This document shows, piece by piece, positions 1 to 35,005 of a DNA stretch of 35,005 nucleotides. Where the stretch lies: positions 1-35,005 of the forward strand of contig NZ_JAFREN010000028.1 in assembly GCF_017377505.1 (NCBI RefSeq), given 5' to 3'. Position 1 is the stretch's first letter; every line of letters begins with the position of its first letter. Origin of the DNA: Enterococcus sp. DIV0212c. Lineage in GTDB: Bacteria; Bacillota; Bacilli; Lactobacillales; Enterococcaceae. The translations under genes were made by a program, and so were the position numbers. Below the pieces are notes generated by a model. The model was not told where the DNA came from and did not search any database. It worked only from the letters and a program-made list of their open reading frames with translations.

Positions 1-13
1 CTCTTTGTTTGTA

Positions 14-577
14 TTATTTTTCTACACATTTAAAGCAATGCTGTAGATGGTCATCTATCATACCAGTTGCTTGCATAAATGCATACACGGTTGTTGTACC
101 CAAAAACTTAAAGCCTTGTTTCTTTAAATCTTTGCTGATTTTATCAGATAATTCTGTAGAAGCTGGCACATCTTTGATACTTTTCCAGCGATTTTGAATC
201 GGTTTATGATCAACATAAGCCCAAATAAACTGATCAAAACTTCCATATTCTTCCTGTATACGCATAAACACTTGCGCATTATTGATCGTCGCATTGATTT
301 TAAGCTTGTTTCTAATAATACCAGGATCTTCTAATAAAGAATCGATTTTTTCTTGAGTATATTCAGCAACCTTGACATAGTCAAATTGATCGTACGCACT
401 CGTTAATGTCTCTCTTTTTTTAAGGATCGTCGACCAGCTCAATCCCGCTTGCATGCTCTCTAAAATCAACATTTCAAAAAGCTTTCGGTCATCATGTTCT
501 GCCGTTCCCCACTCTTCATCATGATACTTTTCTTCCAATTCACTGCCGTTAGCCCAATCACATCTAATTTTTTCCAT
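14..577 (-). CDS. tag: DNA-3-methyladenine glycosylase I
   Basis: This base-excision repair enzyme removes 3-methyladenine from alkylated DNA in the cytoplasm. The 187 residues match the usual Tag length. The zinc-site residues expected for the family are visible: Cys6 and His19 near the N-terminus, and His177 with Cys181 in the C-terminal DDHLQHCFKC. Glu40 in LESMQAGLSW sits where the family's catalytic Glu is found. The start is ATG after a GGGAG ribosome site. The gene appears monocistronic: the deaminase-like gene upstream on the same strand ends in its own terminator. Nothing is unusual. The stop lies 14 bases from the window edge, so the gene is complete. Confidence 0.96.
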   Translation of the reverse strand: MEKIRCDWANGSELEEKYHDEEWGTAEHDDRKLFEMLILESMQAGLSWSTILKKRETLTSAYDQFDYVKVAEYTQEKIDSLLEDPGIIRNKLKINATINNAQVFMRIQEEYGSFDQFIWAYVDHKPIQNRWKSIKDVPASTELSDKISKDLKKQGFKFLGTTTVYAFMQATGMIDDHLQHCFKCVEK

Positions 578-635
578 GCCTTACTCCCATCTTTTTTATC
601 CAAGGATACCACGGGAACGTACGTTTGTAAACAGA

Positions 636-674
636 AATAAAAAAAGACTAACACAAATGATTGTCTCAGTCTTT
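636..674 (-). terminator. Intrinsic terminator of the deaminase-like gene
   Basis: A nearly perfect hairpin (arms 643-656 and 661-674, 4-base loop, one mismatch) is followed on the minus strand by a T run at 636-645. It lies 10 bases after the stop of the upstream minus-strand gene. Confidence 0.85.
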
Positions 675-683
675 ATAAACTAT

Positions 684-1403
<720 letters not shown>

Positions 1404-1413
1404 TTATTGTTTA

Positions 1414-1444
1414 ATTGTATCTTGTGGGAACCATCCCATGTCAA
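1414..1444 (-). promoter_or_regulatory. Sigma-A-type promoter with palindromic spacer
   Basis: On the minus strand a perfect TTGACA (1439-1444) precedes TACAAT (1414-1419), with a 19-base spacer. The spacer contains the inverted repeat TGGGAaccaTCCCA (1425-1438), placed where a repressor could block polymerase. It lies just upstream of the deaminase-like gene. The long spacer could mean that the promoter needs help or that the real -10 is the weaker GATACA at 17 bases. Confidence 0.6.
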
Positions 1445-1460
1445 TAGTCCTTTTAAAAAA

Positions 1461-1474
1461 ATAAAGCGTTTTCT
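1461..1474 (-). promoter_or_regulatory. Candidate CcpA cre site
   Basis: ATAAAGCGTTTTCT matches 12 of 14 positions of the low-GC Gram-positive cre consensus TGWAARCGYTWNCW. It is 17 bases upstream of the -35 of an amino-sugar gene, a plausible target of carbon catabolite control. The assignment rests only on consensus matching. Confidence 0.4.
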
Positions 1475-1490
1475 CTTCCGCGTTAAACGC

Positions 1491-1528
1491 AAAAAAGAAT
1501 GGAACCTAACTTCTTGCGTCAGATTCCA
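1491..1528 (-). terminator. Intrinsic terminator of the C39-like peptidase gene
   Basis: Inverted repeat arms at 1500-1510 and 1518-1528 (two mismatches, 7-base loop) are followed on the minus strand by TTCTTTTTT. It lies about 100 bases beyond the peptidase stop codon. Confidence 0.65.
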
Positions 1529-1625
1529 CTCATGAAAAATCAAAGTAAACAAACTGAAAAAATCAAAATCGTCGGTCATTAGGCTACTGTCCTAATCGAC
1601 TTTTCTACAAACTTACTTTTAGATA

Positions 1626-2390
1626 TTATTTGTAAATCGCCCAGAAATTCAATGCTTCGTTCATCAATTCATCCGCTGTAAATTCTTTTTTGGAATGTCC
1701 TTTGACTTCTGAATCATTTGGATCATTCACCCAGAATTTCCCGTTATTTGTACCACTAAGTACCATGATATGACCTGTTTTTGTAAACAAGCCTGGTTTT
1801 ACTGAAATGATCACAGGATGTTTTTGTTTTAATTGCTCTTCTACAGCTGTGATATCTGTTTCAAGATCTTCAAATTGATAGCCTTTTTCCATTGCAAAAT
1901 CAGAAAATGCTGACCACGCTGTACCTTCACCTTCTAAAAAGTAATTATTTTTCGACCAATTTAAAATATCTTGCGGTACATACTCTTTATTGTCTAAGAA
2001 AGAAGCAACCATAGCTAAAGAAAGGATCGCACAACCATTGATTTCTAACGTATTTCCATCAGGATTCCCCATCCCATAAGGTGTCGCTTTCCATTTATCA
2101 TCCGTTTGTAATAATAAGTTGATCGGCATCCGGTTCGCAAATTTTCCTTGGCTCAAATCCTCATTGACTTGCTCAGTATACGTTAGTTCTTTGACTTTTT
2201 CTGGTTCTTTTTTCACTTCGCTTGTTTCCGTTGTTTTTATCTCATCTGCCTTGCCATCATTGAATAAAGATGAAAAGCCGTGGCCTTCTTGCATCGGTGC
2301 TACTTTCGCTAAAATCGCTCCTGCAAATGCTGTCACCACTAGTAATGCTATAATAGAAAATTTTGATTTCTCTGCTTGTTTTTGTTTCAT
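1626..2390 (-). CDS. Membrane-tethered C39-like cysteine peptidase
   Basis: A 254-residue protein has an N-terminal signal anchor (about residues 11-30), an acidic and lysine-rich linker (40-85) and a papain-like C39-type peptidase domain (about 88-254). Catalytic candidates are Cys120 in INGCAILSLAM, His207 in TGHIMVLSG and Asp223 in WVNDPND, in the order expected for the family. No ABC transporter domain is fused or adjacent, so this is a stand-alone extracellular peptidase rather than a bacteriocin exporter. The substrate is unknown. The start is ATG with AGAGGGAG upstream. The gene is monocistronic with a terminator downstream, and its promoter region is shared with the divergent gene at 2633. 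Confidence 0.85.
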   Translation of the reverse strand: MKQKQAEKSKFSIIALLVVTAFAGAILAKVAPMQEGHGFSSLFNDGKADEIKTTETSEVKKEPEKVKELTYTEQVNEDLSQGKFANRMPINLLLQTDDKWKATPYGMGNPDGNTLEINGCAILSLAMVASFLDNKEYVPQDILNWSKNNYFLEGEGTAWSAFSDFAMEKGYQFEDLETDITAVEEQLKQKHPVIISVKPGLFTKTGHIMVLSGTNNGKFWVNDPNDSEVKGHSKKEFTADELMNEALNFWAIYK

Positions 2391-2543
2391 GGATATCTCC
2401 CTCTTTTAAATTGAAAGTTTTAGTCGTCCTCTCACTTCCAAATGAATTGCGTAAATAGTAATTGGTACTTCTTAATATTACTGAATCTAACGAAAAAAGC
2501 AAGTAGGAATAACTATTCACAAAATTATTACGAACATATTTTC

Positions 2544-2572
2544 TTGAACTATTTACCTTTTTTAGGTAGAAT
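2544..2572 (+). promoter_or_regulatory. Sigma-A-type promoter
   Basis: TTGAAC (2544-2549) and TAGAAT (2567-2572) are separated by exactly 17 bases, about 60 bases upstream of the plus-strand gene at 2633. Confidence 0.6.
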
Positions 2573-2632
2573 GGTAGTATCTGATTATTCAGAGTCTGAT
2601 AGTAGCAGCAAATTCGTGAAGGAGGTAGAAGA

Positions 2633-2998
2633 ATGGACAATAACCATAAATCAACAATGAAAAGCATTTCAAAATTGATCAGCCAATCTTCCCAAAGTTT
2701 CTTTTCGGCATTTTTAGAAGACTCTAAAGATAAGAATAGTAAGAATAAAGAGCGTGAAGAGATTCTTAAGAAATTACAAGTTGCTTCTGCTCAAAAAAGT
2801 TTAGTCGTTTTACAATTAAAAGAAGTGCCGACTTCTCAAAAATTTGAAACAGTTTCCGGATGGATCGTTTCTAAAAACATCACTGATTCAATCATGTTAA
2901 GATTACAAGAAGACAGCCAGCAAATTCGGATGATCCCTGTTGAACATATAAAAAAAGTAAGTACATTGTCAAAAAATGACAAACGTCTCATCAAATAA
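2633..2998 (+). CDS. Conserved hypothetical protein, possibly YolD-like
   Basis: I do not recognise this 121-residue basic, soluble protein with certainty. Residues 1-50 are Ser/Lys-rich and probably helical or disordered. Residues 55-115 show alternating beta strands with the pattern VSGWIVSKN...IMLRL...RMIPVEHIKKV. This resembles small SH3-like barrel proteins such as the YolD-like family, but the match is weak. GAAGGAGG lies 8-10 bases before the ATG, a 17-base-spaced promoter lies upstream, and a strong terminator follows. The gene is therefore clearly real and expressed as a single unit. Confidence 0.75.
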   Translation: MDNNHKSTMKSISKLISQSSQSFFSAFLEDSKDKNSKNKEREEILKKLQVASAQKSLVVLQLKEVPTSQKFETVSGWIVSKNITDSIMLRLQEDSQQIRMIPVEHIKKVSTLSKNDKRLIK

Positions 2999-3000
2999 AC

Positions 3001-3052
3001 AAACAGTCAGAGCGGAACGATTACGTTTCACTCTCTGACTGTTTCTTTTTTT
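3001..3052 (+). terminator. Strong intrinsic terminator
   Basis: Arms AAACAGTCAGAG (3001-3012) and CTCTGACTGTTT (3032-3043) form a long stem followed by a T run up to 3052. It sits immediately after the stop of the gene at 2633. Confidence 0.9.
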
Positions 3053-3162
3053 CGACAAAGCACTGCACAAGAACATTCAAAAAAGTTATACTATACATAT
3101 AAAGAAATAGTTATTTACTGATTAGTTGAAAAAAGTATGCTAACAGAGATAGGGGGAAAATC

Positions 3163-3630
3163 ATGTACCTGAAAATGTATAATGATACACACCAAACACT
3201 CATAGATAATTACTGTTTATCAGAAACAAAGCTACGCTATGTCCGCGAACCAAAAATCGCTATTGCCTTAACCAAAAAAAATCCACAACGTCATGCTGTT
3301 CTTGTTTTTGAAAATGAGCATTTGGTTGCTTTTTTGACCCTTTTTGAAGCAAAAGGCAGCAGTGTCCACTCTGATAATGAAAACAATCTATTAGTGCAAG
3401 ACCTTTCAACTGACTTTCGGCATTTAAGAAAGGGCTATGTCAAAAAAGCTGTTCAATTGCTACCAACGTTCATTCATCAACATTTTTCAAATATCAATCA
3501 ACTTACGATCGTTGTCAATGAAGACAAAGCCTTCACTCAAGCATTATGCATGGAGGCAGGCTTCAAAGATACCAGTCATAAACTCCCACCTATTTACGGT
3601 TCTCAAGTACTTTTAGAGATCCCTATTTAA
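3163..3630 (+). CDS. GNAT-family N-acetyltransferase
   Basis: A 155-residue single-domain protein has the GNAT fold pattern. Beta strands around HAVLVFENEHLVAFLTLFEA lead to a core strand and a turn at LSTDFRHLRKGYVKKAVQLL, which matches the acetyl-CoA pyrophosphate-binding motif A (R/Q-x-x-G-x-G/A) with a degenerate second glycine. The C-terminal AFTQALCMEAGFKDT corresponds to motif B. It would transfer an acetyl group from acetyl-CoA to an amine; the substrate is unknown. The start has AGGGGG seven bases upstream. The gene is followed 23 bases later by the ACT-domain gene, so the two are probably co-transcribed. Confidence 0.85.
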   Translation: MYLKMYNDTHQTLIDNYCLSETKLRYVREPKIAIALTKKNPQRHAVLVFENEHLVAFLTLFEAKGSSVHSDNENNLLVQDLSTDFRHLRKGYVKKAVQLLPTFIHQHFSNINQLTIVVNEDKAFTQALCMEAGFKDTSHKLPPIYGSQVLLEIPI

Positions 3631-3653
3631 GAAAGATACCTGGAGGAAACGCA

Positions 3654-4037
3654 ATGCAACTAAAACTGCTAGATAAACTAAACTATACGATCATAAAATT
3701 TCCTACTCATATCGAAATTCCTACTTCATTTCATAAGATAAAAGCATTTAAAAGTATCACTTATACAGAAGATGAATGTTCTATTATTGTCCCTTCTGAC
3801 ACACTTGATACCGACCACGCACTTTCTGTTGACCATGATTGGTTTATTATTCAGATCGTCGGTGAACTGGATTTTTCCCTAGTCGGTATTTTGACTCAAT
3901 TAGCTAATCCATTAGCTGAAAATCAGATTTCGATTTTTGCCCTATCTACTTATAATACGGATTATCTTTTAATTAAAAACAAAGATAAAGAACAAGCCAT
4001 CCGTGTATTGCATGATTGCGGTCATACCTTTCATTAA
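3654..4037 (+). CDS. ACT-domain protein (CASTOR/aspartate kinase-like type)
   Basis: A 127-residue cytosolic protein resembles stand-alone ACT-domain proteins of the CASTOR type. These are small ligand-binding modules usually tied to amino-acid sensing. The visible elements are an N-terminal strand-helix unit and a second ACT half at VGELDFSLVGILTQLANPLAENQISIFALSTYNTDYLL, split here as GELDFSLVGILTQLA followed by ISIFALSTYNTDYLLI. The latter is the hallmark strand pair of the ACT ligand site. It is next to a GNAT gene, an arrangement consistent with amine or amino-acid metabolism, but that is inference. The ribosome site is TGGAGG. Confidence 0.8.
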   Translation: MQLKLLDKLNYTIIKFPTHIEIPTSFHKIKAFKSITYTEDECSIIVPSDTLDTDHALSVDHDWFIIQIVGELDFSLVGILTQLANPLAENQISIFALSTYNTDYLLIKNKDKEQAIRVLHDCGHTFH

Positions 4038-4175
4038 AACTTTAACAATTGAGGCTTAGCTCAGAATCACCCCTGCTATCCCGCTCTCTTGTTAAGTCCT
4101 CTTTTATGGGTATTCTCCTAGCAATCTGATAAAATAAAGAAGACAGAAAGTATACTTGTTAAAAGGAGATATATA

Positions 4176-4910
4176 ATGAAAAATGAATATGACAATCCAA
4201 AATTTTTCGAAGCATATAGCCAAATGGATCGTTCAAGAAAAGGCCTTGAGGGAGCTGGCGAATGGCACGAATTAAAAAAACTGCTCCCCGATTTTACCGG
4301 AAAAACAGTTTTAGACCTTGGCTGCGGCTACGGTTGGCATTGCCGGTACGCAGTTGAAATGGGTGCTGAAAAAGTCATAGGAATCGATTTGTCTGAACGG
4401 ATGCTCGACAAAGCCAAAGAAATGACCGATTCTCCAAAAATCAGTTATCATTTAATGGGCATGGAAGAAATTGATGGTTTAAATGAAACTTTCGATGTCG
4501 TGATCAGCTCTTTAGCACTTCATTACGTCCCTTCATTTGAGGAGATAGCTAAGAAAGTCAACGATTGTCTGAACCCTAACGGCGATTTTATTTTTTCTAC
4601 AGAACATCCGATTTTTACAGCCCAAGGAACAGAAGATTGGATTTACGATCAAGAGGGTCAACCAATGTATTGGCCGGTAGACCGTTATTTTGATGAAAGC
4701 ATTCGTGAAACAACTTTTCTAGGTGAAACTGTCATGAAATACCACAAGACGTTAACAACATACTTAGATGGCTTACTGACAACTGGCTTTCAAATCACTC
4801 GTTTGATCGAACCTATGCCCGCTCCAGAAATGCTGGAGACCAGTGAAGCTATGAGAAATGAATTACGCAGACCAATGATGCTGCTGATTTCTGCCAAGAA
4901 ACTAAATTAA
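4176..4910 (+). CDS. Class I SAM-dependent methyltransferase
   Basis: A 244-residue soluble methyltransferase of the UbiE/Methyltransf_11 type. Motif I is VLDLGCGYGWHCRYA (about residues 45-59), the SAM-binding glycine loop. Motif II follows at VIGIDLSERML with the acidic residue that holds the ribose, and the post-motif FDVVISSLALHYV is typical. The substrate cannot be read from the sequence. A good AAGGAG ribosome site lies 8 bases before ATG. It is not obviously in an operon. Confidence 0.9.
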   Translation: MKNEYDNPKFFEAYSQMDRSRKGLEGAGEWHELKKLLPDFTGKTVLDLGCGYGWHCRYAVEMGAEKVIGIDLSERMLDKAKEMTDSPKISYHLMGMEEIDGLNETFDVVISSLALHYVPSFEEIAKKVNDCLNPNGDFIFSTEHPIFTAQGTEDWIYDQEGQPMYWPVDRYFDESIRETTFLGETVMKYHKTLTTYLDGLLTTGFQITRLIEPMPAPEMLETSEAMRNELRRPMMLLISAKKLN

Positions 4911-4933
4911 CACACCCCTTTTAATGATAATAT

Positions 4934-4961
4934 TGGACATCTAACTAGAGGCTGATATACT
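4934..4961 (+). promoter_or_regulatory. Candidate sigma-A promoter
   Basis: TGGACA (4934-4939) and TATACT (4956-4961) are separated by 16 bases, about 26 bases upstream of the DUF1622 gene start. Confidence 0.5.
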
Positions 4962-4986
4962 TAGATAAAAAAAGGAGGAGAACGCT

Positions 4987-5382
4987 ATGCACGATTTAGC
5001 CCAAACGATCATGGATAATTTGATACCTTTTTTTGATTTATTTATTTTGGCATTGAATATTTTTTCCATCGTTGTCTTGATTTGGGGCGTTATCATGGCT
5101 GGAATCGATTTTCTAAAAAGCGAAAAGACTGATCGAAATCGGATCGTCATGGCACGCCAAAATAATTTTATTAAAAGCTTTTTAGGCAGCTACATTCTAC
5201 TTAGTTTAGAAATATTAATTGCCGCTGATATTATTGAATCGATTATCAAACCGACCTTTCAAGATATTTTAAAATTAGCAATTTTAGTCGTGATCCGAAC
5301 CGTGATCTCTTACTTCTTGCATAAAGAAATTGAAGATGCATTAAAAGACAAAGAAAATGAGATGGATAAAAAAAGTGACTGA
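4987..5382 (+). CDS. DUF1622 family integral membrane protein
   Basis: A 131-residue membrane protein resembles the DUF1622 family (function unknown). About three hydrophobic segments are visible: residues 11-40 (FFDLFILALNIFSIVVLIWGV), a central stretch at about 60-85 (FLGSYILLSLEILIAADII) and about 95-112 (LKLAILVVIRTVISYFL). A charged cytosolic tail follows (EIEDALKDKENEMDKKSD). AAGGAGG precedes the ATG. Oddly, the last codons (Lys-Lys-Ser-Asp) also encode the T run and hairpin arm of the opposite-strand terminator at 5368-5413. Confidence 0.82.
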   Translation: MHDLAQTIMDNLIPFFDLFILALNIFSIVVLIWGVIMAGIDFLKSEKTDRNRIVMARQNNFIKSFLGSYILLSLEILIAADIIESIIKPTFQDILKLAILVVIRTVISYFLHKEIEDALKDKENEMDKKSD

Positions 5383-5413
5383 GATATAACTCTTTGAGTC
5401 ATATCCCAGTCAT
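5368..5413 (-). terminator. Repeat-type terminator overlapping a convergent gene end
   Basis: The hairpin (5375-5413) with loop at ACTCtttGAGT is followed on the minus strand by seven Ts (5368-5374). It terminates the minus-strand gene at 5462 and overlaps the last codons of the plus-strand DUF1622 gene. A closely similar hairpin occurs at 23855-23900. Confidence 0.75.
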
Positions 5414-5461
5414 TGCTATTCAACTAACAGATGTTGTTGAGTACTTCTATCTCAATTTATT

Positions 5462-6244
5462 TTATGCTTGTCTTGGCAAATCAGTAAAGCCAAACTCATC
5501 TTCTTGTATCAAACGCCACGTTCTTTTAGCTGTATTATAGATCAATATAGCGATTACTGGTTCATTTCGATAAGCAAAGTTCTTCGTTTTCCACAAAGAA
5601 TCTTCCACTACATGGATGGGGATATGGTACTCTTTTCCTTTGATGTCCATCTGATCGAAACAAAAAACAACACCTTCTTGTAAAATCGGCTTCATTTCTT
5701 TCAATAATTCAGCATCTAACTTTTCAACAGAAACCCCTCTTTTGAAAAACGTTTTCCGATCATTGACTTTTTCTAAAATCACCCGAGTAATCTTATCCGC
5801 CAATATTCGATAAAACTCATCAATATAACGATAATAAACCCGTGTCATATGATCAACGAATTCAAAAAAGACGAAATCATTTTGTAATTTATAAAAGAAT
5901 GGTGAGTGCAGACTTGTTTTCATATGTCCAAAGTAAAGAAGCTCTGAAATTTCCAGTGGCGTCAACTCTTTAAGCATTGTAACATCTGAAAAATCGATCC
6001 ATTTGATTTCTTCATTCATCTTACGACGATGAATAGTAGAAAAATAATGATTCACGTTTTCTTCGCCACGAATAATCTTTAATCCGCTATGCATATCATA
6101 TTCTCCTTCTTCCGCAGAAGGATTCAGCAAAAGTAGGTTCTTTGGGTGATGAACAATGGAGTGTGTAAAATCTGTATGTGTGATTCCTTTGGACAAAACC
6201 GCATTACTTGTCATATCGATATGTACATAAATTAAATCCAACAT
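5462..6244 (-). CDS. Conserved hypothetical protein, about 260 residues
   Basis: I do not recognise this protein. It is soluble, with no signal peptide or membrane segment. The N-terminal half has a hydrophobic strand (MLDLIYVHIDM) and a block rich in His and Asp. The middle (about residues 120-160) is aromatic (FVFFEFVDHMTRVYYRYIDEFY). The C-terminus has strand-rich segments (GVVFCFDQMDI, PVIAILIYN). I chose ATG at 6244 because GGGGGTGAT, nearly the full anti-16S complement, lies 7 bases upstream. The in-frame ATG at 6253 and TTG at 6262 overlap or precede that site. A cre-like site lies in its upstream region. Confidence 0.7.
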   Translation of the reverse strand: MLDLIYVHIDMTSNAVLSKGITHTDFTHSIVHHPKNLLLLNPSAEEGEYDMHSGLKIIRGEENVNHYFSTIHRRKMNEEIKWIDFSDVTMLKELTPLEISELLYFGHMKTSLHSPFFYKLQNDFVFFEFVDHMTRVYYRYIDEFYRILADKITRVILEKVNDRKTFFKRGVSVEKLDAELLKEMKPILQEGVVFCFDQMDIKGKEYHIPIHVVEDSLWKTKNFAYRNEPVIAILIYNTAKRTWRLIQEDEFGFTDLPRQA

Positions 6245-6342
6245 TTGTTCCATCACCCCCAAAATAGTCTTCTACTACATTCTACAATATTTCCTAAAGA
6301 AAAGCTTGTGTCTTTTATTTTAAGATTCAGTTACAAAGGGGT

Positions 6343-6356
6343 TAAAAGCGCTCACT
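6343..6356. promoter_or_regulatory. Candidate CcpA cre site
   Basis: TAAAAGCGCTCACT matches about 11 of 14 cre positions, including the central AAAGCGCT. It lies between the divergent unknown gene (start 6244) and the sortase gene (start 6514), so either could be the target. The assignment is by consensus only. Confidence 0.35.
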
Positions 6357-6513
6357 TTCCCAACAAAAAAGCGGATATATGCTAAAAACCTACATGAAAT
6401 TCGTGTATTTTTAAGGTTCCTTTTAAATATTCCCATTTAGAAAAAAATAAAGATTTTAAACTAGGGTTTCAAATTAATTTATGATACACTTAAAGAAAAA
6501 AAGGAGGAAGCTT

Positions 6514-7251
6514 ATGGCCTCAAGAAAAGAACGCCCTAAAAAGAAAAAATCAAGAAAAAGAAATTGGCTGATAAATATCTTCCTATTCTTATTATTGGTT
6601 GTTGGTTTAGCTTTAGTCTTCAACACACAAATCAGAAATATGCTGATTCAGCAAAATGGAAAATCTTACGCTGTTGAAAAATTAACACCTGAGGTAATCA
6701 AAAAAAATAATGAAAAAGAGACAACTTTTGATTTTGCCGCAGTTGAATCCCTTAGTACCGAAGCAGTTCTTAAAGCACAGTTAGCAAATAAGGACTTACC
6801 TGTCGTAGGTGCTGTTGCACTGCCTGATGTCAAAATCAACTTACCGATTTTTAGAGGATTAGATAATGTAGTGCTGCTCACTGGAGCAGGAACAATGAAA
6901 CCCGATCAAGAGATGGGGAAAGGAAATTATGCCTTAGCTAGCCATCGTGTGCAGGATATGATCTCTTTATTCTCACCACTAGAATATTCAAAACCAGGAG
7001 AATTAATTTATACGACTGATTTAACCAATGTTTATACATATAAAATCAATTATGTAGAAAAAATCGATCCTTCCCGTGTAGAGTTGATCGATGATGTTCC
7101 AGATAAAAAAATGATCACGTTGATCACGTGTGGCGACATGTACGCTACAACACGAATTGCTGTTCAAGGCGAGTTAGAATCCGTGACACCGATGAACGAA
7201 GCAACCCAGGCTATGACAGATGCGTTTAATATGGAACAATTAACCTTATAA
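6514..7251 (+). CDS. srtA: Class A sortase
   Basis: This membrane transpeptidase joins LPXTG-type surface proteins to the cell wall. It has 245 residues: a very basic cytosolic tail (2-17, KERPKKKKSRKR), one membrane anchor (about 18-37) and an extracellular sortase barrel. The catalytic triad is visible as His144 (ALASHRVQD), Cys206 (LITCGDMY) and Arg214 (TTRIAV). I chose ATG at 6514 because AAGGAGG lies just upstream. The ATG at 6481 precedes that ribosome site and itself lies within a TATGAT -10-like sequence. It is not clustered with its substrates, as usual for a housekeeping sortase. It is the only sortase in the window and so the default candidate for anchoring the two PSTG proteins. 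Confidence 0.93.
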   Translation: MASRKERPKKKKSRKRNWLINIFLFLLLVVGLALVFNTQIRNMLIQQNGKSYAVEKLTPEVIKKNNEKETTFDFAAVESLSTEAVLKAQLANKDLPVVGAVALPDVKINLPIFRGLDNVVLLTGAGTMKPDQEMGKGNYALASHRVQDMISLFSPLEYSKPGELIYTTDLTNVYTYKINYVEKIDPSRVELIDDVPDKKMITLITCGDMYATTRIAVQGELESVTPMNEATQAMTDAFNMEQLTL

Positions 7252-7257
7252 AATTTC

Positions 7258-7303
7258 AAAATAAGCTAGGACGAAAGTAATCACTTCCATCCTAGCTTAT
7301 TTT
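7258..7303. terminator. Bidirectional terminator between convergent genes
   Basis: AAAATAAGCTAGGA (7258-7271) pairs with TCCTAGCTTATTTT (7290-7303). Flanking A and T runs allow it to serve both the sortase gene (plus) and the small membrane protein gene (minus). Confidence 0.88.
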
Positions 7304-7311
7304 AATTTTCC

Positions 7312-7533
7312 TTAGACGTGACTGGTCTTTCTCATGCGTCCATAACCATAACGAATCGCTGACAAGACAAGCACAATCGGATACATGAATACCGTCACAG
7401 CAAGCCACTCAGCATTAAAAACAGATATAAACGACACCTGATAAGTAACTGCATAAATCAACGGCAACACAACTGCTAACATCCCATAATACAGACTCAT
7501 CTCAAACACAACTGATTTATATAAACGCTTCAT
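7312..7533 (-). CDS. Small membrane protein, unknown function
   Basis: A 73-residue protein has two hydrophobic segments (about residues 15-35 and 42-62) and a basic C-terminus (RYGYGRMRKTSHV). I recognise no family. A GGGGA ribosome site lies 9 bases before the ATG. It ends next to the bidirectional terminator and starts about 150 bases beyond the large membrane protein upstream, so it may be the last gene of that transcript or stand alone. Confidence 0.6.
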   Translation of the reverse strand: MKRLYKSVVFEMSLYYGMLAVVLPLIYAVTYQVSFISVFNAEWLAVTVFMYPIVLVLSAIRYGYGRMRKTSHV

Positions 7534-7682
7534 GATTCATTTCCCCAATCTCGTAATTTTATCTAGTGAATTTTTCTCTTGTCATTTCTCTACTTCTTTA
7601 TTGTAAAGTTTTTTTAAGAGAGATACATCCATCTAAAGTCCGAGATTTTTCTAGGCAAATAGTGCTGATTATATGTTAGGAG

Positions 7683-9365
7683 CTAATTTCTGTTTTTCTT
7701 ATTCCATAAGAGGATACCTATCATTCCTATCCAAGCAATTGAAGTTACCCAAAAAGAAATCTTTTGAATGAGCGTTCCTGCATACCAAAGTGTTAATTTT
7801 CCATTACCTGTCACCGTAACTTCTGCAAAACCATGCATGTTATCGCCCTTGAAACGCCTGGCATCATGTACCTTACTGACCGTTCCTGTGCCCTCTACTT
7901 TTACTTCATAGCCCTTATAATAAATAAGCGGAAAAATTAAATTGGTCACTTCACTTGCTTCATAATCTAAATAAAACGTGCTATAGGAACGAGACATATT
8001 CCCTATTTTAATAGTAGCAGGTTCTGATAAAAGACCTGTTGGTGCCATCCAATTTTCCATCTCGCTAGGCAGGAACTCTTCACCAAACCCAAGTTCTTTA
8101 CTGCTATCCGCCTGATCAAAATAACTGTAATCAACATTCTTTTTAGTAATACTTTTAAGTTTTTGTTCCATATCAAATGTACTAAAAAGCGTAACTACAA
8201 GTAGCGCAATATAAAGAATTACTTTGGCTCTTTGGTGGTTGGCAACTAATCGATCTAAACTATCAGCCAATACCCAAAGCACACAAAAGGTTACAATCAT
8301 GAAATAGCGCCATGGAAATTGAATCGAATTGAATGGTGTTTCATGGAAAAGCCAATGTGGAAAGAAGTTTGTTGCAGTATAAAAAAAGAGCAGACTGAGC
8401 ACAGTCAATTGTTTATTTTCACTAGAAAGCTTTAGAAAACGGATTGCCAACAAAATCAATGCAAGTAAAACAAGTATGCCAATATTATTAAACCGAACAT
8501 TTTTGATTGCTGTTTCTAAATAGTTAAGTGGCGTTTCAGCCATTTTTTGTAAATAGAACACTGGAGTATCCCGAACTCGTAAATGCTGAAATCTTAGTTG
8601 TTCAATCATTGGAAAAAGAAACGCTGCGACTAATAAAACAGTTACTCCCGCAGCTTTTAATAACGCAAGAAATCTGGCCTTTTCATGAAACAAACGGACA
8701 CAGTTACCAATAAGCAAACAAAAAATAAATAATATCATGATTCCGCTACTTAACAAATGAGCCATAAACAATGCAGCCATCCCAATTGATAATACATACC
8801 ATTTTTTATATGATCCAAATAAAATCAAATGAATTCCTACAAAAACAAAAGGCAGAATCATCAAAGCTAAATATTCACCTACCGCAGCACGATACAATAC
8901 ATCAGATAAACGATAGGAAGATAAACCATATAATACAGCAAAAAGCAGACTTTTTTTAGGTGCATGCTTCAAATAATTAAATGAATGATAGGCAATGACA
9001 AAAGTCAAAAAATTAATCAGAAATACGTAAATAATATAACTATGTATTAATGATAAACCAGCTACCCGCAATAATGCTGCTGGATACAAAAATATTTCTG
9101 GATAAAAAATTCCAGTAGCGTAACCCATTCCCCCAGTAAGAAAATAATTGATTCTAGGAAAATAGTCTCCTTTTAAAAAGGCTCTTGTTACACCTTCGAT
9201 TCTGCCTAAATGAAACCCGAGATCATCTCCATAAAATAATTGCTGGTTTTGAATCATTACAAAATAGATACTAAAAAAGCTTAATAATAAAAATATACTA
9301 TAATAACTTAGTAACGGCCGTCTATCAAACGCACGTACTATGTTATTGTTTTTCAATTTTTCCAT
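7683..9365 (-). CDS. GT-C-like polytopic membrane protein (PTPS_related/YfhO-like)
   Basis: A 560-residue membrane protein has about ten to twelve hydrophobic helices, followed by an extracellular C-terminal beta-rich domain (about 410-535) and a last membrane helix before KKNRN. The first external loop carries FYGDDLGFHLGRIEG (Asp47, Asp48, His52), in the position of the acidic catalytic loop of GT-C glycosyltransferases. It resembles the family labelled 6-pyruvoyl-tetrahydropterin synthase-related membrane protein, which is really a GT-C-like fold. It would use a lipid-linked sugar outside the membrane; substrate and acceptor are unknown. GGAGG precedes ATG. It follows the WxL-associated operon after a 165-base gap, and the YfhO relative there supports a related role. 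Confidence 0.75.
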   Translation of the reverse strand: MEKLKNNNIVRAFDRRPLLSYYSIFLLLSFFSIYFVMIQNQQLFYGDDLGFHLGRIEGVTRAFLKGDYFPRINYFLTGGMGYATGIFYPEIFLYPAALLRVAGLSLIHSYIIYVFLINFLTFVIAYHSFNYLKHAPKKSLLFAVLYGLSSYRLSDVLYRAAVGEYLALMILPFVFVGIHLILFGSYKKWYVLSIGMAALFMAHLLSSGIMILFIFCLLIGNCVRLFHEKARFLALLKAAGVTVLLVAAFLFPMIEQLRFQHLRVRDTPVFYLQKMAETPLNYLETAIKNVRFNNIGILVLLALILLAIRFLKLSSENKQLTVLSLLFFYTATNFFPHWLFHETPFNSIQFPWRYFMIVTFCVLWVLADSLDRLVANHQRAKVILYIALLVVTLFSTFDMEQKLKSITKKNVDYSYFDQADSSKELGFGEEFLPSEMENWMAPTGLLSEPATIKIGNMSRSYSTFYLDYEASEVTNLIFPLIYYKGYEVKVEGTGTVSKVHDARRFKGDNMHGFAEVTVTGNGKLTLWYAGTLIQKISFWVTSIAWIGMIGILLWNKKNRN

Positions 9366-9530
9366 TTATTTCCTCCATGTGAACGGATAAAACTAAAAAA
9401 GCTTACTTCATCCTTTGAATCTGAATAAATGCGAAATAAACCTAACTATTACGATACACTTTGAAAACAAACTGATACTAATTTGCATTTAAAGCTAGAT
9501 ACGTTTATCTCGCCAGCCTTCCTTCATTAC

Positions 9531-10259
9531 CTATTCTGTTATATCGGCTATATTCCCATACAATTCTCGTAAAACACCCTGTTCATCATAAGAGACTTGT
9601 ATAGATTTCAGCAACCCTTTCTCTTTTTTCGCTTCGTCACTATTATCTGCGATAGATATTGCTTGTTGAACTATGAAATTTTTTGACTCTTGAACTTTTG
9701 TATCATAATTACTCAACCCTTGTTCCAGTCCACCTAAATTGACCATTTTCCCAACATCTGTTACAAATAACGGAAGTTTCTCAGTCAAAGTATTTGATTC
9801 ATCGGTTTGGTTGATTAACATAACTGTCTGATTGTTTAATTTTGCGATTTTCTTTCCATCATCAAAAAAATATTTAAATTCTATTTTTGTATCAATATAA
9901 GGCTGATTTTTTTTCTCATAAGAAGTGATTTTCGTGAAGACCACTTGTGTTGGTTGAACATATAGTTGAAATAATGGTTCCGCAGCTTTGATATCATTTC
10001 CTTCCAACTCTTTTTCTATGATCGGTTGAATTTTGTTGTACAGCGTTGGTAGCTCTAATTGAAATTTTTCAGTTAGTAGTTTTTCAGCCTCTGCTTTCTT
10101 TAAGTTTGGATAATCATAATTACCAAACCCCTTCGTTCGTTCTGTATGGACAATATATTGCTTATCGGTTTTACTCACCAAAGCAGGATCATCTTTCTTC
10201 GTTGTACAACCGATGATAGCCAATAAAGATATTGCTAAAACTATGACTACTTTTTTCAT
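9531..10259 (-). CDS. Lipoprotein of unknown function
   Basis: A 242-residue lipoprotein with signal peptide and lipobox (LLAIIGC, Cys18), so it should be anchored to the outer face of the membrane. The remainder is soluble and strand/helix mixed, with a helical N-terminal region (YPNLKKAEAEKLLTEKFQ) and strands such as IDTKIEFKYFFDDG. I recognise no family. It starts 18 bases after the preceding lipoprotein gene (10278) with a GGAG site, so it is the last gene of the DUF916-SPase-YfhO operon. The operon position suggests a part in surface-protein maturation, which is inference. Confidence 0.75.
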   Translation of the reverse strand: MKKVVIVLAISLLAIIGCTTKKDDPALVSKTDKQYIVHTERTKGFGNYDYPNLKKAEAEKLLTEKFQLELPTLYNKIQPIIEKELEGNDIKAAEPLFQLYVQPTQVVFTKITSYEKKNQPYIDTKIEFKYFFDDGKKIAKLNNQTVMLINQTDESNTLTEKLPLFVTDVGKMVNLGGLEQGLSNYDTKVQESKNFIVQQAISIADNSDEAKKEKGLLKSIQVSYDEQGVLRELYGNIADITE

Positions 10260-10277
10260 TCGTTATTTTTCTCCTTT

Positions 10278-11249
10278 TTAGGAATTTGATACAAGCAATG
10301 TATACATTTTTTGTTCAGGAAAATGCGTTGGATCGAATGTCAATTGAACATTAGCTGACTCGGGTAATTTATATAGTAGGACCGACTCAACGGTCTCCCC
10401 TTTTTTCAGCTCTTTCTCACCAGCAACTACTAACTCTTTAGTATCAAAAGAAGTCGTACTTTCAGGCAGTATTGCCTTTTCCAAAATAACTCCTTGTTGC
10501 TTCAGCTCAATAAACTTCTGCCATTCAACAGGCCTAATTGCTTGATCCCTTAGGTTCGTTAATTGATACCGTAATACAAAGATTTTCTCTTCATTCTTTC
10601 CCGTAATCGTTCGAATCCCTGTGATCACTGCGGATAGTTCTTTGTTTCCAACTTCTATTTTATCTGATTCATCCTCTTCTATCGCTGTGTCAGCAGTTTC
10701 GTCATAGGCGGTTTCCTTTACGGTTTCCATCGAAGCATCAATTAGTTTGGCGCGTTCTTTATACGCTGTATCTTGTGCGGAATAAAACATCACCTCAACT
10801 ACACCGTTTTTCGTAAAAATAGCATAAAAGTGAGACCACACCTTCTGATCTCCAAACCTTGATTCAAATGTAAATTTATACGCTGGAGCTTCATTGATCG
10901 TATACTCTTTCATATACACTCCGTCAACTTTTTTATAGTTATTTTTCTCTGCTAATTCCTTTCTAGTTCTTTCACCAAACCCTTTTTCTTCCACACTTTT
11001 TTTAGGAAAAATCAAGACTGACATTCCAGATTTACTCTTAGTATCTTCCGCTCCAAAAGCGGCTTGATGACCATAGATCGTTTCATAATTCACTTGTTTT
11101 TTCCACGCTCTAGGAAGTTGTAAATTATAGGTCAATCCTTCACCCTCAATTATTTGTTTGTCCTTTTCGATCGCTTCTTTTGAACATCCAGTCAAAAAGA
11201 AGATGCTCAAAGGAATCGTCAAAAGAATAAAAAGATGTTTTATTTTCAT
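10278..11249 (-). CDS. Two-domain lipoprotein (PsbP/DUF1795-like plus DUF5067-like)
   Basis: A 323-residue lipoprotein has the lipobox FLTGC (Cys22). The first domain (about 30-185, LTYNLQLPRAWKKQV onward) resembles PsbP/DUF1795-type alpha-beta domains. An acidic linker (TADTAIEEDESDK) leads to a beta-rich second domain (about 205-323), which resembles the DUF5067/DUF4352 immunoglobulin-like modules of Gram-positive lipoproteins. I chose ATG at 11249 because it overlaps the TAA stop of the yfhO-like gene (TAATG) and has AAAGGAT upstream. This implies translational coupling. Its job is unknown; it probably works outside the membrane with the YfhO-like protein. Confidence 0.8.
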   Translation of the reverse strand: MKIKHLFILLTIPLSIFFLTGCSKEAIEKDKQIIEGEGLTYNLQLPRAWKKQVNYETIYGHQAAFGAEDTKSKSGMSVLIFPKKSVEEKGFGERTRKELAEKNNYKKVDGVYMKEYTINEAPAYKFTFESRFGDQKVWSHFYAIFTKNGVVEVMFYSAQDTAYKERAKLIDASMETVKETAYDETADTAIEEDESDKIEVGNKELSAVITGIRTITGKNEEKIFVLRYQLTNLRDQAIRPVEWQKFIELKQQGVILEKAILPESTTSFDTKELVVAGEKELKKGETVESVLLYKLPESANVQLTFDPTHFPEQKMYTLLVSNS

Positions 11250-13840
11250 TAATTGATCCTTTCCTTTCTTTGATACCAATAAAAATAGACATATATTGCT
11301 ATGCTTCCAACAAAAAGCAATCCTCCGATTTTAAATCCTTTAGGTAGAAAAACAAATTCAATCGTGTGTTTTCCTTGTGGTACAGTAACCGTTAAGAAAG
11401 CCTCTTTAAACTTGATGACTTCTGCTTTTTTTCCATCAATGTTGACCGACCAGCCCTGATCATACGGGATCGTGGTTACGATCACTTGCTCTTCAGCTAA
11501 GTCGACTTCAGCCTTAGCTTTTCGTCCACTCGTCTCAAATGCAACACCTTTTTTTTGGATTTTTTCAATAATTGTTTTAAACATCTCCGTATCAAGTAAT
11601 AAAACATCTGGCCGTAAAATACTAACTAGCGGTGATCCCGAAAAAGCTACTGTAACTTGAATCGTCTTCGCATTTTCATAGTTTCCTAAATCATAATATT
11701 GTCCGACGTCCTTCATTTGATAGACCCGTGTCGCTTCATTTTCGACTGTTATTTCCACTTTTGTTTTAGATGTAATGGAGTAATCATTTGCATCATATAA
11801 ACTTAAATAAGCCTGTGTATGTGCTGGAATTGAAACAGACCAATTTATAATTTTTTTAGTCTGCGGTGTTGCTTCTGAATAATAGACAACAGGACCTTCT
11901 TCTTGAATCAAGACATTTTCATGACTGATTTCTTTAGGTTCTGTAAATGAAACAAAATGGGACTGACTTTCAGCTAAATAATCCAACAGGGTTGTTTGAT
12001 TATGTACTGCTTCATCATCATAAATTCCTTTATCTGTTATTATTCCTAAGGGTAATGCGTACTTATTTTTATATAATCCATACTCTCCATTTTGGGCTTC
12101 TTTTGTAAAACCAAATTTATTAGGATTATTTTTCGCCAGATTATACTGAATGCCTAATAAGGAGTCCATAATCAATGTATTGTTGGAATAGTTGATAGTC
12201 AAATTCGTCCCTTCTGAGCGAAAACCCAGCTCATTCAAATACATTGATGAGTGGCGATTTCGGATAGAAGAAAACATCGAAACACCACTGTAACCGAAAT
12301 TAAAACTTTCATTCACACTGATTGGGTCTAAATTAGCCATTCGATAGCTCATAGGCTGCTCTTTTTTTGTTTGTTCAACTAGTGTTTGAATCTCATGATA
12401 CTTTTGTTCATAGCCTCTGCGTTCTGGATAGACCCAGTCCTTTGCTATTCCCTGAATCATTACGTGGCTATTAAAAGCCATTTCTCCTGTAACGAATAGG
12501 AGCATAACAACAGGAGTCAGATGCTGCCAGCGACTTTTTTTGACTAAGAAATAAGCTAATATGAAATAGACAATAATAAAGCCTAAGGTAATCAGTACAT
12601 TTCTTCCCGAAAAATAATCGTACCGTTTTCTATTCGCTAGCAAAAATGCTGCTAAAAACAAGCTCACTAACACAATTGCACCATTTAATAAAGAATTGAT
12701 CGACTCTTTTTCAAATTCTTCCAATCCATAAGCTGAAAGTACCAACAATAAAAATGAAAGCAGAAAGCTAAAACGGAACAACAACATATTTGGCGCATGA
12801 AACCCATGCCAAAATAAATTCAACGGCTGAATGTAGATGCTCATGACTAAAAATAAACATAAAGTTCCGTAAAGCAACTTGTTTCGTAAACGAATTCGTT
12901 TATTGAAAAAATAAAATGTAGCAAATAAAAGAAAAAATAGACTTATGTAAACAAATGGGGCTCCTTCAAATTTAGCTGTATCATATGTTCCAGTCATACT
13001 TTTCACGACCAGGTCCCACGGCCCGGTATCAGGAGTCAAAAATTGACTTATTTCGCTTAATGTTTCACCATTACTACTTAAATCAATGACCGTTGGGATA
13101 ATCGTAATCATTGAAGCAGTCCCCGCAAGAATGGCAGTGACTAAATATGACAAAATACTTGCTTTATACCTATTTGGATTGGTAGCACATCTTACCCAAT
13201 AATAGAGAAAGGAAAAAACACCAATCATGAACGCTAAATAAAAATTAGATAAAAACAATAACAGATAACTGACAAATAACCATCCTGATTTCTGTTTATC
13301 CATCAAACGATGAATACCTAAAATCACTAACGGCAAATACATTATTGCATCCAACCACATCAACATTGGTGAGTATGCTACAGAAAAACCCATTAAAGCA
13401 TAACTAATACTCAAACCTGCCAATAACCATTTAGAAAGGCTAAAGGTTTGTCTAGCAAAAATCCAAAAGCTCCCACCAATTGCACCAAATTTGAGCAATG
13501 TCAGGAAGTAAAATGTATCTGCGATCGCTTCATTTTTAAAAAAATAAACTAGCGGTGTAAAGATGCCGTTTAAATAGTAAGCAGCTAATGACCAATAATT
13601 AAGCCCTAATGAGCCATACCACGTATAAAAAATACTTTGCTTCCCATGCATGACATTATGAAAACTAGCTAAAAAATTAGAAAGTTGCGGATAGGCATCA
13701 CTTGCCAAAATAGTCTTTTCACTGCCCAAATAAATTTCATTTTGATAATAAACTACACCTAAAATAATGATTGGAATCGTAATACTCAATAACAGACTCA
13801 CAGCATCATCTTTAAAAAACTGTTTTATTTTTTTATTCAT
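11249..13840 (-). CDS. YfhO-family membrane protein, probable glycosyltransferase
   Basis: An 863-residue polytopic membrane protein has about a dozen helices through residue 445, a large extracellular domain (about 470-830) and a last helix near 835-855. It matches the YfhO family. The family's GT-C fold carries an acidic first loop, visible here as ILASDAYPQ (Asp48). In Bacillus and Listeria, YfhO-type proteins transfer sugars from undecaprenyl carriers to teichoic acids. Here it lies in an operon of WxL-complex export genes and not with teichoic acid genes, so a surface-protein or local polymer acceptor is conceivable. GAGG precedes ATG. The stop overlaps the next lipoprotein start by one base. 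Confidence 0.88.
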   Translation of the reverse strand: MNKKIKQFFKDDAVSLLLSITIPIIILGVVYYQNEIYLGSEKTILASDAYPQLSNFLASFHNVMHGKQSIFYTWYGSLGLNYWSLAAYYLNGIFTPLVYFFKNEAIADTFYFLTLLKFGAIGGSFWIFARQTFSLSKWLLAGLSISYALMGFSVAYSPMLMWLDAIMYLPLVILGIHRLMDKQKSGWLFVSYLLLFLSNFYLAFMIGVFSFLYYWVRCATNPNRYKASILSYLVTAILAGTASMITIIPTVIDLSSNGETLSEISQFLTPDTGPWDLVVKSMTGTYDTAKFEGAPFVYISLFFLLFATFYFFNKRIRLRNKLLYGTLCLFLVMSIYIQPLNLFWHGFHAPNMLLFRFSFLLSFLLLVLSAYGLEEFEKESINSLLNGAIVLVSLFLAAFLLANRKRYDYFSGRNVLITLGFIIVYFILAYFLVKKSRWQHLTPVVMLLFVTGEMAFNSHVMIQGIAKDWVYPERRGYEQKYHEIQTLVEQTKKEQPMSYRMANLDPISVNESFNFGYSGVSMFSSIRNRHSSMYLNELGFRSEGTNLTINYSNNTLIMDSLLGIQYNLAKNNPNKFGFTKEAQNGEYGLYKNKYALPLGIITDKGIYDDEAVHNQTTLLDYLAESQSHFVSFTEPKEISHENVLIQEEGPVVYYSEATPQTKKIINWSVSIPAHTQAYLSLYDANDYSITSKTKVEITVENEATRVYQMKDVGQYYDLGNYENAKTIQVTVAFSGSPLVSILRPDVLLLDTEMFKTIIEKIQKKGVAFETSGRKAKAEVDLAEEQVIVTTIPYDQGWSVNIDGKKAEVIKFKEAFLTVTVPQGKHTIEFVFLPKGFKIGGLLFVGSIAIYVYFYWYQRKERIN

Positions 13841-13876
13841 AATAGCCTCGCTTCATAATTGTCTCTCTTGTTTGAC

Positions 13877-14548
13877 TTAATCAATTACTCCAATCTTGTT
13901 AAATGGATAGTAACGCCATTTAACAACACCTTCTATTTGAGATGCATCTACTAATCCAAAGGATCGACTATCAGATGAATGATTACGATTATCACCTAAA
14001 ACAAAATACTTCTTCTCTGGGATCTTCTGTTTACCAGCAAATGCCTTGATTAACCCTTGATTCAACCAGACTTTGATCGTACCGTCGGGTAATTTTCTTC
14101 CTAAAAGATCACTATTGGTTAATGGTTGCTCCGTTTCACTAATCAATTGATGATTGATATACAACGTATTATTATCCATCCAAATTGCATCACCTGGCAT
14201 GCCGATCACTCGTTTAACATAGGATTCTTTTGGTTTTTCTTTCGGACGAAAGGTTATTATGCTGTATCGTTTCGGTTGGTTATCTTTGAAAACAAAGATT
14301 CGGTCACTATTGGCTAAAGTTGGATTCATTGATTGTCCGTCTACTCTATGTGCGCTCATTCGAATTAACGTAAAAAAAACAACTACACACATTACCCCAA
14401 GACAAAATAATTGTGCTCTCTTTTCTATTAGTTTTGGTTTTATTTGTTTTGGCTGTCTTTTTACAAGTTGTCTCTTTTTAGGTTTAGCTTTTCTGCGTTC
14501 AGACACTGAAATATGCTTTTTCCCCGGTTTTCTTTTTGTCTCTACCAT
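13877..14548 (-). CDS. lepB: Type I signal peptidase (active-site residues intact)
   Basis: This membrane-bound peptidase removes Sec signal peptides on the outer face. It has 223 residues: a long Lys/Arg-rich cytosolic extension (1-45), one membrane anchor (about 46-64) and the catalytic barrel. Ser73 in GQSMNPTL and Lys112 in SYVKRVIGMPGD form the Ser-Lys dyad. Box E, LGDNRNHSSDSRSFG, is at about 184-198. It starts 34 bases after the paralogous gene at 14583 and belongs to the DUF916 operon. It probably processes the WxL proteins and related exports, by context. The long basic tail is unusual for a small SPase. Confidence 0.93.
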   Translation of the reverse strand: MVETKRKPGKKHISVSERRKAKPKKRQLVKRQPKQIKPKLIEKRAQLFCLGVMCVVVFFTLIRMSAHRVDGQSMNPTLANSDRIFVFKDNQPKRYSIITFRPKEKPKESYVKRVIGMPGDAIWMDNNTLYINHQLISETEQPLTNSDLLGRKLPDGTIKVWLNQGLIKAFAGKQKIPEKKYFVLGDNRNHSSDSRSFGLVDASQIEGVVKWRYYPFNKIGVID

Positions 14549-14582
14549 AGTGCGCCTTCTTTTCTATAAAAATAAATTACTT

Positions 14583-15251
14583 TTAAAACTGTCCCAATTT
14601 ATGTAGCGGAAACAATAACATTTCTACAGTTCCAACGATTTTATTTTCATCGATCAGCCCATAAGCTCGGCTATCAGTGGCAAATGGTCGATTATCTCCC
14701 AAGACAAAATATTTTCCTACCGGAACAGCGTCTACTCCAATTGCTTGTGCTAGTGTGAAATCGTCTGTAAATTTCATTCCAGATTCTTGCACTTTATATA
14801 CTGATTTTTCTAAAAAACGTTCAACTACTTCCTGTTCATTAATCCACAATTGATCATTCTTATACCGGATTCGATCGCCAGGCATTCCAATTATTCTGCG
14901 AACAGCACCTATTTTGCCAGTTTCATCTTTAAAATAAATGAGTTTGAATCTCCTCACTTGACCCAACTTGTTAACAACCACACGATTTCCATCTACTAAT
15001 GTGGGAATCATAGAATATCCCTCAACTTTTGGTAAAGCGATTGTCATTTTTTGTACCAGTATTAAAAGAGCAAGGAAAATACCAAAAGTTATGTATAGTT
15101 CTTTCACTATTTTTCTTCTTGAATGTCGCTTCTTTTTTCTCTTCATCGACTTACTTGGAACGTTGACTCGTTGTTTTATTTTTCTTGAACTAGACTTTTT
15201 CGCAGAAAATGCTTGGGATGAAGGTTTCGATTGTAAATTGCTTACACTCAT
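14583..15251 (-). CDS. Signal peptidase I paralogue with catalytic Lys replaced by Arg
   Basis: A 222-residue SPase I paralogue has a Ser/Lys/Arg-rich cytosolic region (1-50), one membrane helix (about 51-68), Ser80 in EGYSMIPTL and a GDNRPFATDSRAYG box (about 185-198). The conserved YxKRxxGxPGD box reads GAVRRIIGMPGD, so Arg118 occupies the general-base Lys position. I re-read the codons directly (GTT CGC AGA). In this family Lys is needed for catalysis, so it may be inactive or weak. Inactive SPase-like proteins (SipA of streptococcal pilus islands) act in pilus assembly, and a similar accessory role is plausible here. GGAG lies 8 bases before ATG. Confidence 0.88.
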   Translation of the reverse strand: MSVSNLQSKPSSQAFSAKKSSSRKIKQRVNVPSKSMKRKKKRHSRRKIVKELYITFGIFLALLILVQKMTIALPKVEGYSMIPTLVDGNRVVVNKLGQVRRFKLIYFKDETGKIGAVRRIIGMPGDRIRYKNDQLWINEQEVVERFLEKSVYKVQESGMKFTDDFTLAQAIGVDAVPVGKYFVLGDNRPFATDSRAYGLIDENKIVGTVEMLLFPLHKLGQF

Positions 15252-15272
15252 CTGCTTTCTCCTATTCCCAAG

Positions 15273-15938
15273 CTATTTCTTTTGTTTTAAAGCCGATTCG
15301 TTCACTTTAAATGTTTGAAAAATTTGTTGTTGGCTTTGTTTCAATTGTTTGATGTCAGAGAGATAGCCTTCTACTATTTCTGGCTCTCCTAGTCTTCTAG
15401 CTGCTTGACTATTCAAGTTCATCCCCAATTCCCGGATTCCTTGATAGTATTTTTTCAGCATTTGCTGTCGATCTTTTGTCAAACTACCAGACGGTGGTAG
15501 ATTTCCATAAGTGACCATCAATGCCGTCATTGTACTGATTTTTTCCTGTGACTTTTCTGGATCTGCGCCATTTTGGATCCCTTGGATATCTTTTTCAATA
15601 GAATCCACTAAAAAATAGCTTTGAACGATAATTTCGCCATCGTTAGCACTTAACGATGTCTGTTGATAGAATCTTGTATAGAATGCTCCTGCAATCAATA
15701 GAACACTAACGACCAGAAAAATCAAACTATTGCGTACCTGACGTTGCTTTTGTCTTTGTAATCGTGCTAGCTCTTTTTTTAATTTCCGACGTTTTTGTTT
15801 ATTTTTAGTTCGTCGCATTTTCAACATCTGTCTTTTTCTAGATGTTTGGAACCATAAATAAACAGACCAAACACTTACAAGTATCAGGAGAATACCACCA
15901 GCTAACAGACCGATGAATAACCAATATAATATACTCAC
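15273..15938 (-). CDS. Polybasic two-helix membrane protein of WxL operon
   Basis: A 221-residue protein has a membrane helix (about 5-30), a strikingly basic cytosolic loop (32-68, with KNKQKRRKLKKELARLQRQK) and a second helix (about 69-88). The extracellular helical domain (90-221) is rich in Gln and probably forms coiled coils (YLSDIKQLKQSQQQIFQTF). I know no named family. It starts with GTG, supported by GGAGG 9 bases upstream, 20 bases after the DUF916 gene stop, and is followed 21 bases later by the pseudo-SPase. The position suggests a scaffold or chaperone for the surface complex, which is inference. Confidence 0.78.
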   Translation of the reverse strand: MSILYWLFIGLLAGGILLILVSVWSVYLWFQTSRKRQMLKMRRTKNKQKRRKLKKELARLQRQKQRQVRNSLIFLVVSVLLIAGAFYTRFYQQTSLSANDGEIIVQSYFLVDSIEKDIQGIQNGADPEKSQEKISTMTALMVTYGNLPPSGSLTKDRQQMLKKYYQGIRELGMNLNSQAARRLGEPEIVEGYLSDIKQLKQSQQQIFQTFKVNESALKQKK

Positions 15939-15958
15939 TCTGTCGCTCCTCCATTAGA

Positions 15959-17032
15959 TTATTTCTTTTTCTTAGATGTTTTTCTTTTTTTGGCTGTTGT
16001 TTGATTATTTACTGTACGGACAACTAAGAAAATAATCACTAGAACGATCAAGATACCACCAACAATCAGTGCGATTAGCTTCCAGTCAATGCCACGTTCT
16101 TGCGTGATCGAGACATCTTGTTTATTGTATTTATCCGCTTCTTCTTTGCTGATTGTAAAGTCTTTTGTCCATTCCCATTTTTTTTCCTTGCTCGTCACTA
16201 ACACATGACCTGTATATTCTCCTGGAACCATTTCATCCCCATTCATAATTAAAGGGAAATTTATTACTGAATTAGGCGCCATTTGCATCGTTGTTTTTTT
16301 TGTATCATATAAAACCTCAGTCGAACCTTTTTTCATGACTTGCATATCGATTGTCATATCGTCGACATAGGCTGGATTAATATTAGAAATACTTGCGAAA
16401 ACAGCATTACGGTAATTGGATAATTCCGCATAGAATTTGTTGAACTCTAAATTCGCTTCAACTTTTGTATCCGTCTCAGTTAGTAACACGCCAATAATAA
16501 ATGCATATTCATTTTGAATTCCCGATTTTTTTTCACGTTCTTTTTTTTCCGCTTCACTTAATTGCCTTTTCAGTTGGATACCACCAGATATAAATCCATC
16601 GTAAGATGCTTTTGGCATTGTAATATCAATATCCAAGTTTTTCTTTTCTCTGGGCTTAAGTGTAATCGACTCAGCTACCTTGGCGATATCAGCTAAATCA
16701 TTTTTCAGCGACGGATCTTTTTGTAGCAGTGATGGACCATACTCCAAAACCCCGTTAGCATTTGTTTTGGTGCTATTTAGGGAGACGCCAACTGTTACCT
16801 CTTCTTTGTCAGAAGGATTGTTTATTTCGATTTGAAGTGTCTGTTTTTTATCTGGTGTCATTCGTAAATCAAAATAACCAGCATTAGATCGTTGATTTTC
16901 TGGATGGATCACCTTATATGTAAAGGATCCAGGATTTTGTGCTTGTTCTTGTGCAAACGTTCTTTGCGAAAAAGAGCCCAAACAAACTATGTATAATAAA
17001 ACTAGATAAACCTTTGTTGTTTTCATTTTCAT
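15959..17032 (-). CDS. DUF916/DUF3324 WxL-binding membrane-anchored protein (CscA-type)
   Basis: A 357-residue protein has a signal peptide ending near TFA-QEQ (residue 27). Next come a DUF916 domain (about 32-150; proposed to bind peptidoglycan), a DUF3324 domain (about 160-305; proposed to bind WxL proteins), a membrane helix (about 317-340) and a lysine-rich cytosolic tail. This is the CscA-type partner of WxL proteins in enterococcal, Lactobacillus and Listeria surface clusters. It would hold the complex between membrane and wall. It heads the downstream operon, separated from the WxL genes by a repeat-containing gap with a leader hairpin. AAAGG precedes the ATG at 17032. Confidence 0.92.
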   Translation of the reverse strand: MKMKTTKVYLVLLYIVCLGSFSQRTFAQEQAQNPGSFTYKVIHPENQRSNAGYFDLRMTPDKKQTLQIEINNPSDKEEVTVGVSLNSTKTNANGVLEYGPSLLQKDPSLKNDLADIAKVAESITLKPREKKNLDIDITMPKASYDGFISGGIQLKRQLSEAEKKEREKKSGIQNEYAFIIGVLLTETDTKVEANLEFNKFYAELSNYRNAVFASISNINPAYVDDMTIDMQVMKKGSTEVLYDTKKTTMQMAPNSVINFPLIMNGDEMVPGEYTGHVLVTSKEKKWEWTKDFTISKEEADKYNKQDVSITQERGIDWKLIALIVGGILIVLVIIFLVVRTVNNQTTAKKRKTSKKKK

Positions 17033-17064
17033 TCTAACCTTTCTTAATTGCGATAAAACAAGGT

Positions 17065-17112
17065 GGCAGGAATTCTAGGCTCTTATTGGAAAAAGCTTAA
17101 ACTTTTCCTGCC
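17065..17112 (-). promoter_or_regulatory. Leader hairpin upstream of the DUF916 gene
   Basis: GGCAGGAA (17065-17072) pairs with TTCCTGCC (17105-17112), 33-80 bases before the DUF916 start. On the minus strand it is followed by ACCTTGTTTTAT, a weak T run. It could be a leaky terminator, attenuator or processing site that lowers expression of the machinery genes relative to the WxL genes. Confidence 0.45.
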
Positions 17113-17130
17113 AATATTTGATTTATAATC

Positions 17131-17306
17131 AAGAGGCTGGGACAGAAGTGTTTAACCTCGAAAAATAGGAAAAAATTCATGGAAATTGTTCTTCAAATTT
17201 TTGTGAGTTCCTTCCTATTTTCAAAGTGGTTGCTTCTGATTCCATCGTTTATTCGTAGTTAAGATATAAAACAAAAGTGCTTTTTACTTTTGTCCCCCAC
17301 TCTTGA
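17131..17306. repeat. Palindromic intergenic repeat (GAGGCTGGGACA type)
   Basis: The non-coding gap 17033-17357 holds this nested palindrome. The outer arms are GGGACAGAAGT (17136-17146) and ACTTTTGTCCC. The inner arms are AAAATAGGAA (17162-17171) and TTCCTATTTT (17212-17221). A short hairpin (17271-17293) on the minus strand is followed by TTTTAT and may terminate the WxL gene at 17358. From memory, elements beginning GAGGCTGGGACA are dispersed between genes in enterococci. I cannot count copies here, and only this one is in the window. Confidence 0.55.
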
Positions 17307-17357
17307 CTTCCTTGTTTTTCGTTGCCTTTTATCGATAAAATCGGTATGGACTATTGA

Positions 17358-18197
17358 TTACCCTTTAGGAGTTGTTGGAATTGAAGCCATTGTCCATTCA
17401 ACAACTGCACTATATTTACCTTCTTGCATAACGTTTTTACTTGTTGGAATAGTTAATAACACTGAGTTATTTGGATCTTTTTCTGTTGAACCGTATTGAC
17501 CAAAGTAAAGGTTATATTTACCAGCACCTTTTTCATATTGATCTAAGTTTGCTTTATTAGTATTATCTAACATTACGACTGGAGTACCACCAGTTGTTTT
17601 GTCATATGATAAAGTAGCACCGTTTTGCAAACCATCTGTTGGATAAGCCTCAGCTGGAGAACCATTGGTTGAACTCAATGTCATGTTGCTGTATGCCAAT
17701 GTAGTTCCATCTAATGTATATGTCACATCTTTGCCATTAGCAGCTTTTCTTGAGTTTGTAAATGGTGTAGCAATTTTGGCAGTAATTTTGTAGCTATGAT
17801 CATCAATGACACGTAGATCTTCAAATGAAACGAAGTTAGCATTTTTAATTTCTTTACCAGCTTGGTCAGTTGAAACCCATTCTTTAGCTTGGTAAGGTCG
17901 ATCTGTACCATCTTGTACAATTGCGTGTTTATCGAATTCTAAACGCGTTACAGCAGAAACACCAAACCCTTTAGCATCTGTCCATGGAAGATCAGAACTA
18001 TTTCCAGGAATACCCGTACCCTCACCACTCTGGTTTGGATCAGGTTTATCTTGAGTTATTTCAGTTGAAGTAAATTCGATATCCGCACCTGCAGAACGTG
18101 GGTCACCGTCTGTTGCTTTTGTGTTGTTAGGTAGCGCTACGGCTACTCCAGCTACTGCTAATAACGCAGCGCCGCATAATTTGTGTGTTAATTTCAT
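17358..18197 (-). CDS. WxL-domain surface protein
   Basis: A 279-residue secreted protein has a signal peptide cleaved near TKA-TD (residue 28) and a WxL domain over most of its length. WxL domains bind peptidoglycan non-covalently and hold the protein on the cell surface. The two signature motifs are altered: the first reads SYKITAKI (Tyr136-Lys-Ile138), and the second YSAVVEWTMASIP (Trp268-Thr-Met270). A very strong AGGAGG site lies in a leader shared almost word for word with the BsaA-type gene at 29736. It is the last WxL gene before the DUF916 operon. It is probably abundant, judging from the ribosome site. Confidence 0.9.
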   Translation of the reverse strand: MKLTHKLCGAALLAVAGVAVALPNNTKATDGDPRSAGADIEFTSTEITQDKPDPNQSGEGTGIPGNSSDLPWTDAKGFGVSAVTRLEFDKHAIVQDGTDRPYQAKEWVSTDQAGKEIKNANFVSFEDLRVIDDHSYKITAKIATPFTNSRKAANGKDVTYTLDGTTLAYSNMTLSSTNGSPAEAYPTDGLQNGATLSYDKTTGGTPVVMLDNTNKANLDQYEKGAGKYNLYFGQYGSTEKDPNNSVLLTIPTSKNVMQEGKYSAVVEWTMASIPTTPKG

Positions 18198-18233
18198 TTG
18201 TGTTTCCTCCTAGTTTATGTGTGTTTTATTTAT
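18193..18233 (-). repeat. Shared ribosome-site leader, copy 1
   Basis: This stretch (ribosome site AGGAGG plus AT-rich upstream) matches 29732-29768 except for one substitution and a 4-base indel. Here it is non-coding, between the stop of one WxL gene and the start of the next. Confidence 0.7.
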
Positions 18234-19033
18234 GGCAACTCAGCTATTATCCAAGTTAACACCGTTGAGTAAGTACCCGATACCTTTTTTGTTGCTCCAG
18301 GTATGGATAGATTGATGGCACTATTTGTATAGACTTCTTGATTATTGAAGTCAGGGTCAGTGATGACTTCCCCAGTTTTATTTAATCGCGGACTTAATGT
18401 AACGTCCTGATCGTTAGTATTATCTTTTGAAGCACCAAAAACAATATTCCAAGTGCCCGCCCCAGCAACATCTTCAAACGTTGCATCAGCGAGAGTATAG
18501 GTTTCACCAATATTATTCATTTGAACGACCTCTTTAGAGACCAACGGCGCATTACTCGGATTTTCTACAGAAGTATTAGTCCACGCTTTATCAAATGAAA
18601 GAACTGCACCATTTAATTGATTTTCCGGATGCTCTCCTTGCTGGAATTGACTCTCTTGACGCACTTGTAATTTCCATCCAGTTGTATTTCCACGATAATC
18701 CGAGACCTGAACAAAATTTCCGCTTGGTCCCATGTCGTCTTTATACAGCTGAGCATTTACTAAATATTTAGCATCTTTTTTAGAGATATTTCCTACATCG
18801 AAAGACAACTGTGGAGCAAAATCAATCCTCAAAGCTCCTTTAGTACTCGCAACAACGCCTGGATCAGCACCTTCTAATGTTTCAGGATGTCTAATTTTCA
18901 GATTGGGATCTTCTTTTCCAGAAAATTCAATATCCCCTGTTCCAGATCTACCCTCTTGTGCCCAGAGCACTTCGGAAAAGCTACAACTTCCCACTAAAAA
19001 TACGATTACTGTAGCAATTAGTTTACGCTTCAT
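18230..19033 (-). CDS. WxL-domain surface protein
   Basis: A 267-residue secreted WxL protein. The signal peptide ends near LWAQEG (about residue 25), followed by GTGDIEFSG, the typical start of mature WxL proteins. The first motif is TGWKLQV (Trp120-Lys-Leu122); the second, near the C-terminus, is LTWIIAELP (Trp261-Ile-Ile263). I chose ATG at 19033: AGGAG lies 9 bases upstream, while the in-frame ATG at 19039 is only 3 bases away. The start overlaps the end of the short sortase-substrate gene by 11 bases, so translation is probably coupled. It would attach to peptidoglycan and to the DUF3324 domain of the CscA-type protein. Confidence 0.9.
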   Translation of the reverse strand: MKRKLIATVIVFLVGSCSFSEVLWAQEGRSGTGDIEFSGKEDPNLKIRHPETLEGADPGVVASTKGALRIDFAPQLSFDVGNISKKDAKYLVNAQLYKDDMGPSGNFVQVSDYRGNTTGWKLQVRQESQFQQGEHPENQLNGAVLSFDKAWTNTSVENPSNAPLVSKEVVQMNNIGETYTLADATFEDVAGAGTWNIVFGASKDNTNDQDVTLSPRLNKTGEVITDPDFNNQEVYTNSAINLSIPGATKKVSGTYSTVLTWIIAELP

Positions 19034-19397
19034 CCTCATTTGCTCCTTTCCTTTTGCTTCTTTGCTTCCAAATAAATAAGAATAAAGCTGCAATCAGTAG
19101 GATCAAGCCCCCAATAGACAAACCTGTTTTCGCCAATTCTCCAGTTGATGGATACCTACCTACTGGCTTAGCTTTGGTTGGTTCTGAATTACTTGATTTT
19201 ATGCTAGAATTTGTCGTATCTGTTGTACTTGTAGGTGGTTCTGATGATGGATTTATTTCTTCTTGGAGAATAATTTCACCTTTAGTTCCTACTACTCCGC
19301 CGTTTTCTTCCGCCATTGCTTGAATACCTATCAAACTAAATATCATTAAGCAAAAAAGGGAGGTTATTGCTCGTATATAAAATGAGTTATTATTCAT
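19023..19397 (-). CDS. Short sortase-anchored protein of WxL cluster (CscD-type)
   Basis: A 124-residue wall-anchored protein. It has a signal peptide (about 1-29, ending QAMAEE), a short mature region with a Ser/Thr/Pro-rich spacer (50-78), the sorting motif YPSTGE (82-87), a hydrophobic stretch (about 92-110) and a basic tail KQRSKRK. Such small sortase substrates (CscD) are typical of WxL clusters and may give a covalent wall anchor to the complex. The motif has Tyr in place of the usual Leu. I chose ATG at 19397, with GGAGG 5 bases upstream; the in-frame ATG at 19409 overlaps the preceding TAA and contains that ribosome site. Confidence 0.88.
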   Translation of the reverse strand: MNNNSFYIRAITSLFCLMIFSLIGIQAMAEENGGVVGTKGEIILQEEINPSSEPPTSTTDTTNSSIKSSNSEPTKAKPVGRYPSTGELAKTGLSIGGLILLIAALFLFIWKQRSKRKGANEDEA

Positions 19398-19408
19398 TTT
19401 CCCCTCCA

Positions 19409-22400
19409 TTATGGCTTGTAAGTATCTTCTAAGGAATATTCAATGATTCCTTTATACTTACCCAGCTCTTTTACTTTGACTGCCGGTAATTCAAATTTGA
19501 AACCGGGACTATCCCTTAAAGCTCCCCAAGTTGCACTGACATCATAAATCGCAGTATTAGAAGCAGTCAATAAATCTTGCGTTCCGTCATTTAATGAAAA
19601 TTCCTCTTTTCCAGGACTCTTATAACGGATTGCTCCAACAATAATCTTTCCATTATTATTTGTTAACGGTGTCGTCATTTTTGCTTTTAGTGTCCAAGAT
19701 TTTTTATCGGAACGGCTGTCGCTAACGACTAACGGAGCATCATAGCTTGGTTGATTCACTCTAATTTCATTACCATCCATTGCTTTGGTTCCGAAGTTCA
19801 TTTCGCTTGGAACGGAAGAGAACTCCAACACTCCTTTGTAGTAAAATTTGACTATAGAATGCTCGCCATATTTCACTTTAACAACACTTGAAAGTGGCTG
19901 TTCATCGTTATCAATGATGATTTTACTTAATACGTATCCTTTAATTTCCTTTGCATTAAATGTAGCTTCTTCACCAATAATTCCCTGTTTTGGCTGTTCT
20001 TGTGCAAGTTCAACCTCTGTTTCTTCTTCTAAATGTTGAACAGTGATAGCTGCAATTCTTGGTTTAATCGTGAACGATTTCAATTCCCCAGAACTTCCTG
20101 TCACAGTTGCTTTATCTGCTGATTTCCCACTAAGTGTATATGCTTGTTTGACTTCTAAAGTTTTTGCTAATGGTGGCGTAGTAATTTTAGAAACTACATC
20201 GTAAGTCAATCTATACGTAACACCAGGTTCTAAATCACCCAACTTGACCTTTAATTTTCCACTATCATCAATCATAGATTTCCCAGTTTCCAGAAGCTGA
20301 TCATTCAGTTTTACACTGCCTAAATCAACATCGACATTTTTCGGGAATGCTTCTGTCGTTTCATATACTGCACCCGTTAAATCTGATGGTGCTACAGCAG
20401 TATTTTTAAAGGTTGATGTAAATGTTACCTTTTCACCTTCTGAAATTTCTGGTAATGAAATCTCTAAGTCTGCTATTAGGACTGGCTTCACTTGATAATA
20501 AAAAATCACCTCAGCGACTTCGCCATATTCGATTGAAACTGGATCAGTCAATGTTTTTTGTACAATACCATCAATCATGATCTTACTTAGCAAGTAACCT
20601 TCAAAATTTTTAGACGGAATTGTATCTGAACTACCCGTTAGTCCTTCTTTAGGAGATTCAAGCTCTCCTAGCGGTGTAGTTGTCCCGTCAATTAGATACC
20701 GAACGTTGAGTGTTGATAGTTTTGAGACAATTGTTGCTGTCGCTTGTGGTAGATCTTTGGTTGGCATTGAAAAGTCTTTAAAATCGGCCGCTACGCCAGA
20801 TTTCCCTGTTACTTCATCAGGAATAATAACCAAACGCTCTCCAATTAAAGTTTCAGAATCAATGATTTTCCCAGTAAATTGAACTTGTAATTTACCATCT
20901 TCAAGAATTTCGTCGTCAAAAGTAAAATCCAAAGTCTTTCTAGTGGAATTGAACGTTCCTTTAACTACTTTTGTTCCATCAGTAATTGAAATATCCTTCA
21001 GTGATGCAGTGTCAACGATTGTCGTATTGATTGGAATCGAAACTTTGTTGCCAAATAATTTCGAATACGGTGTCTGCATTGCTAAATCTAGGTTATAAGT
21101 AAACTCGCCACCTATTGCAACCTTATCACTTACTTTATTTTTGACCTTGATTGAAGATGTTCCAGTTAATTCCGGATCTGGGTAAACAAAACTATATACT
21201 ATAGTTTTAACATCTGTTTGGCGGCCGTCACCATCTTCCATATAAATTTTAACGGTATGATCAGCCGTCGGTTTAAACGTTAAAGGAATTTCGAAAAGTT
21301 CTATACTCCCTAGATCGTCCTCTGAATCATAACTAATAGGCAACTGCCGTTCCGCTCCATCATCGATCGTATATTTGATCATTCCAGTGACTGTCTCGTA
21401 GGTTTTCCATGTTCCTTTAAGTAGTGCACTATGCTCGCCGTCTTTTGCTAAAGTATACTTCCAATCATCATCCGTAATGTTCAACGTTGGATGAATATCT
21501 TTGATTTCTGAACCATAAATCCATGCAGTATTTCTCGTATCCCCAACAGCCAAGTCTTGTGGATTCCACTTCATACTAATTGTTGTGTCAGTTCCACCTT
21601 CAACAGTCCCTTTCGGATCATCATTAATAACAGTATCTTTCAGTATCCCCACATTTTCTTGTCCTTTAGAAAACAGGTCATTAGGATCATCGAATCCTTT
21701 CATGAAAACAGTACTGTCACGACTCCCCATACCGTATTTCCCAACAAAAGGCTCTGCCCAAGCTGACCAGTTGTCGGCCCCATATCTATCAAGACTTGGA
21801 TAAATTTCTGCTCGATAAATACCTTCACTGTCAACAGCGTAAACCCCCAAATTTTTTCCTAAGTATTTGACTGAACCTGGGATACCAGAACCATTAGGTG
21901 TATTATTAGAATTGTAATTAGTAAATTTCACTTCAGGTGTGTAATTATAGCCGATCATCATCTGTGGAATTGGCTTATCCCCAATATTTTTAATATCGAA
22001 ACTGATGCGAACCTGTCCATCTTTTGTAGGGTAGTACGTATTATCAACTTGAACCAAATACGTATCCCCTTGTTGATCTTTAAGGGTCACCTCATACAGA
22101 TATTTCAATGCTCTCATTTCTAATCCATTTGTCTTGGAGTCCCTAGACACACTCTTTTGATAAATCTTAAATGTCTTACGATCTATCGTTGGCTCTGCTG
22201 GTGATAGATCATATGGAGTAGCTCTTCCTGCTGAAGCCTCTTGAATTGTATTAACATCATTCCCTATAGCAAAAACTAACCCCAATGATTTCAAATTAAG
22301 GTTCCAGTTCGGCCTTACTCCACCACTTTGTCCTAAATCTACGTTTCTTCCCAAAGAAGCTTTTTTGAAGGGTATTCCAAAATGTATTCCACCAGTTCTA

Positions 22401-22741
22401 GGAAAAAATTCTATAAATGGCACATCGGATCTTCTTCGTTCAAAATAGTAATTCTCTGCAGGATCAGCAACAGCTCTTTTACTACCACCAGGCGCAAGCT
22501 GAGTGGCCACGTTTGCGTTTATCGTAAGCTTGTCGCCAACCGTGACAAGCTTATCCGGATTATATAAGTACGTATTGACAGTTGATTTAGCTGGATTTTC
22601 TGTTTCAATCCATCCTGTTTTTGGATTACCATCCCATTCCGGCCAATTTGGTACTGCATTCACTTGTGGATTATTTGAAAATAGTGTCATTCCTAAAATG
22701 ACGATTACACCACTAAAAAAACACATTTTTTTATTTTTCAT
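19409..22741 (-). CDS. Large WxL-domain surface protein with MucBP-like repeats (CscC-type)
   Basis: A 1110-residue secreted adhesin-like protein. It has a signal peptide (about 1-29), a large N-terminal domain of unknown fold (about 60-420, rich in aromatic strands) and beta-sandwich modules. Two MucBP-like repeats lie near 678-748 (LNVRYLIDGTTTPLG) and 897-970 (ITVQHLEEETEVELA), both ending in YGE-x-x-x-V-x-FYY. The space between holds a DUF11-like module, and a C-terminal WxL domain begins near 974. Its first motif is SWTLKAKM; the last is degenerate, YKGIIEYSLED. MucBP domains bind mucin-type glycans in other proteins, so host or polymer binding is likely. AAGGAGG precedes ATG. It heads the WxL gene block, directly after its regulator. 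Confidence 0.92.
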   Translation of the reverse strand: MKNKKMCFFSGVIVILGMTLFSNNPQVNAVPNWPEWDGNPKTGWIETENPAKSTVNTYLYNPDKLVTVGDKLTINANVATQLAPGGSKRAVADPAENYYFERRRSDVPFIEFFPRTGGIHFGIPFKKASLGRNVDLGQSGGVRPNWNLNLKSLGLVFAIGNDVNTIQEASAGRATPYDLSPAEPTIDRKTFKIYQKSVSRDSKTNGLEMRALKYLYEVTLKDQQGDTYLVQVDNTYYPTKDGQVRISFDIKNIGDKPIPQMMIGYNYTPEVKFTNYNSNNTPNGSGIPGSVKYLGKNLGVYAVDSEGIYRAEIYPSLDRYGADNWSAWAEPFVGKYGMGSRDSTVFMKGFDDPNDLFSKGQENVGILKDTVINDDPKGTVEGGTDTTISMKWNPQDLAVGDTRNTAWIYGSEIKDIHPTLNITDDDWKYTLAKDGEHSALLKGTWKTYETVTGMIKYTIDDGAERQLPISYDSEDDLGSIELFEIPLTFKPTADHTVKIYMEDGDGRQTDVKTIVYSFVYPDPELTGTSSIKVKNKVSDKVAIGGEFTYNLDLAMQTPYSKLFGNKVSIPINTTIVDTASLKDISITDGTKVVKGTFNSTRKTLDFTFDDEILEDGKLQVQFTGKIIDSETLIGERLVIIPDEVTGKSGVAADFKDFSMPTKDLPQATATIVSKLSTLNVRYLIDGTTTPLGELESPKEGLTGSSDTIPSKNFEGYLLSKIMIDGIVQKTLTDPVSIEYGEVAEVIFYYQVKPVLIADLEISLPEISEGEKVTFTSTFKNTAVAPSDLTGAVYETTEAFPKNVDVDLGSVKLNDQLLETGKSMIDDSGKLKVKLGDLEPGVTYRLTYDVVSKITTPPLAKTLEVKQAYTLSGKSADKATVTGSSGELKSFTIKPRIAAITVQHLEEETEVELAQEQPKQGIIGEEATFNAKEIKGYVLSKIIIDNDEQPLSSVVKVKYGEHSIVKFYYKGVLEFSSVPSEMNFGTKAMDGNEIRVNQPSYDAPLVVSDSRSDKKSWTLKAKMTTPLTNNNGKIIVGAIRYKSPGKEEFSLNDGTQDLLTASNTAIYDVSATWGALRDSPGFKFELPAVKVKELGKYKGIIEYSLEDTYKP

Positions 22742-22926
22742 CTTTTTCCTCCTTTCTTACTAATTTCGTGTTTCAAAGTAAAACACATTTATTTCAAATT
22801 TTCCTTGTATAGTCTTCATAAAACCAAATAATTGTCGTACTATATCAATGAAAAAACGAAACCAACTTTACCCCATAAAACTCTCACTTAGGCATTTCAT
22901 AAATTAACTGCCATAACATAGCTCGT

Positions 22927-23649
22927 CTACTTTTTGTTACCGTCAACTAACATGTACCCTTTTGAACGAACTGTTTTAATATAATTTGGTTGAGCTGGAT
23001 CTATTTCTAATTTCTTACGTAAATGGAAAATTAAATTACTAATTCGATATTGTTTCGTTCCTTCTTTCTCATTACCGAAATCATTTTTCCAAACATTTTT
23101 ATAAAGTTCTTCATATGTGATTGCTTTTCCAATATGTTCTAATAAAAACGTGATCGTTTGAAATTCCAATCTAGTAAGACTGATTTCTTTACCTTCCAAA
23201 ATAATACTTAAATTATTTTGAACCAACTCCAGATGTCTATTATTTTTCTTCTCTCGTTCATTAACCACTGTTCCTGCTAAATTTTCCTGTTCGTCTTTGA
23301 TTCTATTTAATATATTTGAAAATTGAAGAATCGCTTCTTCTTGCTCCTTTTCATCAGATACACCGTCAGCGCCTAATTGAAGATACACAATTTTATTTGT
23401 TTGCGTCATTCTTTTACACACAATCCAAATCAATGCTTTAAAATTACGCCTAAGTTCTAGAATTAATTCACAAGTGTCTTTTAATTCGACCGCTGTAGAT
23501 TCTTCAATTATCAAAGCATCCATTTTTGAAGCTTCGTTAAAGACGTCTTCAGTTGTTAATTGATATAGGCGATACGTTTTTGCATTTAAGTTGCCGGAAT
23601 ATGTATTAACTGTTCGTTCTTTTTCTTGTATGATCCCTATGTTGTACAT
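22927..23649 (-). CDS. OmpR-type regulator with degenerate receiver (WxL locus)
   Basis: A 240-residue DNA-binding protein. Residues 1-120 keep the outline of a response-regulator receiver (IVYLQLGADGVSD matches the GADDY region), but the acidic pocket is lost (Gln8, Glu9). The phospho-Asp position, in MDALIIEES, is Glu49. Residues about 145-236 form an OmpR-type winged helix (SLTRLEFQTITFLL, ISNLIFHLRKKL, IKTVRSKGYML). No histidine kinase is nearby. It is therefore probably phosphorylation-independent or locked. It lies directly upstream of the large WxL gene and should control that locus. A paralogue lies at 30652-31386. Confidence 0.88.
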   Translation of the reverse strand: MYNIGIIQEKERTVNTYSGNLNAKTYRLYQLTTEDVFNEASKMDALIIEESTAVELKDTCELILELRRNFKALIWIVCKRMTQTNKIVYLQLGADGVSDEKEQEEAILQFSNILNRIKDEQENLAGTVVNEREKKNNRHLELVQNNLSIILEGKEISLTRLEFQTITFLLEHIGKAITYEELYKNVWKNDFGNEKEGTKQYRISNLIFHLRKKLEIDPAQPNYIKTVRSKGYMLVDGNKK

Positions 23650-23714
23650 ATTATTTCCCTTTCTATTTGTAATTTTTCCTTATTTCTTATCTTTCCCTCA
23701 CTTCTTTACATAAT

Positions 23715-23775
23715 TATATATTTTTAATTTTAATTTTAATTACAAAAAATACTTATTTTTCCGTTTTTTTTGAAA
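23715..23775 (-). repeat. Conserved upstream element of paralogous regulators, copy 1
   Basis: This AT-rich block of about 60 bases has the core AATTACAAAAAATACTT then TTTTTCCG. It matches 31544-31603 with few changes. Each copy lies upstream of one of the two paralogous regulators, so it may be a shared promoter or operator. Confidence 0.6.
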
Positions 23776-23854
23776 TTTCCTATTTGAAAGTTGAGCAATT
23801 TAGTAGTCCTTCTGTATCAACAGCATCATTCAATAAGATTATTCTATTAATTAC

Positions 23855-23900
23855 AAAAAAAGTGGCTGGAATATAACTCAATGAGTCCTATCCCAGTCAC
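23855..23900 (-). terminator. Terminator of the fibre locus (repeat type)
   Basis: The hairpin (23862-23900) with loop ACTCaatGAGT is followed on the minus strand by seven Ts (23855-23861). It is closely similar to 5368-5413 and closes the SipW/BsaA/lectin gene set. Confidence 0.8.
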
Positions 23901-24066
23901 GTCACATATAATACGTGTAAATTGTGGTTAATTGCAGGTACTAGATTATTGTATAAACTACTAGAAGGTTAACAATTGGATGTTACATCAAACCTATTTT
24001 CAGAGCTAAAAAATTTTATTCATTTAACCTTTTTAAATATATCTCAAAATCTTTTTCTATAATCAT

Positions 24067-24222
24067 CTATTTGATAGCAATTTCACCAAAATCATTGTTT
24101 TTATAATCCCAACTATAAAATGGTGACACACCAGCGAATAGTTTAGGGGCAATATACACCGTTAGCCATTGATCTAAGCCTTTAGAAAGATCGATCGATT
24201 CAATTGGCTCCTTCATTCTATT
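24067..24222 (-). pseudogene. Duplicated C-terminal fragment of the lectin/Cna-B protein
   Basis: Reading the minus strand from 24222 gives 51 codons to a TAG at 24067. By hand they align without gaps to the last 51 residues of the lectin protein (489-539) with 31 identities, including WLTVYI, PFY, WDYK and NDFG. An in-frame stop lies just upstream, so the rest of the gene is missing. The frame is intact and has its own ATG at 24216 with AAAGGAA upstream, so a 49-residue peptide could be made 11 bases after the preceding gene. I read it as a remnant of a second lectin gene or a partial duplication. A retained small protein is the alternative. Confidence 0.75.
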
Positions 24223-24227
24223 CCTTT

Positions 24228-24851
24228 CTACAAACTCTGTAACTTAGTATCTATTTTCAGCAACTCACTTGCAGTTGGTACTTTTCCATTCCACCAAGCA
24301 TCTCTATACTGCTGTTTACCAGTAATAATCGTTTCACTTTTAATGTGAATCTGCATACTTGCGCCATTATAAGCTTCGTCCAGATTATCAACTAAAGTAA
24401 CTTGGGTAAATAGAGGAGATGTAGTTTGATCTTTTTCAACTTTACCTAAATAGTAATAATACCCATCTTCACCTAATAACCAGTCTTTACCTAGATCTAT
24501 TGTTAGCTCTTTTCCTATATTGCCTGCCAACAAAATCCCATCTGCTGATTGAATTTCTGGCGTTACTAAAACTCTGACAAAAAAAGATGTTCCACTCGGA
24601 TTCGTTACGGTCACTTCTTTTGGGTAGGTTCTTCCTGGTGTCATTGGATCTTCAACCGTCGGAGGGACAAAACTCTCTTTGATGGTTCCGGATAAATTAT
24701 TGACTTGAAAATCATTCGTTACTTGATCTGTTGCAGTTAGTGCAGCGTAAACCGTCCTTGTTCCCCAAATCCCTAGTATAAAAAAGACTGTGAACAAAGA
24801 AATCAAAAAAAATTGGCCTTTAAATGATCTTTTTTTGCGTTTATTTTTCAT
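24228..24851 (-). CDS. BsaA/TasA-like SipW-dependent matrix protein (third copy)
   Basis: A 207-residue exported protein. The basic N-terminus (MKNKRKKRSFKG) and a long hydrophobic segment lead to TVYAALTATDQVTNDFQ, the position and style of SipW-type cleavage sites. The mature part starts GTIKESFVPPT, followed by TPGRTYPKEVTVTNPSGTSFFVRV, a pattern shared with the other two BsaA-type proteins here. It ends with the WWNGKVPTASELL region. It is probably a fibre subunit or cap. I chose ATG at 24851, at the basic signal peptide start; an in-frame ATG at 24989 would add an implausible segment and overlaps a terminator. It lies downstream of the lectin gene after that terminator. Confidence 0.8.
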   Translation of the reverse strand: MKNKRKKRSFKGQFFLISLFTVFFILGIWGTRTVYAALTATDQVTNDFQVNNLSGTIKESFVPPTVEDPMTPGRTYPKEVTVTNPSGTSFFVRVLVTPEIQSADGILLAGNIGKELTIDLGKDWLLGEDGYYYYLGKVEKDQTTSPLFTQVTLVDNLDEAYNGASMQIHIKSETIITGKQQYRDAWWNGKVPTASELLKIDTKLQSL

Positions 24852-24945
24852 CAGTTTATTTTCCTTTCTATTAGCTCGCTGTCCTTTTAAGAAGATCTGC
24901 CTTACAGTTCTCCAATAAAAAACTAACAAAATTTTATTTTTGAAT

Positions 24946-24997
24946 AAATTAAGAAAGGTGAGCAATACAAAACTGTATGCGTCTTGCATTACTCACC
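24946..24997 (-). terminator. Probable terminator after the lectin gene
   Basis: GGTGAGCAATACAA (24957-24970) pairs imperfectly with TTGCATTACTCACC (24984-24997). On the minus strand TTTCTTAATTT follows. It separates the lectin gene from the third BsaA-like gene, which may therefore have its own promoter or rely on readthrough. Confidence 0.6.
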
Positions 24998-25101
24998 CAA
25001 AACATTAAAGAAACACTTTCATTCATCCTAAGCTATTAAAATCAACTATATTTCTCACTAATTTTAATTTGCTTATAGCTTATCTGAGCCAAAGAGCGCC
25101 T

Positions 25102-26721
25102 TCACTTAATAGATATTTTGCCAAAATCATTTAGTTTATAGTCCCAATTATAAAACGGGGGTCCATCTGTTAATAATTTAGGCTCAATATAAACTGTTAA
25201 CCAATATTTCAAATTTTTGTTAAAATCTATTATTGGAATTTCTTCTGTTTTTCTATTAGATGAGTTATGAATTGTCTTGGAGTCTGTAAGCTGATAGCCC
25301 GCATAAGAATAAAATGCGGGAATCTTCAAATCAACTTTATACCCACTATATTTCTTTTCATTCAATGACAATGAAACAGTTTTAAAAGACTGGTTTGTAT
25401 CGGCAACACAAGTCGGAATTATCATGCTTAATGTTTGTTTTATATCCAAAGTGTTATCAATTGGTATATTTTTCAGCAAAGTAGCCAGCGTTGTTGGAAC
25501 AACTAAATCCTGATTAGGTGAAATAACTTCACCTTTAATATTTAGATCAGCATTCTTTTGGGGGATCTTTTTATTTGTAATAGTAGCGGCAAAATAATTC
25601 TCTGTTTTATTACCATCTACTTCAAATGGGTATTTTGTATCGTGATCTTCTTGATATCCCTGTGGAGACTTTACTTCTTTAGCATAATAGTTACCATTTT
25701 CTAAATTTACAGGCAAATAGATAATACCGTCATTATCGGTTTTCAAATTAGCCAATACCTTTATACCGTTACTCGTAAATATATCAAATTCAGCATCCGG
25801 AAGTTTAATATTATTATCGTCTTCGTCTACCTTTTCTATCATCGCTACTGGAACTGCAAACGTTATTTCATTTATCTTAAATTGTTGCAGATTTTTTTGA
25901 CCTCCTGTAGAACCCGAAAGAATTAAACTTTTAGCCGATGGAGCATCTGTATTAATCAATCCATTCATATCTATACTCCAGATTTTAAAAACGTCACTAT
26001 CGTTATATTGACTAGAAAACAATTTAGATGAATAACTATAATTTACAAGCAAATTTTTAAACGTGTTATTTGCAGGTGCTACTATCTCTTGTGGTGATGA
26101 AAATGGTCCATAAATATCTTTATTATCAACTGTCTGTATGGATTTGGCAGCATCACTCTTTCCAATAATGAAAGCTCCAAAGCTCTTATTTTTAAATCTA
26201 ACAGGATCTGCATCGGCTTTACCAACCGTACCATATACAGAATTATAATACGTATCTAGCTTAAAACCCAGACTACCGTTCAAACCACCTAGTCCAAAAC
26301 CATTTCCCGCTCCACCGATGGAAGTTATGCTATCATCGTGGAAACCAATCCCCATACCATCAGCACCCCCTTGTGCCTGGCTTTTATTTCCAATATTGAC
26401 ATCCACATCAATGTTTATATCTTGGTCAAATTTAATTTTTTTATTGAATGTTGCTGAACCGACTTGATACTGAACATCGGGTGTCACAGTTAAGTAACCT
26501 GAATTTTGATCGTACGTAGCAGAACCATTTAACTGAAAGTAATCTAAAAAATTATCTTTTGTTATCGTAATGTATCCTTTTATGTCTGATAAATTCCCCT
26601 TCAATTGCTCATTTTTGCCTTGAATATTTTCAACATTCATCTCGACTCCAAATGCTTTTGTTGGACTTAAACATTGTGATATGACTATCAAAAACATTAA
26701 AATTTTAATTATTTTTTTCAT
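25102..26721 (-). CDS. Secreted L-type lectin plus Cna-B protein
   Basis: A 539-residue secreted protein has a signal peptide (about 1-26, ending KAFGVEM). The L-type (legume-like) lectin domain (about 55-290) carries QGGADGMGIGFHDD (Asp121) and LGFKLDTYYN (Asp156, Asn160), which correspond to carbohydrate and metal-site residues. A SpaA/Cna-B domain (about 294-375) has the isopeptide candidates Lys297 in MIEKVDE and Glu349 in YYAKEVKSPQGY. The last 160 residues form a domain I do not recognise; its final 51 residues recur as the fragment at 24067. There is no sorting signal or WxL motif, so it must be held by partners, plausibly the TasA-like fibre encoded around it. Confidence 0.85.
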   Translation of the reverse strand: MKKIIKILMFLIVISQCLSPTKAFGVEMNVENIQGKNEQLKGNLSDIKGYITITKDNFLDYFQLNGSATYDQNSGYLTVTPDVQYQVGSATFNKKIKFDQDINIDVDVNIGNKSQAQGGADGMGIGFHDDSITSIGGAGNGFGLGGLNGSLGFKLDTYYNSVYGTVGKADADPVRFKNKSFGAFIIGKSDAAKSIQTVDNKDIYGPFSSPQEIVAPANNTFKNLLVNYSYSSKLFSSQYNDSDVFKIWSIDMNGLINTDAPSAKSLILSGSTGGQKNLQQFKINEITFAVPVAMIEKVDEDDNNIKLPDAEFDIFTSNGIKVLANLKTDNDGIIYLPVNLENGNYYAKEVKSPQGYQEDHDTKYPFEVDGNKTENYFAATITNKKIPQKNADLNIKGEVISPNQDLVVPTTLATLLKNIPIDNTLDIKQTLSMIIPTCVADTNQSFKTVSLSLNEKKYSGYKVDLKIPAFYSYAGYQLTDSKTIHNSSNRKTEEIPIIDFNKNLKYWLTVYIEPKLLTDGPPFYNWDYKLNDFGKISIK

Positions 26722-26865
26722 ATTTTGTTACCCTTTCAAAAATGGTACTCCTCTTGATTAACTTCCCTCTATTAATTATCCAGATCAATACTGTATTAAG
26801 CATTTTTGAATCTGTATTAATTGAGTTTGAAAAACAACTAGTAAGAAGAGTTGCACATGAATTTT

Positions 26866-27708
26866 TTATTTCAGTTGTTCAGCCAATAATGAATAGACTT
26901 TCCCACTCTTATCCAGTTTCCATTCATCTACTAAAGGCTGAGTCAGGTCATGAGCGTCCATATAAACTTTTAATTTATAAAACATCCCTTTATATTTGTT
27001 TGGAAGCCCGTTTGATAACGTCACACTTTTCAATAACGGTTCGCTCCATTCACCCGACTCTAATGGTTTTAAATAGTAAAAATAGCCATTCTCATATGTC
27101 CAATTTTTTTCTAGTTCATTTGGAGGTGTTTCTTTAAATGTATCAGCAAAATTTAAGGTGATATAGTTCAACGTTGTCTTTGCTCTTTCTAAGCTATTAT
27201 ATTCATACATCCCTGTTTTATTGATCGGATCAGATACTATTGCGGTGTCTGCTACATAGTAGTGACCAGTGTTAGCATACGTTCCATGATTCTCGGCTGC
27301 TTTGACCCAAGTATCTGTATTCTCTTCATCTAAAATAGGTTGTGTTGGTGCAGAAACAGTTTTCAAATTACCATTTCCTGTTTGATCTGTATTATCTACT
27401 TGTAGCGTTGCTAAAAACTCATAGAGTGAAACACGAACAAAGCTTGTAGCTTGTCCACTATTTTTGATTCTTATTTCTTTAGTCGTGGTACTTCCAGGTT
27501 GCCAATTTCGGTTAGGCACAAAAACTTCATCAATTTCTGCCGTCAGTTTTGTTCCTTTAAAAGTATTTACACGATTATCTGATGAGTTAAGCCAGGCATA
27601 TGTTCCGCTGAAGGCAGTTACGCCGACAATAAAAGTAGTAGTCAGCAGTCCCATTAACCACTTGCTCTTTAAAGTATTTTTTCGGTTCTGCTTTGACTTT
27701 TTTTTCAT
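26866..27708 (-). CDS. BsaA/TasA-like SipW-dependent matrix protein (second copy)
   Basis: A 280-residue protein of the TasA/CalY (camelysin) superfamily, BsaA branch. The basic N-terminus and hydrophobic core end in SGTYAWLNSSDNRVNTFKG, the characteristic SipW-type cleavage region. The mature domain begins EIDEVFVPNRNWQPGSTTTK then EIRIKNSGQATSFVRV, as in the other copies. A large insertion (about 110-190) separates the jelly-roll strands, and the C-terminus has YFYYLKPLESGEWSEPLL and MFYKLKVYMDAHDL. The family forms extracellular fibres in biofilm matrix. AAAGGAGG lies 9 bases before ATG, 18 bases after the preceding sortase-substrate gene, so the two are co-transcribed. Confidence 0.88.
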   Translation of the reverse strand: MKKKSKQNRKNTLKSKWLMGLLTTTFIVGVTAFSGTYAWLNSSDNRVNTFKGTKLTAEIDEVFVPNRNWQPGSTTTKEIRIKNSGQATSFVRVSLYEFLATLQVDNTDQTGNGNLKTVSAPTQPILDEENTDTWVKAAENHGTYANTGHYYVADTAIVSDPINKTGMYEYNSLERAKTTLNYITLNFADTFKETPPNELEKNWTYENGYFYYLKPLESGEWSEPLLKSVTLSNGLPNKYKGMFYKLKVYMDAHDLTQPLVDEWKLDKSGKVYSLLAEQLK

Positions 27709-27726
27709 GTCTTACAGCCTCCTTTC

Positions 27727-28446
27727 TCAGCGTTCATCTCTTTTATCTTTCTCAATTTTTGAGCGTTTCGATTTCCAAACTAGTAATACAATTAGAATAA
27801 GAAACAAGCCTAAACAAAGAAAAATCATTCCTTGTCGTATAGCCTCTCCTGTTGAAGGAAATTTCCCAAAAGGTTTTTTAATCACCGATTCTATCGTTGA
27901 TTCTGTTGTTGGAGCTGTTGTCGATATAGCATAAAAAGACCACACATTATCCATGACATTCTTAACAACAAAATCTTGGTTTGTGTACTGTCCAGATAAG
28001 GAAAAATCGACTTCTAACGCACGGCTATCTCCTGCCTGAAAAACACCTAAATCCAGTGGTTTTTGTTGTAAATTTATGCTATCGCTAACACCTGAAATAG
28101 GTCCTTTATACACGACTTTACTTTGATAAGTCAGCGTCATTTGGATGGCATTTGATAGGTCAAGATTACCGGAAACTTGTGCCGGAGAAATCAACATATT
28201 GAGCTGATAGGGAATTCCCTTTTCCATATTGACCATGGAAATAGTAGTGTGCCATTGTTTTCCTGGCATCACATCCGTAACCTCCATTAAATATTCACCA
28301 TTTTCTTTAGCCATAATGCCATTTTCATCACCAACAACCATTCCAGGCGGCAATTCTTGCGCATGCGTTTGAACTGGATGTACTCCAATAACCAACAATC
28401 CGAATAAAAAGAGATAAAAGATTTTTGACCATTTATTGTGCGCCAT
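27727..28446 (-). CDS. Sortase-anchored protein with TasA/CalY-like ectodomain
   Basis: A 239-residue protein has a Sec signal peptide (about 1-29, THAQE). Its ectodomain (about 48-172) resembles the TasA/camelysin jelly roll: EVTDVMPGKQWHTTISMVN, IPYQLNMLISPA, IQMTLTYQSKVVYKGPI and LDLGVFQAGDSRALEVDFSL follow the order seen in CalY/TasA proteins. A short Thr/Ser spacer leads to the sorting motif FPSTGE (196-201), a hydrophobic segment and a basic tail. It lacks a SipW-type signal, so it is probably the wall anchor or base of the fibre. AGGAGG precedes ATG. It starts a transcript after a terminator and a leader with inverted repeats. Confidence 0.82.
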   Translation of the reverse strand: MAHNKWSKIFYLFLFGLLVIGVHPVQTHAQELPPGMVVGDENGIMAKENGEYLMEVTDVMPGKQWHTTISMVNMEKGIPYQLNMLISPAQVSGNLDLSNAIQMTLTYQSKVVYKGPISGVSDSINLQQKPLDLGVFQAGDSRALEVDFSLSGQYTNQDFVVKNVMDNVWSFYAISTTAPTTESTIESVIKKPFGKFPSTGEAIRQGMIFLCLGLFLILIVLLVWKSKRSKIEKDKRDER

Positions 28447-28452
28447 TCTTTT

Positions 28453-28561
28453 CCTCCTAGTTTTAAAGCTAGATGTTCATGTTTTGAAATGCACATTATA
28501 AATGAGTTTTTTGCTCATTACACGTTGCCATTTCCTCTGAGAAATTTACTCATCTAGCTTG
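28453..28561 (-). promoter_or_regulatory. Leader with nested inverted repeats upstream of the anchor gene
   Basis: AAGCTAGATG (28466-28475) and CATCTAGCTT (28551-28560) are perfect inverted repeats. They enclose a second one, AATGAG/CTCATT (28501-28519). The ribosome site (28453-28460) follows directly and could pair in part with CTAG of the repeat. A TATAAT-like sequence inside the repeat leaves open whether this is a transcribed leader or an operator region. Confidence 0.35.
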
Positions 28562-28613
28562 ATAATGTGACTTAACATTCATTTACAACTTCGTTATATT
28601 CTTTAATTGTTTC

Positions 28614-28665
28614 AAAAAAATAACTGGTTAGTGGTTGATGATTGGATGCATCACTCACTAACCAG
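28614..28665 (-). terminator. Strong terminator after the first BsaA-type gene
   Basis: CTGGTTAGTG (28624-28633) pairs with CACTAACCAG (28656-28665), extended by a partly paired inner stem. Seven Ts follow on the minus strand (28614-28620). It closes the SipW-BsaA transcript. Confidence 0.88.
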
Positions 28666-28713
28666 CTAATATTATTGTAACTATTGAACTATTTTATTTT
28701 TTCATTTAATCTT

Positions 28714-29736
28714 CTATTTGAATAAACCTTCTAAAGCCGTTGTTAAATCAGCATTTGTGTTATTTACCCAATCAGTACTGTTAACAGCTTCTTTCGCTGC
28801 TTGGATACCTGTAGAATTAACAATTAAGTCGAATTGTACTTTACTGTAGCTGTTATCTGCAGTATTTGCTAATGTAACTGAGTCTAATAATTGTGCTGTT
28901 TGAGTTTGTGATGCTACAATACCTACATAGTAGAAGTAACCATCTGCTGCATTGTAATACCATTTACCAGTTGTTGGTGTTGACGCTAAATTAACAAAGT
29001 TTAATTTAATGTTTGAGTCTGAACCTGCATCAACTGTCGCAGTACCATTTGCATCGATTGTCAAGGTTGGTTTGTATGTTGGCGCTTTTGCCCAATCCAT
29101 ATCAACTGGTGTTGCTGCTAGATCTACATATTTAAATTCTGCAGCTGAAGGTGTAATTGTTCCGTCTTCTGCACGGCTATATGAACCAGCTTTTGCATAA
29201 TATTGTTCTGTACCATTATCCCAATATGAAACATAACGGTATGTTGAACCAGCTTCGGTTGTTACAACTTGTTCTTTTGCTTTTAATGTGTAAGTTCCTG
29301 CGTAATCGCCGCCTTCAACAACAAATGTTGTTGCTGCCACTTTAGATGGTGTCCAATCCCCAGTTTTTTCTGTCAATGGATATAAATAAACCTCTTTTTT
29401 TGTTTTTCCATTTAAAATTGCTGGATCATTACTTGTTTTTGAAGAAGCATCCGTTAGTTTTGTTAAAATTTCACTAAAAGATACACGGATCATTGAATCA
29501 TAGTCACCTGAGTTTAAAATTGCAACATCTTTATTTACTTTTTGTCCAGGCTTCCAATCAGTTGGTGGCGTAAAGGTTTCGACTACTTCTACATCACTAC
29601 CGGCAATATTCCCCTCAAAGTGGTTTTTTGCGCTATCTTGACTGGTAAACCAGGCAAATGTTCCTGCTAATGCAGCCATAGCTGCTAGTGTTGTAGCAGC
29701 TACAACCCATTTTTTCTTGTTCTTATTTTGTTTCAT
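28714..29736 (-). CDS. BsaA/TasA-like SipW-dependent matrix protein (first copy, major subunit)
   Basis: A 340-residue protein of the BsaA family of SipW-dependent biofilm matrix proteins. The basic N-terminus (KQNKNKKK) and hydrophobic core end in GTFAWFTSQDSAKNHFEG, a textbook SipW cleavage context. The mature part has VETFTPPTDWKPGQKVNK then AILNSGDYDSMIRVSF, shared with the other copies, and an Ala/Thr-rich insertion (about 100-230). It is directly downstream of sipW, overlapping its stop (ATGA), with a strong AGGAGG site and a strong terminator. That makes it the likely abundant fibre subunit. In Clostridium perfringens, BsaA with SipW makes matrix polymers; the same role here is inference. 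Confidence 0.9.
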   Translation of the reverse strand: MKQNKNKKKWVVAATTLAAMAALAGTFAWFTSQDSAKNHFEGNIAGSDVEVVETFTPPTDWKPGQKVNKDVAILNSGDYDSMIRVSFSEILTKLTDASSKTSNDPAILNGKTKKEVYLYPLTEKTGDWTPSKVAATTFVVEGGDYAGTYTLKAKEQVVTTEAGSTYRYVSYWDNGTEQYYAKAGSYSRAEDGTITPSAAEFKYVDLAATPVDMDWAKAPTYKPTLTIDANGTATVDAGSDSNIKLNFVNLASTPTTGKWYYNAADGYFYYVGIVASQTQTAQLLDSVTLANTADNSYSKVQFDLIVNSTGIQAAKEAVNSTDWVNNTNADLTTALEGLFK

Positions 29737-29768
29737 TGGTGTTTCCTCCTAGTGTGTGTTTTATTTAT
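29732..29768 (-). repeat. Shared ribosome-site leader, copy 2
   Basis: This is the near-identical partner of 18193-18233. Here the leader is translated as the last codons of SipW (ending NINKTHTRRKHQ) while also carrying the AGGAGG site for the next gene. Confidence 0.7.
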
Positions 29769-30563
29769 ATTAACCTTAGATAAGGTAATATCAGTTTTAG
29801 GTTTTGTTTTTCGTTTTTTCTGAGGATGACTTTTTACTGAACCATTTAGGATATAAATTCGAGTGACCCAGACAAAACCAGTAATGCTGATCAGAAAGAT
29901 AAGTGAAACAAGCCAATTTTCTTTTATGAAAGCTAAAATGCCACCGATTTTCGGCACACGAACCGTTACTTTCCCAACTAGTGCTCTAGAGCTGATGGGT
30001 AAATCATCGGATTTGTTCGCATCTCCCCGAGTAGTGAAGAAGATCCCTTTTTCTTCACCCAAATGATCATCTATTTTAGCCACTCTATGCGTTAGAAAAT
30101 TAGTACTTTTATTTGTTGGATTCGTTGATGGACGATAGGTGATTACATCCCCAACTTTTACTTGCTCAGCAGAAACTTCTTTGATAACCAACATATCACC
30201 GGCTCGAAATCCACCATTTTTTAAGGTGTTATCTGGCGAGACCATTGAGTTGGTTAAAACACCAAACATTCGATAGCCGTTTAATGCCTTATCTTGTTGC
30301 TGCATTATCGCCATTAAACTAGAACCTACCAACAAACTCAGCATCAAAACATAGAAAATGATATTCCAAATGAAGAGAAATAATCTTTGTCCTTTTGAAG
30401 GAGGAAGTGGAGATTTTTTTTTCTTTTTCCGATTCACCGATCCATTTTTACTGGGTGATCCAGAACTTCCTACTTTACTTTTGGCTTTACGAGTATGATC
30501 AGAATTAGTCTTCCTCGTTTTGCTCTTCTTTACAGAACCGTTTGGTTTTTCTTTATTCATCAT
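29733..30563 (-). CDS. sipW: ER-type signal peptidase SipW
   Basis: A 276-residue signal peptidase of the SipW/ER type, using a Ser-His dyad. It has a very basic, Ser-rich cytosolic extension (1-60, with NRKKKKKSP), a membrane helix (about 61-86) and catalytic Ser106 in LTNSMVSP. His159 in FLTHRVAKID takes the place of Lys, and the acidic box is TTRGDANKSDD (Asp181). A second helix (about 217-238) and a basic tail follow. It should process the BsaA/TasA-type proteins encoded downstream. I chose ATG 30563 (or 30560, one residue shorter) because GAGG lies 5 or 8 bases away; an upstream in-frame start lacks a site. It is 88 bases after the regulator gene. Confidence 0.92.
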   Translation of the reverse strand: MMNKEKPNGSVKKSKTRKTNSDHTRKAKSKVGSSGSPSKNGSVNRKKKKKSPLPPSKGQRLFLFIWNIIFYVLMLSLLVGSSLMAIMQQQDKALNGYRMFGVLTNSMVSPDNTLKNGGFRAGDMLVIKEVSAEQVKVGDVITYRPSTNPTNKSTNFLTHRVAKIDDHLGEEKGIFFTTRGDANKSDDLPISSRALVGKVTVRVPKIGGILAFIKENWLVSLIFLISITGFVWVTRIYILNGSVKSHPQKKRKTKPKTDITLSKVNINKTHTRRKHQ

Positions 30564-30651
30564 TTCATCCTCTATAGTTTTTTTACTAGCTTTACAGCTA
30601 AAGACTTTCATAACTATCAGTCAGCTTGTTTCTGTTATTACATATATTTAA

Positions 30652-31386
30652 TTAGAATATATATGAATGTTTTGCATTCATTAACATATATCCTTTTGAT
30701 CGGACCGTTTTGATATAGTTCGGATGTGCCGTATCTAATTCCATTTTCTTCCGTAAATGAAAGATTAGATTGCTTATTCGATATTGCTTATTCTGTGAGT
30801 CCGAATTTGTATATTTATCTTGCCAAATCGCTTTATAAATTTCTTCATAGGTCACAGCTTTACCTTTATTTTCTAGTAAAATCGAGAGTATTTGAAATTC
30901 AAGTTTGGTTAAACTGATCTCTTTTCCCTCCAAAACAACACTTAAGTTGTTTTGGATGAGCTTTAGCTGACTTTGGAAAAGTTCTTGCTTATCATATGAG
31001 AAAATTTTGTTTTCCACTTCTCGTTCATTTGTAAATCTGTTTAATATATTGGAAAATTGTAATAAAAATTCTTCTTGCTCTACTTCAACATCTACCACAC
31101 CATCCGCTCCCAACTGAAGATAAACAATCTTGCTTGTTTTGCTCACTTTTTTAGATACAATCCAAATCAAAGCTTTAAAGTTACGTCTAAGTTCTAAAAT
31201 CAGTTCACAAGTACGGTTCAACTCAACTAATGGAGATTCTTCGATTATTAAGGCATCCATTTTTGAGGCTTCGGTAAATATGTCAGCTTTTGTCAGCGGA
31301 TATATTTGATATCTTGTTTTATTGAACTGTTCGGTGTATCTACTTTTTTTCAGATTTCCAGTTGGTATGATGCCTATCTTATACAT
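30652..31386 (-). CDS. OmpR-type regulator with degenerate receiver (fibre locus)
   Basis: A 244-residue paralogue of the regulator at 22927. The receiver outline is present (IVYLQLGADGVVD), but the N-terminal acidic pair is replaced (Pro8, Thr9), and Glu49 in MDALIIEES is at the phospho-Asp position. The C-terminal winged helix (about 147-238) includes ISLTKLEFQILSILL and RISNLIFHLRKKM, almost the same recognition region as its paralogue. This suggests overlapping DNA targets. No terminator separates it from sipW 88 bases downstream, so it may be autoregulated within the operon. AAAGGAAA precedes ATG. It is divergent from the Mga-like gene at 31723. Confidence 0.88.
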   Translation of the reverse strand: MYKIGIIPTGNLKKSRYTEQFNKTRYQIYPLTKADIFTEASKMDALIIEESPLVELNRTCELILELRRNFKALIWIVSKKVSKTSKIVYLQLGADGVVDVEVEQEEFLLQFSNILNRFTNEREVENKIFSYDKQELFQSQLKLIQNNLSVVLEGKEISLTKLEFQILSILLENKGKAVTYEEIYKAIWQDKYTNSDSQNKQYRISNLIFHLRKKMELDTAHPNYIKTVRSKGYMLMNAKHSYIF

Positions 31387-31722
31387 ATATATTTCCTTTC
31401 TTTCTTAAGTAACTCTCAATCATGATTAACCGTATACCTCAATCAAATATCTATTTTTTTAAAATCAATATCATAAACATAAGTGATTTTATCTATTATT
31501 TTTATCAATATACAAAAAAACAAGAACTTATTTCTCTTAAATTATATCTTTTTATTTTAAATTCAAATTACAAAAAATACTTTTTTTTCCGATATTTTTG
31601 AAAAAAGTTGAAAAATGATTAAAGAAACAGCATTTCCTCCTTAACTAATATTGTTTTTCGTGTTATATTTCTTAATAATAAAAAAATCGTATTTTATATA
31701 TATAAAAGGAAAGTATGACACT
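31387..31722. other. Divergent promoter region, AT-rich
   Basis: No gene is visible in these 336 bases between the fibre-locus regulator (minus) and the Mga-like gene (plus). The stretch holds the conserved element at 31544-31603 and long A/T runs. It should contain both promoters, but I cannot pick a convincing -35/-10 pair in sequence this AT-rich. Confidence 0.7.
31544..31603 (-). repeat. Conserved upstream element of paralogous regulators, copy 2
   Basis: It matches 23715-23775 with the core AATTACAAAAAATACTT and TTTTTCCG. It lies 158-217 bases upstream of the regulator start and about 120 bases upstream of the divergent Mga-like gene. Confidence 0.6.
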
Positions 31723-33216
31723 ATGAATAAAAAATTTATGAAAAAAAATGAAGCCAACAAATTTGAGCTTCTAAAAAAACTGCTATATAGTAAACAAGGA
31801 CTTAGTATTCAAGAAATCATCACTGCTAGTCATGAATCGAAAAGTACCATCTATCGTTATATCCAACAGTTAAATGAAGATTTAACTCTTTTATTCACCG
31901 AAACACCGATCCAGATAGAACAAAAAAACACAACATTTTATATTGTGCTTTCTGATTTATTAAATATTGCCTACATACTTGATAAAGTAAGACTTAGCTA
32001 TATATATATTTCACCTGAAATTTTGATTTTCGCTGCTGCTGCTGGCAAAAATCATACGTCTTTAGAATCGCTTGCTCAAAGTATCAACTTAAGTCCCTCT
32101 TATACATACAAAAGTTTGAATATTATCAATAAACAACTTCACTACTTTAGAGTAAGCATTGGATTTGGCGACTTTTCCCGCAAATCCAATGTTTATGGCG
32201 CTGAAGCTGATATTCGCTTTTTTCTTTTCTACATGTACTGGAACACTAATAAGGGGATTGTTTGGCCTTTCAACGCATCACCAGATTATTTCAAAGAGTT
32301 GCCTTTGCCAATCAACACGACCTTAGCCCCATCCCAACATATGCGACTACGTTATCATCAAAATATTACTTACTGGAGAATCTTATATTTACAAGAAAAA
32401 ATCTCGATTACAGAAGAGTTTCTTACCTACTTATTTATTTTAGACACAGAAAATCCGACAAAGTTTACTATTGATTTCAGCAACACATTGACCATTGAAG
32501 AGCTTAAAAATGAACAAGTCTATTTCGGTTTCTTAAGTCGGTTTTTTATTCCTGATATTGATACAAAAGAATCAAAACAGAAAATCGCTCAACTATTCAT
32601 TGATTCAGGGCTCCCTTTAACTAAGAGTTGTATTGATTTACTAGAGCTAATACAAACTGAATATGATTTAGTCATAAATCCAGAAGAATACCTTTTCTAT
32701 TACTATAATTTAATGATCGCCTTACTTTATGTGCACTACATTGAAATTGATTACCAGTCTATTTCAGAAAATGAAGATCGGCTTTCTTTTCTAGATGATG
32801 ATAATCAGGATTTTTCAAGAGTCGAAAAAGAAATCAATCACCTAGTGAGCCAATTTTTTATAACTGATCCATTCCTAAAAGAAATGGATGCTAAAGGCTT
32901 AGTCACCTATATGACCAATTTACTTTATTGCATAATAGATAGTACTCGGAGTATAGTTCCTCTGTATATCTTCTGTCAGTACTCAAAAAATTTTTATATG
33001 GGAGACAAGATCAAAAAATATTTATTGACTACTTTTGGATCACGAGCAATCCATTTCACTACTGATATTCAACAAGCAAACTTAGTCATTTCTGACAGTT
33101 ATGAAGGGGATATTAGTAATCGAGACTTCTTTTATTTTGATGCTCCTTACGAGTCTACTACCTGGGAGGCTGTATCACTTTTCGTGAGTACAAGAATTCA
33201 AACTTGCTACTTCTAA
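31723..33216 (+). CDS. Mga-like transcriptional regulator
   Basis: A 497-residue cytosolic regulator of the Mga/AtxA type. An N-terminal winged helix (LSIQEIITASHESKSTIYRY, about residues 26-45) is followed by a second HTH-like Mga region (TSLESLAQSINLSPSYTYK, about 105-125). A long PRD-like helical middle and a C-terminal EIIB-like segment (LLTTFGSRAIHF, LVISDSYEGD) complete it. Such proteins link sugar-PTS state to surface-gene expression in streptococci and enterococci. The start at 31723 has AAAAGGAAAG upstream; an upstream in-frame ATG lacks one. The 3' end overlaps the convergent Mga-like gene by 42 bases. Next to the fibre locus, it is a candidate regulator of it. Confidence 0.85.
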   Translation: MNKKFMKKNEANKFELLKKLLYSKQGLSIQEIITASHESKSTIYRYIQQLNEDLTLLFTETPIQIEQKNTTFYIVLSDLLNIAYILDKVRLSYIYISPEILIFAAAAGKNHTSLESLAQSINLSPSYTYKSLNIINKQLHYFRVSIGFGDFSRKSNVYGAEADIRFFLFYMYWNTNKGIVWPFNASPDYFKELPLPINTTLAPSQHMRLRYHQNITYWRILYLQEKISITEEFLTYLFILDTENPTKFTIDFSNTLTIEELKNEQVYFGFLSRFFIPDIDTKESKQKIAQLFIDSGLPLTKSCIDLLELIQTEYDLVINPEEYLFYYYNLMIALLYVHYIEIDYQSISENEDRLSFLDDDNQDFSRVEKEINHLVSQFFITDPFLKEMDAKGLVTYMTNLLYCIIDSTRSIVPLYIFCQYSKNFYMGDKIKKYLLTTFGSRAIHFTTDIQQANLVISDSYEGDISNRDFFYFDAPYESTTWEAVSLFVSTRIQTCYF

Positions 33217-34761
33217 GTGGACATTAATTGAATTGTTTCTAACTACTCGCTGGTTATATTGGTTGATGATTTCTTTTTTGATTCCATCCACAGCGCTATT
33301 AAAATCTATGAGATCTGAAAAGGAACTGACAAACAGTTCTTTGGTTTGCTTTGGTGTGTCAGGTAAATGTACATCTGTAATCAAAATATCAGGATTATTT
33401 CGAAAGCCATCCACTAACTGAATTCTATCTCCAAAAATCAACATCAACTTATTAGAAATAATACCTTCTATAAATAATTTTGAGTTTTGGACCATGACGT
33501 TCACTGTTTTATATGTATACTGCTGAAGCTTGCTCACAAGAGCATAAATGATTAAATAAAGGTAATTTATAAAGGCTTCTTCATTTGTATTTCTTTTCAG
33601 TTGATTCCATAAAGGCTGGTAACGAGGTTCCTCGATCAGCTCAGCCACAATTCGCTTTACATGCTCAAAAATTTCACTTTCAACCTTATCACGGTAATAA
33701 AAATTAGCATGATCGTATACATAATAAAATATGCGAGAATCAATGTAAAATCCTGATAATACTAGATGCATTTTATCGATTTCTTGTCTGATTTGTAAAA
33801 ATAATTTTTTATCAGTCGAATCCATTTCTGAAAAAAAAGTGGCAATGATTTTTTTTGTTAATAAATTACTTTGCTCAATAAAAGGAAAGTTCTGTTCACT
33901 AAAATAAGCTTCATAATTGTCATAATCAATTGTTTCATCACTTAAATCTTCTATATATAAAAATAATTGTATGAAGGCCAACTCACTCCAAACTTGCTCC
34001 ACTGTTCTATTTTTCTTTGACAAAAAATAACCAAATAATCCATTTAAGTATGCATAATCTGATTGATAATCCATGTTAAGTCTTTTAGTTAATTGAGTCA
34101 TTATATCATTTTCACAATAGTGTTTTTGCGAAGAGCGAACGTTACTGATATAGACGAGCAGGCAAATTTTTCGTTGTTTGATCTTATTGTTAGCTTGCCA
34201 AGTATTGATTTGCTTATAAATATACGTTTCAATTTCACGATATTCTTGTAAGCTAAATTCCCATTCACTTGACGAGTGAGAGAAAAACTGGTAAAAAAAG
34301 TTTCTTATTTTCATTTCATCTCCATGAATTTGATTTTCACGTGTTAACTTCAAGCCAAATTGTTCTAAGATAGCAATTAATTGTTGACGATAACGTGAAA
34401 ATGTTGGTGGACTTATGTATTCTACCTCACAAAATTTTTTAACATCTACTTTTTCATATAGAAAAATATTGCGGATCATTTTATAAAGGACAGATTTTTT
34501 TACATATCCTGATGCTATTTCCATCAAGTCTAGATTTTCTGCATAAATCCCTCTAATTGATTTATTGGAATGAATAATTTGAAACTGATGATCTGTAAAA
34601 GTAAGTTCTTGTTCAAACCTCCTGATAATCTGTAAAACTGTTTTCTCCGAAAGGTTAGTATCATCAGAGATTTGTTTTATCGTTACTACCTTTTTTTTAT
34701 TATCTATATAACTTAAAATTTTCAATTGTCTATCATACGTTTCATCTAAAAAACCTCTCAT
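33175..34761 (-). CDS. Mga-like transcriptional regulator
   Basis: A 528-residue regulator of the Mga family. It has an N-terminal winged helix (VTIKQISDDTNLSEKTVLQI, about 26-45), a second HTH region (VDVKKFCEVEYISPPTFSRY, about 105-125), a PRD-like helical middle and a C-terminal EIIB-like part (LMLIFGDRIQLVDGF, DILITDVHLPD). AGGAGG precedes the ATG. It converges on the other Mga-like gene, sharing 42 bases at the 3' ends, with no room for a conventional terminator between them. Targets are unknown. The 244 bases beyond its start to the window edge are AT-rich non-coding sequence that presumably holds its promoter. Confidence 0.85.
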   Translation of the reverse strand: MRGFLDETYDRQLKILSYIDNKKKVVTIKQISDDTNLSEKTVLQIIRRFEQELTFTDHQFQIIHSNKSIRGIYAENLDLMEIASGYVKKSVLYKMIRNIFLYEKVDVKKFCEVEYISPPTFSRYRQQLIAILEQFGLKLTRENQIHGDEMKIRNFFYQFFSHSSSEWEFSLQEYREIETYIYKQINTWQANNKIKQRKICLLVYISNVRSSQKHYCENDIMTQLTKRLNMDYQSDYAYLNGLFGYFLSKKNRTVEQVWSELAFIQLFLYIEDLSDETIDYDNYEAYFSEQNFPFIEQSNLLTKKIIATFFSEMDSTDKKLFLQIRQEIDKMHLVLSGFYIDSRIFYYVYDHANFYYRDKVESEIFEHVKRIVAELIEEPRYQPLWNQLKRNTNEEAFINYLYLIIYALVSKLQQYTYKTVNVMVQNSKLFIEGIISNKLMLIFGDRIQLVDGFRNNPDILITDVHLPDTPKQTKELFVSSFSDLIDFNSAVDGIKKEIINQYNQRVVRNNSINVHLEVASLNSCTHEK

Positions 34762-35005
34762 TATTCCCTCCTAAAAAAGTACTCTATTTCAATAAATATA
34801 TCTCGTATTCTTCATTTTTTATTTCTTTTTTTACTGTTTTTCCAGCAAAAAAAGAAATAAATCAGTTCGATTAAAACTATTATGCCGGAATTCATCTGTT
34901 TTTTATTATTTTTTTTTGGAAATTTTCGTTTCAAAAAAAGATATTTAAATTTAATAGTTTTATATTTTTCCAGTCAAATTTAATACTAAAAAAGAGTAAA
35001 AAACA

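Follow-up and report, generated by a model that had tools for sequence, protein, structure and literature searches.

Gene content of the locus

The window, that is, the whole analysed stretch of 35,005 nt, carries on its minus strand all the genes that a previous sequence-only reading had named. The features considered in this work are located as follows.

22927..23649 (-), second OmpR-like DNA-binding regulator (PF00486, 62.9 bits)
24067..24221 (-), remnant (stump) of an earlier tip gene, 49 codons, own ATG at 24216
24228..24851 (-), BsaA3, third SipW-dependent subunit, start corrected (TIGR04090 and profile comparison)
24852..26867 (-), segment with the lectin tip gene, missing from the collinear locus of E. 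moraviensis (blastn breakpoints against L012)
25102..26721 (-), lectin tip protein (PF18483, 177.5 bits; Cna-B-like SpaA domain PF17802, 57.2 bits)
25102..25560 (-), shared C-terminal tip domain (alignment of 31; AF2 pLDDT 86.7)
25114..25161 (-), conserved tail peptide PPFYNWDYKLNDFGKI, putatively for docking
26866..27708 (-), BsaA2, second SipW-dependent subunit (TIGR04090, 76.1 bits; PF12389, 28.9 bits; both above cut-off)
27727..28446 (-), LPXTG protein, wall-anchored base (N-terminus of the Sec type; sorting signal FPSTGE)
28614..28668 (-), hairpin with U-run between the BsaA1 and anchor genes (fold z -4.46)
28714..29736 (-), BsaA1 (TIGR04090, 119.5 bits; cut-off 60)
29733..30611 (-), sipW, ER-type signal peptidase I of the Ser-His type (TIGR02228, 70.1 bits; cut-off 51.85)
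30652..31386 (-), OmpR-like DNA-binding regulator (PF00486, 68.7 bits)

The assignment of SipW to the Ser-His type was confirmed both by the TIGR02228 score and by the catalytic motifs, with the Ser lying within 'TNSM' and the His within 'THR' (SM is present in 69 of 70 orthologues and THR in all 70); an ATG at 30563 is a possible alternative start of the gene. The three BsaA-type proteins proposed earlier were also recovered, BsaA1 and BsaA2 directly by TIGR04090, and BsaA3, which in its longer reading frame stays below the cut-off (52.7 bits against 60), by profile comparison with BsaA1 using hhalign (E 1.7e-23). The true start of BsaA3 is very probably the ATG at 24851, since the paralogues align there and a Shine-Dalgarno-like stretch, GAAAGGAAA, lies upstream. 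BsaA1 is likely the main shaft subunit. The lectin/Cna-B protein is borne out by its PF18483 and PF17802 matches, being composed of an L-type lectin (aa 53-284), a SpaA domain (aa 295-375) and the shared C-terminal domain (aa 388-539). The protein previously described as sortase-anchored and TasA-like does possess an LPXTG-type sorting motif (FPSTGE), but its TasA-like nature is unproven, as the hhalign comparison with BsaA3 (92% over 90 columns) includes the signal peptide; its residues 177-230 resemble NF053819 of the EF0750/EF2685 family (36.8 bits, under the cut-off of 47), and its profile found PDB sequences only at E 0.21 or worse. The gene set earlier assigned to 24067..30563 is correct, except that the left edge takes in the 49-codon stump of another tip protein.

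A gene for an OmpR-like regulator flanks the operon on either side, and both are found in E. moraviensis, one upstream of sipW (30652-31386) and the other in the same position as here (22927-23649). No receiver-domain match was listed by Pfam for the former, and no kinase gene occurs among the scanned neighbouring genes. A WxL cluster adjoins the operon.

The hairpin at 28614-28668 consists of a 13-bp stem followed by UUUUUUU, and E. moraviensis has a stem of the GGUUAGUG/CACUAACC type as well (z -2.27), E. wangshanyuanii a slightly altered one (z -3.60). The hairpin is a candidate partial terminator, which would yield BsaA1 in excess over the other products. A simple scan for promoter-like (33 vs 38.3 in shuffles) and terminator-like sites (6 vs 3.7) was uninformative and missed this hairpin, which was found by folding.

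Operon order and distribution

The gene arrangement is far from chance, because the same genome holds two further copies of the cassette and a single order, SipW-BsaA1-LPXTG-BsaA2-BsaA3-big protein, is kept at 40 of the 46 tip-domain places in the 22-genome set of the genus, to which all 46-place counts refer. The system is widespread beyond this locus: a profile derived from four tips, three belonging to this genome and one to E. wangshanyuanii, detected the tip domain in 21 of the 22 genus genomes and in 31 of 105 Enterococcaceae genomes. The domain (E 1e-3) and BsaA3 (E 1e-10) co-occur in the same 30 of these 105 genomes, one genome displaying the domain only, by a weak match, and 74 neither. 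At 10 of the 20 tip places read in two other families, which were hand-picked from at least 38 listed and do not make a fully held-out test, since rows from Isobaculum and Vagococcus entered the shaft profiles, the module lies directly upstream (six canonical, three without A2 and one variant). Nine places of the presumed Vagococcus profile-source genome, and five, three and one of three others, were left out of the picked 20.

In Isobaculum melis, a single shaft operon stands against 26 dispersed tip-domain places by a dedicated count; the other-family listing, which scored no more than nine candidates per genome and therefore understates copy numbers, gave at least 9. At four of the 26 the open frame measures 167-329 aa, and the number of whole tips may thus be lower. 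These 26 places against one module, along with orphan tips at 2 of the 46 genus places, speak for the big protein being an independent secreted adhesin which is only co-transcribed with the other genes. We regard such independence as very improbable, considering that the domain is accompanied by BsaA3 in 30 of the 31 domain-positive family genomes and that Isobaculum keeps one module despite the scattering of its tips.

Tip proteins and their shared domain

The sixth, big proteins of these operons, reaching 2351 aa, have in common one C-terminal domain of about 150 aa, despite mostly unrelated heads. Among 76 tips (duplicate genomes included), blastp hits connected the tails in 5665 of 5700 ordered pairs and the heads in 1306 of 5700, the latter falling into 11 clusters. 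The domain alignment of 31 comprises the window and 30 loci, several of them from assemblies also among the genus genomes. In the AF2 model the domain is a seven-strand beta-sandwich followed by a highly conserved peptide with the motif PYSWDYKxNxLGxI; the 15 consecutive residues best conserved in the domain fall within this peptide, which is disordered in the model of the domain alone. No significant Pfam or PDB sequence match to the domain was obtained (the sole PDB profile hit had E 0.25), and its best PDB fold matches among those listed are Gram-positive pilins. A TasA-like nature of the domain was rejected, hhalign giving only 0.9% against BsaA3 and 0.3% against the anchor; TasA is not among the listed fold matches either, an absence that carries little weight. 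Our reading of the domain is that of a docking module of exchangeable tip adhesins.

The idea that the tail peptide mimics the BsaA donor strand, prompted by D-x3-N-x-F seen in both the peptide and the BsaA N-terminus, was dropped as evidence because it arose post hoc and BsaA1-3 are homologous. A profile scan at a width of 11 residues placed the N-terminal windows of the three BsaA proteins 2nd to 4th of 1026 in a single register. At a width of 13, A1 was 4th, A2 8th and A3 outside the top ten, and at 16, A1 alone entered the top ten (5th). For the reverse control, the highest-ranking tail window came 7th of 140.

The big protein could also be placed at the base, as a TapA-like assembly starter, with the tail serving as the first donor strand and the head being near the wall or released. 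TapA is reported to donate a strand and to initiate TasA filaments, and the conserved tail, which is disordered alone, would suit such a role. Still, adhesin-domain proteins of up to 2351 aa would better suit a distal place, and the wall anchor is a separate protein, which makes a basal position improbable in our estimation.

Head types and their exchange

Across the loci the heads comprise L-type lectins, GBS104-like vWA domains, RCC1, SpaA repeats and others. Some are similar to known adhesins of pilus tips or of the wall: they carry vWA together with GBS104-like Ig, or a vWA resembling that of SpaC and Mfa5; the lectin of the window is related to 7yl4 and to SraP (4m00/4m01). The lectin reported earlier as embedded in the fibre is indeed present, but the protein that carries it more plausibly represents a terminal adhesin of the plug-in kind, because its C-terminal domain recurs behind unrelated heads in the same operon. 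Being one of many head types, the lectin is not a defining part of the system.

The head type switches 17 times among the 63 modules with a tip on a tree produced by a quick search, without bootstrap and with long-branch warnings. This tree took 66 of 85 loci (three without a tip), leaving out 13 that lack A1, LPX or A3 and six that lack A2. The clade of the window alone holds five head types among six loci. The stump covers the final third of the docking domain, scoring 51.7 bits against the profile of that domain; it shares 77.6-79.6% identity with tip tails of the E. moraviensis type, vs 61.7% with the lectin tip of the window. Judged from the sequences compared, the window has lost an E. 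moraviensis-type tip down to the 49-codon stump and gained a lectin tip between BsaA2 and BsaA3; the lectin type seems to have replaced the older tip at this locus. Locus anatomy and tip swapping are demonstrated at the sequence level.

Putative shaft subunits and wall anchor

The N-terminal pattern A-[WAFY]-x8-N, devised after viewing the alignments, is found in 71 of 72 BsaA1, 64 of 66 BsaA2 and 57 of 72 BsaA3 sequences, and elsewhere in none of 72 anchors, one of 82 tips and four of 70 SipW proteins. The mature N-terminus of BsaA1 is disordered in the monomer model. The profiles of all three BsaA proteins gave no hit among PDB sequences. The sorting motif is present in 68 of 72 anchor orthologues, in none of 82 tips and in 3 of 210 shaft subunits (BsaA1 1/72, BsaA2 0/66, BsaA3 2/72).

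A PF04203 search revealed no sortase gene in any of the three operons of the genome; its four PF04203 places are at C10, C21:6820, C32 and C4, with none on C8 or C34, and C21:6820 corresponds to 6481-7251 of the window, about 17 kb from the operon. Sortase-driven polymerisation is unsupported, as the operons are without a sortase and the shaft and tips almost without sorting motifs.

A loose biofilm matrix fibre in the manner of C. perfringens BsaA or TasA, in which the lectin protein would be embedded along its length, would agree with BsaA1 and BsaA2 belonging to the BsaA family; the C. perfringens BsaA filaments are reported to form independently of the neighbouring sortase, BsaA being located mainly extracellularly (PMC7395162). 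However, no LPXTG-like motif is predicted there for BsaA (PMC7395162), whereas the present module includes a sorting-motif protein; several heads are of the tip-adhesin type, and one big protein is encoded last at the 40 genus loci of common order. We consider such a matrix unlikely.

Proposed assembly and its significance

A wall-anchored fibre with a docked, exchangeable tip adhesin is, in our opinion, the probable product of the locus. We infer non-covalent, TasA/BsaA-like assembly, as well as fibre formation, strand exchange and the position of the tip. SipW would free the N-termini of BsaA1-3, and the N-terminal strand of each mature BsaA would complement the subunit that follows, in the manner of TasA, with BsaA1 forming the shaft and BsaA2 and BsaA3 acting as adaptors. 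A sortase encoded elsewhere would join the LPXTG protein, holding the base, to peptidoglycan, and the tip protein would dock at the distal end, using the C-terminal domain together with the conserved tail peptide. Such docking would make the heads, here an L-type lectin, exchangeable while the shaft stays unchanged.

More tentatively, and with some doubt, the system may be the Gram-positive equivalent of chaperone-usher pili, built on a non-covalent strand-exchange shaft anchored to the wall through a sortase substrate, with a universal docking domain and C-terminal plug peptide serving many tips, with some species (Isobaculum) using one shaft for about 20-25 tips in trans, and with heads moving between the fibre and type IV pili. 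If true, Lactobacillales would own a further tip-bearing surface fibre beside sortase and type IV pili, the adhesin specificity of which would be set by an exchangeable cassette. A role is thereby offered for a large set of unannotated proteins with PYSWDY-type tails, and the long-standing question of capping, wall anchoring and specificity of TasA/BsaA-like fibres becomes testable.

Comparison with known systems

No description of a system of this kind was found in the open-licence PMC papers searched, in agreement with the earlier statement. With SipW/TasA/BsaA fibres the locus shares a Ser-His signal peptidase beside the subunit genes and subunits of the BsaA family. For the sipW-bsaABCRSD operon of C. 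perfringens, a terminator predicted after bsaA and a two-component system are reported (PMC7395162); the present locus likewise combines SipW, BsaA-family proteins and a hairpin after bsaA, but differs in having an LPXTG base, a protein with the tip domain, and regulators of the OmpR-like kind next to which no kinase gene was seen. In tapA-sipW-tasA of B. subtilis, SipW processing and an N-terminal donor strand of TasA are described (PMC9674648, PMC10151520); SipW is also present here, and the mature BsaA1 N-terminus is likewise disordered in the monomer model.

The anchor is reminiscent of WxL/small-LPXTG (EF0750) clusters by its EF0750-like region, whereas no WxL (PF13731) or WxLIP match was obtained among the operon proteins. 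The Pfam scan of the locus showed no type IV pilus ATPase, PilC or prepilin peptidase; type IV pilus genes were found at another locus, L121, where a tip-like protein lacks the tail motif. Sortase-assembled pili of the GBS104 and SpaC type have vWA/GBS104-like tips, a pilin-like stalk, sorting signals and a pilus sortase. The vWA/GBS104-like heads and the pilin-like stalk domain are common to both systems, in contrast to the sorting motifs, rare or absent on the shaft and tips, and to the sortase, missing from all three operons. Type 1 (chaperone-usher) pili depend on an usher and an outer membrane, and their FimH is a two-part tip with a lectin in front and a docking domain behind. Although neither usher nor outer membrane exists here and homology is not claimed, the tip of the window, like FimH, carries its lectin ahead of the docking domain.

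Predicted fibre operon of the window and its surroundings

The fibre locus is a minus-strand unit of eight genes in the order OmpR-like regulator, sipW, bsaA1, LPXTG wall-anchor gene, bsaA2, lectin gene, bsaA3 and second OmpR-like regulator, with the start of bsaA3 most likely at 24851. The gene content described in the sequence-only reading stands, while its description of the LPXTG protein as 'TasA-like' is unproven. The lectin protein comprises an L-type lectin domain (PF18483), whose relatives are SraP (4m00/4m01) and 7yl4, followed by a SpaA domain; Pfam gives no match for its C-terminal stretch of about 150 residues. Neighbouring genes are listed below.

Genes neighbouring the fibre genes in the window
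6481-7251, plus strand: sortase
15959-17032: WxLIP, WxL-type cluster
18230-19093: WxL protein, WxL-type cluster
19023-19409: EF0750-type small LPXTG protein, WxL-type cluster
22927-23649 and 30652-31386, minus strand: OmpR-like regulators, a paralogous pair flanking the operon, both kept in E. moraviensis

At another locus, L014, a gene resembling these regulators stands, by eye, between bsaA2 and bsaA3. The WxL-type cluster (15959-22741) directly adjoins the fibre locus; it also encodes a protein of 1110 aa that matches WxL and MucBP below threshold, and its small LPXTG protein matches the fibre anchor profile weakly (27 bits). Two type I signal peptidases (PF10502) are encoded next to each other at 13877-15251, adjoining a YfhO-like membrane protein. 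The sortase, about 17 kb from the operon, fits NCBIfam class C best (68.8 bits, below the cut-off of 160).

A shared tail and varied heads

The first four big proteins, of which the lectin protein is one, resemble each other solely over the final 110-180 residues, where every pair matches by blastp at E 4.1e-11 or better. Within a set of 76 such tip proteins, some genomes being present twice, the tails matched in 5665 of 5700 ordered pairs; the heads, i.e., the N-terminal remainders, gave 1306 blastp matches and formed 11 clusters, some of which have single domains in common (e.g., the lectin in the window and in L036). Pfam matches were obtained for the heads of 11 of the 23 tips scanned and included vWA with GBS104-like Ig, L-type lectin, 13 SpaA stretches, RCC1, pectate-lyase-like adhesive, DUF11 and AgI/II C2, among others. 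For the vWA part of the heads, further matches are SpaC, a pilus adhesin, and Mfa5, a fimbrial subunit.

Gene order and distribution

The genome of the window carries two additional operon copies (contigs 8 and 34), and another copy is plasmid-borne in E. wangshanyuanii. A profile of the tip domain, built from three tips of the former genome and one of the latter, detected the domain in 21 of 22 genomes of the genus, the window's own counted, at 47 places including a 49-codon remnant of a former tip gene in the window (24067-24221, minus strand). The 46 places other than this stump were typed with profiles of six families: 40 have the order SipW-BsaA1-LPXTG-BsaA2-BsaA3-tip (at one of them, L078, sipW is split over two frames), three lack a BsaA2 match, two are lone tips, and the window is the only one with the tip ahead of BsaA3. 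The named loci found with BsaA2 (n = 34; Enterococcus, Vagococcus and Isobaculum) comprised 27 with the full order, three with the start cut off, three in which the tip was not seen (two stop at a contig end and the third is Isobaculum) and one Clostridiales record with matches limited to SipW and two BsaA-like proteins. In a Clostridiales MAG (L045:7428-11678), SipW, several SipW-type BsaA-like ORFs and one ORF with LPQTS and a hydrophobic end were recognised by eye; from this locus, a wall-anchored SipW system without a tip match may occur outside Lactobacillales.

A gene for a secreted trypsin-like/Big_2 protein sits between bsaA3 and the tip gene at L025:11627-14206, and at L024:11592-16985 this place is taken by a larger ORF whose start looks similar by eye. 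Resolvase-N-terminal-like proteins with a hydrophobic C-terminus adjoin several fibre loci (L010:1475-2182, L025:17819-18562; by eye also L027, L029 and L044); PF00239 was slightly over its cut-off in two of three tested and gave no match in L044. Perhaps their role is regulation or cassette exchange.

Among 105 Enterococcaceae genomes, the tip domain (E 1e-3) was found in 31 and BsaA3 (E 1e-10) in 30. The two sets coincide apart from G073, where a weak tip-domain match ends ahead of the tail and a BsaA3 match is absent even at 1e-5 (Fisher's test, 30/1/0/74, 2e-25, on genomes of common ancestry). The tip domain occurred in 37 of 395 genomes sampled across the order and in 2 of 398 across the phylum, both from the same order and one being the window's own. 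Two genomes of a second genus of the family (G035 and G027) hold 12 and 17 tip-domain places.

Twenty of the 38 places listed in two other families were read. The module, i.e., the SipW, BsaA and LPXTG genes, lies upstream in ten and is absent there in ten: three come last in type IV pilus operons, a fourth is a protein that ends like these, four belong to Isobaculum, one (L136) directly precedes a sipW gene of the same orientation, and for the last (L134) BsaA3 is encoded elsewhere in the genome. In the three pilus operons (L121, L122 and L127, from other Lactobacillales families; pilus genes checked by Pfam, and confirmed, in L121), the last protein has the same beta-sandwich domain with a differing C-terminal end, and two of the heads are members of the commonest fibre-tip cluster. 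The PYSWDY-type tail is absent from these three proteins and from the fourth that ends like them. Two filament systems thus seem to be served by the same adhesin parts.

Isobaculum melis has a single module with no tip adjoining and 26 tip-domain places (G209 and G824, the latter via locus L039, being the same places of one genome), of which 25 reach the model end region and one stops at position 140; four have short open frames. The 20 places read comprise eight head clusters, with Pfam matches in three of ten heads scanned (MucBP; DUF11; lectin with DUF11). Many possible tips for one shaft is the simplest reading, the scattered tips presumably using that shaft.

Tip replacement

The window and E. 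moraviensis are collinear: DNA identity is 78% along a 4.6-kb block that closes with the end of bsaA2, 74% across bsaA3 and 79% across 1.3 kb beyond. What separates these blocks differs: the window contains an additional 2.0 kb (24852-26867, the lectin tip), and the 1.6 kb E. moraviensis tip is missing from it, except for the last 155 bp. At the peptide level, the stump has 77.6-79.6% identity to tails of the E. moraviensis type and 61.7% to the window's lectin tip. This comparison shows a tip swap, one tip lost and another gained. Since the lectin-tip tail (25114-25204) retains 83.5% DNA identity over 91 bp to that of the E. moraviensis tip, heads could recombine within the conserved tail. 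Over the 63 tip-bearing modules, the module tree has 17 head-type changes; five head types occur among the six loci of the window's clade. Free exchange is counted against by the heads following this tree well above shuffled labels (20 changes versus 41, all 16 groups).

Expression

The spacer separating bsaA1 from the anchor gene contains a 13-bp hairpin followed by a U-run (z -4.46), and a similar stem is present in E. moraviensis and E. wangshanyuanii; the feature is not general, as this gap is only ~20-35 bp in the genome's other two copies. In C. perfringens a predicted terminator follows bsaA, with a short sipW-bsaA transcript and a longer read-through (PMC7395162). From the hairpin and this parallel we infer that BsaA1 would be made in excess as the main subunit.

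Proposed architecture and known systems

Judged by family, SipW-processed BsaA subunits very probably build a fibre, and the LPXTG protein is a likely route of its wall anchoring. The big protein probably docks on the fibre via its C-terminal domain, and the tip is the favoured position. Strand exchange is a somewhat favoured candidate for the joint, the tail peptide being a tentative one for the plug.

A description of this system was not found in the open-licence PMC literature: the topic of SipW, BsaA and Enterococcus led to C. perfringens work, nothing concerned SipW with a tip adhesin or BsaA of C. perfringens with cryo-EM, and, by title, none of the SipW, LPXTG and TasA papers was on this system and those under the family name were unrelated. 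The kind of fibre is already known; its anchoring, together with a universal docking domain for exchangeable heads, would set this one apart.
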